Below are positions 1-64,000 of a stretch of 64,000 nt of DNA, one piece after another. The stretch is from Ignavibacteria bacterium (GTDB lineage: Bacteria > Bacteroidota > Ignavibacteria > Kapaibacteriales > Kapaibacteriaceae): NCBI GenBank assembly GCA_947495975.1, contig CANMBE010000007.1, forward strand, positions 62,001-126,000, given 5' to 3'. The stretch's first letter is position 1. Each line of letters begins with the position of its first letter. The position numbers and the translations under genes are program-made. Below the pieces are notes generated by a model. The model made no database searches and was not told the origin of the DNA. It saw only the letters and a list, made by a program, of their open reading frames with translations.

Positions 1-167
1 TAGGACAAACGAGTCAATCGTGCTTGAAACAGCTTGTATGCACCATATACCGTAATAGCGAGAACCGCTACTGCTAGCAGGGGATGCACTTCTTGACCTA
101 CTACCACAATGCTGATTGTGGCGAGGTACGTGAAGGAAACGAGTAGAATTATCCAGAAGACAGCCAT
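1..167 (-). CDS. Partial small membrane protein downstream of hflX
   Basis: An ATG at 167 lies six bases after the hflX stop, and the frame stays open for 55 codons to the window edge, so the C-terminus is missing. The visible part holds two hydrophobic stretches, residues 2-24 (starting MAVFWIILLVS) and about 29-43, separated by a short VGQEVHP turn, then a basic tail (KLFQARLTRL). This looks like a two-helix inner-membrane protein. I do not recognise the family. The spacing implies co-transcription with hflX. Function unknown. Confidence 0.55.
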   Translation of the reverse strand, partial: MAVFWIILLVSFTYLATISIVVVGQEVHPLLAVAVLAITVYGAYKLFQARLTRLS

Positions 168-173
168 GAGTTT

Positions 174-1475
174 TTACGCGGGAGTGGAAAGAGGTGGACC
201 GTCGGCTGCTACATAATTATCGTAACGGGCCATGAAGAGAGCCAATTTATCTGAAGGGATGCGCACAGACAAGCGGATATCTGAATCCGTGTCTTGACGA
301 ACGAGCACTTCAACGTCATCGTAGATGCGAGCAACAATTTTCATCTCTGAATACGGAATGCACAATGTTCTAATAATAGCAGACTCTTCGAATGTTGCTT
401 GCATTCTCTGAAGGAGTCGCGAAATGTTTAAACCGCGCTCTGCAGACACAAAGACACAGTTCGGAAACTCTATTTCGGCATCGTTTAGAACAAGTGTGTC
501 CTCAAGAAGATCAATCTTGTTGAAAACTATTATCTGTGGCGTTTCTGAGGCACCTAATTTCTTGATTGTCTCATCCACTACGGCCATTTGATCGCGGTGC
601 TGGGGAGTGGCAATATCAACAACATGCAACAGGACATCTGCCTCGAGGGTTTCGGCTAACGTCGATTGGAAAGAAGCAACAAGTTGCGGGGGAAGTTTGC
701 GAATAAATCCAACTGTGTCTGACACAAGAGCTTTCTGGCCCGATGGCAAGTCAAGACTTCGCACCGTGGTATCAAGCGTGGCAAAGAGTCGGTCCTCTAT
801 GAACACATCTGCCAAGGTTAACTGGCGCATTAAGGAAGACTTTCCAGCATTGGTATAACCTACAAGGGCAAAACGTGGAATACCCTCTCGCCCCTTACGC
901 TGAATATCTCTTTGTGCTTCAATCTCTTTGAGCTTTTCACGCAGACGTTGCATGCGTGTACGATACATGCGGCGGTCAGTCTCGATTTGTGTTTCGCCCG
1001 GCCCCTTGCTTCCTACGCCACCAAATTGTTTTGAAAGGTGTGTCCACATGCCAGTGAGTCTGGGCAAGAGATACTCTAACTGAGCAAGTTCTACTTGCGT
1101 GCGAGACTCTGCTGACTTTGCATGAGCAGCGAAAATGTCGAGGATCACTCCGCTGCGGTCAAGGACCTTAATATTGAGTTCCTTCTCTAGATTTCGTACC
1201 TGAGCAGGGGAGAGCTCATCATCAAACACCACCATATCGGCTCGTAACTCCACAACGAGTTCCTTGAGCTCTTGTACTTTGCCCTTGCCAAGAGCCGTAG
1301 ATAAATCTGGTCGCTCACGTTCTTGAGTAAGCCTACCAATAACATCCGCACCTGCAGTATCGAGCAACAGGGTTAGTTCATCAAGATGCTCGCGCACCAC
1401 ATCAGGGTTGACGCCTTTTTTTGTGACCGCAACAATAAATGCTTGCTCTCGCGGACGTAGACCTACATCGTGCAC
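174..1475 (-). CDS. hflX: Ribosome-associated GTPase HflX
   Basis: HflX is a translational GTPase-family protein that binds 50S/70S ribosomes and splits stalled ribosomes after stress. The 433-residue protein has the HflX N-terminal domain (residues about 20-190) with the hallmark GGVGSKGPGETQIETDRR at 152-169, then a G domain: P-loop GYTNAGKS at 206-213, DTVGF as G3 and NKID as G4. A C-terminal region of about 80 residues follows. The start is GTG at 1475, preceded by GAGG four bases upstream; no in-frame ATG fits the conserved N-terminus better. It is transcribed divergently from the OstA-like gene. TAAATTCG (complement of 1502-1509) is one mismatch from the Bacteroidota -7 box TAnnTTTG and could serve it. 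Full length, no defects seen. Confidence 0.95.
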   Translation of the reverse strand: MHDVGLRPREQAFIVAVTKKGVNPDVVREHLDELTLLLDTAGADVIGRLTQERERPDLSTALGKGKVQELKELVVELRADMVVFDDELSPAQVRNLEKELNIKVLDRSGVILDIFAAHAKSAESRTQVELAQLEYLLPRLTGMWTHLSKQFGGVGSKGPGETQIETDRRMYRTRMQRLREKLKEIEAQRDIQRKGREGIPRFALVGYTNAGKSSLMRQLTLADVFIEDRLFATLDTTVRSLDLPSGQKALVSDTVGFIRKLPPQLVASFQSTLAETLEADVLLHVVDIATPQHRDQMAVVDETIKKLGASETPQIIVFNKIDLLEDTLVLNDAEIEFPNCVFVSAERGLNISRLLQRMQATFEESAIIRTLCIPYSEMKIVARIYDDVEVLVRQDTDSDIRLSVRIPSDKLALFMARYDNYVAADGPPLSTPA

Positions 1476-1554
1476 ATTGCCTCGTGGGAAGTTCTAAGAA
1501 CGAATTTACGGCGTGAAGACATGCTTGACAGCGAAGAACGTAGATTTGGAGCTC

Positions 1555-2844
1555 ATGTACACACTCTTTCTTCTCTTGTTGGTGATTTCAGCGCTCGTTC
1601 TGCCTGCTCAGGAGCAGGATGGACCTCAGCTACCCATTATACTTGAACACGCCGACTCGATGGTAGGCATTGGTCCCACAGAGACGGGAATTCGCGAATT
1701 CTTAGGCAACGTGCGTTTTGTGCAGGGAAACGTGACTGTTACATGCGACCGAGCAGTTCATAGCGTGTCAACAAACCAGGCAGACTTTTATGGTCGCGTT
1801 GCTGTCCGCCAGGGCAACGTCATCATAAACGCGCCCTACCTCAGCTACAATGGAGCCACACACCTCGGCATTGCTCCACGAGGTATAAAGGTGTTGGAGG
1901 GGGCTAGTGCAATAACGGCACGGCATGGTACCTATTCTACCACATCTCACATTGCCACTTTTGCGGACAGTGTGGTTGCAGTTGATGACTCGGTACAGAT
2001 TTGGGCAGATACACTGGTTTACGATCGAGATGCCGATACAACCTTCGCTAGTGGTTCCGTCTTTGTGAGTGACGTTCTCGGAACGTTCTGGATAGCCGGA
2101 GATAGAGCTTTTCGTGACGTAAACGTAGGGTTGATGAGGATGTGGGGAAGCGCAGCTTCGTGGCAATGGGACAGCACAGACGCCGGAGATACGATTTACG
2201 TGGCAGCCGATACGCTTATCGTGAACCGTGCGTTAGGTAAGAGCAGTTACGTGGCCATTTCACGAGCTGAGCTCATTCGAGGTGGCGTATCAGCGAGATC
2301 CGATTCCATGAATTATTCCTCCATGACGGAGCGTTTTGACCTTCGTGGACATCCGATTCTATGGTCGGACTCATTATTGCTCATTGCCGACACAATCGTT
2401 GCCTTGGTACCTGGCAGAAAGCTACATTCTGTTTTGGGCATGTCTCACGCACTCTTAATTAGCCAAACTGACACACTTTTCCCCGACAGATTTGATCAGA
2501 TCAGCGGTGATCAAATTTTGCTGTCCATCTCCGAAGACACAGTGAGGAGGCTAACCTCCACGGGTAATGCCCAGAGTATAACGTTTAGAGCAGAAGCTAC
2601 ACGTCCAGAAGGACTTGCAAAAGTGGCCGCAGACACTATCCGGGCAATGTTTCATGCCGGTCAGTTATCGGATGTCTATTGGCTTGGAGGCATAGAAGGG
2701 GAGCATCACCCAGAACCAGTTGTAGCTGGGCGGGCGCAAGAATATCGACTATTGGGATTTGTTTGGCGCACGGACCGGCCAACAATCAGGCCACTAGCGA
2801 AGCCGTTTGCGATCCCAGTTGTTCGTGTTGGATCCGAGAAGTAA
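1555..2844 (+). CDS. OstA/LptA-like exported protein
   Basis: The protein resembles the OstA-like/LptA beta-jellyroll family, whose members carry lipopolysaccharide between inner and outer membrane. It begins with a signal peptide (MYTLFLLLLVISALVLPAQ) and then has repeating short beta-strand units such as FLGNVRFVQGNVTVTCDRA, the OstA repeat style in which a 'damaged' strand is followed by DRA, DTL or DSL. The 429 residues are much longer than enterobacterial LptA (about 185), as is usual for Bacteroidota OstA-like proteins. ATG 1555 is preferred over an upstream GTG at 1513 because GGAG sits six bases before it and the signal peptide starts there. waaA in this window belongs to the same envelope theme. 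The exact role is inferred from family likeness. Confidence 0.7.
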   Translation: MYTLFLLLLVISALVLPAQEQDGPQLPIILEHADSMVGIGPTETGIREFLGNVRFVQGNVTVTCDRAVHSVSTNQADFYGRVAVRQGNVIINAPYLSYNGATHLGIAPRGIKVLEGASAITARHGTYSTTSHIATFADSVVAVDDSVQIWADTLVYDRDADTTFASGSVFVSDVLGTFWIAGDRAFRDVNVGLMRMWGSAASWQWDSTDAGDTIYVAADTLIVNRALGKSSYVAISRAELIRGGVSARSDSMNYSSMTERFDLRGHPILWSDSLLLIADTIVALVPGRKLHSVLGMSHALLISQTDTLFPDRFDQISGDQILLSISEDTVRRLTSTGNAQSITFRAEATRPEGLAKVAADTIRAMFHAGQLSDVYWLGGIEGEHHPEPVVAGRAQEYRLLGFVWRTDRPTIRPLAKPFAIPVVRVGSEK

Positions 2845-2913
2845 CCAAATGCTGCTAGAAGTGTTAACATGCCAGAGTGCGGGTATCCGCTCCTAAGACT
2901 TTAGGGCAAAATT

Positions 2914-5900
2914 GTGTTGATACGCAAGCTCATCCTCATGTTCGTTTGCATGTACGGAGCCATTGGGCTTTGTGCACAGGTTGAGCGCATACTTCCGCGT
3001 AGGGGATCTTCTTCGCTAGAGGGAACGAGCTTTGTAGTTGGGTTTATGGCGAATGAAGTCTTAGAAGATGGCGGCGATCCAAGAGTCCAAATCTTTATCG
3101 CCTCACAGTACGACGCAACTGTTACGTTCACATCACGAGTGCAAGGCACGTACACAGTTTTTGTTCGTGCTAATACTGTTCAGATTGAAACAATGAACGT
3201 AATGCACGTGGTAAATACGTCCGAGCGCCGGTTTCCGAGAGCAGTGTTCGTAACATCTGATGTTCCCGTAGTAGTGTACACACTCAATACTCTTGCCCAG
3301 TCTTCAGACTCCTACACTGCAATCCCAATCAAACATTGTGGCACACAGTACTACACTGTAAACAGACCCACAGATTGGTACAGAGGAAGTGCTTCACCGT
3401 TGTCTCGTATCCCTCGAGTTGGTGAGTTTATGGTGATGGCAACCGAGGACAATACATATGTAGACCTTGTCACCACTACGGCAACAAGAGGTGGTGTGCC
3501 GGCCAGAACTCCATGGAGAATATTCCTTAGCAAGGGCGATTGTTATCTGGTGCAAGCGCTGCCAACAAGATTTGGCGGAGATGATCTAACGGGATCATCG
3601 ATAAGTGCGAGTGCTCCGGTTGCTGTGATTTCGGGTCATGTGCGTGCTAGTATGCCGTTAGATTCGATGAGTTCAAAGGATCATCTCGTTGAGCAACTTC
3701 CGCCTGTGAATCTATGGGGGAAGTCTTATGCAACTACACCATTTGTTTCGTCAGTTCGGGGTGACGTCATAAAAATCATGGCGTCGTCAATTGATCAAGA
3801 CATTTTCTTGGTCACAAGGTCAGGTGGTAAAACCTTTCGCATAAATAACCCAGGTGAATGGCGAGATACGTCGCTCTCCGGACCAGCATATTGGTATAGC
3901 TCGAAGCCTTTTTTCGTGACACAATTTATGACGAGTGTGTATGGACCAGATCTATACACAGACCCTGCGATGGTTGTGGTTCCTGCAATTGAACAATTCG
4001 TGAACTCGGCATTGTTTCAGTTTCCCATTCTTGAGGAGAGCGGTTATCCTAATCAACAGCACTTCTATTTTGTAAATGTCGTAGCGGATTCGATTGCTCT
4101 TTCCACCCTAAAACTCGATACAACATTAATCAGGCAATTGGCCCCTCAGATCAATGTTCAGAGAGTACCGGGTACCTCCCTTCATTGGGCAACCTTGCAG
4201 TTGCAGCGTGGCGCATTTGTTATTACCGCGGATACTGGAACATTTGGCGGAGTTATGTACGGCACGTCGGTCGTAGACTCATACGCTAACATGATTGGGG
4301 TTACCTATGAGCCCCTTCCCACCTTTGACAAGTCTCCACCGAGATTCTCACTTTTAGCGGACTGTGGGGTTATCAGTGGAATGATCGCTGATTCATCGCT
4401 TGAATCAGCGATGCTAGATGAAGTCACGGTAATCAACGCGCGAACAAAGAACTTCCGTTGGCAATTTTCTGCGCCAATCGATACGAATGGGACCGTGATT
4501 TTTGATGCGGACGTGCGCGATCTATGGACGGATGCACAGATTGTTATTCACGCCTATGATAACCAAGGAAATGGCCGGGAGTGGCTCTATAGGTACGACG
4601 CACCTAACGAAGAGCTACCAAAAGAGGCAGTTCTTTCCATTGTGGGTAAGTCCGAGGTGTGTACGACGGCTGTGTTAAAAAATCGAGATTCAACGCCTGT
4701 CCGTATCGTCAACATGAGCGTTACGGGTGATAAGCGCATCCGGCTAGCACCAGGCCAGCGCCTTGATACAATTCTTGCTGCCGGTGATTCACTTATAGTG
4801 ACTGTGTGTGTGCTCCCATCGGCAGATACAACCGACGCCTTTGGTTCCCTCATTATTGAATATCCCTGCAAGTTGCTGCGAATGATAACTGTGCGCTCTA
4901 GGACAACAGCCTCGTTGCGTGCGGATCCGATTGACCTTGGAACTGTGCGTGTTGGCGATACGGCGTGCGGCAAAGTGCCAATAGTGAATGATGGTACATC
5001 GGAGGTTACTGTAGATGAATTGGTGCTTTCAAAACTCAAGATGAGATTTGTTGTTGATACATCGCTTCTTCAATTGCCAAAGCTATTGGCGCCAAACGAT
5101 ACACTCTGGGTGAACGTGTGTTTTAGTCCAGATACTACTGGGAGTTTCACACGAAGTGATACCGTGAAATCTATCCCTGTTTTGGGTGTAACAACAATAT
5201 ATTCGGGTGTAGGAGTTAGACCTCGTCTGCGTCCGCTATATGTTGATTGGGGCAGAAGGCGTATTGGTTCTATAAATGACACTACGCTGGTGCTGCCCAA
5301 CACTGGAGATGGTTGGTGCCTTGCAAATACATACAAGAATGCGCCACTGGATTCAACATTTCGTATTCAAGGTCAACTCGTTGCAGGCCTTCGATTGAAC
5401 GCACGTGATTCAGTTGAGATTGACCTACGCTACACGCCACAGGAGAGAGAAGTCTCTTCTTCCGTAGTTCCAATTGAGATTGACTGGGTTGGACACGAAC
5501 CCATTGATATTACACTTCGAGGAATTGGAACACTGCCTGACGTCTCCGTGCGAGATATAGACCTAGGTAGTGTAATCGTTAACACAACAAAAGACAGCAC
5601 GGTGAATTATATAGAAACTGGAAGATTCCGTGGAAATGAGCCCCTTACCATTTCTGATGTGCGAGTTACCGGTCCAGATGATGCTTCATTTACTATCGCA
5701 GGTTCGTTAACCTCCCTGCGTTCACTTGGGGTTATTGACTCCCTTCGAGACCTCGTGCAGTTCACGCCCCAGCGTGTAGGACTGCATGAGTGTGTTGTGC
5801 ATGTTGACCATAATGCACGAAGGGGCGGACAACCTGAAACATCGTCGTTTAAAATATTTGGTATTGGCGTTTTTCCAGCTGTTGCAGATCTCCGACTGCA

Positions 5901-6903
5901 ACTCAACATTGCAGCTGACGTGGGAGTATGCACGAACGTTCCGGTTACGGTGAGGATCGTAAATATTGGCAGCGGACCAATGCGAATCGATACGCTCGTA
6001 ATGGAAGGGGCTGCCAGCACATTCAATCTTTTGCCCTTTGGAGCCATGTTAACCTTGCAGGCAGAGTCAAGTTGGCAAATCGATACGGTTTTAATCTTCG
6101 ATAGATCCGGATCTCGGACTGTTGCCGTCCGGCTCGTAGATACTACGAGGGCAGTGCTCACCTCAGAGGCCACAGTAAACGTTGCCATCCCAATAGCAAC
6201 TGCGTCATTGACGATTGGCGCCCCTCAGCCATACGTGTCAGGTCCAACAGTACTCAACATCCAAGCTGGGCTAGCTGCAATGCAGGATGTGCCTGTGCAG
6301 CCTACAATAACGGTCCGCGTTCGCAACGAGAGATTCACCGTCGCAGACACAAGTACTGTTGTGGCATTTGTTTCTGACGCGGACCGCCCACGGATTTCTG
6401 TGCCAGTTAGGGTTATTCAGACGTCAGAAGTAATAACCTGTGAGCCACAGACAGCTCTTCGTGGGGCGTGGACGTTGGATGTAAGCCTACCAGGAACATT
6501 CCTCTGGGCCAATCCAGAGCCATTCTCAATAGCAGCAGAATTGGATCCAAGCCCGTGCTTTGACCCTGCGCCGGCACACATAACCAACATAGAGGTCTTG
6601 CCATGTGGGACTGCAAGCCGAGTAGTGAAGCTTGGCGCACTCCCAATAGTTCAGACAATCCTTCGATCTCAGCCGTCTAGCGAAACAATTGAAATTGACC
6701 TTGAAGCAAGCCAAGACATGGTTGTGAGTGTCGAATGCGAGACCCTCGGTGGACAAAGATTTATCCTCGATGAACGATTCTCTTTGCAAAAGGGACTCCA
6801 GCATTGTAACTTTTCAACTTCTGGGTGGGGATCCGGTGTCTATCGTCTTATGTTTAGACATGAAACCGGCGTGGCAGATAGGCTGATATTCATCGTCAAA
6901 TAG
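2914..6903 (+). CDS. Large surface protein with IgGFc-binding-like N-terminus
   Basis: A 1329-residue exported protein. GTG 2914 starts a signal peptide (LIRKLILMFVCMYGAIGLCAQ) with AGGG about eight bases upstream. Residues about 35-480 resemble the IgGFc-binding N-terminal domain family: repeated blocks such as VAVISGHVRAS, LPPVNLWGKSYATTPF and FVTQFMTSVYG. Residues about 590-1090 are a series of beta-sandwich modules of the HYDIN/ASH 'choice-of-anchor D' type, recognisable by DLGTVRVGDT, VDWGRRRIG and DLGSVIVNTTKDS. The last 75 residues (ending GVYRLMFRHETGVADRLIFIVK) look like a diverged T9SS sorting domain without the usual NP motif. It is a paralogue of the proteins at 10262 and 26569. 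The following barrel gene starts 11 bases after its stop, so the two are probably co-transcribed. Likely cell-surface or matrix structural role; ligand unknown. Confidence 0.75.
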   Translation: MLIRKLILMFVCMYGAIGLCAQVERILPRRGSSSLEGTSFVVGFMANEVLEDGGDPRVQIFIASQYDATVTFTSRVQGTYTVFVRANTVQIETMNVMHVVNTSERRFPRAVFVTSDVPVVVYTLNTLAQSSDSYTAIPIKHCGTQYYTVNRPTDWYRGSASPLSRIPRVGEFMVMATEDNTYVDLVTTTATRGGVPARTPWRIFLSKGDCYLVQALPTRFGGDDLTGSSISASAPVAVISGHVRASMPLDSMSSKDHLVEQLPPVNLWGKSYATTPFVSSVRGDVIKIMASSIDQDIFLVTRSGGKTFRINNPGEWRDTSLSGPAYWYSSKPFFVTQFMTSVYGPDLYTDPAMVVVPAIEQFVNSALFQFPILEESGYPNQQHFYFVNVVADSIALSTLKLDTTLIRQLAPQINVQRVPGTSLHWATLQLQRGAFVITADTGTFGGVMYGTSVVDSYANMIGVTYEPLPTFDKSPPRFSLLADCGVISGMIADSSLESAMLDEVTVINARTKNFRWQFSAPIDTNGTVIFDADVRDLWTDAQIVIHAYDNQGNGREWLYRYDAPNEELPKEAVLSIVGKSEVCTTAVLKNRDSTPVRIVNMSVTGDKRIRLAPGQRLDTILAAGDSLIVTVCVLPSADTTDAFGSLIIEYPCKLLRMITVRSRTTASLRADPIDLGTVRVGDTACGKVPIVNDGTSEVTVDELVLSKLKMRFVVDTSLLQLPKLLAPNDTLWVNVCFSPDTTGSFTRSDTVKSIPVLGVTTIYSGVGVRPRLRPLYVDWGRRRIGSINDTTLVLPNTGDGWCLANTYKNAPLDSTFRIQGQLVAGLRLNARDSVEIDLRYTPQEREVSSSVVPIEIDWVGHEPIDITLRGIGTLPDVSVRDIDLGSVIVNTTKDSTVNYIETGRFRGNEPLTISDVRVTGPDDASFTIAGSLTSLRSLGVIDSLRDLVQFTPQRVGLHECVVHVDHNARRGGQPETSSFKIFGIGVFPAVADLRLQLNIAADVGVCTNVPVTVRIVNIGSGPMRIDTLVMEGAASTFNLLPFGAMLTLQAESSWQIDTVLIFDRSGSRTVAVRLVDTTRAVLTSEATVNVAIPIATASLTIGAPQPYVSGPTVLNIQAGLAAMQDVPVQPTITVRVRNERFTVADTSTVVAFVSDADRPRISVPVRVIQTSEVITCEPQTALRGAWTLDVSLPGTFLWANPEPFSIAAELDPSPCFDPAPAHITNIEVLPCGTASRVVKLGALPIVQTILRSQPSSETIEIDLEASQDMVVSVECETLGGQRFILDERFSLQKGLQHCNFSTSGWGSGVYRLMFRHETGVADRLIFIVK

Positions 6904-6914
6904 GGTGCAGAATT

Positions 6915-7730
6915 ATGATGAGACTCTTTACCTTCATGTGTGTGGCTTTCCTTTTAGCCTCAGGGAGCATGATCGCACAGCAAGAGCTTGGAGCTCGATC
7001 AAATCCACTTGTACCGGAGAAAAGCGCATCTCGCGTGTATGTTGGGCCAGTGGTTGGATTTAATAGGTCACTTCAATCGTCAGGATTCCAGTCCGTTGCT
7101 AATGATGTATTATGCCCGGACTTTACCCAGGGTACAGGAAATGGATATTATTTTGGCCTCTCGTTTGAATATCTATTAGGCAAGCCCCGAGACTCAAAGT
7201 CATCGATCATTGCTCGCGCAGTGTATGAGTTTATGCCGGGCTCGTACGTTGAGCCAGGAGATAAGCTTCCTTCGCTTGACGGTAACGGCCAAGTGGTGAA
7301 CTCTTCTGTTGACCACACAGCGGAAATAAACTATTCTCTCCTTGATTTTGAGTTGATCTACAAGCTCAACCTTTTCAATTCCAATTTTGGAATTGTTGTT
7401 GGACCTACCGTTGGATTAGTATTGAATTCTGAGCGCGTTCAGCAAATGAACCTCATTGAACCGCTTAATGGACAATTCGACCCTTTATTCTGCCCATCAT
7501 GTGAATACACAAACAACGGTCGGACTGTTATTACTGGCCGAGACAACATTCCGGATCGTTCTGCCATCCGTATTTCTGTTAAGGCAGGCGTACAGTATGA
7601 AATGCCAATCGGTCGGTTGCTGCTTGTTCCGTGCGTTTATTACAACTTTGGTATCACAGAAGTAAGTGCATCGGACAATCTTCGCATCAATGCGCTTCAG
7701 GCAGGATTTGACCTTCGGTTCGCTTTGTAA
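6915..7730 (+). CDS. Outer-membrane beta-barrel protein
   Basis: A 271-residue protein with a signal peptide ending near MIAQQ (about residue 22) and a body rich in alternating hydrophobic/polar strands with aromatic girdles, e.g. YYFGLSFEYLLG, SLLDFELIYKLNLF, FGIVVGPTVGLVL and LLLVPCVYYNFGITEV. It ends in a strand-like ALQAGFDLRFAL, as is typical for PorT/OmpA-like barrels of Bacteroidota. Two Cys (CPSC) lie in a probable extracellular loop. It sits 11 bases after the large surface protein and before a strong hairpin terminator, so the two form a short operon. It may anchor or assist the upstream surface protein, but that is inference. ATG 6915 and ATG 6918 are both possible starts. Confidence 0.7.
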   Translation: MMRLFTFMCVAFLLASGSMIAQQELGARSNPLVPEKSASRVYVGPVVGFNRSLQSSGFQSVANDVLCPDFTQGTGNGYYFGLSFEYLLGKPRDSKSSIIARAVYEFMPGSYVEPGDKLPSLDGNGQVVNSSVDHTAEINYSLLDFELIYKLNLFNSNFGIVVGPTVGLVLNSERVQQMNLIEPLNGQFDPLFCPSCEYTNNGRTVITGRDNIPDRSAIRISVKAGVQYEMPIGRLLLVPCVYYNFGITEVSASDNLRINALQAGFDLRFAL

Positions 7731-7756
7731 TCGATTCTCAATTTGAATATTCCATC

Positions 7757-7785
7757 GATGCCCGCTTCGGCGGGCATCTTCGTTT
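7757..7785 (+). terminator. Rho-independent terminator
   Basis: A perfect 9-bp stem, GATGCCCGC/GCGGGCATC (7757-7765 with 7770-7778), is closed by a UUCG tetraloop and followed by TTCGTTT. It lies 26 bases after the barrel stop and only 22 bases before the HIT gene start. Confidence 0.8.
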
Positions 7786-7794
7786 CCCCCCCCC
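7786..7794 (+). repeat. Homopolymeric C9 tract
   Basis: Nine consecutive C residues lie between the terminator and the HIT-family start codon at 7801, where a ribosome-binding site would normally be. No SD-like purine run is present. Confidence 0.9.
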
Positions 7795-7800
7795 AGACCC

Positions 7801-8301
7801 ATGATGGAACAGCTCTGGTCACCTTGGCGATCTGCATATATTGCTTCTGATCAATCTTCAGAAGGCTGTTTCCTTTGCAAAGCTGCCGCTCCAGATGCAG
7901 AACAACGCCTCGTCCTTGTTGTTGCGCGATTTGAGTTTACTATCGTTTTACTCAACCGGTATCCATACAATGCCGGACATCTCTTGATAGCGCCAAAGGA
8001 GCACACTGGTAATTTGGGGGTACTTCCCACGGCACAAGCCCACGAACTCATGGACGTAACTCAAGTGGCACTGCGAGTCTTGCAAGCTGAAATGCGACCT
8101 CACGGTGTAAACCTAGGCGGAAATCTCGGAGCTGCTGCTGGAGCAGGCGTGCCAGATCATCTCCATATACATTTGGTGCCACGATGGAACGGCGATACGA
8201 ATTTCATGCCGGTAATCGGCGAAGTGAAGGTAGTGTCTGAGCAGATTGACGAAATCTGGGATCGTTTTTCAAAAGCGTTCTGTGATAGTACATCGCGATG
8301 A
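7801..8301 (+). CDS. HIT family hydrolase
   Basis: Histidine-triad nucleotide hydrolase/transferase, probably acting on dinucleoside polyphosphates or AMP conjugates in the cytoplasm. The 166 residues contain the triad HLHIHLVP (His120, His122, His124), the N-terminal CxxC pair CFLC (23-26) often seen in zinc-binding HIT proteins, the substrate-fold segment NRYPYNAGHLLIAPKEH and the C-terminal RWNGDTNFMPVIGEVKV typical of the Ap4A phosphorylase-like branch. It starts directly after a terminator and a C9 tract and overlaps rsmA by four bases (ATGA), so HIT, rsmA and the PAP2 gene form an operon. Substrate not determinable from sequence. Confidence 0.88.
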   Translation: MMEQLWSPWRSAYIASDQSSEGCFLCKAAAPDAEQRLVLVVARFEFTIVLLNRYPYNAGHLLIAPKEHTGNLGVLPTAQAHELMDVTQVALRVLQAEMRPHGVNLGGNLGAAAGAGVPDHLHIHLVPRWNGDTNFMPVIGEVKVVSEQIDEIWDRFSKAFCDSTSR

Positions 8302-9131
8302 GCACATTTGCTCCTCGTAAGCAATTCAGTCAGAACTTTCTCACCGACCCACGGACGGCCGACAAGATCGTGCATGCACTTGAATTGGTAGGGGGCGATG
8401 TGGTCCTCGAGATTGGTCCTGGCACTGGCGTTCTTACTCAGAGACTTCTTCGCACACCAGCTCTTGACATCCTAGCAGTAGACCTCGACCCTCGATCTAT
8501 AGCTCACCTTCAAGAGCAGCCGTGGAGCAGAGATAAACGCCTCACTCTACGAGAGGGCGACGTGCTGCTTGTTGACATTCAACGTGAGTGGTCAAATGTT
8601 GTGCGTGAGAACCGAACAGTGATTGGCAACATCCCATATTCCATTACAAGCGACTTGCTTTTTTGGGCGTTTGATCAACATCCTGTGGCCTCAAGAGTTG
8701 TGATGATGATGCAGCGTGAAGTAGCAAAGCGATGTGTCGCACAGCCGCGAACAAAAGAATATGGAGTGCTAAGTGTTGCAACGTGGCTGTATAGCGAAGC
8801 TAAGATCCTCTTTCATGTTCAGCCCGGATCTTTTTTTCCTCGACCAGACGTAACGTCTTCAGTTGTCCGATTTCGCCTACGAGAAATACCCGCTTTGGGA
8901 CTAGATCCAGACCCTTTTATGTCATTTGTTCGATCGGCATTCTCGATGCGTCGGAAAGTAATGACAAACGCCTTAAATGATTGGGCGCGGAGAATGGAAA
9001 TTGATGTGCGTTCACGTGACATGTATCACGGTAACAATCTGTCAAAAACGCGCGCAGAAGAACTCGCTCCAGAGGTTCTTGCTCGCATCTACGTTGAGCT
9101 TCTGAGTCAGACAGGGGGCTCACGTGTTTGA
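8298..9131 (+). CDS. rsmA: 16S rRNA dimethyladenosine transferase
   Basis: RsmA (KsgA) dimethylates the two adjacent adenines in helix 45 of 16S rRNA during 30S assembly. The 277-residue protein starts with the typical RKQFSQNFLTDPRTADKIV. It has the SAM motif VLEIGPGTGVLTQRLL (about 36-51), an acidic AVDLD ribose-binding motif, the catalytic GNIPYSITS loop (about 113) and the C-terminal domain segment MRRKVMTNAL. It overlaps the HIT gene by four bases and the PAP2 gene by eight, indicating translational coupling. Full length. Confidence 0.95.
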   Translation: MSTFAPRKQFSQNFLTDPRTADKIVHALELVGGDVVLEIGPGTGVLTQRLLRTPALDILAVDLDPRSIAHLQEQPWSRDKRLTLREGDVLLVDIQREWSNVVRENRTVIGNIPYSITSDLLFWAFDQHPVASRVVMMMQREVAKRCVAQPRTKEYGVLSVATWLYSEAKILFHVQPGSFFPRPDVTSSVVRFRLREIPALGLDPDPFMSFVRSAFSMRRKVMTNALNDWARRMEIDVRSRDMYHGNNLSKTRAEELAPEVLARIYVELLSQTGGSRV

Positions 9132-10056
9132 GCTGTATCTGAAGATTCGTGGGAGCATCATTTCGTTTGATGTGTACACGGTTGTGATCATGATCATCTA
9201 TTCGTTGACTGCGCTGATCTTGTATCCATACATTCCGATGGCTTCCGGCCTCCTGTTCCAGAATGTTTTGATCCTTACAACAATCGTTGCAACAATTCTG
9301 CTGCAATCGCTGACAGGACTTCGTGTGTTTATGATGTTGCGCTATTTCTACATCATCCCGGTTATTTACCTCATGTATGATCAATCGCACCTTCTTGTGC
9401 CGGTTGTTCATCCAGAGCTATATGATGACGCCCTGATTTTTGTGGATAGACTCATTTTTGGTGTTGATCCAACGATTTGGATCTCAAAATTTTCATTTCC
9501 TGCCTTAACTGAATACTTTCAGATATGCTATTTCCTCTTTTATCTGATGCCGATTATTCACGCGATGGAACTTTGGAGAAGAAACGAATTCAAACAACTG
9601 GAACTGTTTGCCCGTTGTATGGCTTTTGGGTTCTTTTTTTCGCACCTGCTCTATTTTGCAATGCCTGCAATTGGTCCGCGTTTTACTCTCCACGACTATT
9701 CATCGGTCAACCTCGACCTACCCGGGTTTTTCCTGACCAACATTCTCAGGGGAATCATCGATGCAGGGGGCGGAATTACCTGGGGCAGCGCCAATCCTGC
9801 CATTATTGTAAACCGAGATTGTATGCCTAGCGGACATACTATGATGACTGTGGCAAATATCGTTTTAGCCTTCAGATATGGAAGTCAACTGAGATGGTTC
9901 TTCGCAATTATTGGTGGAAGTCTTGTAATAGCAACGGTTTACCTGCGATATCACTATGGGATTGATGTTCTCGTTGGTGCAATTCTAGCGATCGTTGTTC
10001 TTACCCTTGAGCCCTTGGTAAATAAGGTCATAAGACGTAGAATGATCCAACCGTAA
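9124..10056 (+). CDS. PAP2-family membrane phosphatase
   Basis: A polytopic membrane protein of 310 residues with at least six hydrophobic helices. The PAP2/acid-phosphatase catalytic motifs are present: C2 as PSGHT (235-239, His238) and C3 as RYHYGIDVLVG with Arg275, nucleophile-type His277 and Asp281. A classical C1 KxxxxxxRP is not seen; the segment RFTLHDY upstream is like the AUR1/PAP2_3 branch. Likely substrates are lipid or polyprenyl phosphates at the periplasmic face. GTG 9124 is the start and overlaps the end of rsmA. This is the last gene of the HIT-rsmA operon. Confidence 0.8.
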   Translation: MFELYLKIRGSIISFDVYTVVIMIIYSLTALILYPYIPMASGLLFQNVLILTTIVATILLQSLTGLRVFMMLRYFYIIPVIYLMYDQSHLLVPVVHPELYDDALIFVDRLIFGVDPTIWISKFSFPALTEYFQICYFLFYLMPIIHAMELWRRNEFKQLELFARCMAFGFFFSHLLYFAMPAIGPRFTLHDYSSVNLDLPGFFLTNILRGIIDAGGGITWGSANPAIIVNRDCMPSGHTMMTVANIVLAFRYGSQLRWFFAIIGGSLVIATVYLRYHYGIDVLVGAILAIVVLTLEPLVNKVIRRRMIQP

Positions 10057-10261
10057 AATTGTTCACCATCTCCTGTAACTTATTTAACATCCTGATGTTG
10101 TTAACTGTTGGAGTAAAGAAAACTGTGCGGTTAACCCTGAAAGAAAGCTGTCACTTGTGGGAACCGAAGCATTGATTTCTTTGCTATTTTAGAGAGGCTA
10201 GCAATGGGTAGCCACAAACTTGTCATCTATTCTCTTTCTTATTACAAATTGGAGTAAGTCC
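10057..10261 (+). promoter_or_regulatory. Leader region of the 4.5-kb surface-protein gene
   Basis: 205 bases without a gene. A good ribosome-binding site GGAG (10251-10254) lies eight bases before ATG 10262. An AT-rich block around 10175-10195 (TTTGCTATTTTAG) could hold a -10/-7 element but does not match TAnnTTTG exactly. The length suggests a long 5' UTR or complex promoter for a highly expressed gene. Confidence 0.35.
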
Positions 10262-13200
10262 ATGAGACTTGTTTCTAACAGAATGAAAACAGCAATTGCC
10301 GTCCTCTTGATGGTTATAGCTGGTCTTGGTGTTGTCAACGCACAGACTACTGAGAAGCGTGGCACGATGGTGCTCACCGAAGGCCGCCGCTACATGGTAG
10401 CATTTCCTCAAGTGCAGGCAAGCCCTACTGAGAAGCCGATGCCGCAGCCTATGCAGCTGCTCGTGTCTTCGAAGACAAAAACAACTTTTCGTATTCAAAC
10501 TCCTGCCGGAATAAATGATGCAGCGAAGATGGATAAGGAATTCACTGTAGAAGCAAATAAGGTACTTAAGGTACCTATTTCAACTGCCTACATGAACACT
10601 GAGTCTGAGGCACGCCGTGGATACGGAATCTTGATTACATCCAAGAAGCCAATCTCAGTTACAACCTATCAAGCGTGGCAAGGTAACGGCGAAATGGCTC
10701 GTCACCTTCCTGTTGAAGGATGGGGAAAGAACTACTACACAATGAACTTCTATCAGGATCGCTACGGCAATAGCTCAGGCTATAAGTATCGTCCGGGACA
10801 GATCCTCATCATTGCAGATAAAGACAACACCGTTGTTTCATACACACCAACAGTTGATACTGAGGGTGGCGTTGAAGCGCCGAGTGTTCGGAAGGGTGCA
10901 ACTCAGACCGTAACACTTGAAAAGGGCGAAACCTTCCTTATCAAGTCAAAGATTAATGAACTAGAGAATAAAGAGTGGACAACTGACCTTACGAGCACAT
11001 GGATCCGTTCTAACAAGCCAGTAGGCGTTGTTTCGGGTCACGTGAAGGTTGCTATCATGCGCTACCCAGACGTGCTTCCTCCAACAGGAAACTTTGCGGC
11101 AGAAGCTCACTTCGTACGTAACAACGTTCACGATGCTATGCTTCCTCTCGAAATGTCGGGCAAGCGGTTCGTCACAACACCGTGCAAGTACACACCTACG
11201 CGCGTTGTTGGTCAAGCATCTATTGAATTTGGAATTGATGATGACCGCGGTGATGTTGTTCGTGTTGTAGGTCTAGAAGATGGAACAACAGTTAAGGCAA
11301 TGCGCCAAGATGGTACAGGCCTAATGAATAAGTTCACCCTCAAAAAGGGTGAGACTCGCCTTGAAACAGCACTAGAAGTAGCAACGTATTGGGAATCAGA
11401 CAAGCCGATCCTTATGGGTCAGTATGGCAAGTCATATGCAAAGATCCTACCTCCAACAAACGCTCAAGGTGGCAAGGATATAGAAGATGCTCAAGGACAC
11501 CCAACTGTTGAGTCGGGTATGCCTATGCTCCAATATGTTCCATCAGTTGATCGCTGGGTAGAATATGCAGCGTTTTATGCTCCAGAAGGCATGGATAACT
11601 TCTTCAATATCGTATTCAAAGCTTCTGAAATTGGCAAGATCAAAGTAGACGGACGCTCGCTCACATCGGTCTTTGGTGGTGCAATGCGCCTATTGAAGGG
11701 TACTGAGTTCGCATATATCTGCACACCAGTTGGAAGCGGTGACCACGTTGTTGAGTCAACCGATCCAGCAGCCCGTTGGGTTGCTTGGAACTATGGTTCC
11801 TTGGATGGTCTACAGCAAGGTCGTGCTTATGGCACACCGGTATCTGTTGACATGACGATCCCTTGTGATGACTCACTTGCAGTAATAGAAGAAATTGTCT
11901 GCGGCAACGTTGAAGGTAGAGGCAACATCCTCCCAGAAAACACATCATGTGGTTCGATCTTCGCTGTTTATGCAGAAGATTTGAACAACTACGAGCTCAC
12001 TGTTGATGAGAGTTTCAATAGTGGAGACAAGAATGTTACGTTCCAAGTAAAGGTTCTCGACAAGACAAAGGATGCAACAGCAACTGTTAAAGTTGTTTCA
12101 CGCTCTGGCAAGTTTGTTGAGAAGACATACACATACGTAGCGGACAAGATTAGCTGGACGCCAGCAAAGCTTGACTTCGGAACAATCGCATTCAATACTC
12201 CAACAACTCTGACATTCACACTGAAGAATGAAAAGGCTGATCGTCCGGTCATCATTCGTAAAATTAGCGTGATCACTCATGATCAGGTGTTTGTTTGCAA
12301 CCCAACTGGACCATTCCAACTTGGACCTTCCGAAACACGTGATATCACAGTGACAGCTACAATTCAAACGGCACCACTTGTTGTAGATACAGTGCTTGTT
12401 GAGCTTTCTTGCTATGACCAGAAGACAGTTGAACTTCGTGTACGCGGTGAAGAACCTAAAATCTACGTGAGTGATGTTGACTGGGGTGTAATTCCAGCAA
12501 GCTCACCTGGTATTGAGCGCGTAGTTGAAATCCGCAATGGAAGCCGTGTAAATCTTATACTTACAGGTTACCAACAGTCGTTGTTGGATGGCACCGGAAA
12601 CTTCTTTGATCCAGTTACAATGGATGGTTCAGCGCTTAGCACTGCCTTCCCTCTAACCATTCAAGCCAATGGGAAGTACGAGTTCAAAGTAACATACAGC
12701 CCTAAAGGTGCTATTAGCGTACCTCACCGTGTAGACGTACCGTTCTACTCAAATGCAACGGTTGTTGACTCTATAGCAATATTAATCGGTAAGGGTAATG
12801 ACGTACAACTTGCGGCCTACGCAACACCATGGGTAGAGCGCGTCATTGACGTAATCCAAACAAATCAAGGCATTGCGCAGTACACACAGAAAGTCACATT
12901 CGAAAACCTCGGTGATCAACCTGTGACATACGCAGCACCACAATTGCGTGGTGTTGATGCTTCCAACTTTGTGATTGTTGACAATGGTAATGCTGGTTCA
13001 TTCCCAATCCAGCTTGTTGGTGGCGGAAACAACCAATCACGTTACATCACGGTTGCCTTCATTCCAACGGAGCTTCCAAACCGTGCAGGAGAGCGTAACA
13101 ACTACAAAGCCGAGCTCTTCTTCCCTGCAACAGCGCAGAACGGTGACGTGAAGGAAGTGAGAGTTACATTGAATGGTACTGCGTGGCAGCCACAAGTGAA

Positions 13201-14761
13201 GGGTGCTGACCTCGACTTCCCAGGTACAATGAATGTTGGTGATGCAGCTCAAGTGCTAACAATCCCAATCTTCAATGAGCATTATCTCGGTGCTTCTAAC
13301 CCAACATCAGGCAACCAAGCTGGTACGTACGATGTTGTGATTACCGGAATAACAATCACAGATGTTGCAACGAAGTTTGAAATGTTGAATGCGCCAACTC
13401 CGCAAAATCCTTGGATCATTAGGCCAGGCGATGCACCGATGGATCTACAAGTTCGCTTTGACCCATCAATGTCAGGCAATTTCTCTTCTCCATACGTCAT
13501 CACAACCAATGTTGGTACACTTGGCCAAGCCACATACCAGCCTGCTTACAATATCACTGCTCGTGTTCAAGGTGGAGACTTCTCGGTAACTGGTGATGCA
13601 GGCGATCAGTATGTTTATAATTCGACAGCATTGGTTATCAATGTAACGCACACAGAAAACCAAACGGTTCGATTTAACATTGGTCAACCAACTGGCGCAG
13701 ATGCTGGCCGCTTCTTAATCGAAGAACAATTCATCGATGTAGCTCCGGGCAAGACAGGCGTTGTTAAGGTTACGTTTACTCCAGACTTTGTTACGAAGCT
13801 TTCTGGTAATCAGACAAACCTTCAGAATGCAGCTGATCAGTGGACAATGAAGGCCAAGGCACAAGTTGTAATGTGGCGCGCCGGCATGTTCACAGCAGAT
13901 GTAGAGTTCACAGATGATCGTAATGCAACGAAGAAGCAAGTAGCTACGGTTTCTGGTAATGGCTTATTCTTAGAGACAACGAATCTCATAAAGGATAACT
14001 ACAATGTTGAAGCTGGTAAGAATATTGACATCCCAGTTGAACTGAACGCAATTCCTGAGGCACTTGATGCAGTTGGTGTTACAGAGCTTCGTGTTCGTCT
14101 TAGCTACGATCCTAAGCTTGTAAGACCACGCAGCAATCCAAGTGACATCATAACTGCTGGTACTCAGATTGATGGTTGGACAGTGCTGAAGGTTGATAAG
14201 TTCGGCGCACCTAACGATGCAGCAAACTCATTGGAGATCGACATTGCTGATCTTCGTGCAACTCCAGTTGCGCTCCGTAATGTTAACGTTCCATTGTTCA
14301 AGGTAAAGTTTGATGCGTTCCTCGACAAGGGCAAGAGTGGGAACTTCGTCTCACCATTGAACATCTACACATACATCGTAGACTTTAACAACTCTGGTGA
14401 GCGCCAAGACTACGTAGTGTTCCGCGACATTCCTGGCAAGATCACAGTAACACTCCCATGTGCTACTACAACTCGCCTTGTGTCTCTTGGAGCGGTGCCG
14501 TATCAGATTGCGCCAATGCGTCCTAACCCAGTAGCGAACTCTGGAATTATCAGCTATTCAATTGGTCTAAGTGCTGATACGCGCATTGTACTCTATAACA
14601 GCATGGGTGATGAGATTCAAACTCTTCTCAACGAAAAGGTTGCAGCCGGTTCGTACGAGATGACGATTGACTTTACTACGCTCTCTAGCGGTACTTACTT
14701 CTACCGTGTTGTTTCTGGTCCGTTCACAAGTGAACTCCAGTCAGTCTCAGTAATCAAATAG
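10262..14761 (+). CDS. 1499-residue T9SS surface protein, IgGFc-binding-like
   Basis: Signal peptide from ATG 10262 (MRLVSNRMKTAIAVLL...VNAQ); this start is preferred to one 14 codons earlier because of the GGAG ribosome site. Residues about 30-530 are the IgGFc-binding-like domain with TEGRRYMVAFPQVQASP, GYGILITSKKPISV, WIRSNKPVGVVSGHV and NNVHDAMLPLEMSGKR. Residues about 630-1240 carry several ASH/choice-of-anchor-D modules (KLDFGTIAFNTP, DVDWGVIPASSPG, DLDFPGTMNVGDA). A cohesin-like segment (about 1250-1390, ending FRDIPGKITV) follows. The last 85 residues are a canonical type A T9SS sorting domain (MRPNPVANSG, ending SGTYFYRVV...VSVIK). It stands alone between a long leader and a strong terminator, which suggests an abundant surface-layer or matrix protein. 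The N-terminal half closely matches the protein at 26569. Confidence 0.85.
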   Translation: MRLVSNRMKTAIAVLLMVIAGLGVVNAQTTEKRGTMVLTEGRRYMVAFPQVQASPTEKPMPQPMQLLVSSKTKTTFRIQTPAGINDAAKMDKEFTVEANKVLKVPISTAYMNTESEARRGYGILITSKKPISVTTYQAWQGNGEMARHLPVEGWGKNYYTMNFYQDRYGNSSGYKYRPGQILIIADKDNTVVSYTPTVDTEGGVEAPSVRKGATQTVTLEKGETFLIKSKINELENKEWTTDLTSTWIRSNKPVGVVSGHVKVAIMRYPDVLPPTGNFAAEAHFVRNNVHDAMLPLEMSGKRFVTTPCKYTPTRVVGQASIEFGIDDDRGDVVRVVGLEDGTTVKAMRQDGTGLMNKFTLKKGETRLETALEVATYWESDKPILMGQYGKSYAKILPPTNAQGGKDIEDAQGHPTVESGMPMLQYVPSVDRWVEYAAFYAPEGMDNFFNIVFKASEIGKIKVDGRSLTSVFGGAMRLLKGTEFAYICTPVGSGDHVVESTDPAARWVAWNYGSLDGLQQGRAYGTPVSVDMTIPCDDSLAVIEEIVCGNVEGRGNILPENTSCGSIFAVYAEDLNNYELTVDESFNSGDKNVTFQVKVLDKTKDATATVKVVSRSGKFVEKTYTYVADKISWTPAKLDFGTIAFNTPTTLTFTLKNEKADRPVIIRKISVITHDQVFVCNPTGPFQLGPSETRDITVTATIQTAPLVVDTVLVELSCYDQKTVELRVRGEEPKIYVSDVDWGVIPASSPGIERVVEIRNGSRVNLILTGYQQSLLDGTGNFFDPVTMDGSALSTAFPLTIQANGKYEFKVTYSPKGAISVPHRVDVPFYSNATVVDSIAILIGKGNDVQLAAYATPWVERVIDVIQTNQGIAQYTQKVTFENLGDQPVTYAAPQLRGVDASNFVIVDNGNAGSFPIQLVGGGNNQSRYITVAFIPTELPNRAGERNNYKAELFFPATAQNGDVKEVRVTLNGTAWQPQVKGADLDFPGTMNVGDAAQVLTIPIFNEHYLGASNPTSGNQAGTYDVVITGITITDVATKFEMLNAPTPQNPWIIRPGDAPMDLQVRFDPSMSGNFSSPYVITTNVGTLGQATYQPAYNITARVQGGDFSVTGDAGDQYVYNSTALVINVTHTENQTVRFNIGQPTGADAGRFLIEEQFIDVAPGKTGVVKVTFTPDFVTKLSGNQTNLQNAADQWTMKAKAQVVMWRAGMFTADVEFTDDRNATKKQVATVSGNGLFLETTNLIKDNYNVEAGKNIDIPVELNAIPEALDAVGVTELRVRLSYDPKLVRPRSNPSDIITAGTQIDGWTVLKVDKFGAPNDAANSLEIDIADLRATPVALRNVNVPLFKVKFDAFLDKGKSGNFVSPLNIYTYIVDFNNSGERQDYVVFRDIPGKITVTLPCATTTRLVSLGAVPYQIAPMRPNPVANSGIISYSIGLSADTRIVLYNSMGDEIQTLLNEKVAAGSYEMTIDFTTLSSGTYFYRVVSGPFTSELQSVSVIK

Positions 14762-14823
14762 TTCTCTTTAAAAGAGAAGTAACATCAGCCTCCTCTCGGT
14801 TTGTCCGAGGGGAGGCTTTTTGT
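14762..14823 (+). terminator. Double hairpin with Rho-independent terminator
   Basis: Immediately after the stop codon is a perfect 8-bp inverted repeat TTCTCTTT-A-AAAGAGAA (14762-14778). It is followed by a 13-bp stem with one G-T wobble (14787-14799 with 14805-14817), a TTTGT loop and a T5 tract ending at 14821. The second hairpin is a strong intrinsic terminator; the first may protect the 3' end. Confidence 0.88.
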
Positions 14824-14840
14824 ATTCTTAGGATATCGAA

Positions 14841-16358
14841 ATGAACGCTCTTCTTTGTTTGTTGACGTTACCGACACTTATTGCGCCATTGATTGCCTTT
14901 GGCCAAGAACCAGGTACGATTCCGTGGACACCAAAGGATGGTGGAGACCTGGTACAGAATTCGATTTCGGTACCTTCTAAATTTTCAGCACTTACCCTTA
15001 GCCCAACTCTCAATCAGGTCTCAATTCCACGTGGTTGGACGGCGAGTGTGTTCTTTGCCGGTGCTGCACTTGATAAGGGACGGTTCATGTCCTGGGGTCC
15101 AGACTCTGTATTGTTCGTTGCAAACATGAATCGTGGGAATATTCTTGCTCTGCCAGACGCAGACGGCGATGGAATTGCTGACACGTCTATTGTTGCCGCG
15201 CAGGGCTTTAGCACCGGACATGACGTAAGATTCTGGCGCGATACGATGTTCGTCAGTCAAGAATCAGGAGTTGTTAAACTCTGGCGCACTGATCTCTCAA
15301 AGTATGTCTATGATCAGCGCCAAATTATCATTGACAAAGCGGTTCAACCAAATCAGATTGGTGGTAATCATCGTACACGGACGCTTGTCCTAGACACGAT
15401 TCGTATGAAGCTCTTCCTCAGTGTCGGTTCTCGTGGTAATGCAGATCGTGAATCTAATAGAGGGTTGATTGAAGAGTATGAAATGGACGGTTCAGGTAGG
15501 CGCGTCTACGCGCTGGGCACGAGAAACGCAGTAGGCATGACCCTCCATCCCCGCACAGGCAAGTTGTGGGCAAACAACAACGGAAGCGACAATCAGGGGA
15601 ATAACGTACCACCGGAATGGGTAGACATCGTGCGTGATGGTGGTTTTTACGGCTATCCTTTTGCGTATCATTTTCGCCGCTTCTACCCTTTTACAGGTGA
15701 CTACAGTGATTTACTCCCGATTACTCAGGCTGACACTGCTCTGATACAGCGAATGGCTGCTCCTGCGGCTCTTGTAGATGCACATTGTGCGCCAATGTCA
15801 ATTGTGTTCACTGAAAACGGAGCTCGCCCTGAGCATCAATATGGAGCGTTCATGGCCATGCGTGGCTCGTGGAATCGTAATCCACCAAGTGGCGCAAAGA
15901 TTGTATTCCTTGCATTTGACAATGATCAGGACACCATCGCAAACAGCGTGCGTGATTTTTGTACTGGATTTATAACAGACACAACAAATATTGGTTCTCG
16001 CTGGGCGAGACCCGTTGGACTAGCCGTGAGTGCCGGCGGAAGTGTATTCATAACCTCAGATGATACAAAGCAATTCATCCTAAAAGTCACACCACCGAGA
16101 ACAACTGATGTGCTCGATGAAGATCGTTCATCATTTGAAATGTATCCAAACCCTGCCGGTGAATTTGTTGAATGTGAAATGCTCAGTTCTGGCTCTACGA
16201 TTCGAGTTTATAATGGACTTGGCAAGATTATAGATGAATCGGCAGTTGCGTCAGATAGGGTTCGGTTCAACACATCAGCGTGGCCCAATGGCACATACAT
16301 ATTCTCAAGCGGAAGTATGAGCCACCCACAGGTGCGCAGCATCATCATTTCACGTTGA
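14841..16358 (+). CDS. Secreted sorbosone/glucose dehydrogenase-like protein with T9SS tail
   Basis: A 505-residue secreted beta-propeller related to PQQ-dependent sugar (L-sorbosone/glucose) dehydrogenases. A signal peptide (ends IAFGQ) precedes propeller motifs: PRGWTASVFF, GPDSVLFVANMNRGNI, DADGDGIADTS (a calcium-loop-like stretch), FSTGHDVRFW, ALGTRNAVGMTLHPRTGKLW, NNGSDNQGNNVPPEW and AMRGSWNRNPPSGAKI. It ends in a T9SS sorting domain (FEMYPNPAGEFVE through SIIISR). It starts 18 bases after the preceding terminator, so its promoter must be very short or lie inside the terminator region. Its 3' end overlaps waaA by 14 bases on the other strand. Substrate and PQQ dependence are not proven by sequence. 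Confidence 0.82.
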   Translation: MNALLCLLTLPTLIAPLIAFGQEPGTIPWTPKDGGDLVQNSISVPSKFSALTLSPTLNQVSIPRGWTASVFFAGAALDKGRFMSWGPDSVLFVANMNRGNILALPDADGDGIADTSIVAAQGFSTGHDVRFWRDTMFVSQESGVVKLWRTDLSKYVYDQRQIIIDKAVQPNQIGGNHRTRTLVLDTIRMKLFLSVGSRGNADRESNRGLIEEYEMDGSGRRVYALGTRNAVGMTLHPRTGKLWANNNGSDNQGNNVPPEWVDIVRDGGFYGYPFAYHFRRFYPFTGDYSDLLPITQADTALIQRMAAPAALVDAHCAPMSIVFTENGARPEHQYGAFMAMRGSWNRNPPSGAKIVFLAFDNDQDTIANSVRDFCTGFITDTTNIGSRWARPVGLAVSAGGSVFITSDDTKQFILKVTPPRTTDVLDEDRSSFEMYPNPAGEFVECEMLSSGSTIRVYNGLGKIIDESAVASDRVRFNTSAWPNGTYIFSSGSMSHPQVRSIIISR

Positions 16359-17580
16359 GACCTGCAATGATGTCCCGCGCGTAATCTCGGGATGAACCGG
16401 TGTGAGAATCTAGGAAGGCTTGGGCACGCTCTCCACGTAGTTGTCGTGACGTGCTGTTGAGGACTACTTCATGAAGCCAGTCCTTGGTCTCATCTACTGT
16501 AGTAAGGACAGAAAGAGTCCCCTCCTCACGAAGCGCAAGTGCTTCGCGGGATCGCTCAACGTGGGGTCCACAGGCTATTGGAATACCGAACCCAGCTGGT
16601 TCTGTTATGCTATGCACGCCCGCACCAAAGCCACCACCTACGAACGCTGCGTCACCAATGGAATACAGTGATAGTAGCGCACCAATGCTATCAACAACAA
16701 TATGGCCGTCAGTAGATGGGATGGCTTCTGACAAGCGCGTGCAAGAAATCTGGCGTTCAATTTTTGTGATTGCTGCTTCTGTTGGTTCATGCGGCACTAC
16801 AATCAAGCGAAGCTGAGAGCTGGCCATCGAGCTAAGTGCAACAAACACTAATTCTTCATCAGGGGGCCATGAACTGCCCAAAATGATTGTGGCAACATCG
16901 TTCCGTTTAAATGTTTGAAGATGTGCATCAGGCTGAGAGATGCGCTCAATCACACGATCAATTCTCGTGTCAGAGCGGTACGGAATTGGACGCCCAAGAA
17001 ATGACGACAGCGTTGCTGCATCTGAAGAATCGACGGCTGTTATTGCTGTCAACGATTGGTACAATTCGCGGACCCGCTCCCGAATGAAACGATATTGCCC
17101 CATCGACGGCATTGTTGCATTGATAAGGTGTACAGGGATGTCCCTGCGTTGTGCCTCGCGTAGATGATTTGGCCACACATCATATCGGTTGATGACCATA
17201 ACATCAACGTTTAGGTCATCAAAGAATCGTTGCGCATTTCCAACAGTATCTATTGGCAGATACACAGCTGCGAAAACTTCTTCTAGATTGCAGGCATGGG
17301 AATATCCAGAAGGAGACATGCAAGACACAATGATCTCTATGTTGAGATGCAGTTCATGGATGGCATGGATTACGGGCACACACTGTTCCAATTCACCCAT
17401 TGATGCTGCATGGAAAAGGATGCGAGTATGTTTTTTTGGAAGTCCAGCGATATACTCCATCGCGGTGGACTCCTCGGCACGCCTCCGCCTAATCTTTGGA
17501 TTAAATAGTGCGAGAATCGGCAAGAGGGTATTAATCGCCGGTATGGCAACGAACGTATACAAGACGCCGGCAAGACTCAT
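16345..17580 (-). CDS. waaA: 3-deoxy-D-manno-octulosonic acid transferase
   Basis: WaaA/KdtA transfers Kdo from CMP-Kdo to lipid A at the cytoplasmic face of the inner membrane. The 411-residue protein has an N-terminal hydrophobic anchor (residues 4-26), the catalytic HAASMGELEQ motif (57-66, Glu63 as general base), a Rossmann-like second domain with LGSSWPPDEEL, VPHEP, and the sugar-nucleotide-binding VGGGFGAGVHSITEPA. ATG 17580 is chosen: GAGG lies seven bases upstream, and the longer frame to 17751 merely runs back over the crotonase gene. It follows that crotonase by seven bases and is probably co-transcribed. It implies a Kdo-containing LPS. Confidence 0.92.
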   Translation of the reverse strand: MSLAGVLYTFVAIPAINTLLPILALFNPKIRRRRAEESTAMEYIAGLPKKHTRILFHAASMGELEQCVPVIHAIHELHLNIEIIVSCMSPSGYSHACNLEEVFAAVYLPIDTVGNAQRFFDDLNVDVMVINRYDVWPNHLREAQRRDIPVHLINATMPSMGQYRFIRERVRELYQSLTAITAVDSSDAATLSSFLGRPIPYRSDTRIDRVIERISQPDAHLQTFKRNDVATIILGSSWPPDEELVFVALSSMASSQLRLIVVPHEPTEAAITKIERQISCTRLSEAIPSTDGHIVVDSIGALLSLYSIGDAAFVGGGFGAGVHSITEPAGFGIPIACGPHVERSREALALREEGTLSVLTTVDETKDWLHEVVLNSTSRQLRGERAQAFLDSHTGSSRDYARDIIAGLNVK

Positions 17581-17587
17581 CACAACC

Positions 17588-18367
17588 TCAAACTCCTCTG
17601 AACGTAGGCTGCCGCTTTTGTACAAATGCTTCGGTACCTTCTTTGAAGTCGGCAGATCCACATGTCCGAGCAAAAATGCTGGCTTCGACGAACTGACCCT
17701 CCAAGAGCGACATATCCATTGCGCACTGCACGGCTTCGTGGCAGGCAGCAAGAGCTAAAGGCGCCTTAGCAGCCAACATCGTGGCAAAGCTCATGGTGGA
17801 CGCTACAAGCTCTTCTGCTGGGTATATACGATTGAGCAAGCCGATGCGTAAAGCTTCTTCGGCATTGATCATTTCGCCCCCTAGAATAATTTCTAGCGCC
17901 TTTGCCGCGCCAACCAACCGAGGGAGACGCTGCGTGCCGCCATAGCCAGGAATGATTCCTAGGTTTATCTCTGGTTGACCAAAGCGTGCTGTTTCTGAAG
18001 CAAAGCGCATATGACAAGCCATCGCCAGCTCACAACCGCCACCCAAGGCAAAACCATTGACAGCGGCGATTGTTGGTTTGCCCAACCGCTCAATTGCGTT
18101 AAAAACACGCTGTCCGCGCTCTGCAAATAGCCGGGCAGAATACCCGTCCTGCTGATGGAGCTCACTGATATCTGCTCCTGCGGCAAATGCCTTTGCGCCA
18201 CTTCCAGTTATCACCACAACGCGCGTGGCCGCATCTGCCTGAATGTCTTGCATGCAGCTTTCTAAAGCTTCTAAGAGCTCAGAATTTAGAGCATTGAGCT
18301 TGTCAGGTCGGTTTAGTGTGAGGACAGCTACGCCGTCTTCTTTCGTCATGATCACGGTGTCATTCAT
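17588..18367 (-). CDS. Enoyl-CoA hydratase/isomerase (crotonase) family
   Basis: Cytoplasmic crotonase-fold enzyme, most likely hydrating 2-enoyl-CoA thioesters in fatty- or organic-acid oxidation. The 259 residues from ATG 18367 contain the oxyanion-hole/CoA motif AFAAGADISEL, the catalytic glutamate segments GFALGGGCELAMA and GQPEINLGIIPGYGGTQRLPR, and a normal C-terminus (EAFVQKRQPTFRG). Both catalytic Glu positions of hydratases are retained. The upstream 15 codons of the open frame were discarded because the conserved N-terminus starts at MNDTV. It precedes waaA by seven bases. Physiological substrate unknown. Confidence 0.88.
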   Translation of the reverse strand: MNDTVIMTKEDGVAVLTLNRPDKLNALNSELLEALESCMQDIQADAATRVVVITGSGAKAFAAGADISELHQQDGYSARLFAERGQRVFNAIERLGKPTIAAVNGFALGGGCELAMACHMRFASETARFGQPEINLGIIPGYGGTQRLPRLVGAAKALEIILGGEMINAEEALRIGLLNRIYPAEELVASTMSFATMLAAKAPLALAACHEAVQCAMDMSLLEGQFVEASIFARTCGSADFKEGTEAFVQKRQPTFRGV

Positions 18368-18483
18368 AGATGCGAATCTACAACTGATCCGCCACTGCGG
18401 AAACTTCTTCAATATTAGTAAAGTGTCCTTGTGTATAACTAAGGTTGCGGGCTGGCCCCTTCCGTCCTAATATTTGCCACACC

Positions 18484-19959
18484 ATGCCATCGTTGCGTCC
18501 CATATCGTTGATACCTCACATCCGATCAATTCTGCTTGTGATTCTCGCCACATTCATTGGCTTTTGTCCAGTTGATTTGGAGGGGGCTCGCCAAAAGCCA
18601 AAAAAGAAGACCACGCAGACGGTACGAAAAAAGGGCAGTTCAAAGTCCCGAGGCGCGAGTAGAAAGAAGAGCCGTAAGCGGAGGAACGTTCGCGTACGGA
18701 TTGCTCCGATCACAGCGCTCACGGTTCTGCACGAAAGAGAACTTGGACCTGGTATTCGCTATCTGCAGTATCGGTCCAACGGGTCGCGAGCAGTAATTGT
18801 CCACGTCCTGTCAATGGATCGCACAATCCCTGGTAATGCTCTTAGGCTCATTAAGGGTGAAGATCATGCGGTGGGTCTCGAGCGATTGGGTGATATGGCT
18901 CTACGCTATGATTCCACAAGTGACAACGAAATGTATGGAGTGGTGAACGGGAATTTTTGGCGAGCCGTAAGAAATACGATGATCGGTCCGTGTGTGATAG
19001 ATGGAGAAGTTGTTGAATTCAACCCATATAAGCATTGGACGAGTGTATTCATTGATGTGCAAAACAAAGTATTCATCGATACAATTGCATTGTCGGGAAC
19101 AGCAAAAGTTGGCGGCAGATCATATCAATTGTCATCAGTAAACAGACGTAGCGATACCGGTGTGGTAGTCTACAATTCATACGGTGGTGATGCAATTCCT
19201 CATGTGAGCTCAAAAGAAATTGAGAACGCTTTTCATGAAGCTGTAAAAGATTCTGTATTTCAGGAGAGTGATTCCACTGAGCTCGCCTTTACAACTGAAC
19301 TATTGAAGAATGAGATTGCCCGAGCTCAACGAGAGGTAAATGTAGAATATCCAATGGTGAAGGTTTGTGTGCGATACTTGCGTTCACCATCGGTGAATGT
19401 TCCGTTTCCATGCCAGGTCTTAAGCGTAGACACGGGCACAGTGAAAATGCCGTTACGCGGCGCAGTGGTTTCGTTTTCGCGGGCGGCGCTCAATGGGAAT
19501 TGGCCACGACTTGGCGACACCCTTACGCTGACGTATTCAACAAGCAAACACAATGCAACACGGTTTATGAATGCAGTTTGTGGAACACCACGGCTTGTGC
19601 GAAATGGCGTAGCCAAGCATGAGGCAAAAATGGAAGGCAGCACAGGACGTAGGTTTATCCAGGACAACCTAGCTCGCACTGCGCTGGGAGTTGATCGAAG
19701 TGGCAATCGAATTGTCCTCGCCGCTATTCGGCCGGACAGGCCTGAGGATGGCACGCACGGAGCAACACTTCAGCAAACCGCACAGATCATGGCGCTCCTT
19801 GGTTGTTATGACGCAATGAATCTTGATGGCGGGGGATCGGCAGGTATGGTGGTAGGCAAAGACCACGTATTCTATGACGGTGTTGATCCGCTTACCAGAC
19901 GGCTTGGCCTAGGAGTGGGGATGGTAAAGCTCTCCAAGATTCTTCGCGGACCTCGCTAG
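18484..19959 (+). CDS. Phosphodiester glycosidase (NAGPA/DUF2233) family exported protein
   Basis: A 491-residue protein with a hydrophobic N-terminus (about residues 10-30, SILLVILATFIGFCPV), then an exceptionally basic linker (about 35-70, dominated by Lys/Arg/Ser). The phosphodiester-glycosidase fold related to GlcNAc-1-phosphodiester alpha-N-acetylglucosaminidase follows: VNGNFWRAV, ALGVDRSGNRIVLAAI and the C-terminal signature NLDGGGSAGMVV. Between them is an inserted segment of about 150 residues, unusual for the family. The start ATG 18484 lies seven bases after AATATTTG, a near match to the -7 box. The stop codon shares the palindrome CTAG with the stop of namZ on the opposite strand. 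Probably acts on envelope or extracellular glycan phosphodiesters; substrate unknown. Confidence 0.75.
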   Translation: MPSLRPISLIPHIRSILLVILATFIGFCPVDLEGARQKPKKKTTQTVRKKGSSKSRGASRKKSRKRRNVRVRIAPITALTVLHERELGPGIRYLQYRSNGSRAVIVHVLSMDRTIPGNALRLIKGEDHAVGLERLGDMALRYDSTSDNEMYGVVNGNFWRAVRNTMIGPCVIDGEVVEFNPYKHWTSVFIDVQNKVFIDTIALSGTAKVGGRSYQLSSVNRRSDTGVVVYNSYGGDAIPHVSSKEIENAFHEAVKDSVFQESDSTELAFTTELLKNEIARAQREVNVEYPMVKVCVRYLRSPSVNVPFPCQVLSVDTGTVKMPLRGAVVSFSRAALNGNWPRLGDTLTLTYSTSKHNATRFMNAVCGTPRLVRNGVAKHEAKMEGSTGRRFIQDNLARTALGVDRSGNRIVLAAIRPDRPEDGTHGATLQQTAQIMALLGCYDAMNLDGGGSAGMVVGKDHVFYDGVDPLTRRLGLGVGMVKLSKILRGPR

Positions 19960-21191
19960 TCATATAACAAGTAGCGCTTGCGTTTCTCAACGAAGAGCGC
20001 AAGTCCTTGCCGGCCGATTCGCTCAAGTTCAGCAAGGGGCTTTCCTTTTACAATGGCAATTACGAGCTCTGAAGATCCACACGCTTTTGCGAACATCTTT
20101 CCGTGTTTCGTTTGCAACAATGTATCAGGAAAAGAATCTGGACGTAGCAATCGTAAGCGCCACAACAACGCGAGTGCTGCTTGGTAAGGCTTCCACGATC
20201 TCTCCATGCTGACGTAATATCCATCGCAAATGATGTTCGCATATTTTGCGGAGGACGGTTGAAATCGTGCGCGAGAAACATTGACGCCATTTCGGCGACA
20301 GTGAATTTCTAATAGAGTATCACGAGGAAAGTCCGGCGACCCTATCACTGTAAAGGGGCTTGCTGTTCCCATTCCAATGCTGCAGGGCCCTAGCTCTCCA
20401 AGAAGTCCCGTAATCGCATATCCACGCACCGCATGTATACTGGGAATGTTTGGAGACGTTGGGTACCAACGAAGCCCGGTTTCTTCCCATATCATGTTTC
20501 TCTTCCAGCGCTTACAGCGAATAACGGTGAGTGAGCACACACGGGAGATGCCAAGTGAATCTTTTGAGAGCCAACCTTCGCCATTGGCCATGGTAGCTAG
20601 TTCACCCATGGTAAAGCCATGCACATATGGGACGGGGATTCGTCCAATGAATGAGCGAAGCGTATCATCCGGCAAATTCCCATCAACAACATGTCCGCCT
20701 AGTGGGTTTGGCCTATCAAGTATCATGCATGGTACGCTCCATTGAGCACAGGCCTCCATCACTTCGATCATTGTTGACACATAGGTGTAAGATCGTACGC
20801 CAATGTCTTGCATGTCTACAACAACCACATCCGCGCCTGACAACATGGAGCGACCAGGTCTGCGCAGTGGCCCGTATAATGACACTGCTGGTACATGCAT
20901 CACGGTATCATCAGCAACGGCTTTGCCTGCTGGAATCACACCAAAATATCCGTGCTCTGGTGCCAAGAGTCGCAGTGTAGTAACATCGGTACGAGCAAGA
21001 AACTCTTCTGCTGTTGATGTACCCCTTTGTGTGCGTGCAGCCGCATGAGTGACAAGAACAACTTTCTTCCCTCGCAGCAATGCGAATTCTGTATCAATGA
21101 GATTATCGATTCCACATTTTACTTGCGCACTCGCAACAGTCATGGTGAACTGAAGAATGAGTAAAATCAACGGCATCACTATACTTTTCAT
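19956..21191 (-). CDS. namZ: Exo-beta-N-acetylmuramidase NamZ (DUF1343)
   Basis: The DUF1343 family includes NamZ, which releases terminal MurNAc from peptidoglycan glycans. The 411-residue protein has a signal peptide (cleavage after ASAQ, about residue 23) and the family motifs VLVTHAAARTQRGTST, LLAPEHGYFGV, DVVVVDMQDIGVRSYTYVSTM, ILDRPNPLGG, IPVPYVHGFTMGELA, LRWYPTSPNIPS and LGELGPCSIGMGTASPF. It overlaps xerD by four bases (ATGA) and ends in the CTAG shared with the convergent glycosidase gene. Together with cytoplasmic NagZ at 43705 it fits muropeptide turnover. Assignment to the family is firm; the precise activity is from the family. Confidence 0.88.
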   Translation of the reverse strand: MKSIVMPLILLILQFTMTVASAQVKCGIDNLIDTEFALLRGKKVVLVTHAAARTQRGTSTAEEFLARTDVTTLRLLAPEHGYFGVIPAGKAVADDTVMHVPAVSLYGPLRRPGRSMLSGADVVVVDMQDIGVRSYTYVSTMIEVMEACAQWSVPCMILDRPNPLGGHVVDGNLPDDTLRSFIGRIPVPYVHGFTMGELATMANGEGWLSKDSLGISRVCSLTVIRCKRWKRNMIWEETGLRWYPTSPNIPSIHAVRGYAITGLLGELGPCSIGMGTASPFTVIGSPDFPRDTLLEIHCRRNGVNVSRARFQPSSAKYANIICDGYYVSMERSWKPYQAALALLWRLRLLRPDSFPDTLLQTKHGKMFAKACGSSELVIAIVKGKPLAELERIGRQGLALFVEKRKRYLLYD

Positions 21192-22108
21192 CGTCGCTGT
21201 TTTGACCGTGGATGAAAGAGGGTATGCATTTCTTTAACGTAATCACGATCTATGTGTGTGTAGATCTGAGTTGTGGCAATATCGGCGTGACCCAACATTT
21301 CTTGCACAGCGCGTAGGTCTGCGCCCCCTTCAAGTAAGTGTGTTGCAAAAGAATGCCTGAACATATGTGGATGAACATGTTGCTCAATGTTTGCTTTTAC
21401 ACTGGCGTCTTGAATAACATTCCAAACGGTCATGCGCGAAAGCTGCTTTCCGCGAGAAGAGAGAAACAGCACGTCATCAGTATCAGCCGAGCGGATAAGA
21501 CTTGCCCGTGCAGTGCTCTGATACAGAGCGATCCATGCGAGAGCTTCATCGCCTATTGGAACTATGCGCTCCTTTGATCCCTTGCCAAAGACGCGCACAA
21601 GTTCACCATCTGCAATTATATCTCGTTGCCGAAGTCCAGTGAGCTCACTCACTCTCAATCCGCATGCATACATCGATTCGAGCATAGCGCGATTACGAAG
21701 TGAATACGCATCGCCAGCGTCAAATGCCTCGAGTAGTGCGCGCATTTGTTCAACTGATAGACAGTCTGGCAGCAGCCGCTTTGAACGAGGCAGTTCCATC
21801 GCCTCGGTAAAGTCTTTTGTAATCTTTGTTGATCCAAGCAAATACCGATGCAGATGTTTGATCGACGATAGGTAACGAGAGCGGCTCGTAGCACTCAGTC
21901 CGGCAGCAGCCAGGGTTTCAAAAAAATCTCTACCCTGAGCAAGCGTTGCATCGGAGAACGAGGCTATGGCCTGACTGTCGAGATACTGAGCATACATACG
22001 AATATCATGTTCGTATGCAGAGAGCGTTGTTTCGGCAAGCCCCTTTTCAAATCTCACAGATTGCAGAAACTGTTGAATGTCGCGATTGATCGATTGTGGC
22101 AGATCCAT
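21188..22108 (-). CDS. xerD: Site-specific tyrosine recombinase XerD/XerC
   Basis: Tyrosine recombinase that resolves chromosome dimers at dif. From ATG 22108 the 306 residues show an N-terminal SAM-like core-binding domain and the full catalytic set: Arg152 (CGLRVSEL), Lys176 (GKGSKERIVPI), His248 and Arg251 (HPHMFRHSFATHLLEGG), His274 (LGHADIATTQ) and Tyr283 (QIYTH). A GTG one codon upstream (22111) is an alternative start; the ATG overlaps the stop of the upstream 7TM-HD gene as TGATG. The sequence is most like XerD (HVHPHMFRHSFATHLLEGGA style), but XerC cannot be excluded. No attachment site or mobile element is visible nearby, so a housekeeping role is likely. Confidence 0.87.
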   Translation of the reverse strand: MDLPQSINRDIQQFLQSVRFEKGLAETTLSAYEHDIRMYAQYLDSQAIASFSDATLAQGRDFFETLAAAGLSATSRSRYLSSIKHLHRYLLGSTKITKDFTEAMELPRSKRLLPDCLSVEQMRALLEAFDAGDAYSLRNRAMLESMYACGLRVSELTGLRQRDIIADGELVRVFGKGSKERIVPIGDEALAWIALYQSTARASLIRSADTDDVLFLSSRGKQLSRMTVWNVIQDASVKANIEQHVHPHMFRHSFATHLLEGGADLRAVQEMLGHADIATTQIYTHIDRDYVKEMHTLFHPRSKQRR

Positions 22109-24243
22109 CACGGCTGTGGCAACTCTGGGGTCTCGCGCGTGTCCTTGTAACGAACTCGTTGATGCGAAGATCCAAGGAGACTTTTAATAAACGACTCTTT
22201 GATTACATCAAGGTCATTCAATGTAAGGGGCGTATTACTCAGTTGTCCATCGGACGTTCTGTCGAGAATGATCTGATGCACAGCACGCTCAATCTGATCG
22301 CGTTGAGAGGTGTCAAGTAATCGAGAGAGCGCTTCAACAGCATCTGCGAGCATAACAACAGCCGTTTCTTTGCTGTCTGGTTTTGGACCCGGATACCGAA
22401 AGTCTTGCTCATCAATCAGGACCTCCTTTTCAAAAGCCTCATCGATTGCCTTCGCATAAAAATGTCTGATGAGCACGGTGCCATGATGCATTGGCACGAA
22501 CTTCCAAATACGATCAGGAAGTTTATACTCTCGCGCAAGTTCTATTCCATCTTGCACGTGTTGACGGATAATAGCAGCACTCTTCTTTGGTGAGAGTCTA
22601 TCGTGCTTGTTATCGATATCAATCTGATTCTCAATGAAGTATTCCGACTTCTCGAGCTTGCCAATGTCATGATACAGCGCACCTACGCGTGCAAGGAGTG
22701 CGTTGGCGCCAATGGCTGCAGCGGCCGATTCGCTAAGTCTTACCACGGCCATTGTGTGCTGATATGTGCCAGGTGCCCGCTCGTTGAGCTTCTTGAGCAA
22801 AGGATGATTGATGTCGTCAAACTCTTCAAGGCGTAGATCAGTTGCCAGGTTCAGCGTGCGCTCCATAACAAGAATCACTGCAAATGCAAGCAGTGGTGAG
22901 ATCACTGCGTTCGCAGCCGATGCGCCGAGTTTCAGAATGAGAGCAAGTGCCGGTGTATCCCGCTCAAGTTCAATTGATAGTGTAACCACCACAAGACCGA
23001 TGAGGATAGACAATATCGACGTAAAAATCTGTGTACGAGCATGCAGATTCGTGGCTGAATAGGCAGCCATTGCTCCACCAGCAATGAGAACAACAGCAAT
23101 CACGTGGTCATTACCTCTTGCCGCTGCAACGGATAATGAGCACGCGAGCGTTACGACAATGGCCGTTCTCACATCGTACAAGATGGAGGTGAGCATAGCT
23201 AGACCCGGCACGATGATAACGTATTCGAGCGGCAGTGCCGTTGGCAGAGCAATGGTAACCCAACCAAATCCGGCTGATAAAACGGGCATAGAAAGCAGGC
23301 TTGCTAGTTGGCCGTTGCGCTGAAATGAAGAGCGCCGCACATAGTACAAATACAGTGCAACCATGCTTATGAGAAACAGTGCATGGCCGAACGCACCAAT
23401 AACAACGAGAAAAGAAAACTGCGATGTTGACCGCAGATATTCCCCATATCGATAGGCAGCAAGACGTTCAAGAATGGTGCCGTCAACACGTTGCCCTTTA
23501 CGAACGATAACGTCACCACGCTGAACGATTTCAGCAGTTATTGCAACATTTTGTGCAGCTTCTGTGCGTGCAATTGTCCATGCGCGATCATCAAGGCGTA
23601 GTGTTGGTACAAGTGCAGCTCTCAGAATTCTTGTAACGTTCTGCCGCAGGTCCTCACTCAAATCAGAAAACATTGATTCAAAAGCAAGAGCAACATCAAC
23701 AGAGTCGCGTATCGTAGTCATCGGAATGATACGTTCTTCAGCCGATGGCAACAACTCAACAACAACATCGCCTGGTAATTGCGCATTGTCTCTATCAACA
23801 ATCTCCGTCTGGTATACATCGCGAAGAGCGTTCTTCCCACGCACGGACAGCACTGCTTTAGCAGGCTCTGGCGCGCGTTCAACTTCTGCTTGAAGTATTG
23901 CATTGGAAAGCGCCACGGCACCTATCTTGCGCCTCACTGTAGCGGGAGTTGTGCGCTGTGCAATTTCTCTGTTGCGGGCCAGAGAATCAGCACTTCTCTC
24001 TACTGGGAATGGATAATCGGCAATCACCGACTCTTCGGTCCAACTTGTACCAATGCGCGATCGGTCAAATGCTGTTCGCTGTGTGTCACCAAGACGACCA
24101 GGGAGAAAGGCCATCAAAGACAACGTAGCAGCAACGATGATAACAATCCGAAGTACCCTAGACGTAACCAAACCGCCAGCGGCCGCCGAGGCACGATCTT
24201 CTTCGCGGATCTGCTCAAACAATGTCGGTTTTTGGAGTGTCAT
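22108..24243 (-). CDS. 7TM-HD family cyclic-di-AMP phosphodiesterase-like protein (PgpH type)
   Basis: A 711-residue inner-membrane protein. The order is: an N-terminal helix (about 30-48); a periplasmic 7TMR-HDED domain (about 60-280, with VVRKGQRVDGTILERL as IVRKGQ-type motif); seven transmembrane helices (about 285-470); and a cytoplasmic HD domain with the metal motif LYHDIGKLEKSEYFIENQ, followed by HGTVLIRHFY and MLADAVEALSR. This matches Listeria PgpH, which degrades c-di-AMP. That the product hydrolyses c-di-AMP here is inferred. ATG 24243 is 12 bases after the upstream crotonase stop, and that spacer contains the octamer AAGGGGCT. It overlaps xerD. Confidence 0.87.
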   Translation of the reverse strand: MTLQKPTLFEQIREEDRASAAAGGLVTSRVLRIVIIVAATLSLMAFLPGRLGDTQRTAFDRSRIGTSWTEESVIADYPFPVERSADSLARNREIAQRTTPATVRRKIGAVALSNAILQAEVERAPEPAKAVLSVRGKNALRDVYQTEIVDRDNAQLPGDVVVELLPSAEERIIPMTTIRDSVDVALAFESMFSDLSEDLRQNVTRILRAALVPTLRLDDRAWTIARTEAAQNVAITAEIVQRGDVIVRKGQRVDGTILERLAAYRYGEYLRSTSQFSFLVVIGAFGHALFLISMVALYLYYVRRSSFQRNGQLASLLSMPVLSAGFGWVTIALPTALPLEYVIIVPGLAMLTSILYDVRTAIVVTLACSLSVAAARGNDHVIAVVLIAGGAMAAYSATNLHARTQIFTSILSILIGLVVVTLSIELERDTPALALILKLGASAANAVISPLLAFAVILVMERTLNLATDLRLEEFDDINHPLLKKLNERAPGTYQHTMAVVRLSESAAAAIGANALLARVGALYHDIGKLEKSEYFIENQIDIDNKHDRLSPKKSAAIIRQHVQDGIELAREYKLPDRIWKFVPMHHGTVLIRHFYAKAIDEAFEKEVLIDEQDFRYPGPKPDSKETAVVMLADAVEALSRLLDTSQRDQIERAVHQIILDRTSDGQLSNTPLTLNDLDVIKESFIKSLLGSSHQRVRYKDTRETPELPQP

Positions 24244-24255
24244 GGTATAAGGGGC

Positions 24256-25041
24256 TTATTGTCCGGTAAACTTTGGTGAGCGCTTTTCAATAAAGGCTGC
24301 AACACCTTCAGTGTAATCAGATGAATCACCTGCACGCTGCTGATATTCAGCTTCAAGATCAAGCATTTCATCAAGTGGGGCATGGAGCCCCTTTTGCAGA
24401 AGAAATTTCACAAATCCGTAGCTCTGTGTTGGACCGGATGCGTATTGAGTTGCTACTGAGGTGAGTGCAGCAGAAAATGCTTTTGGATGCACTACCGAGT
24501 TCACCATACCAAGGTCTAGTGCTTGTTCTGCAGTGATAGGCTTGTTGAGAGTAGCAAACTCAAATGCTTTGGCATATCCCAACATCCGCGGATAGAACCA
24601 CGTTGCACCAGAGTCTGGCAATAAGGCAATGCCAATGAAGGCCTCTACAAGTCGCGCAGAGGAGCTCATGACTCGCACATCGCATGCAAGAGCAATTGAC
24701 AATCCTGCGCCCGCTGCAACACCATTGATGCCGCAAATGATTGGCTTGGGCATTTCGCGCATGAGGCGAATGATCGGATTGTATCTGCGTTTGATGGAAT
24801 CGTTTAGGTCTCGCTTATCACCAGATTTTGGAGCATCCTTCAGGTCTTGACCAGAGCAAAACGCCTTGCCAGCACCGGTTAGCACAACGCAGCGCACGTT
24901 CGCATTGCTCTGTGCGTCAACAAGCGCTGTGTATAAATCTGTCGTTAACTGCTCGTTGGCAGCGTTAAAGGAGTCTGGCCGATTGAGCGTAATCGTTCCA
25001 ATGCCGTTTTCAACCGTATACAAGATTGTTTCAAAGGTCAT
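24256..25041 (-). CDS. PaaG-like enoyl-CoA hydratase/isomerase
   Basis: A crotonase-family enzyme of 261 residues from ATG 25041. It resembles 2-(1,2-epoxy-1,2-dihydrophenyl)acetyl-CoA isomerase (PaaG): GKAFCSGQDLKD, NGVAAGAGLSIALACDVRV and LVEAFIGIALLPDSGATWFYPR, with Asp in the LLPDSG position used by PaaG for isomerisation instead of the second hydratase Glu. It lies four bases after a second crotonase gene (25046-25828) with GGAAAG as ribosome site. The pairing of a PaaF-like and a PaaG-like enzyme recalls phenylacetyl-CoA degradation, but no other paa genes are in view, so general beta-oxidation of odd substrates is equally possible. Confidence 0.8.
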   Translation of the reverse strand: MTFETILYTVENGIGTITLNRPDSFNAANEQLTTDLYTALVDAQSNANVRCVVLTGAGKAFCSGQDLKDAPKSGDKRDLNDSIKRRYNPIIRLMREMPKPIICGINGVAAGAGLSIALACDVRVMSSSARLVEAFIGIALLPDSGATWFYPRMLGYAKAFEFATLNKPITAEQALDLGMVNSVVHPKAFSAALTSVATQYASGPTQSYGFVKFLLQKGLHAPLDEMLDLEAEYQQRAGDSSDYTEGVAAFIEKRSPKFTGQ

Positions 25042-25045
25042 GCGT

Positions 25046-25828
25046 TCACTTTCCTTTCCATTCAGGTTTGCGCTTTTCCACAAAGGCGGCCATACCCTCT
25101 TTTTGATCTTCGGTTGCGAAGAGCATGTAGAAGTTTTTACGCTCCAGTTCAAGTCCGCCTTCAAGCGTTGTTGAAAACGCCTTCAGCACAGATTCCTTTG
25201 CAAGTTTCGTTGCAAGGGGCGCCTTGGACGCCACATCGCCTGCAAGGGCAAATGCTTCTTGCAAATAGAACTCTACGGGAACAACGCGGTTAACAAGTCC
25301 AGCCTGAAATGCTTGCTGCGCAGAGATGCTTCGGCCCGTCAGTACAATCTCCATTGCAAGGGCTTTGCCGACGGCCCGAGTCAGACGCTGCGTGCCGCCT
25401 GCACCAGGCATAACGCCAATGTTTATTTCGGGCTGACCAAATTGTGCTGTATCGCTGGCAACGATCATATCGGCAAGCATTGCTAACTCGCATCCTCCTC
25501 CAAGTGCAAAACCACTCACAGCAGCAATCACTGGAGTCTTGCACGTGCGAATGCGATCCCACCGAGCAAATTGATCTCGTTCAAGCATATTCACAGTTGT
25601 TGCATCAGACATCTCCGTGATGTCTGCACCGGCAGCAAAAGCACGATCACTTCCGTGAATAACAATGCAGCGCACGCTTGGATCGGCATCGAAGGACTCA
25701 AATGCCTGCACCAGCTCGGTCATTGTTTGCAGGCTCAACGCGTTGAGCACTGCAGGTCTGTTTAATGTAATAGCACCTACGCCTGGCTGAGCCATGTAGG
25801 TCTCGATACACGTATAGTCTGTAGTCAT
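25046..25828 (-). CDS. Enoyl-CoA hydratase (crotonase/PaaF-like)
   Basis: A 260-residue crotonase from ATG 25828; the extra 17 codons upstream are not conserved. Motifs: DRAFAAGADITEM (oxyanion hole), GFALGGGCELAMLADM and GQPEINIGVMPGAGGTQRL with both catalytic glutamates, and the normal tail AAFVEKRKPEWKGK. It should hydrate trans-2-enoyl-CoAs. It is the first gene of a minus-strand run crotonase-PaaG-like-7TM HD-xerD-namZ with gaps of 12 bases or less or overlaps. The 77-base spacer to divergent rsmE must hold both promoters; TAAGTTGT on the minus strand is only a weak -7 candidate. Confidence 0.87.
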   Translation of the reverse strand: MTTDYTCIETYMAQPGVGAITLNRPAVLNALSLQTMTELVQAFESFDADPSVRCIVIHGSDRAFAAGADITEMSDATTVNMLERDQFARWDRIRTCKTPVIAAVSGFALGGGCELAMLADMIVASDTAQFGQPEINIGVMPGAGGTQRLTRAVGKALAMEIVLTGRSISAQQAFQAGLVNRVVPVEFYLQEAFALAGDVASKAPLATKLAKESVLKAFSTTLEGGLELERKNFYMLFATEDQKEGMAAFVEKRKPEWKGK

Positions 25829-25905
25829 AGTCCCACTGATGGTTGAGAACAACTTAAAAATACGCATGTTCGGTGTCAAGGCTGAGTTTCACTTCGAGAA
25901 ATACC

Positions 25906-26595
25906 ATGGATCATATCTACATTGAAAGCTGCGTGGCAACAAATGAAACCGCGCCACTTGATTCTGACGCACTGCGGCATATTGCTGCGCTGCGCCTACG
26001 TGATGGCGAACAGGTGAGAGTGCTCAATGGTAAGGGTCTTGTTGCTGCGTGCACGATTGAGCGGCTAGGCTCTCAGGTGACACTTAGGCTGGGTGAACGA
26101 GAAGAACGCCCTAAGCCGATTGCCCTTACCCTTGTGATGTCGGTCCTCGACAGCCGAGACAGATTTGAGTTTGCCCTAGAAAAGGCCACAGAGCTTGGTA
26201 TGACCACATTTGTGCCTCTGCTTGCAGAGCGGGCACAACATCATCGTACAAGCAACGCGCGTCTGGTTGCCAAGGCCATAGCCGCAATTACCCAGTGTGG
26301 AGTTGCGTGGCTACCGGAGATTGCCGCTCCGGTGTCGATTGATGATTTCCCGTGGGCAACATGTACTATCGTGGGTGATGAAAATGGGTCCACTCCATCA
26401 GATATAGGCGCCGATGTCTGCGTTGTTGTTGGGCCAGAAGGCGATTTTTCTGATCGTGAGAAGCAGATACTCAATGAAGACCCACGAACGCTGCGTTGGG
26501 CAGTAGGTAACAACCGACTACGTGCCGAGACGGCTGCAATAGCGTTGATTGCCAATGTTGTTCGTGGTCTACCTCGTAACGATTATTCGAGTTGA
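25906..26595 (+). CDS. rsmE: 16S rRNA m3U1498 methyltransferase
   Basis: RsmE methylates N3 of U1498 in 16S rRNA. The 229-residue SPOUT-class protein starts at ATG 25906 (MDHIYIES), with an N-terminal PUA-like domain (HIAALRLRDGEQVRVLNGKG) and the SPOUT knot motifs ALEKATELGMTTFVPLLAER, VVVGPEGDFSDREKQIL and GNNRLRAETAAIALIANV. The C-terminus overlaps by 27 bases the end of the convergent surface-protein gene. Complete. Confidence 0.92.
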   Translation: MDHIYIESCVATNETAPLDSDALRHIAALRLRDGEQVRVLNGKGLVAACTIERLGSQVTLRLGEREERPKPIALTLVMSVLDSRDRFEFALEKATELGMTTFVPLLAERAQHHRTSNARLVAKAIAAITQCGVAWLPEIAAPVSIDDFPWATCTIVGDENGSTPSDIGADVCVVVGPEGDFSDREKQILNEDPRTLRWAVGNNRLRAETAAIALIANVVRGLPRNDYSS

Positions 26596-29034
26596 GGCCT
26601 GACGCTCGTTGCACCTAACACGTATGGTGTACGCACCAGATGGTAGGGCCGTTGGCGTCAATGATATAGGCTGGGGTGAGCTATCCACATGTTCACTCTG
26701 AGATGCTACTACTCTCCCGGCAGCATCAACGTATTCAATAGAACACGCCCCACGCTCAATTGTTGAAAGCAGAAGCACGGCCTCACCCGTTATTGGCTGA
26801 GGAGTCACTGAGAAGGACAGTCCTGGAGTTTCTGTTTCGCCGCTGACGGAGGTAGTGGTGTCGCCAATTGAACGGACTCTATACTCTGTGAGCTTCCAGT
26901 CGGCACAGTTCGTGCGGACAACCAGGGTGTCTATCACAGATACCTCAGACAATAGCCTGCACGAAACAAGCACCTTCATGCTCTTGCCTGGACTCAAAAG
27001 GAACGGAAGAGAAACGCCACTGACCAAGAATTCGGGTTGATTATGCGCCATTGACACTTGCGTGATCACAACTGAGCTGTCGGCAAGTGAATGAGTAATC
27101 GTAAGCGTGTCTGTCACCGTTACAAGACTCGGCTGTCTACCAAAATCATGCTTGGATTTGGATGCCAGAACGGTATCAGGAAAGAAGTGTACTACGCGAT
27201 CGATGTAATCACCTGAACTACTTACAGTTCGCACTGTTGCGGTGGCTGTTTTCTTTGGGTCTAAAATCTTGACTCTATAGACCCCAAGAGTATCACCATC
27301 GCGGAAACCTTCATCGATGATAAGTCGTGCATTGTTGAGATCTAAGGCGTGGATCATTCGGATGGACCCACATCCCGAAGAAGTAACCCACGATGTGACC
27401 TTTGTATAATCGCAGCCTTCTGCTTCAGCGCTGTCATAGAGCGAGTCACCAGAACACGGCGTTGTGAGATCGATCCCAACTGCAGTGCCATAGGCTCGTC
27501 CTAGCTGCAGACCGTCTAGCGATGCGTAATTCCATGCCATCCATCGCACGCTATCGGAGAGAGATTCGATGGTGTGATTGCCAGCAGCCTGTTGAGTGCG
27601 GACGTATGCATACTCAGTTCCGTTAAGTGTCCGTATCGCTCGGCCATAAGCAGTTTGAAGGGGCTTGCCATCTATGAGAATAGATGAGGATTCGCTCATC
27701 TTGAATACGACATTCAAAAAGGCGTCCATTCCTTCTGGCGATGAAAATGTTGCATGCGTGATCCACCTATTTGTAGATGGAACCATCTGCAACATCGGCA
27801 TACCGGCTTCAATATTTGGAAAGGCTTGTGTTTGGTCGTTGACCAGGCCTCCTGCTTTGATTTCTTCCGCCCAGAACTTTGCGTAGGACTTGCCATATTG
27901 TCCAACCAATACAGGTGCACTTGTAATCCAATACGCAGCAGATTCCTGCGACGGTACGATCCGAGATTCTCCCTTTTGAAGCGTGAAGACATTCGTATTT
28001 CCAGGACCATCAACGCGACGTTTTTGCACTAGTGTGTTGTTCTCAAGTGCAATGAAACGAATCACATCCCCGCGATCATCTTCGATGCCATTAGTAGGCG
28101 ACGATTGACCCACAATTCGGCTTTGATTATACAGCAAAGGGACTGTAACAAAGGCCGTTCCAGCGAGCGTTGTTGGATACATCACATCGTGCACGTTATT
28201 GCGCACGAAGTGAAGATCTAGAACAAATGGGCCGGAGGGAGGCAAGAAGTCTGGCATGCGTGCTATGGCACCCTTTGTGTGCCCAGATATCACGCCGATT
28301 GGCTTTGTTGATGTTATATAGGTCGCAGAAAGATCCGTTGAGCTATCACGAAACTTCAAGGGATCGATCTTTGACTTAATCAAAAACGTCTCGCCGCGCA
28401 TGAGTGTGACGGTCTGAGAAGCCCCCTTCAAAACAGATTGGGCATCAATGCCGCCCTCTGTTTCAGCCGTTGGACGATACGTTACCACAGAGCTGTCAGA
28501 TCCTGCAATAACGAGGATTTGTGCCGGACGGTGCTCGTATCTAGCTTCGGTACCGAATCGGTCCTGATAAAAGTTCATGGAGTAATATGATGTGCCCCAA
28601 GAGTCAGTCGGCAGATGTTGCGCCGTCTCCCCATTGCCTTGCCATGCCTGTTGTGTTGCAACGGAGAACGGTGTGTCACCTGTAATACTGATGCCGTAAC
28701 CTCTTCGCGACTCCGAATCAACGTTCATGTAGGCTGTAGAGACAGATACCATGAGAACAACCCCAGGAACTATCGAGTGCACTTGGTCTATTCGCGGCAC
28801 ATCTGTGTTAGTGGCTGCAGTTGTGATCCGAACTCTTGTAAAGTATCGCGACGTCAGCAGTAACATCATCGGTTGAGGAAGGGGCGGCTCTGAGGGAGAT
28901 GCCCAGACCTGAGGGAAGGCTACCACATACCGTCGGCCTTCCGAGATCATCTTGGTGCCTCGGTTTGTCTGGCCATATAGATGGCATGAAATGGCTATGA
29001 AAGCCACGACAATGGCTAAACATCGAATATTCAA
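26569..29034 (-). CDS. T9SS surface protein, IgGFc-binding-like (short paralogue)
   Basis: An 821-residue exported protein whose N-terminal about 650 residues parallel the 10262-14761 product almost block for block (SEGRRYVVAFPQVWASP, GYGISITGDTPFSV, YITSTKPIGVISGHTKGA, NNVHDVMYP, EDDRGDVIRF, VGQYGKSYAKF, WMAWNYASLDGLQLGRAYG). It has only one ASH-like module (about 640-720, KHDFGRQPSLVTVTDT) instead of several, then a T9SS tail (SFSVTPQPITGEAVL ... PSGAYTIRVR...IIVTR). The start is TTG 29034: the signal peptide (NIRCLAIVVAFIAISCHLYGQ) begins there, AAGGGG lies nine bases upstream, and no in-frame ATG precedes it. It is the last gene of the TonB-receptor-nuclease cluster, 81 bases after the nuclease. 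Confidence 0.82.
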   Translation of the reverse strand: MNIRCLAIVVAFIAISCHLYGQTNRGTKMISEGRRYVVAFPQVWASPSEPPLPQPMMLLLTSRYFTRVRITTAATNTDVPRIDQVHSIVPGVVLMVSVSTAYMNVDSESRRGYGISITGDTPFSVATQQAWQGNGETAQHLPTDSWGTSYYSMNFYQDRFGTEARYEHRPAQILVIAGSDSSVVTYRPTAETEGGIDAQSVLKGASQTVTLMRGETFLIKSKIDPLKFRDSSTDLSATYITSTKPIGVISGHTKGAIARMPDFLPPSGPFVLDLHFVRNNVHDVMYPTTLAGTAFVTVPLLYNQSRIVGQSSPTNGIEDDRGDVIRFIALENNTLVQKRRVDGPGNTNVFTLQKGESRIVPSQESAAYWITSAPVLVGQYGKSYAKFWAEEIKAGGLVNDQTQAFPNIEAGMPMLQMVPSTNRWITHATFSSPEGMDAFLNVVFKMSESSSILIDGKPLQTAYGRAIRTLNGTEYAYVRTQQAAGNHTIESLSDSVRWMAWNYASLDGLQLGRAYGTAVGIDLTTPCSGDSLYDSAEAEGCDYTKVTSWVTSSGCGSIRMIHALDLNNARLIIDEGFRDGDTLGVYRVKILDPKKTATATVRTVSSSGDYIDRVVHFFPDTVLASKSKHDFGRQPSLVTVTDTLTITHSLADSSVVITQVSMAHNQPEFLVSGVSLPFLLSPGKSMKVLVSCRLLSEVSVIDTLVVRTNCADWKLTEYRVRSIGDTTTSVSGETETPGLSFSVTPQPITGEAVLLLSTIERGACSIEYVDAAGRVVASQSEHVDSSPQPISLTPTALPSGAYTIRVRCNERQASTRIIVTR

Positions 29035-29115
29035 GACGGACCCCTTGTGTTTCTGTTCGCCATATCAACAACATCAGGTAAAGAAGGTTACAACCAGGTG
29101 CCCCATACAAGGCAA

Positions 29116-30900
29116 CTATTTGTAGATCCTGACAGGTATTGATGAGAAAGTGCCATTGAGCCATACCATCAAATGATAGCTCCCACTTGATAATGCAGTT
29201 ACAGGAAGTATCACTACTCGAACAGATGGAGCAACAGTCTCGTTCAATAAAGTTGTTGACTGACCTGTGTTGTCAATCAGATCCACACGAAGCATGCCGC
29301 TTTGGTCTACAATGATCTCCGCCATACCGCTGGTGGACATTGGATTGGGTGATACTCGCACGAATGTAGAGGGTGTTGATTCTTCATCTACAGACACCTC
29401 TCCGTCAATTGCAAGTCGCATTGTTACCGGACGGTGGTCAGAAACCGTGCTAGAATATGATGGCATATATCGCTCTGGTGATTCCACGTAGGTGCGATAG
29501 TGCTCATCTACAAGTTCATTGGAGATAATGATGTGATCCAAGAATGAGCGGTTAAATCCAACATATGATGAAAGCCCGTCCTTTTCGAGTGGGGCAGTTG
29601 TTGCAAGCCAGTTCTGTATATCGTTTACAAATGATAGATAACATGATGGTAGGAGTGAGTCAACGTTTGTACCAAGCATCCTATCGTTGAAGTCACCTAT
29701 CACAATAACGTTACTATCGGCATAAAAATCGCGGAGGTATGCGTGAAATGTCTCAGCATCTGTTTTGCGACGATTGTAATCAACCACGGCGGTAGCAGAA
29801 TCGGTTGCCTTAGCATGGAGATTGAATACAATGACGCGTTTCGTAGATGTGCCTATGCGCGCGTCAAATGTCATGCGAAACGGGAAGCGTCCGTTCGCCC
29901 ATGCCTGTGCTCCGCCATTCACGGCGAGGCCTGTTGATACAGGCGTAATGGTTTGCGTATTGTAGATAAAGGCAAGCTTCTGCTCTGATGTGATGTCATT
30001 TGCGAAGAAACGCGAATACGATCCTTGAATTGAATCACTTAACAGGCGCAGTGCATCGTCTGTTACAATTTCTTGCAATGCGTATATGTCTGCGCGTACG
30101 CTATCCATCACCTGACGAATACGAGTGCGCTGCAAGTTCTTGTTCGTTGGCCCACGTGTTGAGTCAGCCCATCCAAACCATTCAAGATTCCACGTGGTAA
30201 GGTCGAGTGTACGATTCTTACTCACTGTGTCTAGTTCGATTGGGGGAAGCCCGATATCTTGTGCTAGACGTGGCAATATCTGGTACGCACCACGGAACTG
30301 ACTCACAACACCGATAATGTCTACCTCATCTGTTGGAATATCGAGTGAATTTGTTCCGATTTCACATGACCGGTCTATTCGAATTACGATGTCATTGCCA
30401 AGATTGTCGAGGGCATTAAAACTCGTATTCGCTTGAAACTTGCCGGTCTCAATAAAACGTAAACGCCGCGTTTTCACAAGTTGCGCCTCAACGCCCTCGC
30501 CGATGAGAGGAATAGAAAGGTTCTTTGCAATTGGCTCTACTCGAGCCGTTGGAATCACCGTAAAACGTAGGTCATTGCCATCAAGCTGTGTGAGCCCCGT
30601 ACCAGGAGCGCCAGTGCTCCCACCGAACTCTGCAAGCTTGCCACTTTCAACAACGACTGAATCGCCAATGCGTACCGCATTGCGCATGCTCTCATTGAAA
30701 ATTGCAATTCCACCTGTTTTGTCTTGTAGGTAGGTAACGTTCGAAAGTTGGGTAGAAGAGGTAACCCGACCAGCAATCTTTGATACGAGTGTGCCAAACT
30801 CTTGCCGCTTAGCATCAGCAATAGAAATTGGGTTTTGTGCAAGTAGACTCGTTGAATAAAATGCAACGAGTAATGCAAGAGTGCAGAATCGAACGTTCAT
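29116..30900 (-). CDS. Secreted endonuclease/exonuclease/phosphatase with OB domain and T9SS tail
   Basis: 594 residues from ATG 30900 (signal peptide MNVRFCTLALLVAFYSTSLLAQ). An N-terminal OB-fold-like domain (about 25-215: ISIADAKRQEFGTLVSKIAGRV, VTYLQDKTGGIAIFN) is followed by an endonuclease/exonuclease/phosphatase domain: TTWNLEWFGW, ALQEIV with the metal Glu, VFNLHAKAT, VIVIGDFNDR, LDHIIISNEL and VSDHRPVTM, i.e. the full DNase I-like active-site set. A T9SS type A domain (VRVSPNPMSTSG ... SSGSYHLMVW...IPVRIYK) ends it. It is 24 bases downstream of the DUF4397 lipoprotein and the Oar-like receptor. Likely an extracellular nuclease or phosphodiesterase; nucleic acid as substrate is inferred. 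Confidence 0.85.
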   Translation of the reverse strand: MNVRFCTLALLVAFYSTSLLAQNPISIADAKRQEFGTLVSKIAGRVTSSTQLSNVTYLQDKTGGIAIFNESMRNAVRIGDSVVVESGKLAEFGGSTGAPGTGLTQLDGNDLRFTVIPTARVEPIAKNLSIPLIGEGVEAQLVKTRRLRFIETGKFQANTSFNALDNLGNDIVIRIDRSCEIGTNSLDIPTDEVDIIGVVSQFRGAYQILPRLAQDIGLPPIELDTVSKNRTLDLTTWNLEWFGWADSTRGPTNKNLQRTRIRQVMDSVRADIYALQEIVTDDALRLLSDSIQGSYSRFFANDITSEQKLAFIYNTQTITPVSTGLAVNGGAQAWANGRFPFRMTFDARIGTSTKRVIVFNLHAKATDSATAVVDYNRRKTDAETFHAYLRDFYADSNVIVIGDFNDRMLGTNVDSLLPSCYLSFVNDIQNWLATTAPLEKDGLSSYVGFNRSFLDHIIISNELVDEHYRTYVESPERYMPSYSSTVSDHRPVTMRLAIDGEVSVDEESTPSTFVRVSPNPMSTSGMAEIIVDQSGMLRVDLIDNTGQSTTLLNETVAPSVRVVILPVTALSSGSYHLMVWLNGTFSSIPVRIYK

Positions 30901-30924
30901 GATGATAGCCAATAAAAAAGTGTT

Positions 30925-31605
30925 CTAAAAAATCTTCAATGTGATGATGTCAATGCTAGGAGGCTCTGCATCATGCGTGTAGAGCATGTATGAGCGTGCC
31001 GCATCGATTTTGACGTTTGGTAGTGTTGCAAGAACGTTTGCTGTTCCACCTTCGCGGATCTCAAAGGAATACGTTCCGGGTAGAATGCCTGTGTATGTGA
31101 CGGAACTAAACCCAGGCTCGAATTCTTCAGGCAGTAGTCGCGATCCTCCAGTAACCCATACTTCAAGGAAGTATCCTTTGTCAACAGATTCTGCCATGTG
31201 TGTGAAACGAATGACAGACGAGGTAGAATTTTGTGGAAGTACGGTGTCTTGAATTTCGCGACGAAACTCAACCAGACTTGTGGTGTCTCCGCGGACAAAA
31301 AGTATTACTCTCCCTCCGCCGCCTAGAGTGTAACGCAAATTGTCACGGAGGATCTCGTTTATTGTGCCAATAGTAAATGTAACTGGTCTGCCCGCCGCTA
31401 CCATTGAATAGTCAGAGGACTCGCCACGGTTTTCATCAAGCACGGTAGCACTGTCAATTGTGATGCGTAGGACTGGCAGATTCTGCGTAACGTTTACAAT
31501 GCGCACACCGGCTTGTTCGGGCGTCGGAAATGATAAAACTCCTGTGTCACACCCGTACACCAATAAAAGGGGAGCAATGATTCTCATGAGGCGGCATAGT
31601 TTCAT
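30925..31605 (-). CDS. DUF4397-like surface lipoprotein
   Basis: 226 residues with a lipoprotein signal peptide (MRIIAPLLLVYGC; Cys19 as lipidation site) and two Ig-like repeats of DUF4397 style: ARVRxxN-like GVRIVNVTQNLPVLRITIDSATVL, and VIRFTHMAESVDKGYFLEVWV followed by SSVTYTGILPGTYSFEIREGGTANVLATLPNVKI. ATG 31605 lies 12 bases after the receptor stop, and the spacer contains the octamer AAGGGGCT. Its place directly behind a TonB receptor suggests an accessory substrate-binding or anchoring lipoprotein, analogous in position to SusD though unrelated in sequence. Confidence 0.75.
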   Translation of the reverse strand: MKLCRLMRIIAPLLLVYGCDTGVLSFPTPEQAGVRIVNVTQNLPVLRITIDSATVLDENRGESSDYSMVAAGRPVTFTIGTINEILRDNLRYTLGGGGRVILFVRGDTTSLVEFRREIQDTVLPQNSTSSVIRFTHMAESVDKGYFLEVWVTGGSRLLPEEFEPGFSSVTYTGILPGTYSFEIREGGTANVLATLPNVKIDAARSYMLYTHDAEPPSIDIITLKIF

Positions 31606-31617
31606 CTGTGTAGCCCC

Positions 31618-34600
31618 TTAGAAGGTGTAGCGCATGCCAAGTTGCATACGCCAGCGTGAGTAGAAGTTGTCCGTGTTGTATACGCCGGGCTTGTTATTCG
31701 TAACGGGCTCTACATAGGTCATGCGGAGCCTGCCTTGAGTATCGAATGGTTTGCCATTATTATCCAACACAAGCCCGAACAGATTGGAACTTTGAAAGTC
31801 AACATAACGCTGTAATCCCCAATCGGCGTTAAGCAGGTTCAGTACGTTTTGTATGTCGAGCGTGAATTGCACGCTATGTGTAGAGAAGGCGGGGAATTCC
31901 TGCTGAATTTTTAGATCGAGTTGATTGATCCATGGCTCGCGAAGAGCATTGCGGGGCAGGACCCTACCTTGGTATTCTTTGAGTACCGGATTGGCGTCAA
32001 TGAGAGACATGATCTGCGACCATATCTGATCAGGAGACCGCAGGTCTGTATTGTCAGTAGGCGCTGGAATCACAATCTTGGTGTTAAGATCTTCATTACG
32101 TGGAATGTAGACAAGATCGTTTCCACCAATGGCGTTGTCTCCGTTATAGTCCTGCGCATACGACATCGAATACGGACGCCCAGAATTTCCAGAGTAGAAG
32201 AGGCCGAACGAAGTCCACAGTCCTTTGCTCCACGTAATGCGATACGATCCACTCACTGACACGCGATGAAGAAAATCAAAGTTTGAAATTCCAACAGTAG
32301 CATTGTTTGGATCAATCACATCAGTGCTGGTCCACTGCGACGATGCAGTTGCTGCAGTTGAAGAGTTGAGGTCTTGTGTTCTACCATACGTGTACTGCAA
32401 CATCGCACTAAGGCCGGGAATGATGCCGTTTGATTCGTCAATCTTGAGTTGACCTGAGATACTGTATTGCTGACCTTCTGATCTGCTTCTCATAAGTATC
32501 ACTTGTGTGAATCGCTTGTTGGCCAATGAATCTGCAGAGCCCCCTGCATAAAGTGGACGACCATCGAGCGGGGACACGCCAACACTTGTATCGCCATTTC
32601 TGACAAAGGTGAGGTTAGACCGTGTCAGATTCATGTTCGTGTAGTCAACCTGGTTGAGAAACCTACCGTACATGCCTTCGAGTGTAAAGACAATGCCCTT
32701 CATCAGTCGGATATCTGTTGCAAGCGTGGAACGCCAAACCTGAGGCATTTTGAAATCTTTATCGGTGATGTTTATTGCCGATGTGTTTATGGGGCTTCCA
32801 GGATATCCCGTATCACCCGGACGTGGCGCAGGTACACGTAGATCCCACTGCACAGGCACACCGTTATATGAAATCGCATTAGAAAGATTATTGCCACCGA
32901 GTTCAGCACGAAACAGATCCACGCCGGTGTTTGAATATTGATTGGATAGCCATACGCCTGCAACCCGGCCAGTGAATACACCAGTTCCACCACGAATCTG
33001 CCACGTTTTGTTGCCTGATACATCGTAGTTGAAGCCAACGCGAGGCGAGAACAGCAATGTACCCGATGGCACTTCGCTTGTTGACCTCCCAGGAAAGGCC
33101 TGAGCAAATGCGGGATTCTCAAACGGCGTGGACAGGAAGAATGGTGCGTCAATGCGCAGACCTCCTGTTAGACGCAGGTCCTCTTGCACTTGCCATTCAT
33201 CTTGCACGTATACGCCAAGCTGAATCATGTTCCATGCTGCTCGTGGAGTTTGATTGCCACCTGTTACACTTCCATTGGCATAACTCACACGGTAATAATT
33301 TGCTCGGCCAGCTTCATATTCATCAACTGACGAAAACTGATAGCTACCGTAATAGTCTTGAATGAAGAGATTGTTGAATCGCGAAAATTCATTGTGCGTT
33401 CCGGCAGTAAGAGTGTGATCTCCAAGAAACCACGTAAGGTCATCCGTTAAGGCAACTATTGTTTGATCCAGAGCATTGGCTTGTGAGCTGCGCTCAGGGC
33501 CAAGAATAACGTTTGTTCCAGATCCTACTTGGATGCGCACTTCTGGGAATGGAATTGCATTCCCATTGCCATCTGCTGGGAGAATTCTAGCATCATTTGT
33601 TTGAGTGAAAGACACACGAAGCTCATTTGTGAGCTCTTGTGAGAAGACACTATTCCATTGTAGAACCGCTTGATTGTTCATACTCTCAAACGTATTCATT
33701 CGGCTCGTGAGACTATAGTTTACGTTGTTTCGAAGCAAGTTTCGGTCTTGAATGCCATAGGTGAAGTTGTGTCGGAACTGTATTTTGTTTTGTTCGTCTA
33801 CATTATAATCTAACCGCGCAATTATATTTATCGTGTTGTTCTTCGTGTTCGTAGTACCGTACTGACCTGCATCATAACCATATTTAGAAAGTGTAATGGC
33901 CTTGATTCGGTCAAGCTCGCCAGAACTCACAGGAAAGTTGTTCAGGGCAGATGGATCATCGAGGGCAACTTCGATTGGTGTTGAGCGGAGCCTACCCTCG
34001 GCGGTAATATGAAAGAGAAGCTTGTCCTTAACGATAGGTCCCCCCACACGTCCACCAAACTGATAGTCATAGAAGTTTTCAAAGGGGCGCCGTGCTGCAT
34101 CTGGACTAGGCCCAACAAGATCTTGGTTGCGACCAAAGAAAAAGACTGACCCGTGAAGGTCGTTTGTGCCACCGCGCGTTATGGCGTTAATAAGGCCACC
34201 TGTAAAGCCGCTTTGACGAATATCGTATGGCGAAACATTCACACGGATACGCTCGATCGCATCAAGCGATAGGAAGTTCGAGTTTGCCTGCGAGCCTGCC
34301 GTGCCGGCAGCACCAAGCGCAAAAACATCATTTGCAACAGCGCCGTCGATCTGAAAATTATTGAAGCGAGAATTCACGCCCATGATGCTGAGCCCTTGCA
34401 GCCCATCACTTCCGGCGGTCTGAGTTTGGTTTGCGTATGGATTCATGCGCGCGATGTCGCTTATGCTTCGATTGATTGTTGGCGCAGCACTGATTGCAGT
34501 TTCATCAATCACGGACCCAGAGCCCGTTCTACTCGCATCGAACGAGGCATCTTTCTCTGCTGTAACCACAACTTCTTTTTGATTCGAAGAGGATATGGAG

Positions 34601-34923
34601 AGACGAACATTAACCGTAGTTGCATCGCCCACGTCTACACTCACGTCCCTTGTAGTATCAGGGCGGTATCTAACAAAGGTGGCTACGAGCGTGTAGGTAC
34701 CAGGTCGGACGCCTTTAATGAGGTAGCGGCCTTTGCTCTTGGAGTAGGTTCCGTAAACAGCCCCCGTAGTTGCGGAGATAATCTTGATGGTGGCACCAAC
34801 AAGTAGCGCCTCACTACTAACAGTGCCCGTGACTGACCCCGTGGTTACCCCTTGGGGAAACACGGACGCAGTGGCAACAACGAAGAACAACAAACTCCAG
34901 ATAACAACGGCGCAATGTTTCAT
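31618..34923 (-). CDS. Oar-like TonB-dependent receptor
   Basis: An outer-membrane receptor of 1101 residues from ATG 34923 (signal peptide MKHCAVVIWSLLFFVVATASVFPQ). It has an N-terminal carboxypeptidase-regulatory-like beta-sandwich (VTGTVSSEALLVGATIKI ... GRYLIKGVRPGTYTLVATF), then the plug domain (ISDIARMNPYANQTQ, GVNSRFNNFQIDGAVANDVF, GFTGGLINAITRGGTNDLHG) and a large beta-barrel ending NFYSRWRMQLGMRYTF with the terminal Phe. The architecture is that of Oar/CarboxypepD_reg TonB receptors. It is first in an apparent operon with a lipoprotein, a secreted nuclease and a surface protein. The frame extends 28 codons upstream, but that part crosses the promoter region and is not counted. Confidence 0.9.
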   Translation of the reverse strand: MKHCAVVIWSLLFFVVATASVFPQGVTTGSVTGTVSSEALLVGATIKIISATTGAVYGTYSKSKGRYLIKGVRPGTYTLVATFVRYRPDTTRDVSVDVGDATTVNVRLSISSSNQKEVVVTAEKDASFDASRTGSGSVIDETAISAAPTINRSISDIARMNPYANQTQTAGSDGLQGLSIMGVNSRFNNFQIDGAVANDVFALGAAGTAGSQANSNFLSLDAIERIRVNVSPYDIRQSGFTGGLINAITRGGTNDLHGSVFFFGRNQDLVGPSPDAARRPFENFYDYQFGGRVGGPIVKDKLLFHITAEGRLRSTPIEVALDDPSALNNFPVSSGELDRIKAITLSKYGYDAGQYGTTNTKNNTINIIARLDYNVDEQNKIQFRHNFTYGIQDRNLLRNNVNYSLTSRMNTFESMNNQAVLQWNSVFSQELTNELRVSFTQTNDARILPADGNGNAIPFPEVRIQVGSGTNVILGPERSSQANALDQTIVALTDDLTWFLGDHTLTAGTHNEFSRFNNLFIQDYYGSYQFSSVDEYEAGRANYYRVSYANGSVTGGNQTPRAAWNMIQLGVYVQDEWQVQEDLRLTGGLRIDAPFFLSTPFENPAFAQAFPGRSTSEVPSGTLLFSPRVGFNYDVSGNKTWQIRGGTGVFTGRVAGVWLSNQYSNTGVDLFRAELGGNNLSNAISYNGVPVQWDLRVPAPRPGDTGYPGSPINTSAINITDKDFKMPQVWRSTLATDIRLMKGIVFTLEGMYGRFLNQVDYTNMNLTRSNLTFVRNGDTSVGVSPLDGRPLYAGGSADSLANKRFTQVILMRSRSEGQQYSISGQLKIDESNGIIPGLSAMLQYTYGRTQDLNSSTAATASSQWTSTDVIDPNNATVGISNFDFLHRVSVSGSYRITWSKGLWTSFGLFYSGNSGRPYSMSYAQDYNGDNAIGGNDLVYIPRNEDLNTKIVIPAPTDNTDLRSPDQIWSQIMSLIDANPVLKEYQGRVLPRNALREPWINQLDLKIQQEFPAFSTHSVQFTLDIQNVLNLLNADWGLQRYVDFQSSNLFGLVLDNNGKPFDTQGRLRMTYVEPVTNNKPGVYNTDNFYSRWRMQLGMRYTF

Positions 34924-34953
34924 GACGTCCTGAGTGCAAGCAGAGTGGGCTGC

Positions 34954-34961
34954 CAAAACTA
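34954..34961 (-). promoter_or_regulatory. Candidate -7 box for the TonB-receptor operon
   Basis: On the minus strand the sequence reads TAGTTTTG, an exact match to the Bacteroidota consensus TAnnTTTG, 30 bases before ATG 34923. No clear TTG -33 element is found at the expected distance. Confidence 0.35.
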
Positions 34962-34972
34962 CGGGTTTTCCG

Positions 34973-35001
34973 TTGCGCTGAGGGAAGCCCCCGTATATTT
35001 G
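34973..35001 (+). promoter_or_regulatory. Candidate Bacteroidota-type promoter, near-leaderless
   Basis: TTG (34973-34975), an 18-base spacer, and TATATTTG (34994-35001) match the -33/-7 pattern TTG-N19-TAnnTTTG. The -7 box ends four bases before ATG 35006, so transcription would begin at or inside the start codon. Confidence 0.5.
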
Positions 35002-35005
35002 TTTC

Positions 35006-35389
35006 ATGACAGAGGCAGGTTCTTTTTCTCAGGTTTCGGCACGGTCAGCCTTACACCTTGCGTCACTCTTCGATCTTTCGACGCGAGCGGCTGAATATGA
35101 CCCGGCTAAACCAATTCTCAATGCTGCCCTTCTTAGTGTGATGGGGCGGCTTAAGGTGTTGTGCTTATGCGTGTTACGTCCGTCTAATGGACGGTTTGCA
35201 TGTGTTCTATCAAAGGGTTTGCCTGTAGAATTATTGATGGCGAATGTGCAAACCGCATTCAACGTCTTGGCACGATTGTTACTCCCGCTCACGCAAATCC
35301 TCACATCAATTCACGTCGAACTCCGAGAATTCTCGGACAATGCCAATCTCACATACGACACATCACTTGCAGTAGTAAAGGTCCAATGA
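35006..35389 (+). CDS. Small GAF-like domain protein
   Basis: 127 residues. Residues about 15-100 (LHLASLFDLSTRAAEYDPAKPILNAALLSVMGRLKV...) follow the pattern of an N-terminal GAF-type domain in which a helix 'LFDLSTR' precedes 'ILNAALLSVMGRL' and the core strands. No output domain (HD-GYP, phosphatase, histidine kinase or GGDEF) follows. The stop overlaps the ATG of the RNA methyltransferase gene (ATGA), so the two are translationally coupled. I cannot tell whether it is an independent small sensor or the remnant of a larger regulator. The GAF assignment is from pattern recognition only. Confidence 0.55.
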   Translation: MTEAGSFSQVSARSALHLASLFDLSTRAAEYDPAKPILNAALLSVMGRLKVLCLCVLRPSNGRFACVLSKGLPVELLMANVQTAFNVLARLLLPLTQILTSIHVELREFSDNANLTYDTSLAVVKVQ

Positions 35390-36657
35390 TCTCGCTCGAT
35401 ACATCTTTTCGCGAAGCCGCACATGACCATAGATTGGTTGTTGGCGAAGCCGTGGAACCCTTTGCTCGCATTCCATATGGCGAAGAGCTTTCTGTGAAGA
35501 AGGCAGGTCTCAAAAAATTTATCGATGCACTGCGCATCCCAGCATCGATTGTTGATGACATTGTACCAGCTCCGATGCCTCGTGCGTATCGCACAACCAC
35601 ACGCCGGCGGGTTGAGTTTGGCAGGGGGCAAGTCAGACTTCTGCATGGTGATGGGAGTGATGCATATGGTGCAAGCCCCTTAGAACCTGCAGCTCATGCA
35701 GAGATCTATGCCACGATTGAGAAACTGCTCGACGGTCTAACGCCAATGGTTTCTGGAGCTGTTAATCACGTTATCCTCCGTGGGACATATGAAGAGTTTG
35801 CGTTTATCATAAACGTACGAGGTTTAGATGCGCGTGTTGTGCGGTCTCTGCGGACAATGGCCGAACGGGTTCAAAAAGCGCATCCTAACGTGATGCATGC
35901 ATGGATCTTTCATGACCCTAAAGGTAGCAGGTACTACCTTGATCTGGAAAGACCAGCCACTGGCGTTGGCGCAAAGAAGTTGTATGGTTCTTCAGCTTGG
36001 ATGCAAAAAGTTGGTGATGTGAATTACCAGGTAGGTGTGTTCTCATTTACACAAGTGAATCTTGCAATGACGCAGGCACTTGTTGACACTGTGCGCGCGC
36101 ACGCTGGGGTAACAACGGATGATACACTCTATGACGTTTATTGTGGCTATGGGCTGTTTGGCGCTGCAATGGCAAAGGACGCGCAGCGTATCGTTGCCAT
36201 TGATGGTGAAGAGGCAACAGTTGACAATGCGCGATATACGATTAGACGAGCAGGCGGACAGGTAACAGCCATTCGGCAGATCTTGCGAAGTGGGGATGAC
36301 ATGAAAACCGTTGTTAGTACGATTCTGAAAATGTCGCGCAAAGATCCAGCAGCAGCTTCAAACGTTGTGATCTTGGACCCACCACGAGCAGGCACTTCTG
36401 AAGGACTTATCGCTGCAACTGCCGAAGGACTTCAGCCTCGCGCCGTTGTTGAGATCTTCTGCGGTCCAGATGAAATTTATCGCAGCACAAAAGAATGGAA
36501 GTCAGCTGGGTATGGCATTCAGCGCGTAACTCCGCTAGATCTATTCCCTGGAACAATGGGCATGGAATTCGTAGTGAGTTATGCCAAGGGATTTATCGCT
36601 GAGACTCCTGAGCCCAACCGAACACTTCGACGTAGCGTCTCGCGGTGGCAGCGATAG
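35386..36657 (+). CDS. TrmA/RlmD-type RNA uracil-C5 methyltransferase-like protein
   Basis: 423 residues from ATG 35386; the open frame further upstream covers the GAF-like gene and is discarded. Features of class I SAM-dependent RNA (m5U) methyltransferases: motif I DVYCGYGLFG (250-259), acidic AIDGEE (271-276), motif IV DPPRAGTSEG (331-340), a nucleophile-position Cys359 in IFCGPDEIYRS and base-position Glu394 in FPGTMGMEFVV. The family usually has CNP where this has CGP. No TRAM domain or obvious 4Fe-4S cysteine cluster is seen; the N-terminal 200 residues are unlike RlmD. The last 21 codons overlap glgA on the other strand. Target RNA unknown. Confidence 0.72.
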   Translation: MISLDTSFREAAHDHRLVVGEAVEPFARIPYGEELSVKKAGLKKFIDALRIPASIVDDIVPAPMPRAYRTTTRRRVEFGRGQVRLLHGDGSDAYGASPLEPAAHAEIYATIEKLLDGLTPMVSGAVNHVILRGTYEEFAFIINVRGLDARVVRSLRTMAERVQKAHPNVMHAWIFHDPKGSRYYLDLERPATGVGAKKLYGSSAWMQKVGDVNYQVGVFSFTQVNLAMTQALVDTVRAHAGVTTDDTLYDVYCGYGLFGAAMAKDAQRIVAIDGEEATVDNARYTIRRAGGQVTAIRQILRSGDDMKTVVSTILKMSRKDPAAASNVVILDPPRAGTSEGLIAATAEGLQPRAVVEIFCGPDEIYRSTKEWKSAGYGIQRVTPLDLFPGTMGMEFVVSYAKGFIAETPEPNRTLRRSVSRWQR

Positions 36658-38065
36658 TATTGTCGCACGCCATTGCATTACGCCGAATGTGCGTCCAATG
36701 TGGTTCTTTCTTATAGAATCGCAAGGCAGAGTCCATGGCGTGCGTTAATGCATCGCCCGTATACCGGTGAAAGCGAACGCCATTGTTCGTAAACGATATT
36801 GGGTCGTACTCTTGAACGGTATCTGACAGACCGCCCACGGACCGAACGATGGGAATAGTGCCATATGCCAAAGCAAACATTTGCGTCAAGCCACACGGTT
36901 CAAACCGAGAAGGCATGAGGTAATAGTCTGAGCCTGCTTGAATTCGATGCGAAAGGGGCTCATTGTACCCTGTGCCAACTCGAACATGATGTGGATAACG
37001 ATAGGCCAGGTTGAGGAGATAGTCTTCAAATTTTGTTTCACCGCTCCCTAAGATGACAAGCCGTATTCGGTCCGCCGCAACAAAGGCTTCTATAGACGAC
37101 ATTAACAGCGAAATGCCCTTTTGCTCAGTGAGGCGCGTGACCATTCCCACTACTGGCAGGTCGCGCTTGATCTCCGCCGGTGAAACGCCTACTTCTTTGA
37201 GAAGCGCCCGTTTGTTGATGTCCTTTTTTTTGAGCGTGTCTGCACTGTATGGCGCGGCAATATGCTCATCGTGTAAGGGGCTCCATACAGAAGAGTCAAT
37301 GCCGTTAAGTATGCCAATCACGTCTCCGCCGCGGGACTGCAAAGCCCCCTGTAAGCCCATGCCCTCGGGCGTCCAGCGAATCTCTTGCGCATACGTAGGG
37401 CTGACCGTGGTAATCTTGTCGGCAAACAAGATGCCTGCTTTCATAGCGTTGAATATTCCATCTTGCTCGTACCAACTACCTGTATAAAATTCTTTCGCAG
37501 GGAAGCCACAGAATTCCATTGCGCGCTGCGGATCATACATGCCTTGATAAGCCATGTTGTGAATTGTGAACACACCGGTCGTATGACGAAAAAATTCATC
37601 GTGATGATAGTGTACCTTTAACATCGGCATGCACGGTGCCGTGTGATAGTCATGTGCATGTATCACGTCGGGGCGGAAATCCAAAGCGCGTGCTACTTCG
37701 AAAACTGCTCTGCTTAGAAATATGAATCTACGATCGTTGTCTTCAAACCCTTCATGATATCCATAGATACCTGGACGATCATAATAATCGCTTGATCGCA
37801 AGAAGTACACCGGAATTGACGTTCCTGGTAGCATGCCGTGCCACACTTCTGCACACTCTGTCCATGAACCAAACGGTACGTCAACAAGCATATCAGTTTT
37901 AACAATGCCATGTTTCTCTACGTCAATCGTGCCATACAAAGGCAGGATGACAATAACATTATGGCCTTCTTCTGCCCATGCTTTTGGAAGTGCACCCGTC
38001 ATGTCAGCAAGTCCACCAACCTTGGCAAACGGAGTTACTTCGGCAGCAGCAAGGAGAATGTTCAT
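36593..38065 (-). CDS. glgA: Glycogen synthase
   Basis: GT5 glycogen/starch synthase transferring glucose from ADP-glucose. 490 residues from ATG 38065 (MNILLAAAEVTPFAKVGGLADM, the KxGGL substrate motif), HAHDYHTA, FTIHNMAYQG, TVSPTYAQEIRW, GILNGIDSSVWSP, GMVTRLTEQKG, the C-terminal catalytic block MPSRFEPCGLTQMFALAYGT and VGGLSDTVQEYD. Normal length with a natural C-terminus (RRYVEVFGWAQ). It overlaps ispE upstream by four bases and the convergent methyltransferase by 65 bases. No other glg gene is in the window. Confidence 0.94.
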   Translation of the reverse strand: MNILLAAAEVTPFAKVGGLADMTGALPKAWAEEGHNVIVILPLYGTIDVEKHGIVKTDMLVDVPFGSWTECAEVWHGMLPGTSIPVYFLRSSDYYDRPGIYGYHEGFEDNDRRFIFLSRAVFEVARALDFRPDVIHAHDYHTAPCMPMLKVHYHHDEFFRHTTGVFTIHNMAYQGMYDPQRAMEFCGFPAKEFYTGSWYEQDGIFNAMKAGILFADKITTVSPTYAQEIRWTPEGMGLQGALQSRGGDVIGILNGIDSSVWSPLHDEHIAAPYSADTLKKKDINKRALLKEVGVSPAEIKRDLPVVGMVTRLTEQKGISLLMSSIEAFVAADRIRLVILGSGETKFEDYLLNLAYRYPHHVRVGTGYNEPLSHRIQAGSDYYLMPSRFEPCGLTQMFALAYGTIPIVRSVGGLSDTVQEYDPISFTNNGVRFHRYTGDALTHAMDSALRFYKKEPHWTHIRRNAMACDNTIAATARRYVEVFGWAQESQR

Positions 38066-38943
38066 GGGCGCAAGAAAGAAGCGTTTACGGGATGGCAAAT
38101 ATACGTGTCCATGGAGCTGAAGGCCGACCGTGCTTTCTCAGCGTTGTCCACATTTGTGAATAACCCATACACTGTGGATCCACTTCCGCTCATCGAAGCA
38201 TAAACGGCAGATTGTTCATATAGATCATGCTTAATCGTTGCAAGCAAAGGATGTTGAACAAAGACTGTAGGCTCAAAATTGTTTATAAAGAGATCGCGCA
38301 AATAGCCTTTATTATCAAGGACTTGAGTTAAGCTTTCCACTAATTCACCTTTTAACTCTCCACGTGTAATCCCCAATGTGGAATACGCCTGCGATGTATC
38401 GATTTTGATGCCTGGGCAGATAAGAAGCACTACCCACGGAAGGTCTATGTGCAGCGGAGTAATACTCTCGCCCCTACCTTCAACGAGTGCAATACCAGCA
38501 CGTAAGAAAAACGGCACATCTGAACCCAATTGCTCTGCAAGAGGTTTCAGGCGGGCGCGGGTAGAATCCGAAATGTGGTGTCCATTCAGTAAAGCCATTC
38601 CGAGAAGTGCAGCTGCTGCGTCACTCGAGCCCCCTCCTAAACCTCCGCCGGTAGGGATGCGTTTGTGGACTGTTATCTTTGCGGTTCTGATCTCTTGCGG
38701 AAACATGGTAGTATAGAGTGCAATGGCTTTGCTGACGAGGTTATCGGTTGCGTTGGCAGTTACTGGAGGGATGCAGATGACCTCAGGAGCGTCAGACTCA
38801 GAAATTTCGAGAGTGTCGTGCAGGTCTACCGCAAGAAAGATTGACTGGATGTTATGAAAACCATCCGGGCGTCTATCGAGGACTTCAAGTCCAAGGTTGA
38901 TCTTGGCACATGCTCTCAGGCTGAAGGAGTTCATAGTTGACAT
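38062..38943 (-). CDS. ispE: 4-diphosphocytidyl-2-C-methyl-D-erythritol kinase
   Basis: IspE phosphorylates CDP-ME in the non-mevalonate isoprenoid pathway. GHMP-kinase motifs: ACAKINLGLEVLDRRPDGFHN at the N-terminus, ATP-binding PTGGGLGGGSSDAAAAL, QLGSDVPFFLRAGIALVEGRGE and the C-terminal MSGSGSTVYGLF. ATG 38943 gives 293 residues; ATG 38934 three codons later is also possible. It overlaps glgA (ATGA), an unusual operon partner. The promoter candidate TAACTTTG lies 19 bases upstream on the same strand, inside the start of the divergent gene. Confidence 0.93.
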   Translation of the reverse strand: MSTMNSFSLRACAKINLGLEVLDRRPDGFHNIQSIFLAVDLHDTLEISESDAPEVICIPPVTANATDNLVSKAIALYTTMFPQEIRTAKITVHKRIPTGGGLGGGSSDAAAALLGMALLNGHHISDSTRARLKPLAEQLGSDVPFFLRAGIALVEGRGESITPLHIDLPWVVLLICPGIKIDTSQAYSTLGITRGELKGELVESLTQVLDNKGYLRDLFINNFEPTVFVQHPLLATIKHDLYEQSAVYASMSGSGSTVYGLFTNVDNAEKARSAFSSMDTYICHPVNASFLRP

Positions 38944-38961
38944 TGGCAGTGAAGGAACATG

Positions 38962-38969
38962 CAAAGTTA
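38962..38969 (-). promoter_or_regulatory. Candidate -7 box for ispE-glgA
   Basis: Reads TAACTTTG on the minus strand, an exact TAnnTTTG match, 18 bases between its end and ATG 38943. It overlaps the first base of the divergent start codon at 38969, so the two divergent transcripts must share this 25-base gap. Confidence 0.38.
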
Positions 38970-39640
38970 TGACAGGCAACAAAGCCCAGATCACATATTC
39001 TAGCGAAGTAGCGCGAAAGGGCATTCACCTGGCCTCGCTACTTATACCCATAATCTATTTACAGCTTGACCATGTATTGGGGCTTGCCATTGTTTTGGCG
39101 ATGACTGCAGTGTCGATTACGCTAGACATGCTCATGCATTACAACGCCTCAACACGTAGGGTCTTGTTAGCTGTTGTTGGCCCACTACTGCGAAAACATG
39201 AGCTGCGAGAGGATCGATTCTATCTTACAGGGGCATCATGGGTGCTCATTGCAGCATCAATGTCATTCGGAGTGTTTCCTACCATTATTGGCGTTACGGC
39301 CTTTACTGTGTTGATCGTGAGTGATACGTTTGCAGCCTTGATTGGAAGAGCGTATGGTGAAAGGGCATTCCTTGACAAAAGCTTCGTGGGTACAATCACA
39401 TTCATAACCACGGCCATGATTGTTGTTTTAACGTATGCAGGTATCTACGACACGCCGTGGACATTTATCGTTGCTGGTTCTATAGCCAGCGTGGTTGGAG
39501 GAGTGACGGAGGCTGCATCTACCCGATTGCGGATTGACGATAACATCTCTATACCACTTAGTTTCGCAATAACGATGTGGGTGCTCACGGCACTTATTTC
39601 CATTGTTGGTTTGTCAGACTTTTCCAATGTTATACCATGA
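38969..39640 (+). CDS. Polyprenol/dolichol kinase-like (CDP-alcohol/SEC59 type) membrane protein
   Basis: 223 residues with about seven hydrophobic helices and the family segments EVARKGIHLASLLIP (the RKxxH motif), LTGASWVLIAAS, VSDTFAALIGRAYGERAF (D-x-x-A-x-x-x-G-x-x-x-G motif) and SIASVVGGVTEAAS. This matches the dolichol kinase/diacylglycerol-polyprenol kinase family in Bacteroidota and Chlorobi. Presumed reaction: CTP- or ATP-dependent phosphorylation of a long-chain isoprenoid alcohol or lipid. ATG 38969 is chosen over an upstream ATT/ATG frame that lies within ispE. The next gene begins in its stop codon (ATGA). Confidence 0.75.
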   Translation: MTGNKAQITYSSEVARKGIHLASLLIPIIYLQLDHVLGLAIVLAMTAVSITLDMLMHYNASTRRVLLAVVGPLLRKHELREDRFYLTGASWVLIAASMSFGVFPTIIGVTAFTVLIVSDTFAALIGRAYGERAFLDKSFVGTITFITTAMIVVLTYAGIYDTPWTFIVAGSIASVVGGVTEAASTRLRIDDNISIPLSFAITMWVLTALISIVGLSDFSNVIP

Positions 39641-40167
39641 TCATACCACCTAGATCGTCGAACACAACAAAATGGGTTTTTGCAGTTCTATTGGGAATCG
39701 GAGTTGGAGTGGGCGCCTTCTATATGTGGTATCGTTTTCAGGCGTCATCACTTGATGGATATTACATCGAGACCGATGGATTTACAGACGTAAAAGGCAA
39801 TGAGTTGGCCTCTGTCCACTTCATTCAGGTTGAGGCATATGACTCGATCAAGTCCGTGCTCGTAGCCAATGAAGTAATTCAGAACAGCACAATACATACA
39901 TCGTCGGATGTTTCAAAAAAACGTCGATTCTTATTCCACTTCTACACTGCAACAGATACAGCCGCTCTCACAAAAGACATGATTGATGAGTTGGCGTATA
40001 CGAGTCCGACAATCACTGATGCACCATCAACACTTCTTGTGATCACAAATGGATACGTGGTTCAAGAAATTTTTGAACCAAACATGAAAGTACCGAAGCT
40101 CGTTGAGTGTCAGCGAACACAGTTCTACATGCCTCGTCCGGGCATTAAAGCGCAATCAGTAAAGTAG
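39637..40167 (+). CDS. Single-pass membrane protein of unknown function
   Basis: 176 residues from ATG 39637, overlapping the preceding stop. A transmembrane helix at about 13-31 (KWVFAVLLGIGVGVGAFYMW) is followed by a soluble domain of about 140 residues without a motif I recognise (contains DGYYIETDGFTDVKGNEL and FLFHFYTATDTAALT). One helix plus a periplasmic or cytoplasmic domain. Probably co-transcribed with the polyprenol kinase-like gene; it ends 11 bases before the convergent AMP-forming ligase. Confidence 0.65.
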   Translation: MIIPPRSSNTTKWVFAVLLGIGVGVGAFYMWYRFQASSLDGYYIETDGFTDVKGNELASVHFIQVEAYDSIKSVLVANEVIQNSTIHTSSDVSKKRRFLFHFYTATDTAALTKDMIDELAYTSPTITDAPSTLLVITNGYVVQEIFEPNMKVPKLVECQRTQFYMPRPGIKAQSVK

Positions 40168-40178
40168 TAGGCGAATGC

Positions 40179-41840
40179 TTATTTCCTGAATTGACTATTC
40201 GTCCACTCAGAGAAGAGGTGTTTTACTTTGTTGCGTTGATATTTCCCTGTTGATGTAACGGGCAAAGCATCAGTAAAGACAATCACCTTGGGCGACTTGT
40301 GAAAGGGTAGGTTTGATCGGCAGAACGCCAAGATCGCGGCAACATCTGAATAGCCATCATTCGGTACGATAAGCGCTCCAACTTCTTCGCCGTACATGTT
40401 GTTTTCAAATCCAACACATATGCCGGCCTTCACACCCGGAGCACGATTAATAACCTCGTCAATTTCTAATGGTGCGAGGTTCACGCCTCCGCGGATAATG
40501 AGCTCTTTGAGTCTCCCGGTGATAAAGTAGAAGTGCCGGCCCTTTTCGTCGAGAACACGAAATCCTTCATCGCCTGATCTAAACCATCCAAAGGCAAATG
40601 CTTCGGCATTAGCACGTTCACTGGCATCATAGCCACTCATCACGTTTGCGCCGCGAATGACAATTTCGCCCCGCTCTCCATCGGGCACAGGCGCCCCTTG
40701 ATCATTGTGAATTTCCATCTCATTACACGGAATGGCAACACCGATAGAGGGAAAGCCATGGTCTTGCATCCACGAGTGATGTTCCGTGGCGCTGAGGTCA
40801 GTAGGCAGGAAGCACGAATAACATGTTGTTTCTGAAAGTCCATATCCGTGGATGACCGGCACACCATATGCGGTCTCAAATCTCTCCGCTAATTCACAGG
40901 TAAGGGGGCCAGCACCACAAATGATATGTCGAAACTGTGACTCAAGAAGTTTTGCGCCGTCTGCGCCAGCCTCCAACAACAATGCAAGCATGGTAGGCAC
41001 AACGCTCACTACGTGAACCTCCTTGTTGATGATCGATGAAAAGAATCGATGTGTCGAAAACTTGCGATGTAGAACAACGGAGCCACCTGCCGTAAATGGA
41101 GCCACAAGTGTAACAATGATTCCGTTTACATGATGAATCGGAAGAACACACATCATACGTTGTTCGTGAGTAATACCGTGCCACTGAGCTATGTCCATGC
41201 CGTCGGCAAACAAATTCTGTTGATTGAGTACAACGCCCTTTGGGTTGCCTGTGGTGCCACTGGTATAGACAATGAGACAATCATCCCAGCGCATATCGGT
41301 TGTTTCGCTCGGCCACTCATGCGGCGCGAAGGCACGAACGTGGTTATAAAACGCAGGGTCGTTGTTATCAGTATCAACATCAATGATGTGTACATCAACG
41401 TTGCTTGTGGCAACATCTAAGCGAGATCGATATTCACTTCTGCATAACACTAACCGAGCTCCACAATGTGAGGCGATGTATGAGAGACGTGCATTATCCT
41501 CAGTCATATTCAGTGGTACCGCACATGCACCAAGCAGCCAGCATGCAAAGTAGGCAACCACCGTATCGGGATGATTGTGGCCCGCAACAAGAACTCGATC
41601 CCCCCGCGTAATTCCATGGCTCTTGAGCAGCGATGCACAGCGTTGAGCCACATCAATAAAAACGCTATACGACCACGTGGAGCGATTGTCTCGCTCATCC
41701 ATGTAGATCATCCAGGGCTTCTCTAATTGAGTTTCTGCCTGGTGCTTCATAAGTATACCCCAAGACAAGAACGGCTGGGGCACGTCTGATGCTAGCACGC
41801 CACGTGCAGAACGAGCTGGATGAGTAGATGGATGGGTCAT
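40179..41840 (-). CDS. AMP-forming acyl-CoA synthetase/ligase (ANL superfamily)
   Basis: 553 residues. ANL motifs: P-loop-like VYTSGTTGNPKGVVL, the A5 motif HGYGLSETTCYSC, A7/A8 RSGDEGFRVLDEKGRHFYFITGRLKELIIRGG (hinge Asp and Arg retained) and A10 LPVTSTGKYQRNKVK with catalytic Lys. The protein should adenylate a carboxylate and transfer it to CoA or a carrier. The acid is unknown; the combination with crotonases and a YbgC-like thioesterase elsewhere in the window fits acyl-CoA metabolism. ATG 41840 is kept because the domain appears to begin (PFLSWGILMKHQAE) before the next internal ATG at 41750. No SD seen. Confidence 0.85.
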   Translation of the reverse strand: MTHPSTHPARSARGVLASDVPQPFLSWGILMKHQAETQLEKPWMIYMDERDNRSTWSYSVFIDVAQRCASLLKSHGITRGDRVLVAGHNHPDTVVAYFACWLLGACAVPLNMTEDNARLSYIASHCGARLVLCRSEYRSRLDVATSNVDVHIIDVDTDNNDPAFYNHVRAFAPHEWPSETTDMRWDDCLIVYTSGTTGNPKGVVLNQQNLFADGMDIAQWHGITHEQRMMCVLPIHHVNGIIVTLVAPFTAGGSVVLHRKFSTHRFFSSIINKEVHVVSVVPTMLALLLEAGADGAKLLESQFRHIICGAGPLTCELAERFETAYGVPVIHGYGLSETTCYSCFLPTDLSATEHHSWMQDHGFPSIGVAIPCNEMEIHNDQGAPVPDGERGEIVIRGANVMSGYDASERANAEAFAFGWFRSGDEGFRVLDEKGRHFYFITGRLKELIIRGGVNLAPLEIDEVINRAPGVKAGICVGFENNMYGEEVGALIVPNDGYSDVAAILAFCRSNLPFHKSPKVIVFTDALPVTSTGKYQRNKVKHLFSEWTNSQFRK

Positions 41841-41976
41841 GCGAGTAAGTTAATTAGTTCATGGGTTTATTAGTTAACTCAATACACTCGTAACTCTTCT
41901 CTTCTGCCATCTTCATTTTCCATTCGCTAAGTTTACGGACTTGTGCTTCTTTACATCGAACTCGGACAGTAAAGCA
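41841..41976. promoter_or_regulatory. Divergent intergenic region with GTTAA/TTAAC repeats
   Basis: 136 bases between divergent starts. AT-rich direct repeat TTAGTT occurs at 41854-41859 and 41870-41875, flanked by inverted GTTAA (41849-41853) and TTAAC (41874-41878). This could be an operator or just AT-rich promoter DNA. TAAGTTTA at 41928-41935 is one base off a -7 box for the threonine aldolase gene. Confidence 0.3.
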
Positions 41977-43002
41977 ATGATTGACCTTCGTAGTGATACC
42001 CTAACTACTCCAGATGACGACATGAGAGCGGCCATGGCCTCAGCGCGTGTTGGCGATGATGTGTATTCCGAAGACCCTACTGTATTGGAATTGCAAGAGC
42101 GAGTTGCTGCAATGTTTGGCAAAGAGGCGGCGCTTTTTGTACCTAGTGGTACGCAGGGCAACCAAATCTGTATTGCATTACACGCTACAACAGGTGAGGA
42201 GATCATAGCAGAGAGCAATGCGCATATCTTTCACTATGAAAATGCAGCAACAAGCGTCATTGCGCGCGCGCAGATTCATGGGGTCCCTTCAGATAAGGGC
42301 TCTATGGTGTTGGAAGATGTACTCGAAGCCATACGCCCATCGGCATATTATTATCCGCGCACAGCGTTGATCTCTGTAGAGAATACGCATAACCGGCATG
42401 GTGGTACGGTACTCTCCATGAGCTACTTAGAGAATCTGCGAGAGATTGCCAATCACGCTGGTATCCCGATTCATTGTGATGGTGCGCGCATTTGGAATGC
42501 AATGGTGGCCACAGATACGATTGCTTCTCAATACGGCATTCTCTTCGATACAATGAGTGTGTGTTTAAGTAAGGGGCTTGGCGCACCAGTGGGCTCTCTC
42601 ATACTTGGAACTCGCGAAATGATAGAGCGTGCCAGACGCTGGCGCAAGATGTTAGGTGGGGGAATGCGTCAAGTGGGAATATTAGCTGCTGCTGGCCTCT
42701 ATGCTCTTGACGTGAACCTGCCTAAGATTGCCATTGATCACACAAACGCGCGTGTTTTTGCAGAATCAATTGCACTACTGCCTGGGCTTGAGATAGATCT
42801 TTTACGTGTACAGACGAACGTGGTTGCCTTTCGCATACCATCGATGACTGATGCTGAGTTTGTAGCAGCATGTAATGATAAGGGGCTCCGTATTGCCCCC
42901 ATTAAGCCAGGAACAATGCGTGCGGTGTTTTATCATCAAGTGAGCGCAGACGATGGAGCAAAAGCTGTGGAAATCATAGCAGAAGTTCTACGATTCCGTT
43001 GA
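41977..43002 (+). CDS. ltaE: Low-specificity L-threonine aldolase
   Basis: PLP enzyme cleaving L-threonine/allo-threonine to glycine and acetaldehyde. 341 residues from ATG 41977: MIDLRSDTLTTPDDDMR, FVPSGTQGNQICI, ENTHNRHGGTVL, PLP-pyridine Asp168 in HCDGARIWN, and Schiff-base Lys199 in VCLSKGLGAPVGS, then RRWRKMLGGGMRQVGILAAAG. Complete and typical in length. It stands alone on the plus strand; a thioesterase gene follows after 58 bases. Confidence 0.93.
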   Translation: MIDLRSDTLTTPDDDMRAAMASARVGDDVYSEDPTVLELQERVAAMFGKEAALFVPSGTQGNQICIALHATTGEEIIAESNAHIFHYENAATSVIARAQIHGVPSDKGSMVLEDVLEAIRPSAYYYPRTALISVENTHNRHGGTVLSMSYLENLREIANHAGIPIHCDGARIWNAMVATDTIASQYGILFDTMSVCLSKGLGAPVGSLILGTREMIERARRWRKMLGGGMRQVGILAAAGLYALDVNLPKIAIDHTNARVFAESIALLPGLEIDLLRVQTNVVAFRIPSMTDAEFVAACNDKGLRIAPIKPGTMRAVFYHQVSADDGAKAVEIIAEVLRFR

Positions 43003-43060
43003 GACTGCAGAGCCCCCTTCCTATCTTTGATTTTTGCATCAACGATTGTGATGGATCTTC

Positions 43061-43567
43061 ATGCGCACGTCAGACAAAGAAGAAGCAACAGTAGGCCATG
43101 GACCGGTGTCTATTGATGGTCACGGTACCTTCCATCATCGGCTGCATAGTCGTGTGCGTTCGTATGACGTAGACAGGCAGGGGATTGTCCATAACGCTGT
43201 CTATCTCTATTGGCTTGAAGCAGCGCGAATAGAATACTTCCGAGATATAGGCGTGCCGATTGACCGGGCATCCTTCGTCACAAAACATCGCTTTGTTGTT
43301 GTAAAGACGTCCATTGAATATGCCGATGCTGCACAATTCGATGATGCATATACGGTGTTCACACGAGTTTCTTTCGTCAAGAACTCGTCCTTTGGATTTG
43401 AACATGTTATCCGGCAAGAAAATGGAGCCATTCTCGCAATTGCAGACAGCGTGTTGGTGCATCTAAACCCGGCATCACATAAGCCTGAGCGTATTCCAGA
43501 TTCATACCGAGCACTCATCAAGGAGTTTGATGGTGACTCCGTTGTCTTTGCAACCGACGCCGGTTAA
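43061..43567 (+). CDS. YbgC/4-hydroxybenzoyl-CoA thioesterase-like hotdog protein
   Basis: 168 residues with a single hotdog domain: RVRSYDVDRQGIVHNAVYLYWLEAARIEYF (active-site Asp in the YxVDxxGIVHN motif, about residues 35-45), then strand pattern VVVKTSIEYADAAQFDDAYTVFTRV. It should hydrolyse acyl-CoA thioesters. An N-terminal extension of about 25 residues precedes the fold; GTG/ATG starts inside it are possible. No clear operon partner. Confidence 0.8.
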   Translation: MRTSDKEEATVGHGPVSIDGHGTFHHRLHSRVRSYDVDRQGIVHNAVYLYWLEAARIEYFRDIGVPIDRASFVTKHRFVVVKTSIEYADAAQFDDAYTVFTRVSFVKNSSFGFEHVIRQENGAILAIADSVLVHLNPASHKPERIPDSYRALIKEFDGDSVVFATDAG

Positions 43568-43704
43568 TACTCCATCGTCATCCGCTGTCTGTGTGATATC
43601 CCCGTCGCCATAATCAGCCCTTTTTACGTTCTCCATTCGTATTGACGTTACACCAATGAACCTGCTACAGCCCACAGGGCGCTATTTGACCGTAATTTAG
43701 CTCC

Positions 43705-45237
43705 ATGGCTTCACCTGAACGACGTGCCGCGGGACTCATCATGATCCGCGCTGATGCTGCCCACTGGGCGGAACCTTTGTACCGCGACGAGATCTCTCGG
43801 CTCATCGATAGAGGGGTAGGGGGCGTGGGTGTCTTCCTCGGAGGCCTAGAAGAGACCGCCTTGATGATCGAGGACCTTCAAAGACGGGGCGGTAGGAGCC
43901 TGCTCATTGCTGCCGATTATGAGCACGGACTGCCGATGCGCCTCACGGACGGCATAGCATTCCCTCGCGCAATGGCCTTGGGTAAGACAATCCCAGGAAT
44001 CACGGAGCTCGTAGCAACATGTATCGCAGATGAAGCGCGCGCTATTGGTGTTCACTGGAATTGGGCGCCCGTGGCTGATATCAATTCAAACCCAAAGAAC
44101 CCAATAATCAACACACGAAGTTTTGGCGAATCCGCAGAAGTTGTCTCAGCGCATGCCGCCGCCTACGTGCGCGGCACGCAGCAGAGGTATGTCATCGCAT
44201 GCGCAAAACACGCACCAGGGCATGGCGATACGCAGGTTGACTCGCATATGTCGGTTCCAAGAATCGATGTAGCACCAGAGGTTGCTGTAGCGAGAGAGTT
44301 TGCCCCATTCAAGGCTTGCATCGATGCGGGCGTTCGATCAATCATGGTTGCGCACATTCTTGTCCCATTTCTTGATCCAAAGTTTCCCGCTTCGCTTTCA
44401 CGATCGATCGTTACTGGTCTCATTCGTGAGTCATGGAATTTTACGGGGCTTATCACAACAGACGCAATGGATATGAAGAGCATATCCGAGGTTTGGTCAA
44501 GTGGGGATGCTGCTCTGCTTGCGATTCATGCGGGGGTAGACGTTGTGCTCATGCCCAACAATCCGCATGAGGCAATCGATGCTATCAAAGCTGCAATCGA
44601 AAAAGGTACGATTACAGATGAGCGCCTGGTGGCATCAGAATCTCGCCTCGATGAAGCACGTGCGTTTGTTGGTGTTCGCTCGCGGTTGACTGATGCTAAG
44701 CCCCTTACCCGAGACCGCAATGTAGTTGATCAATCTGCACATGCGATGATTGCGCTTAAAGCCGCTGATGCAGCTATTTGTGTTGAAGGTCAACTCAACG
44801 TGCTACCGATAACTCAGTTTACACAGGTTGCAGCATTTGCTGTCATTGATGAATCTGAAACGGACATTGCAACAACGTGGTTTCAGTCTCTTGCTCGAGG
44901 TACAGAGATCGATGTGGATTTTGGATTTGTAGACACATCTATCACTGATGAAGACCTCCTTTCATTACATGAAGGCATCGTTGATGCGCAGCTTGTGATT
45001 TTTGTCTTCTTTGGAAAAGCGGTTGCTTTTAAAGGCGAGCTTGCAGACATGTCGCGGATTCCACAGATCATTCAACAGATAGCGGCAGACAAAAAAATAC
45101 TGATTGTAGCTTGTGGCAGCCCGTATGGGGTTGACGTATTGCCAGCCCATACACGTCTGTACACGTATTCTGACACACTGCCGTCACTAGCCGCAAGTGT
45201 GATGCGACTCATAGGTAGAGCGGTCAACGAGAATTAA
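43705..45237 (+). CDS. nagZ: Beta-N-acetylhexosaminidase NagZ (GH3)
   Basis: GH3 enzyme releasing GlcNAc from muropeptides. 510 residues without signal peptide, so cytoplasmic. GH3 barrel with AADYEHGLPMRL, NWAPVADINSNPKNPIINTRSFG, the NagZ-specific His/Asp dyad loop KHAPGHGDT (168-176) and the nucleophile Asp253 in LITTDAMDMKSI. About 150 C-terminal residues form a second alpha/beta domain, longer than E. coli NagZ and like two-domain Gram-positive/Bacteroidota forms. Directly upstream, TAATTTAG (43693-43700) four bases before ATG resembles a -7 box. Together with NamZ at 19956 it could complete peptidoglycan sugar recovery. Confidence 0.88.
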   Translation: MASPERRAAGLIMIRADAAHWAEPLYRDEISRLIDRGVGGVGVFLGGLEETALMIEDLQRRGGRSLLIAADYEHGLPMRLTDGIAFPRAMALGKTIPGITELVATCIADEARAIGVHWNWAPVADINSNPKNPIINTRSFGESAEVVSAHAAAYVRGTQQRYVIACAKHAPGHGDTQVDSHMSVPRIDVAPEVAVAREFAPFKACIDAGVRSIMVAHILVPFLDPKFPASLSRSIVTGLIRESWNFTGLITTDAMDMKSISEVWSSGDAALLAIHAGVDVVLMPNNPHEAIDAIKAAIEKGTITDERLVASESRLDEARAFVGVRSRLTDAKPLTRDRNVVDQSAHAMIALKAADAAICVEGQLNVLPITQFTQVAAFAVIDESETDIATTWFQSLARGTEIDVDFGFVDTSITDEDLLSLHEGIVDAQLVIFVFFGKAVAFKGELADMSRIPQIIQQIAADKKILIVACGSPYGVDVLPAHTRLYTYSDTLPSLAASVMRLIGRAVNEN

Positions 45238-45347
45238 CGTAATTTGACCTGCTTTTCGCACTACAATTGGCAACAAACCTCGGAAAGTGCTTTGGCTGTG
45301 GCTTTTGCGGACTTTAGTAATTACGACCTCTTCGAACGGAATCAGCT

Positions 45348-46364
45348 GTGACTACGCTTCTTGTTACCGGCGGTGCAGGATTTATTGGTAGCAACCTTGT
45401 GCGCATGATAGCGCATGAAGGTCGCTATCGCGTAGTTGTGTTTGATGCTCTTACATATGCGGGCAACCTTGAGAATCTCGATGGTTGCATCAATGGCTCG
45501 CTGGTCTCATTTGTTCATGGGAATATTCTTGACAGAGACCTTGTACGCAGCACCTTGGAGCATCATAAGGTTGATTCAGTTATACATCTTGCTGCTGAAT
45601 CGCATGTTGATAGATCGATCGACTCAGCAGCCCCCTTCATCGAGACAAATGTACGTGGTACACTAGAGTTGCTCGAAGCGTCTCGGTCATGCGGCATTTC
45701 GCGATTCTTGCACGTATCAACAGACGAGGTGTATGGTACGTTGGGGGCAGAGGATGCACCGTTTACGGAGTCTACACCGCTGGACCCAACATCGCCCTAC
45801 GCTGCGTCAAAGGCTGCAAGCGATTTGCTTGTAACGTCGTTTGTACGAACACATGGCATTAATGCCGTCATCACACGCTGTTCTAACAATTACGGCCCAT
45901 TTCAGTTTCCAGAAAAATTCATTCCACTGATGACCCTCAACGCAATCGAACAGAGGGCTATGCCTATTTATGGGGATGGCAAACAGGTGCGCGATTGGCT
46001 CCATGTGGATGATCATTGCAGGGGTCTCCTGCTTGCTCTAGAGGCAGGTACGTCTGGTGAGATCTATAACCTGGGTGGATTCGCAGAGCGTGTAAATATG
46101 CATGTGGTGCATGAGATTTTAAGGCTCACAAAGCGCGATGAGTCTCTGATTGAGTATGTGGCTGACAGGAAGGCGCACGATCGTCGCTACTCCATAGACT
46201 CTCGCAAAGCGCAACAGGAATTAGGATGGATGCCATCATGTACCTTTGAAGACGGACTTCGGCAGACAATTGCATGGTATGAGGATCATCCAGAATGGTG
46301 CTCTCATGTACGCAGTGGAGAATACCGTCGGTTTTATGAATCACATTACAACACGTCACTCTAA
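45348..46364 (+). CDS. rfbB: dTDP-glucose 4,6-dehydratase
   Basis: RmlB/RfbB makes dTDP-4-keto-6-deoxyglucose, precursor of rhamnose and other deoxysugars. 338 residues, GTG start at 45348. Short-chain dehydrogenase features: NAD motif TGGAGFIGS (7-15), Thr125-Asp126-Glu127 in STDEVYG, Tyr151 and Lys155 in YAASKAASD, and RCSNNYGPFQFPEKFIP. First gene of the exopolysaccharide cluster, 10 bases before the sugar dehydrogenase. rmlA, rmlC and rmlD are not in the window. Confidence 0.94.
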   Translation: MTTLLVTGGAGFIGSNLVRMIAHEGRYRVVVFDALTYAGNLENLDGCINGSLVSFVHGNILDRDLVRSTLEHHKVDSVIHLAAESHVDRSIDSAAPFIETNVRGTLELLEASRSCGISRFLHVSTDEVYGTLGAEDAPFTESTPLDPTSPYAASKAASDLLVTSFVRTHGINAVITRCSNNYGPFQFPEKFIPLMTLNAIEQRAMPIYGDGKQVRDWLHVDDHCRGLLLALEAGTSGEIYNLGGFAERVNMHVVHEILRLTKRDESLIEYVADRKAHDRRYSIDSRKAQQELGWMPSCTFEDGLRQTIAWYEDHPEWCSHVRSGEYRRFYESHYNTSL

Positions 46365-46374
46365 GGATTAACAA

Positions 46375-47748
46375 ATGGCGCTCCGTCGTGTCGGTCGTCC
46401 ACGTGCAAACGTTAGTAAGCCCGAACAAAAACTCATGGCAAGCATCCTCGATGGTTCCATGACCGTGGGCATTGTTGGACTTGGGTACGTTGGTTTGCCC
46501 CTTGCCCTCGAATTTGCCAAAAGCGGAATCCGAACCATTGGTATTGACGTGAGTACCGAGAAGGTGAAGAGTCTGCAGGCAGGGAAGAACTATATCCAAG
46601 ATCTCAACGATACAGAGATCAGAGATGTTGTTAAGAAGACAAAACTTCTAACAGCCACAACGGACTTTTCCGAATCCAAACATTGCGATGTGGTTTTCAT
46701 TTGTGTACCAACCCCATTTACTCCGAATAAGGATCCCGACATATCGCACGTTGTTCATGCAACAAAAGGTGTAGCAGAGCACCTGCGAAAGGGTCAGCTC
46801 ATCATTCTGAAGAGCACAACATTCCCTGGTACAACCGAGAAATATGTGAAGCCTATTCTTGATACTGCGAAGCTTGAATGTGGCAGAGAATATTTTCTTG
46901 CATTTTCTCCAGAACGTATTGATCCGGGTAATCGCACGTGGACGACAAAGAATACCCCTGTTGTGGTAGGGGGCGTCACCAGTGCCTGCACAGACCTTGC
47001 AATTGCCGTTAACAGGCGCATTATTGATGAGGTTGTGCCAGTGAGTACGCCTGCGGTAGCCGAAATGGAAAAGTTGCTTGAGAACATTTTCCGAAGCGTA
47101 AACATTGCCCTTGTAAACGAGTTGGCTCAGTTGTGTGATCGTCTCGGCATTAATATTTGGGAGGTAGTAGACGCAGCCAAAACAAAGCCATTTGGTTTTA
47201 TGCCATTTTATCCTGGTCCTGGCATTGGTGGTCATTGTATTCTGATTGACCCGTACTATTTAGCGTGGGCAGCACGAGAAGTAGACTTTGTTACCAACTT
47301 CATTACACTTGCAGCAGAAGTTAATGAGTCGATGCCGTTCTATGTGCGTGCAATGATTGAACGCGAGATTGCCAAGCAGCCCGTGACACTTAAGAATGCC
47401 CGAGTTCTGCTGCTAGGCATGGCATTTAAAAAGGACGTTGATGACTTGCGACACTCACCAGCGTTGAAGGTTGCAGAGCTCTTGATAGAAGACGGAATTG
47501 AGCACGTCAGTTATTTCGATCCTTTTATCCCGTCGGTTGAAGTTCACGGAAAACGTATGACATCTCGATCAGCACTTACGCCTGCATTCATAAAGAAGCA
47601 CGACGTAGTTGTGATCACAACCGATCACTCGGCTTTTGATGTTGATATGATTGTGAAATATTCAAAAGTGGTGATAGACACACGCAATGCAACAAGAGAC
47701 GTACGTGGTCATCGCAAGAATGTTGTCCTGCTTGGAGATGGAAAGTGA
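46375..47748 (+). CDS. UDP-N-acetylhexosamine (GlcNAc/ManNAc) 6-dehydrogenase
   Basis: Nucleotide-sugar dehydrogenase oxidising a UDP-HexNAc to the uronic acid. 457 residues: an N-terminal extension of about 28, NAD motif VGIVGLGYVGLPLA, VPTPFTPNKDPD, FSPERIDPGN (the WbpA/WecC-type segment), catalytic Cys288 in GPGIGGHCILIDPYY and C-terminal GMAFKKDVDDLRHSPALKV. The neighbour wecB makes UDP-ManNAc, so UDP-ManNAcA is the likely product, but a WbpA-type UDP-GlcNAc dehydrogenase is equally compatible. It overlaps wecB by four bases. Confidence 0.88.
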   Translation: MALRRVGRPRANVSKPEQKLMASILDGSMTVGIVGLGYVGLPLALEFAKSGIRTIGIDVSTEKVKSLQAGKNYIQDLNDTEIRDVVKKTKLLTATTDFSESKHCDVVFICVPTPFTPNKDPDISHVVHATKGVAEHLRKGQLIILKSTTFPGTTEKYVKPILDTAKLECGREYFLAFSPERIDPGNRTWTTKNTPVVVGGVTSACTDLAIAVNRRIIDEVVPVSTPAVAEMEKLLENIFRSVNIALVNELAQLCDRLGINIWEVVDAAKTKPFGFMPFYPGPGIGGHCILIDPYYLAWAAREVDFVTNFITLAAEVNESMPFYVRAMIEREIAKQPVTLKNARVLLLGMAFKKDVDDLRHSPALKVAELLIEDGIEHVSYFDPFIPSVEVHGKRMTSRSALTPAFIKKHDVVVITTDHSAFDVDMIVKYSKVVIDTRNATRDVRGHRKNVVLLGDGK

Positions 47749-48833
47749 AGCGCATCCTGTCCGTAGTTGGGGCCCGCCCCAACTTTATGAAGGTAGCACC
47801 AATTCATCGTGCATTTGCCCAGTATGCTGAAACGTGGGAACACCACATTGTGCACACCGGACAACACTATGATGCCGCTATGTCTGACGCCTTCTTCAGC
47901 GACTTAGATATGCCCCATCCATCGTGGTTCTTAGGAGTTGGTAGTGGATCTCATGCAGAGCAAACAGCACGCGTCATGACTGGCTTTGCGCAGGTGTGTA
48001 TGGAAGCCAAACCCGATTACGTGATTGTGGTAGGGGACGTTAACAGCACCATTGCTTGTGCGTTGGTAAGCGTTAAGCTGGGGATACCAACGGCTCATGT
48101 AGAAGCTGGACTGCGGTCGGGCGATAGATCGATGCCGGAAGAGATCAACCGAATGGCAACAGATGCAATTGTTGATGAACTCTTTGTGACCGAAGAAAGT
48201 GGCATGAAGCATCTGCGTAATGAAGGTGTTGCTGATCATCGTATGCACTTTGTTGGCAATACGATGATTGATTCCCTTCATTATGCATTGCCAAAAGCAG
48301 TCAAGAGCACAATCGTGCATGACCTTGTATTGAAGCAAGGGAAGTATGCGTTGGTAACAATGCACCGTCCAAGCAACGTTGATGACCCTGAACAACTGCG
48401 GATGCTGATTGATGTCTTGACAACAGTTGCAATAACTCAGCCGCTCGTTTTTCCCGTTCATCCTCGGACGAGAAAGAGTCTCGCCACTCTAGCTATGGAG
48501 ATTCCAGAAGGCATTCTCATGGTGGACCCTATGGGATATGTGGACTTTTTAGCGCTTATGAGGTCAGCCTCGTTTGTTTTAACTGACTCGGGTGGTATTC
48601 AAGAAGAGACAACAGCTCTTGGCGTGCCATGCATCACAGCTCGGACTACAACAGAGCGCCCTGTAACCGTTGAGATTGGAACGAACGTCCTGGTTGAGCC
48701 AACGAAGACTGGAATACTCGGAGCAGTGAATCGTATACATTTGGGCGAAATGCACAGGGGGCAAATACCTCCTCTTTGGGATGGTCATGCCTCAGAACGT
48801 ATTGCTTCGATTATCACATCACACTATTCGTAA
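47745..48833 (+). CDS. wecB: UDP-N-acetylglucosamine 2-epimerase (non-hydrolysing)
   Basis: Converts UDP-GlcNAc to UDP-ManNAc. 362 residues from GTG 47745, GT-B fold: SVVGARPNFMKVAPIHRAF, VHTGQHYDAAMSDAFF, VVVGDVNSTIACALV, VEAGLRSGDRSMPEEINR, HRPSNVDDP, VFPVHPRTRK and SGGIQEETTALGVPCITAR. All residue blocks of non-hydrolysing epimerases are present. Translationally coupled to the upstream dehydrogenase. Confidence 0.93.
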   Translation: MKRILSVVGARPNFMKVAPIHRAFAQYAETWEHHIVHTGQHYDAAMSDAFFSDLDMPHPSWFLGVGSGSHAEQTARVMTGFAQVCMEAKPDYVIVVGDVNSTIACALVSVKLGIPTAHVEAGLRSGDRSMPEEINRMATDAIVDELFVTEESGMKHLRNEGVADHRMHFVGNTMIDSLHYALPKAVKSTIVHDLVLKQGKYALVTMHRPSNVDDPEQLRMLIDVLTTVAITQPLVFPVHPRTRKSLATLAMEIPEGILMVDPMGYVDFLALMRSASFVLTDSGGIQEETTALGVPCITARTTTERPVTVEIGTNVLVEPTKTGILGAVNRIHLGEMHRGQIPPLWDGHASERIASIITSHYS

Positions 48834-48878
48834 CTTTGCAGCGTCGGCAAGTCTCTTATACCACTGTTTAGAGTTCGG

Positions 48879-50618
48879 ATGCACCGATCTCCCTGCTTTG
48901 TACGTAGCACCCTCACGTACCTTATCGTTCTCCTGGTTCCACTCCATGCCGCAGCGCAGGGTGGTGGGAGCTCGTATGATCTTGATAGGATGGGCGCCTC
49001 AAGCCGCAGCTTAGGAAGTAGCTCCTCTCTCCTTTCAACAGCTCAATTGCCAACTGATGATGTTGTAGACCCTTCAGTGTATTACCTAGGGCCTGGCGAC
49101 GTATTGGCATATCAGACTACGGGGCTAGACTTTTCGGAGAAATTAGTAGTTGTAACCCCCGAAAACACGATCATGATGGAGCGCTCGGGTGTTCTCAGTG
49201 TTGCGGGAATGACGTTGCAGCGTCTAAGAGACACGCTAAACGTGATAATGAAGTTGCGTTCAACGAATGTAGAACTCTATTTGACATTACGTAGAACTCG
49301 AATTGTATACGTCACCCTTCGAGGCAACGTAACGTTTCAAGGCACGTATGCCGTTCCTGCCTCGATGCGAGTTTCAACCTTTGTTTCGCTTACGCGTCAA
49401 CCATGGTTGCTGAGCAAAGATGGTGGCGCAGGGGTTATGGAAAAGTCTGGTGGTGTAAATACGAGTTCTACAAAGGCGCAAGAGCTCACTCGATCCTCTG
49501 GAGAAATGCTTGGGCCGTATGCCATGCGAAATATCTCTATTCGTCACCGCATCGGCTCACACACCGCAGACCTTCCGAAGTCTCGCCTACCTGGATTCTC
49601 CTATCTTGATCCGCACGTTCGAGAAGGAGACGAAATCACCGTACCATTTGAGGATCGAACATTACAAACAGTGTCGATATCCGGTTCGGTAATGTCGCCA
49701 ACGACGCTTGCATATAAAAAGGGCGATAGAGTTTCGCTCTTGTTGGCAGCGGCAGCAGGGCCTACTGATGATGCAGATATTTCTCGAATTGTTCTCGTAC
49801 AATCTACGGGCAGCGGCAAGCAACCGATTACTGTAGATGGTAATTTTCACGTTGTTGGAGAAGACGTAGAACTAGAGCCGGGAAGTAGTGTCATCGTTGA
49901 GCGTAAGGCCGAAAATGTTGCCGCACAGGCACAAGGTGTGATTCAGGTTTATGGAGAAGTTGTCCTACCTGGTGCTGTCGTTATTGTTCCTGGCGTAACA
50001 AAGCTGAATTCTGTGTTGGCAAGTGTTGGTGGAGTATTGCCGGGAGCATCTTTGGGATTGTCGTACGTTGTTCGTCCAGAGCACGGTTCGTCTACAATGT
50101 CACAACAGCGCGACGATGCATTTCGCACTTTCCAATATTCGGATCTGAAGCTCGAGGATACCACCAGGTATCAGATAGACCAGCGCTATAGACTTCCGTA
50201 TGTTTCGTGTGACATGCAAGTAGCCATGCGAGATTCCAATTCGTCGGAAAATATTGCTTTGTTCCCTGGCGACATTGTGGTGATTCAACAAACACCAGAT
50301 CGCATCTATGTTTATGGACAGGTAGCGCGTCCTGGTTATGTATCGTTTTCTTCAAAGAAACATCTCGACTGGTATGTGCAGCATGCAGGCGGCTATGCCA
50401 CAGGCGCACAGACTGGGCGCGCACGCATTATTAAGGGCCGCTCCAGGGTTTGGGTGGAGCATGATAACGCTGTGTTTGTAGAACCCGGTGATGAGATCTA
50501 TGTTCCTAGGCCGCCAGATATTCCCGTTGGAACAGAGCTCCAGACCTATGCCATCATTGCTGGTATTATTACGAGTATCGTTGCCCTAACGGCAACGATG
50601 ATCTCGATATTGAGATAG
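48879..50618 (+). CDS. Wza-like polysaccharide export protein with SLBB domains
   Basis: 579 residues. Signal peptide (FVRSTLTYLIVLLVPLHAAAQ) without a following lipobox Cys. Then a Poly_export domain (about 60-160: YYLGPGDVLAYQTTG, VVTPENTIMMERSGVLSVAGMTLQRLRD), SLBB-type repeats (VSISGSVMSPTTLAYKKGDRVS; IQVYGEVVLPGAVVIVPGVTKL; IYVYGQVARPGYVSF) and a C-terminal transmembrane helix (AIIAGIITSIVALTATMISIL). Forms or feeds the outer-membrane exit for capsular/exopolysaccharide. The combination of no lipid anchor and a terminal helix is like Bacteroidota OPX proteins. Confidence 0.83.
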   Translation: MHRSPCFVRSTLTYLIVLLVPLHAAAQGGGSSYDLDRMGASSRSLGSSSSLLSTAQLPTDDVVDPSVYYLGPGDVLAYQTTGLDFSEKLVVVTPENTIMMERSGVLSVAGMTLQRLRDTLNVIMKLRSTNVELYLTLRRTRIVYVTLRGNVTFQGTYAVPASMRVSTFVSLTRQPWLLSKDGGAGVMEKSGGVNTSSTKAQELTRSSGEMLGPYAMRNISIRHRIGSHTADLPKSRLPGFSYLDPHVREGDEITVPFEDRTLQTVSISGSVMSPTTLAYKKGDRVSLLLAAAAGPTDDADISRIVLVQSTGSGKQPITVDGNFHVVGEDVELEPGSSVIVERKAENVAAQAQGVIQVYGEVVLPGAVVIVPGVTKLNSVLASVGGVLPGASLGLSYVVRPEHGSSTMSQQRDDAFRTFQYSDLKLEDTTRYQIDQRYRLPYVSCDMQVAMRDSNSSENIALFPGDIVVIQQTPDRIYVYGQVARPGYVSFSSKKHLDWYVQHAGGYATGAQTGRARIIKGRSRVWVEHDNAVFVEPGDEIYVPRPPDIPVGTELQTYAIIAGIITSIVALTATMISILR

Positions 50619-50625
50619 CAAACGC

Positions 50626-51792
50626 ATGCCACTCGTCGATGGTGCGTGTGCGCTAGTCTTCGTTTGCTTCTTCGCACTCGTGTATGTACACGTGCTTTAT
50701 CCATTTGTTGTTCGGATATTTTTCCGCCCGCAACGAACACAGAGCGCACCACTGGTGCCAGAGACAACGTCTGCGTCAATACTCATTGCGGCCTATAACG
50801 AGCAAGAGCTCATTGAGCAGTGTCTCCGTTCAGTTATTGCAGCAATCCCTCTAAATGTGCGCGTGGAAATACATGTAGGTGACGATGGATCTACTGATAA
50901 CACAGCCAATATTGCCGAGCAGATTGATGAACGAATTGTTGTTCGTCGTTTTTCTCGTGGTGGAAAAAATAGGACGTTGAATGCTTTGATTGAACATGCA
51001 CAAGGTGAGGTAGTAGTCTATTGCGATGCTGATAGTATTCTAGACCCTGGTAGTCTTGCCATACTTTTTCAAGACTTGAGAGACCCAGAAAATGGAGCTT
51101 CCATTGCACACTCAATGGTGTTGGATGGTAACCATAAGCTGAAGACACTCGAAGATGAGGTGAGTTACCGCACGCGTGAACATCGCTTGAATCTTGCTGA
51201 GTCTGATCATAGTTCTACCGTAACATCTTGTGGGTCGTTGTATGTGGTCAGAAGAGAATATGTTCGTCAGCTTGTGAATGATCGTGTTGCCGACGACTGG
51301 TTCCCGCTTTTAAAAGTTATTGAATCCAAAAAGCGCGTGCGGATGTCGCCTAACGCAATCGTATCCAGTGTGAGAGGAACAAATCTGAATGCTGAATTTC
51401 ATCGCGTTGCCCGCGGAACGTCTGTAGGAATTCAGACATTGCTCTGTTTCAAACATTTGTTGCACCCAAGAGCAGGGTCCGTTGCATTCTTCTTATTGTC
51501 ACATAGAGTTCTGCGGTGGGCAAGTCCGCTGTTCGCTCTTAGTATTGTGGCTGGAGTGTTGTTCACATACTCGAGCCCAGAGATGTTTATTCCACTGACA
51601 CTCGGATTAATGTCTATTGCATTCATGGTGTCTGTTGGCTATCTCGGTCATCTACTCAAAGTTCATATTCCTGTCGCAAAGACGTTCTTGTACGCGTTTG
51701 TCATGACGAGTGCAATGGCATATGGTGTGCTGAAGGTATTCACGAATCAGAAACCCGCTCAATGGGTGCCTGACTCTCCTGTATCGAGTTAG
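50626..51792 (+). CDS. Membrane-anchored family 2 glycosyltransferase
   Basis: 388 residues: N-terminal helix (about 7-27), GT-A domain with SILIAAYNEQELIEQCL, VGDDGSTDNTANIAE, the DxD region VVYCDADSIL and a DDWFPL acceptor-type motif, then about three C-terminal helices (about 285-375). Resembles inner-membrane sugar-chain glycosyltransferases. It lies seven bases after the export gene. Donor and acceptor unknown. Confidence 0.82.
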   Translation: MPLVDGACALVFVCFFALVYVHVLYPFVVRIFFRPQRTQSAPLVPETTSASILIAAYNEQELIEQCLRSVIAAIPLNVRVEIHVGDDGSTDNTANIAEQIDERIVVRRFSRGGKNRTLNALIEHAQGEVVVYCDADSILDPGSLAILFQDLRDPENGASIAHSMVLDGNHKLKTLEDEVSYRTREHRLNLAESDHSSTVTSCGSLYVVRREYVRQLVNDRVADDWFPLLKVIESKKRVRMSPNAIVSSVRGTNLNAEFHRVARGTSVGIQTLLCFKHLLHPRAGSVAFFLLSHRVLRWASPLFALSIVAGVLFTYSSPEMFIPLTLGLMSIAFMVSVGYLGHLLKVHIPVAKTFLYAFVMTSAMAYGVLKVFTNQKPAQWVPDSPVSS

Positions 51793-51794
51793 AT

Positions 51795-53249
51795 GTGAGC
51801 ACTTCTCCTCAATCATCGATTGCAAAACGTGTGCTTACTGGCAGCGCGTGGATTCTTGGAACGCAGGGTTTAATCTTGGTGCTCGTTTTTCTTGCGCAGA
51901 GAATCATTTTGTCTACGTTGACAAAAGAAGAAAATGGCACGCTGGCTTTTGAGCGCAGGATGACGGATCTCATCGTTGGAATCATCGTCGATTTTGGTAT
52001 GAATGGCATTATCATTCGTCGGGTTGTTCAGCATCCAGACCGCGCACCTCAGATAATCTCCTCCGCAATTGCCTTTCGACTTGTTATGTGGATTGTTGCA
52101 ACTACAGCAAGTGCTGGGTATGCACTGGCCGCTGGTTATGCAGTTGTAGACGTTGTGATTTGGTCTTTGTACTTGCTGATTGCAGCTCGCACCACCATGC
52201 TTCGGTATGCAGCAGAAGCCCCGTATCGTACTTCATCTCGATTCCACGTCATTAGCATTCTCGGTGTGGTTGACGCGCTGTTGTTCACGGCCTTGATTTA
52301 TGTATTCCGTGCGCAGCTTACGCCATTCACAGTAATCGCAGCGTATGCTCTCTCTGCAATTCCAGGATTTACTATTCTCGTGTTGCTAGACCGAGGTAGA
52401 TTCATTCGGCCTTCATTCGTAAAGTGGGGTGAGATCAAAACACTCGTGCGAGAGTCCGTTCCCGTGATTTCTGCTGTAGCATTAGTGGGTCTACACATCG
52501 CGCTCGATACATTCCTGCTTGAATGGTATGGCACAAAGCGAGATCTTGGAGTATTGAGTGCGGTTTATACATCAATTGGACCTTTCCTTGTTATTCTACC
52601 TCAAGCTGTTTCGCTTGCAGTGATGCCAGAAATTGCCCGGCTTGGCATAACAGAAGTAGCAAGACGGAGAGATATTGTTCTGACAATTGTGCGATTGTTA
52701 GTGGTCTTTACCGTGGTGATCGTCTGCGTTGCCGGACCTTGCATTCCAGTGTTTATTCAAATGGTGAGTAACGGTAGATATTCAGCAGAGTACATACAAT
52801 TCTTTTGGTTTCTTTGGACAGCACCATTTGTAGCCATAGTAGTGTTCTCCCAAGAGCTCGCAATAACAATGGGTCAGCAGCGCTATAATATGTGGCTGGC
52901 AGTTGGTCTCCTGACTTTCACTGTAGTGTTTGGCTTTGCCCTTATCCCAATCCTGAATTCATACGGTGCAGTGCTTGCTCGGCTTGCAACAGTCACTGCA
53001 GGAGCTGGAATTTGTTTTGTTGTATTGCGGCGTATCGTAGGTGAACACCTAGATTTGTTGCTTGTTGTTCGGATCTGCGTGGTGATTATCATGGGCATGG
53101 TAGCAACAACGTGGTTGTCATCTCATGTTCAAGCATGGGTGGCAATCGTTGGGTCGGTTACGGCTGCCCTTGTTGCTTCTGTTGCAATGGGGCTTCTTGT
53201 ACGCTCTGATATTCGTTTTGTCAATGGTTTACTTCGGAGATCTTTGTAG
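51795..53249 (+). CDS. Wzx-type polysaccharide flippase (MATE/MOP superfamily)
   Basis: 484 residues, GTG start at 51795 two bases after the GT2 stop. About 12-14 hydrophobic helices; N-terminal SIAKRVLTGSAWILGTQGLILVLVFLAQR is typical of the polysaccharide biosynthesis/O-antigen transporter family. Expected to flip undecaprenyl-linked repeat units across the inner membrane. No Wzy polymerase is found beside it. Confidence 0.82.
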   Translation: MSTSPQSSIAKRVLTGSAWILGTQGLILVLVFLAQRIILSTLTKEENGTLAFERRMTDLIVGIIVDFGMNGIIIRRVVQHPDRAPQIISSAIAFRLVMWIVATTASAGYALAAGYAVVDVVIWSLYLLIAARTTMLRYAAEAPYRTSSRFHVISILGVVDALLFTALIYVFRAQLTPFTVIAAYALSAIPGFTILVLLDRGRFIRPSFVKWGEIKTLVRESVPVISAVALVGLHIALDTFLLEWYGTKRDLGVLSAVYTSIGPFLVILPQAVSLAVMPEIARLGITEVARRRDIVLTIVRLLVVFTVVIVCVAGPCIPVFIQMVSNGRYSAEYIQFFWFLWTAPFVAIVVFSQELAITMGQQRYNMWLAVGLLTFTVVFGFALIPILNSYGAVLARLATVTAGAGICFVVLRRIVGEHLDLLLVVRICVVIIMGMVATTWLSSHVQAWVAIVGSVTAALVASVAMGLLVRSDIRFVNGLLRRSL

Positions 53250-53256
53250 AAAAAAC

Positions 53257-54726
53257 ATGTCAACGCTCATTGAACAATCATCAAATCCCATCTCAACTCA
53301 GGCGTCTACAACGCCATCGTTGCGTTATGGCATCCTTGTTCGTCCGCGGCTGATGCAGATGTATTTTGATCTTCTTGCCTTTACACTAAGCTTTGCGGTG
53401 TATCAGCTCCTTAGAGCATTTGTGTTGACAGACCTACGCAGTTTTACAATTGAAGACCACGTCATTATTGCGTTAATGTCTTGCGCGTATTGGAGTGTTG
53501 TGTTTTGGTTGGGCGGACTTTATCGCGACTTCTACATACGATCGCCGTTTGATGAATTCTTTACAGTAATACGGCATACGTTTTTTGGTTCGGCAGTAAT
53601 CTTCTTGTCAATCTTTGTTACAAGCTCAACAGAATATCAAAGTAATCCTCGTTTTGTCTTTGTGGTGTATTGGCTTGTTCTTTGCGCGTTGGTTTGCATC
53701 GGCAGGCTAGCAGCAAGGCAACTCCAGCGACGATTGCGAGAACATGGCATCATCAAGATTTCAACAGTACTCGTGGGGTCCGTTGCACGCCTTCGCGAAT
53801 TGATTGTTGACTTGCACAACGAACCTGCCTGGGGATATGATGTGCTAGGAGTGATTGTAGTTGACAAGACGGATTCACCAATAGCAGGGCTTAACGCACA
53901 AGTATTGGGTGACATGAAGAATGTGCAGTATGTGATGCAAACACTCCGTCCCAGGGAAGTTCTTGTAACGATGGATCACAATGATCACGATGCATTGTTG
54001 CAGGTAACAGCACAAGCTGCCGATGAAGGTTGTTTAGTAAAAATTGTCCCTGATCTATACGAGATATTCTCTGGTCAAGCTCGTACTCAGCAGATCTATG
54101 GTTCGCCCCTGATCGAGGTGAGTCCCGAACTCATGCAGCCATGGGAAGAGTTTGCCAAACGCGCACTTGATATTCTTGTGAGCTTGATTGCACTTGTGGT
54201 TGGTATGCCCGTATGGGTGCTCACTGCAATAGCAGTAAAGGCTACCTCTAAAGGGCCTCTGTTCTTTGTGCAAGACCGCGTTGGTAGGTACGGCCACATC
54301 TTTCAGATGGCAAAATTCCGATCTATGTATGTAGACGATCAGAGAGGGCCAACGTGGACAGATCAAAACGATCCTCGCGTAACACCTGTTGGTAGGTTTG
54401 TGCGCAAGACACATCTCGACGAGATACCACAGTTATGGAATGTGCTTAAGGGCGAAATGTCACTCGTTGGTCCTCGCCCAGAGCAGCCATACTACGTTGA
54501 GAAGTTCACGGAGATGTTGCCATACTACAGGCGTAGACTCAAAGTGCGTCCAGGCGTTACAGGTTGGTGGCAGGTAAAGGCGCGGTCTAATCCCGAATCA
54601 TTGGAAGAAATCAAGCAACGACTCCGTTATGATTTTTTCTACATTGAGAATATGTCATTCAAACTTGATCTAGAAATTATGGTTCGCACAATTTTTGTCA
54701 TGCTCAGAGGACACGGCCAAGCATGA
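53257..54726 (+). CDS. Initiating polyprenyl glycosylphosphotransferase (WcaJ/WbaP type)
   Basis: 489 residues from ATG 53257; the longer frame upstream lies inside the flippase gene. N-terminal helices (about 35-150), a CoA-binding-3/Rossmann-like domain (about 165-290, [13 protein letters not shown]), and the C-terminal bacterial sugar-transferase domain: [20 protein letters not shown] membrane entry, KFRSM, catalytic Asp-Glu in [26 protein letters not shown], and [10 protein letters not shown]. Transfers sugar-1-phosphate to undecaprenyl phosphate to start the repeat unit. The next gene starts in its stop (ATGA). Confidence 0.9.
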
Positions 54727-55442
54727 AATCTATTATCTGCATACCCACGTTCAACGAGAGCGAAAACATTATTCGCATGATTGATGCCGTGCATGCCCTT
54801 GTGCCGGCAACAGACATCCTTGTGATAGATGATGGATCTCCCGACGGCACTGCACGCCTTGTTCGTGAGCGCATGGCTGTTGACACACGCATCCATATCG
54901 TGGAGCGCAGTGGCAAACTCGGCCTGGGTACTGCGTATTGTGCAGGGTTTGCATACGCGCTTGAAAAGGGGTATGACATTATTATGCAGATGGATGCTGA
55001 CTTCTCGCATGATCCAAAAGATTTGCTACGGTTTCTAGATGAGATTCAGGACTTCGATCTGATTATCGGATCTCGATACGTGCAGGGAGTAAACGTCATC
55101 AACTGGCCCATGAGCAGGCTGCTCTTAAGTTGGTTTGCGAACATCTATACACGAGTCATTACAGGCATGCCTGTAGCCGATGCTACAGGGGGCTTTAAGT
55201 GTTTTCGCGCCGACGTGCTGAAGCGAATTGATCTTGCAAAAATTCGTTCAAACGGTTATGCATTTCAAATCGAGATGAATTACAAGACCTGGCGTCTCGA
55301 TGTTCGGATGAAAGAGATACCAATCATATTTACGGATCGCGTGAGTGGTGTTTCAAAAATGAGCAAGAACATTGTGTATGAAGCTGCCTTCCTTGTATGG
55401 AAGTTAAAACTCGCTACGATATTCTCTTTCGGAAAATATTAA
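54723..55442 (+). CDS. Polyprenol-phosphate mannosyltransferase-like GT2 (DPM1 type)
   Basis: 239 residues; GT-A motifs IPTFNESENIIRMID, VIDDGSPDGTARLV, GLGTAYCAGFAYAL, QMDADFSHDPKDLLRFL, IIGSRYVQG, DATGGFKCFR and SNGYAFQIEM. This pattern is that of dolichyl/polyprenyl-phosphate beta-mannosyl- or glucosyltransferases without transmembrane tail. Provides lipid-linked sugar donor in the cluster. Translationally coupled upstream; four bases to the next gene. Confidence 0.87.
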   Translation: MKSIICIPTFNESENIIRMIDAVHALVPATDILVIDDGSPDGTARLVRERMAVDTRIHIVERSGKLGLGTAYCAGFAYALEKGYDIIMQMDADFSHDPKDLLRFLDEIQDFDLIIGSRYVQGVNVINWPMSRLLLSWFANIYTRVITGMPVADATGGFKCFRADVLKRIDLAKIRSNGYAFQIEMNYKTWRLDVRMKEIPIIFTDRVSGVSKMSKNIVYEAAFLVWKLKLATIFSFGKY

Positions 55443-55446
55443 GGAT

Positions 55447-57411
55447 ATGAATCAAGAGGCTACAACTGATGTATCACGACCAGACGTAAGTGTTCTGATC
55501 GTGAATTATAATGTGAAAGACTACCTCTTGCAGTGCTTGCGCTCTCTTGAAGCTTCGAACTCAGGCATAGATGTTGAGATTATTGTTGTGGACAACAATT
55601 CACAAGACAGTTCTGTTGCAGATCTAACACCAATGTTTCCTCATGTTACATGGATCTCGTTGCAGGAGAATGTAGGCTTCGGTAGGGGCAACAATAGGGG
55701 GCTCACAGAGTGTCGCGGCCGGTATGTGCTCTTTCTTAATCCTGACACAATAGTTGGTCAGGATACATTAGCCACGATGGTGCGATTCATGGATGAACGT
55801 CCTGACGTAGGCATTGCTGGCTGTAAAGTGTTAAACCCAGATGGTTCATTTCAAGTAGCATGCCGTAGGGGGCTACCTACGCCGTGGGTGTCTTTCTGTA
55901 AACTCTTTGGACTGCAGTCGCTCTTTCCAACGTCGCCACTATTTGCGCGTTACAACCTCACCTATTTGCCCATCGATGCAACGTATGAAGTTGATGCATT
56001 GATTGGTGCCTTCATGATCTCTCGCCCAGAAGTATTGCGCACACTAGAAGGATTCGATCCTGCATATTTCATGTATGGCGAAGACGTTGACCTCTGTTAT
56101 AGAATTCAAACGTTAGGTCTCAAGGTTATGTACGTGCACACTACGAGCATTGTCCACTACAAGGGCGAGAGTACCAAGCGTAGCTCCATAAACGAGATTC
56201 GTGTCTTCTACGACGCAATGGAGATATTCGCACGAAAGCACTTTGGTAGTTCTTTTATTTTTATAACTCTGCTCAAGCTAGGCATTGTGTTTCGAGGCCT
56301 GTTAGCGAGGACGCTAAGAAAGAGAGTAGAGATTGCAACCTGGGTTGCCGACATTATTTGTATCAACATTGCGTTGTTGGTTGCCACCGCTTTGCGTTTT
56401 GATGGCCCATTTGGATTTCCTGCCTACGCGTACCCGGTAGTGCAGGTTGTGGTCTCAGGTGTTCTCACTCTCTCTTTGATTGCTGTTGGAGAATACGTTG
56501 AGTACCGACCTACAGTGCGCAGAAGTATCGTTGGTCTGCTCTTTACGTTCTTTGTGTTGTCATCGCTTACGTATTTCTTTAAAGAATTTGCATTCAGTCG
56601 TGGTGTTGTCTTAATGACGATCGGATTTAGCGCCATACTGTTTGCCATTACTCGTGCAGGTCTTTCTTTTTTCGATATGCCTCGCAATGCGAGAAAGAAA
56701 CGGATTCTACTTATTGGAATCAATGAGCATACAGCGCGCATGATCGAAGAACTGCAAAGGGCAGAGCATCGTCACGCTGAAATTGTAGGAGTGGTTGCAA
56801 CAAGCCCCTTTACAGTTGATCGATTTTGTGGTATCCCGGTTGTGGGCGACATGAGTTACCTCTCTCGAATTCTTGGTGTAACAAATGCACAAGAGGTGGT
56901 GCTCACCGATGCAAGCGTTAGTCGTGAGCGAGCCATGGATCTCATGATTGCGTCTTCGACCTTTCGAGTCCGGTTTCACATGGCCACTGAATACGATGAC
57001 ATTGTTACAGCCCGCATCATTAATGATGTTGCTGGCATCGAGCCAACAGTAGCTATCCCACCGCTTATGCGCTTTCGCAATCGCTTTGTGAAGCGCTCAG
57101 TTGACATTGGCATTTCCATCATTGTTTTGACCTTGGGTCTTCCTGTGATAGCTTTGTCTTCTGGCAGGGACGGTCTTCGTCAGTGGATAGATGTATTCTT
57201 GGGCAGTCGAAGTATTGTTGGGCTTTTTCCGGATGGAAAGCATCGCACATCGGGTAAAACCGGCCTCACGGGTCTTGTACAGATTAGTAACCCAGGTGCA
57301 CTTTCTCCACAGACAATTATGCATCTCAACGATTATTATGTGGACTCTTACACGATAGCACTTGACGTTGAGATATTTCTGAAACACATCTTACGGCGCA
57401 ACCGTGGCTAG
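55447..57411 (+). CDS. Fusion of GT2 rhamnosyltransferase-like domain with degenerate phosphoglycosyltransferase
   Basis: 654 residues. Residues 10-250 are a complete GT2 domain ([51 protein letters not shown]). Residues about 285-400 form four to five helices, about 415-530 a Rossmann-like segment ([19 protein letters not shown]), and residues from about 541 ([19 protein letters not shown]) look like the membrane entry and end of a bacterial sugar transferase. The last part keeps [13 protein letters not shown] and [15 protein letters not shown], which align with SLVGPRPEQ and [10 protein letters not shown] of the intact enzyme at 53257, but the middle with KFRSM and the catalytic Asp-Glu is missing. 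The C-terminal half is therefore probably catalytically dead. It overlaps accA by eight bases. Confidence 0.8.
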
Positions 57412-58360
57412 TACCACTACCCTCGAATTTGAAAAACCGATCGTTGAGCTTGAAAGTAAAATTGAGGAGATGAAGGCGCTTGCCGACACGCTCGATATTC
57501 AACCGCAGATCGATGACCTTGAACGACAGATTGAAATCTTGCGTTCAGAAATCTATCGCAATCTTACGCGTTGGCAGAGAGTTCAGATTGCGAGGCATCC
57601 GGATCGCCCCTATACGTTAGACTATATAACGCATTGCTTTACTGACTTCATTGAGCTGCACGGAGATCGTGCTTACCGTGATGACCCTGCGATTGTTGCT
57701 GGTTTGGCTACACTGAATGGCCGCCACGTCATGGTTGTGGGGCATCAAAAAGGACGAGATACAAAGTCCAATCTGTATCGGAATTTCGGTATGCCAAACC
57801 CAGAAGGGTACCGCAAGGCATATCGCCTATTTGAGACAGCGGAGAAGTTTGGGCTACCAGTCATCTGTCTGCTCGATACTCCTGGAGCATTTCCAGGCCT
57901 TGAAGCAGAGGAGAGAGGACAAGCCGAAGCAATTGCGCGTAATCTCAAATTGATGTCGCAATTGAAAACGCCCATCGTTATTGTCGTCATTGGTGAGGGA
58001 GCTTCAGGCGGCGCGCTTGGCATTGGTATAGGTAATCGAGTGCTCATGCTAGAGAACGCATGGTACTCAGTGATTGCTCCTGAAAGCTGCTCATCCATCT
58101 TATGGCGCTCATGGGACTATAAAGAGCAAGCTGCCGAAGCACTTCGTCTTGGCGCAACGGATCTCATCAAAGTAAAGGTTATCGATCGTATTGTGCCCGA
58201 GCCAGTAGGTGGTGCACACCGAGACCCAGTTGCAATGTTTCAAACAATGGTCGAAACACTCACAGAAGAGCTTGATGCACTTTGCAAGCTCTCTGGGGAA
58301 ACACTTGTCAAAGAGAGAAGAGCAAAATTCTATGACATGGGTGTGTGGACCGAAGCGTGA
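57404..58360 (+). CDS. accA: Acetyl-CoA carboxylase carboxyltransferase subunit alpha
   Basis: AccA is the alpha half of the carboxyltransferase that makes malonyl-CoA. 318 residues, GTG start at 57404 inside the end of the glycosyltransferase gene. N-terminal coiled coil [112 protein letters not shown] and [13 protein letters not shown]. Typical length. The 3' end overlaps the convergent ABC exporter by 31 bases. A housekeeping gene at the border of the polysaccharide cluster. Confidence 0.95.
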
Positions 58361-60114
58361 GCTGCAAACTGAAGTTTGTACAGCTTCGCATATAGCGCGT
58401 CAAGTTTTAACAGCTCTTGGTGTGTTCCCATTTCTGCAATCTCGCCGTGATGGAGAACGATGATTCGATCAGCACGCTGAATCGTAGATAGTCGGTGGGC
58501 TATAACGATTGATGTGCGACCCCGAAGGAGTGTTGAGATAGAGCGCTCGATGATGTGTTCCGTCTCAGTGTCAATACTCGACGTAGCCTCATCAAGGATG
58601 AGAATATCTGGATCTGTGACCAGCGCACGGCAGAATGAAATTAACTGCTTCTGGCCAACACTCAACACTGCTCCCCGCTCACGTACATTTGTATCGTATC
58701 CACTTGACAACTTCTGAATGAAGCTATCAGCACCGAGTGCGCGAGCTGCAGCCTCAACGTCTGCTTGTGAGATCTCCGGGCGACCCAACGTAATATTGTC
58801 AGATACGGAGCGCGAGAACAGAAAAACATCCTGAAGCACAACAGCAATGTGTTTGCGCAGATCGCTCTGACGTATATCGCGAATGCTCAGTCCGTCGATG
58901 ACTATATCGCCCCCTTGAAACTCATAAAATCTACTTAAGAGATTGATGATTGAGCTCTTGCCCGCGCCTGTGGCTCCTACAAGAGCTACTGTTTCGCCCT
59001 TGTTAACTTTAAATGAAACACCGCGAAGCACTGGTGTGGTGCCATCGTAGCTGAAGTCTACGTTGTGGAATTCAATGCTGCGTTGAAGCGTGTCGAAGGA
59101 AGTTGCACGAGGCGCGTCGGGCACCGTCATATCTGTATCGAGCAGAGAGAATATGCGTTCAGAAGCAACCACACTTGATTGCAATGTGTTGTACTTTTCC
59201 GTCAGATCTCGAATGGGACGAAAGAACATTTCCGTGAACTGTGTAAATGCAATGAGCATACCAATTGTCATCACACCAGAGAGTATGTTGCCCGCGGCGT
59301 ACCAAACAATGATTGACAACGCAACAGCACTAAAAAACTCTACCAACGGAAAGAACGCGGCGTAGAGAAAGATTGTCTTGTCTTGTAGTACGCGGTGTTC
59401 CTTGTTGATCTCAGCAAACTGCTTCTCCATACGCTCTTCTTGTCGGAATAGCTGTACTACTCCAATTCCCGTCACAAACTCATTCATGAAAGCATTCATG
59501 CGGGCCACTTGCCGTCGAACGAGACTATAGATGACTCTAACCTTTCCACGAAAGATGAAAGATCCTATAAGAAGGAATGGCAGAATCGTGATTGTAAGCA
59601 ACGTCAATTCATGGGATGTGCTCCACATGAAGTAGAGAATCCACACAATCACCATCACATCTGAAATCATAAGCACAACGCCAGATGAGAAGAGCTCATT
59701 GAGCACCTCAACGTCGCTTGTAACACGTGTTACAATCCTTCCAACAGGTGTTGTATCATAGAAACGCAGAGCAAGCCGCTCAACATGACGGTATAGTGTG
59801 TTCCGAATGTCTAGCAACACGCGCTGCCCAACCCACGTCATCAGAAGGGAGAGACCATACTGCATAGCCCCCTGAAGAAAGAGCAATGACACAATCACAG
59901 CAACAAAAAAGAGCAATCCCTGAAAGTCGTTCTTCATGATGTGATCGTCAACGGCAATCCTCGTGAGATAGGGACGCAGGGGGCCAAGCGCCGACGATAC
60001 GAGCGTTAGCACAACGGCCCCACCTAGCTGCGGTCTGTATGGCGTGAGGAAGGCAATGAGCCTTCTCAGCAGCCGATAATCTACTTTTTTCGCATCGGTT
60101 GATTCTTGTTGCAT
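58330..60114 (-). CDS. ABC exporter, fused permease-ATPase (MdlB-like)
   Basis: 594 residues: six-helix type I exporter domain (about 25-310), then ATPase with Walker [17 protein letters not shown]-loop [12 protein letters not shown], signature [15 protein letters not shown] (LSVGQ as in MdlB rather than LSGGQ), Walker [18 protein letters not shown] and H-loop VIAHRLSTI. Likely a homo- or heterodimeric lipid, drug or peptide exporter. No partner half-transporter lies nearby. ATG 60114 start. It overlaps accA at the 3' end. Confidence 0.9.
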
Positions 60115-60237
60115 CTCTGCAAGATACGGATGCGCAATAGTACGCCATCGCGCCCCCTCGCGGATGGATAACGAATGTCACTCCAAGCGAAGCGAGAAAA
60201 CGGAGACTCGTTGAGGGACGTATTGAGGGTAACCCCG

Positions 60238-60245
60238 TACCTTTG
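60238..60245 (+). promoter_or_regulatory. Candidate -7 box before the remnant-aspA unit
   Basis: TACCTTTG matches TAnnTTTG exactly and ends five bases before ATG 60251. A TTG at 60211-60213 is 24 bases upstream, longer than the ideal spacer, so the match is only suggestive. Confidence 0.35.
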
Positions 60246-60250
60246 TCTTC

Positions 60251-60460
60251 ATGATCACATTTACTCCGTATGGGGCTGCCGGTGAGGTTGCTGGCTGCGC
60301 GTATCTTGTTGAGACGCAGCACTCAACCATACTTGTTGACTGTGGCATGTTTCAGGATAATAAGGGTGATGACTCTAAGAATGTCATTCCGGATAAGATT
60401 CACAGAATAGATGTGATGGCATGTTTGCCAGTCTATTCTGAAAAACTGAAGGTGTCATGA
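60251..60460 (+). pseudogene. Truncated metallo-beta-lactamase-fold (CPSF/RNase J-like) remnant
   Basis: 69 codons. The beginning (PYGAAGEVAGCAYLVET, ILVDCGMFQD) is the N-terminal signature of beta-CASP/YsH-type metallo-beta-lactamase RNA-processing exonucleases ('GAAGEVTGS..LVDCGMFQG'). Where the metal motif HAHxDH should follow 'IDxVxLT', the frame reads HRIDVMACLPVYSEKLKVS and stops. All metal ligands are thus absent. The stop overlaps the aspA start (ATGA), so the fragment may survive as a leader for aspA translation. The upstream -7 box candidate suggests it is transcribed. Confidence 0.6.
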
Positions 60461-61854
60461 TGCGTGTTGAACATGATTTTCTTGGTGAGCGCGAGATTCC
60501 CGACAACGTCTATTATGGCGTGCAGACGCTGCGTGGTGTGGAAAACTTCCATATCACGGGAATCCCAATTGGTCTTGCTACATCATTTATTGCGGCATTG
60601 GGGTATGTAAAAAAGGCCGCTGCGCTTGCTAATCGCGACTTAGGTGTGATTGACCCCATGATCGCTAACGCTATATGTCAGGCCTGTGACGCAATCATTG
60701 CAGGACACTTCCACGATCAGTTCGTTGTTGATGTGATTCAAGGTGGAGCGGGTACTTCCACTAACATGAATGCGAACGAAGTAATTGCAAACGTGGCCTT
60801 GGAATACCTTGGTAAGCCCAAGGGCATGTATGATGTTGTTCATCCAAATGATCACGTCAATCTTTCGCAGAGTACAAACGATGCATACCCAACGGCGTTT
60901 CGCCTAAGCCTCTACGCTGAAATCGGAAAACTTATTGCAGCTCTTGCAGCGTTGCAACAATCATTTGCTCGCAAAGGTGCAGAGTTCAAGGATGTAATCA
61001 AGATGGGGCGTACGCAGTTGCAAGATGCGGTGCCAATGACGCTTGGTCAAGAGTTTGAATCGTTTGCGGTAAACATTGGCGAAGACGTACGTCGCCTCGA
61101 AGAGGCACGTGCACTGATCACTGAAGTAAATCTTGGCGCAACAGCTATTGGTACAAGTATAAACGCCCCTGAGGGCTACCCAGCTTTGGCTGTAAAGTAT
61201 CTTGCAGATATCACTGGCGTGCCTGTGATGTTGTCACACAACCTCATTGAGGCAACATGGGACACGGGCGCCTATGTTCAAGTGAGCGGCGTTTTAAAAC
61301 GTGTGGCAGTAAAGCTGTCAAAGATCTGTAATGATTTGCGACTCCTTTCATCTGGTCCCCGCTGTGGGTTTAATGAAATCAACCTCCCGCCAATGCAGCC
61401 GGGCTCTAGCATTATGCCAGGTAAGGTTAACCCTGTTATCCCAGAGGTTGTGAATCAGGTCTGTTACTTGGTCATTGGTAATGATGTAACGGTGACGTTT
61501 GCGGCGGAAGCAGGACAGCTCCAACTCAACGTTATGGAACCTGTGCTGGCGTATTGTCTCTTTCAGTCAATCGAAACATTAACTCGTGCCTCCACAACTC
61601 TGCGAGAGCTTTGCATTGATGGCATCACGGCTAACGCAGAACACGCGCGTAACATGGTGATGAATTCCATTGGCATCGTTACTGCGCTCAATCCGATTCT
61701 TGGTTACGAAGCAACTGCAGCTATTGCCAAGGAAGCATTTGAAACTGGTGGGTCAGTTATTGACATTGCTCGTGCTACGGGGCTCCTTGATGATGACAAG
61801 ATCAATGAGATCTTTAGTATTGAGAATCTTATGCATCCAAAATTTATTCGTTAA
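60457..61854 (+). CDS. aspA: Aspartate ammonia-lyase
   Basis: Aspartase converts L-aspartate to fumarate and ammonia. 465 residues of the fumarase/aspartase superfamily: HDFLGEREIPDNVYYGVQTL, GGAGTSTNMNANEVIAN (97-113), HVNLSQSTNDAYPTAFR, GRTQLQDAVPMTLGQEF and the flexible catalytic loop GSSIMPGKVNP (316-326) followed by VIPEVVNQVCY. VxPEVVNQV after the loop is the aspartase form (fumarase C has TQCEAL). ATG 60457 and ATG 60460 are both possible starts, the first in the stop of the upstream remnant. Confidence 0.92.
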   Translation: MMRVEHDFLGEREIPDNVYYGVQTLRGVENFHITGIPIGLATSFIAALGYVKKAAALANRDLGVIDPMIANAICQACDAIIAGHFHDQFVVDVIQGGAGTSTNMNANEVIANVALEYLGKPKGMYDVVHPNDHVNLSQSTNDAYPTAFRLSLYAEIGKLIAALAALQQSFARKGAEFKDVIKMGRTQLQDAVPMTLGQEFESFAVNIGEDVRRLEEARALITEVNLGATAIGTSINAPEGYPALAVKYLADITGVPVMLSHNLIEATWDTGAYVQVSGVLKRVAVKLSKICNDLRLLSSGPRCGFNEINLPPMQPGSSIMPGKVNPVIPEVVNQVCYLVIGNDVTVTFAAEAGQLQLNVMEPVLAYCLFQSIETLTRASTTLRELCIDGITANAEHARNMVMNSIGIVTALNPILGYEATAAIAKEAFETGGSVIDIARATGLLDDDKINEIFSIENLMHPKFIR

Positions 61855-62083
61855 TTCTACCGTAGAATGCAAGCGCAAATCCCAAACGGAAAGTCACCGG
61901 TGTTCCAGTTGTATAGTGAATCTCAGAAACTGGCAGCTGCATGCCTGTTTTTGTTGTTGCCAGGGCCGTTGCGCAGAAAAAGGTGATATACATTGCGTCC
62001 GAACGCTTGTAGTTGTAACTCGGATTGGTAATATTGCTCGTTGATAACGGTATTGGATACACAAACGATTTGTAAAAGGGCAT
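61844..62083 (-). pseudogene. Possible C-terminal remnant of an outer-membrane barrel protein
   Basis: A 79-codon frame with natural codon use ends in PVTFRLGFALAFYGRINE, a strand-like C-terminus resembling Bacteroidota outer-membrane barrels; IPLSTSNITNPSYNYKRSD looks like a loop. No signal peptide; a TAA immediately precedes the ATG at 62083, and the mini-histone ATG on the other strand is only two bases away. Best read as a 5'-truncated gene fragment, but it could be a chance frame. Overlaps the end of aspA by 11 bases. Confidence 0.35.
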
Positions 62084-62085
62084 TT

Positions 62086-62259
62086 ATGACAAAGCACGAG
62101 ATCTATGACGAGATGGTGAAGCTTATGCAGGACTTTACAACTGCGCACAATTCCACCAAGAAGAAGGATGCTGCGGCGGCTCGCAAGGCTGCAGGCGCGC
62201 TCAAGAAACTCGTTACGCCATACAATCAGGCATCTATTGCCGAGGGAAAATCCTCATAA
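62086..62259 (+). CDS. Hc1-like small histone-like DNA-binding protein
   Basis: 57 residues: MTKHEIYDEMVKLMQDFTTA, then a Lys/Ala-rich helix (STKKKDAAAARKAAGALKKL) and a short tail. Resembles the short Hc1-type histone-H1-like proteins of Bacteroidota/Chlamydiae, which bind and condense DNA. ATG 62086 has AAGGG five bases upstream. Followed by two hairpin terminators, so it is a monocistronic, probably well expressed gene. Confidence 0.7.
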   Translation: MTKHEIYDEMVKLMQDFTTAHNSTKKKDAAAARKAAGALKKLVTPYNQASIAEGKSS

Positions 62260-62260
62260 G

Positions 62261-62281
62261 ACAAGCGCAGGCTTGTTTTTG
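62261..62281 (+). terminator. Rho-independent terminator of the histone-like gene
   Basis: Stem ACAAGC/GCTTGT (62261-62266 with 62271-62276), loop GCAG, followed by a T tract, starting one base after the stop codon. Confidence 0.7.
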
Positions 62282-62297
62282 TATAAACAAAGAATCT

Positions 62298-62335
62298 AAA
62301 AAAAGGTATGTCCGATTGCTCGGACATACCTTTTT
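62298..62335. terminator. Bidirectional hairpin terminator
   Basis: A 15-bp perfect stem (62300-62314 with 62321-62335: AAAAAGGTATGTCCG and complement) around ATTGCT, with an A7 run on the left and T5 on the right, so it can terminate both strands. Confidence 0.85.
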
Positions 62336-62524
62336 GTTCGCCCCGTAAGCGATTATTTGAGTTTCATGACGTGCCGCTGACATCCCACATCAACGTATGC
62401 TGGTCACTATGTGCGGAACTCCCATTATTGTGATATTTTAGGATGTGTGGAGTCCAGACCCCACGGTAAAAAACGGGGCGTATTCTGAAAAGCCATACGA
62501 GTAAGAAGCAATTAAGTCTCTATC
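62336..62524. other. Spacer without recognisable gene
   Basis: 189 bases, no convincing frame or hairpin. On the minus strand a frame ending VDVGCQRHVMKLK at 62355-62357 could be the last codons of a lost T9SS tail, but a stop lies 16 codons upstream, so nothing is claimed. The region should hold the promoter of the tiny membrane genes (ATATTTTAGG at 62434-62443 is a weak AT-rich candidate). Confidence 0.3.
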
Positions 62525-62707
62525 ATGTATAAGAACTTTACTCTAGCGGATAAACTGCTCTTTGTCTCCGCTTTGCTCTCTTTGATTTACTCAGAGGTGC
62601 TATTCTATAACGGAGATGCAAACGAAGCGATATTTATCGGTATCTGGGTTCCAAGCATACTAGGGTTTGGTATCTATTTGAAACTGCTAAAAGGAGAGAA
62701 GAAGTGA
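62525..62707 (+). CDS. Small two-helix membrane protein
   Basis: 60 residues: two hydrophobic helices, about 8-25 (LADKLLFVSALLSLIYSEVL) and 34-53 (AIFIGIWVPSILGFGIYLKLL), short polar loop YNGDANE and basic tail KGEKK. It looks like a conserved type of small Bacteroidota membrane protein, but I cannot name it. Its stop overlaps the GTG of the next tiny gene, which supports both being real. Confidence 0.6.
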   Translation: MYKNFTLADKLLFVSALLSLIYSEVLFYNGDANEAIFIGIWVPSILGFGIYLKLLKGEKK

Positions 62708-62835
62708 ATGAATCATCGTCAATCCTTTCTGGTCTCTTGATCTATTTCGCCGGATTCATTACGATACTGTTCTCCATCGCCTGTAGCTATGCCCTTACCG
62801 ATGGATGGAACTTCAAAGGTGATAAAGAGAGCTGA
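62704..62835 (+). CDS. Tiny single-helix membrane protein
   Basis: 43 codons, GTG start overlapping the preceding stop (GTGA). Residues about 7-29 are hydrophobic (ILSGLLIYFAGFITILFSIA); the tail is LTDGWNFKGDKES. Function unknown. Coupled overlap and clean hydrophobic pattern make it plausible; without homology data it stays tentative. Confidence 0.5.
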   Translation: MNESSSILSGLLIYFAGFITILFSIACSYALTDGWNFKGDKES

Positions 62836-62930
62836 CTCCCTCACTGCAGTATCTGCAATACCGTATGCACCCGAGCATGTACATCGTGCACGTTATGCGA
62901 GCAGTGCCGAATTGATGTTGCGAGAGGTCC

Positions 62931-62952
62931 GCGCGATAGCATGCTATCGCGC
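62931..62952. repeat. Perfect 22-base palindrome
   Basis: GCGCGATAGCA and its exact reverse complement abut without spacer (62931-62941 with 62942-62952). There is no T run on either side, so it is not a standard terminator. It lies in the noncoding gap 62836-63080. Confidence 0.85.
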
Positions 62953-62989
62953 TTGAAGAGGATCGTTCTTGATGATACAGTTGAAAGTA

Positions 62990-63025
62990 GGTGGTTGCTG
63001 GGGACTTCGCCCGCAACAGACCACC
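62990..63025. repeat. Imperfect long hairpin in the spacer
   Basis: GGTGG (62990-62994) pairs with CCACC (63021-63025), TTGC with GCAA (63013-63016), and GGG with CCC (63010-63012), around a loop ACTTCG. It lies 55 bases beyond the minus-strand stop at 63081. A structured 3' element or repeat unit; no poly-T. Confidence 0.55.
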
Positions 63026-63080
63026 GGACCATGTGGTTTGCCATTCTTCTAAGCGCTCGGCTGTCTCAAATTTGAAGGCC

Positions 63081-64000
63081 TTACAGATTTCTCAAAACAA
63101 ACGCCTGTTTTCCAGCCACCAGAATATAGACTCCTGTGGACAACTCCGAAGGCAGATAGAAACTAAATGCGCTTCCTTGATCGACATGAATGTGTTCAAC
63201 GTGAATAGTCTTTCCTGTCGACGAAAACAATGCAATATTGAAATCTCCACTGATCGTTCTGGAAAACACTGTCACGCAGTTGCCAGCTATCGATGCATAG
63301 TCTTCCACATCGCCTGCAGTGCCTACGCCCGTGGTTGACGGTGTCACGGTATACACGCCAGTCGATGTTGCCATTATCATCTTTGTCGAATCCAATCCGT
63401 CTAGTAGATTGAACACTTCTCCAATGTCTCCAACGGAGAACTCTACTCGATTGAACTCTTCGCCATTACTCAACACCCGATAACAACTCTTCTCATGAAC
63501 AAATACTCCGTTGTCCGTCACACTAAGTCGCACGTCTTTGCTTAGGTCAAATGGTAAAGGGGTTGATGACCTGATCCAATTGAGACCCATATCGGTTGAC
63601 GAATACAAGCTTGGACGTGGGTATGTCAACGTACCTTCAGAATAACCTGCCAACATGTACAAAACGCCATGCTTGCTCTGCTTGAGCGAATAGCATCTCA
63701 AAGAGAGTGATAGCTCATCATTAACCATCTTCCACTCAGATTCTTGAGCTCTCCGTTGTAGCACTCCATAGATAGGATACTGCGAGGTGTCTGTTCTACC
63801 GTCAAGCCAATACGTTAGCGTTCCTGCAGTAATAGTTCCTGTCGATTCGTCAAATGTTGACGCAACAATTGGTAGAACGTTCACGTCACGAGGCCAATTA
63901 TCAGGGTACTCTGTAAGCAATGCAGTAGATGAAGAAAACGAATACCAGCCTGGAGTTACTGTGTCACGATAGTTGATTTCCAATAAGACAAGAGCTTGAC
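63081..64000 (-). CDS. Partial T9SS-secreted protein (C-terminal part)
   Basis: The frame is open to the window edge, so the N-terminus is missing; at least 306 residues are visible. Repeated short motifs such as GVLYMLAGYSEG, SLYSSTDMGLNWIRSSTPLP (BNR/Asp-box-like 'SxDxGxxW') and SNGEEFNRVEFS suggest a sialidase/BNR-type beta-propeller used in many secreted T9SS proteins. The last about 75 residues (NIALFSSTGKTIHVEHIHV ... LSTGVYILVAGKQAFVLRNL) are a T9SS sorting domain. The function of the missing part cannot be judged. Confidence 0.65.
   Translation of the reverse strand, partial: QALVLLEINYRDTVTPGWYSFSSSTALLTEYPDNWPRDVNVLPIVASTFDESTGTITAGTLTYWLDGRTDTSQYPIYGVLQRRAQESEWKMVNDELSLSLRCYSLKQSKHGVLYMLAGYSEGTLTYPRPSLYSSTDMGLNWIRSSTPLPFDLSKDVRLSVTDNGVFVHEKSCYRVLSNGEEFNRVEFSVGDIGEVFNLLDGLDSTKMIMATSTGVYTVTPSTTGVGTAGDVEDYASIAGNCVTVFSRTISGDFNIALFSSTGKTIHVEHIHVDQGSAFSFYLPSELSTGVYILVAGKQAFVLRNL

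Follow-up and report, generated by a model that had tools for sequence, protein, structure and literature searches.

Why would a bacterium keep, in a single run of genes, an outer-membrane receptor, a lipoprotein, a putative surface nuclease and an adhesin? The question is raised by a locus in the window, by which we mean the whole analysed stretch of 64,000 nucleotides. Four genes follow one another there on the minus strand: a TonB receptor gene (31618..34923; the ORF is open from 35007, i.e. 31618-35007, with a likely start at 34923), a DUF4397 lipoprotein gene (30925..31605, start 31605), a gene for an enzyme combining DUF5689 with a DNase I-like (EEP) domain (29116..30900; ORF from a TTG at 30912, likely ATG at 30900) and a gene for an IgGFc_binding surface protein (26569..29034). 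With the starts 34923, 31605, 30900 and 29034, the gaps are 12, 24 and 81 bp, and the ORF coordinates thus bear out the preliminary description, which had presented the four genes as one closely spaced run. Promoter-like sites were at chance level in our scan (13 versus 11.6 +/- 3.6), and one promoter-like match on the minus strand (30929-30902) extends across the 24-bp gap. Terminator-like sites were above chance (13 versus 7.1 +/- 2.7), and the same scan placed none in the minus-strand intergenic gaps. The genome itself comprises 2.18 Mb in 24 contigs and is estimated to be 100% complete; its relatives found by sequence are mostly recorded as Ignavibacteria or Candidatus Kapaibacterium metagenome bins.

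Three of the four genes form a conserved unit

Of the 119 genomes of the order, 47 encode the enzyme, the window's genome included. In all 28 fetched loci holding both genes, the receptor lies upstream of the enzyme on the same strand at a distance of 666-973 bp, and this interval carries a DUF4397 gene in nearly all loci (weakly in L065, where the match sits inside a fused reading frame). The trio is collinear in 30 of the 46 genomes of the order that carry the enzyme and could be evaluated; these 30 (28 fetched loci, the window and G035) belong to three families. G090 was left out of the count because its contig ends in the gene. Linkage was found in 19/20 genomes of family f1, 8/8 of f3 and 3/3 of f9, and in none of f4 (0/3), f7 (0/9), f8 (0/2) and f10 (0/1). 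The f1 exception, G011, has kept the enzyme, with receptor and lipoprotein missing at the locus, while enzyme and receptor are jointly absent from G039 at the thresholds used. Over the order, 41 genomes have both genes, 6 the enzyme alone, 16 the receptor alone and 56 neither (Fisher 1.5e-12, a statistic that ignores phylogeny). The preliminary description had staked its operon on conserved gene order in relatives; given that receptor, lipoprotein and nuclease are collinear there, the order holds for three genes, and the conserved core consists of three genes, not four.

The gene that falls outside this unit is the adhesin. Its product matches IgGFc_binding (3.2e-39) and, weakly, Por_Secre_tail in Pfam. 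An IgGFc gene stands at the locus in three genomes (window, G080 and G076) and is absent from 16 evaluable relatives in which rsmE adjoins the enzyme; L049 and L064, not evaluable in this respect, were not counted. The genome of the window holds eight IgGFc members, of which this is one. We therefore rejected the adhesin as a member of the operon, where it had first been placed, its presence being confined to the window and two close relatives. It is a recent, lineage-specific addition, unlike the old receptor-enzyme link. G076 (L051:1724-9807) encodes about four IgGFc T9SS surface proteins in tandem, against one in the window, which represents a recent expansion. The window also encodes two further large IgGFc_binding surface proteins (2914-6903 and 10220-14761, both on the plus strand).

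The receptor-enzyme link extends beyond the order. In family f23, which belongs to another class, an enzyme homologue of about 1340 aa (DUF5689, EEP and T9SS tail), an arginine decarboxylase (speA) and a receptor are near neighbours in 4/4 loci; the receptor is of the Oar-like window type in three of them and of another type, that of a sister subfamily, in L195. Since this proximity recurs in another class, the link between receptor and enzyme is old. The arginine decarboxylase is a side observation: speA stands beside the DUF5689-EEP enzyme and receptor in L142, L194, L195 and L196, and in f3 such a gene adjoins the enzyme in L067 (L067:11117-13030).

These distributions bear on the idea that the enzyme's substrate is extracellular DNA from biofilms or phages (in dispersal, motility or defence), that the receptor imports something else and that a shared promoter serves regulation only. 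Enzyme homologues do occur without these receptors in f4, f7, f8, f10 and many other loci, and DUF5689-EEP enzymes are frequently T9SS proteins in whose stretch neither a window-type nor a flavobacterial-type receptor was found (such as L140 and L210), which indicates that the enzyme can work without the receptor. Conversely, 16 of the 57 genomes bearing a window-type receptor lack the enzyme. Such separate roles are nevertheless improbable, since gene order is strict and spacing tight in three families, receptor and enzyme are near each other in another class as well, and both are absent from G039.

The enzyme carries an intact DNase I-like active site

Pfam recognizes in the enzyme both Exo_endo_phos (6.4e-11) and DUF5689 (1.2e-10). 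The DUF5689 domain (30253..30780, minus strand) covers residues 45-220 of the 598-aa ORF, the EEP catalytic domain (29434..30195, minus strand) residues 240-493 and the putative C-terminal T9SS-type sorting tail (29119..29385, minus strand) approximately residues 510-598. N242, E281, H366, D407, N409, D492 and H493 are invariant in every covering row of the alignment (47-48 of 51 rows, which are not independent of each other), and the EEP catalytic set N, E, H, D/N and DH is fully kept in the window enzyme; we take the catalytic role of these residues to be that of their EEP family counterparts. The tail is below the Pfam and NCBIfam cut-offs, but the last ~90 residues match eight other proteins of the same genome, in which 88 Por_Secre_tail matches are found at E<=1e-3.

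The gene product had initially been described as a DNase I-like enzyme with an OB domain. The first part of this holds, and the supposed OB domain is DUF5689 according to Pfam. OB-fold models overlap the DUF5689 region weakly and below cut-off in the f23 and L203 relatives, among them an OB-fold nucleic-acid-binding model at 1e-5 to 1e-4 in f23. The DUF5689 match of the enzyme is itself weak and comes without DUF5017; in a profile comparison it aligned with flavobacterial DUF5689 proteins over 193 columns (E 2e-5, probability 77).

EEP folds also include lipid and inositol phosphatases. The domain might therefore cleave another phosphodiester (a phospholipid, an inositol phosphate or a cyclic nucleotide), the product of which the receptor would import. 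A search of solved structures by sequence gave no match to the enzyme, so that the substrate does not follow from sequence alone, and the AlphaFold model was poor (pLDDT 46.6) and unusable. We nonetheless regard this alternative as very improbable. In NCBIfam the top-scoring models belong to DNases (ExeM/NucH and ExoIII), though far below cut-off, and DUF5689 recurs elsewhere with PLD-like and non-specific endonuclease domains. The window enzyme resembles the ExeM/NucH extracellular DNases in that it is an EEP enzyme, predicted to be secreted, and has an additional domain at its N-terminus; it differs from them in having DUF5689 and a T9SS-type tail, and in scoring 34.9 bits against NF033681, for which the cut-off is 300.

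Receptor and lipoprotein set the unit apart from SusCD systems

The receptor combines CarboxypepD_reg, Plug and an OMP_b-brl_4 barrel (Pfam; OMP_b-brl_4 5.6e-59), which predicts an Oar-like TonB-dependent receptor. Its type presumably corresponds to that of Oar of Myxococcus xanthus, which has a role in intercellular signalling; we know of no nuclease neighbour of that gene. SusC/RagA models were absent from the receptor's NCBIfam matches, and OMP_b-brl_4 was best in Pfam.

The lipoprotein matches DUF4397 (1.8e-5), the window copy being below the curated cut-off and that of the relative L067 above it. In most lipoprotein rows, acidic residues come after a lipobox-like Cys. In the structural model (pLDDT 85.7) the protein folds into a double beta-sandwich, the signal helix being its sole non-beta element, and resembles the extracellular domains of PepT1 and PepT2 (Foldseek E down to 7e-10). 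The model thus points to a binding or scaffold fold and not to SusD; Pfam gave DUF4397 alone for this protein. The idea that DUF4397 proteins generally accompany Oar-like receptors was not supported, since f1 genomes contain many DUF4397 genes and few such receptors; the paralogous receptor of the window's own genome (L157) is followed by no DUF4397 profile match.

A kinship with SusCD-type units, as suggested in the preliminary description, does not hold in the strict sense. SusCD/PusCD loci (PMC8115612) likewise combine a TonB receptor, a lipoprotein and an exported hydrolase in one operon. In the window, however, SusD is missing, the receptor is Oar-like, the hydrolase is nuclease-like and no phosphate or sugar genes were found beside it. 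Membership was rejected because the DUF4397 lipoprotein is not SusD and the receptor is OMP_b-brl_4 and not SusC.

Even so, receptor, lipoprotein and hydrolase together follow the usual logic of nutrient acquisition, and DNA might simply be food: the surface nuclease would degrade extracellular DNA or RNA, and the receptor would import oligonucleotides, nucleotides or phosphate. A potent secreted DNase suits such a use better than gene uptake. Moreover, Flavobacterium johnsoniae has phosphate-induced SusCD-like/TonB clusters with phosphodiesterases as well as phosphate-induced extracellular nucleases, according to PMC8115612; the induced nucleases listed there are, however, EndA-type (pf04231) and not EEP/DUF5689. 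No phosphatase, 5'-nucleotidase, pst or pho gene was found among the scanned subset of window proteins, and transformation depends on the only DUF5689-receptor pair that has been examined by experiment (PMC8459023). A feeding role is thus somewhat unlikely. Should it hold, nucleic acids would join the polymers imported by TonB systems.

DUF5689 recurs beside TonB receptors and nuclease-type domains

The tested pair comes from Riemerella anatipestifer, in which RA0C_RS04915, a CarboxypepD_reg outer-membrane protein, and RA0C_RS04920, a DUF5689 protein, are encoded by neighbouring genes, both essential for natural transformation: deleting either one abolishes it. The authors proposed that DNA binds the DUF5689 protein RA0C_RS04920 and passes through RA0C_RS04915 (PMC8459023). 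A tonBA mutant of the same species shows lower transformation and no iron-uptake defect (PMC8383284). The type of the R. anatipestifer locus was assigned via domain architecture and adjacency.

Across the phylum, 134 of 296 genomes contain DUF5689. Three lots of DUF5689 loci, 60 in all, were retrieved, the first from the top of the ranking and the second from lower down (40 loci together); as they were chosen by DUF5689, the domain is present in all of them by construction. The long-type DUF5689 profile was found in 35 of the first 40 loci, and in 34 of these 35 a CarboxypepD_reg receptor lies at most 120 bp away, the single miss (L133) having DUF5689 and neither receptor nor EEP. An EEP-type gene stands within 253 bp in 23 of the 34 receptor-DUF5689 pairs (12/14 in the first lot, 11/20 in the second), with the family counts f27 4/4, f29 5/5, f50 2/2, f32 12/22 and f36 0/1. 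Ten of the 11 pairs without such a neighbour belong to genus g105. Among 13 EEP-type neighbours scanned with Pfam, 12 were PF19580. L135, an MFS protein, was left out of row set A1, and the L137 row of set A2 (887 aa), not a receptor, was replaced in A5. Flavobacterial-type genomes encode in two neighbouring genes what in the window is one polypeptide.

Other nuclease folds appear in similar company. An f50 cluster (L137:8028-16790) runs DUF5689, TonB receptor, EEP, DNA/RNA non-specific endonuclease, DUF5689. A third arrangement, seen in L138 (952-11953), L203, L206 and L207 (families f17, f12, f21 and f17, of the window's class), has a TonB receptor of yet another type flanked by a T9SS protein on one side and a PLD-like T9SS protein on the other. 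The PLD-like proteins carry an N-terminal DUF5689, which in L206 and L207 was over the cut-off in the phylum search and not listed in the later locus scan. In the third lot of 20 loci, profiles identified a receptor in eight (three f23 loci, L203, L206, L207 and, weakly, L199 and L211) and none in the other 12, so that a receptor is not obligatory. DUF5689 is thus found repeatedly in the company of TonB receptors and of nuclease-type domains that differ in fold, and these links fit DNA uptake as in natural transformation at least as well as nutrient or phosphate scavenging.

The unit of the window and the Riemerella pair are alike in that a gene for a CarboxypepD_reg outer-membrane beta-barrel stands close to a DUF5689 gene (PMC8459023). 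In the window, however, the small DUF4397 lipoprotein gene lies between the two, and DUF5689 is fused to EEP and lacks DUF5017, whereas the Riemerella protein is DUF5689-DUF5017 with no nuclease fusion. The receptor barrels also belong to different families: the profile alignment between the window receptor and the flavobacterial (Riemerella-type) one covers the CarboxypepD_reg domain alone, and orthology was rejected. We accordingly claim that the unit may work like the Riemerella pair and not that it belongs to that type.

The flavobacterial receptor profile matched 9 of the 119 genomes of the order, all in f2 and all representing a sister subfamily. The two receptor types are spread in a complementary manner (9 versus 57 genomes, no overlap), to which we gave no weight, as the nine matches are a sister subfamily found in four genera. 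In the five readable loci of these f2 genomes (L168-L172), no DUF5689 or adjacent EEP profile match was found; the surroundings of L167 are cut by the contig end and were left out.

A possible route for DNA across the outer membrane

Receptor, lipoprotein and nuclease seem to serve the handling of extracellular DNA and probably its import. From sequence comparison we infer DNA as the substrate, its passage through the receptor and its fate as follows. The unit would comprise the receptor, the lipoprotein and the surface nuclease, without the adhesin. The enzyme would leave the cell via the type IX system and be displayed on its surface, where the DUF5689 domain would bind extracellular DNA and the DNase I-like domain nick or trim it. 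Strands or fragments might then cross the TonB-energised Oar-like receptor into the periplasm, the DUF4397 lipoprotein aiding. In its mode of action the unit would resemble the Riemerella transformation pair, except that nuclease and DUF5689 form one protein. We tentatively prefer this picture, in which a TonB-driven unit would bind extracellular DNA, cut it and import it in a manner akin to the Riemerella receptor and DUF5689 protein, and judge its chances to be slightly short of even. An active surface DNase could, on the other hand, destroy transforming DNA.

Imported DNA could go on to ComEC in a cell lacking type IV pili. ComEC is encoded in the window's genome and also in 10/14 control genomes, so its presence discriminates little; it is presumably a feature shared with the Riemerella host. 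The T2SSE ATPase (PilB/PilT/GspE type) was not found in the window's genome by a search that was positive in 14/14 controls, which makes a pilus route for DNA unlikely there. We know of no member of the order that is transformable.

In open-licence PMC literature, where one transposon screen names proteins that bring DNA across the outer membrane of Bacteroidota lacking type IV pili, we found no description of the DUF5689-EEP fusion or of the trio. A broader proposal, which we consider rather doubtful, is that Bacteroidota in the broad sense possess a pilus-free outer-membrane DNA importer, a single machine that combines a TonB receptor with DUF5689 as DNA-binding module and with a nuclease generating the end by which the DNA enters. 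It would have been assembled at least three times: as neighbouring genes in flavobacterial-type genomes, where the EEP gene beside the Riemerella-type pair would be a missing surface nuclease of transformation; as a DUF5689-EEP fusion with an Oar-like receptor in Kapaibacteriales; and as a third receptor with a DUF5689-PLD protein in relatives of the same class. The question of how Bacteroidota without type IV pili move DNA across the outer membrane is concerned here, and the recurrent receptor-DUF5689-nuclease cluster, together with its natural fusion in the window's lineage, offers a concrete nuclease candidate and a gene set testable in tractable flavobacteria.

Finally, a NamZ gene (PF07075, formerly DUF1343) lies in the window at 19956-21191 on the minus strand, about 5 kb from the run of four genes. 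The NamZ family includes RA0C_RS09020, likewise essential for Riemerella transformation (PMC8459023); the nearness of the window's gene to that run is probably a coincidence.
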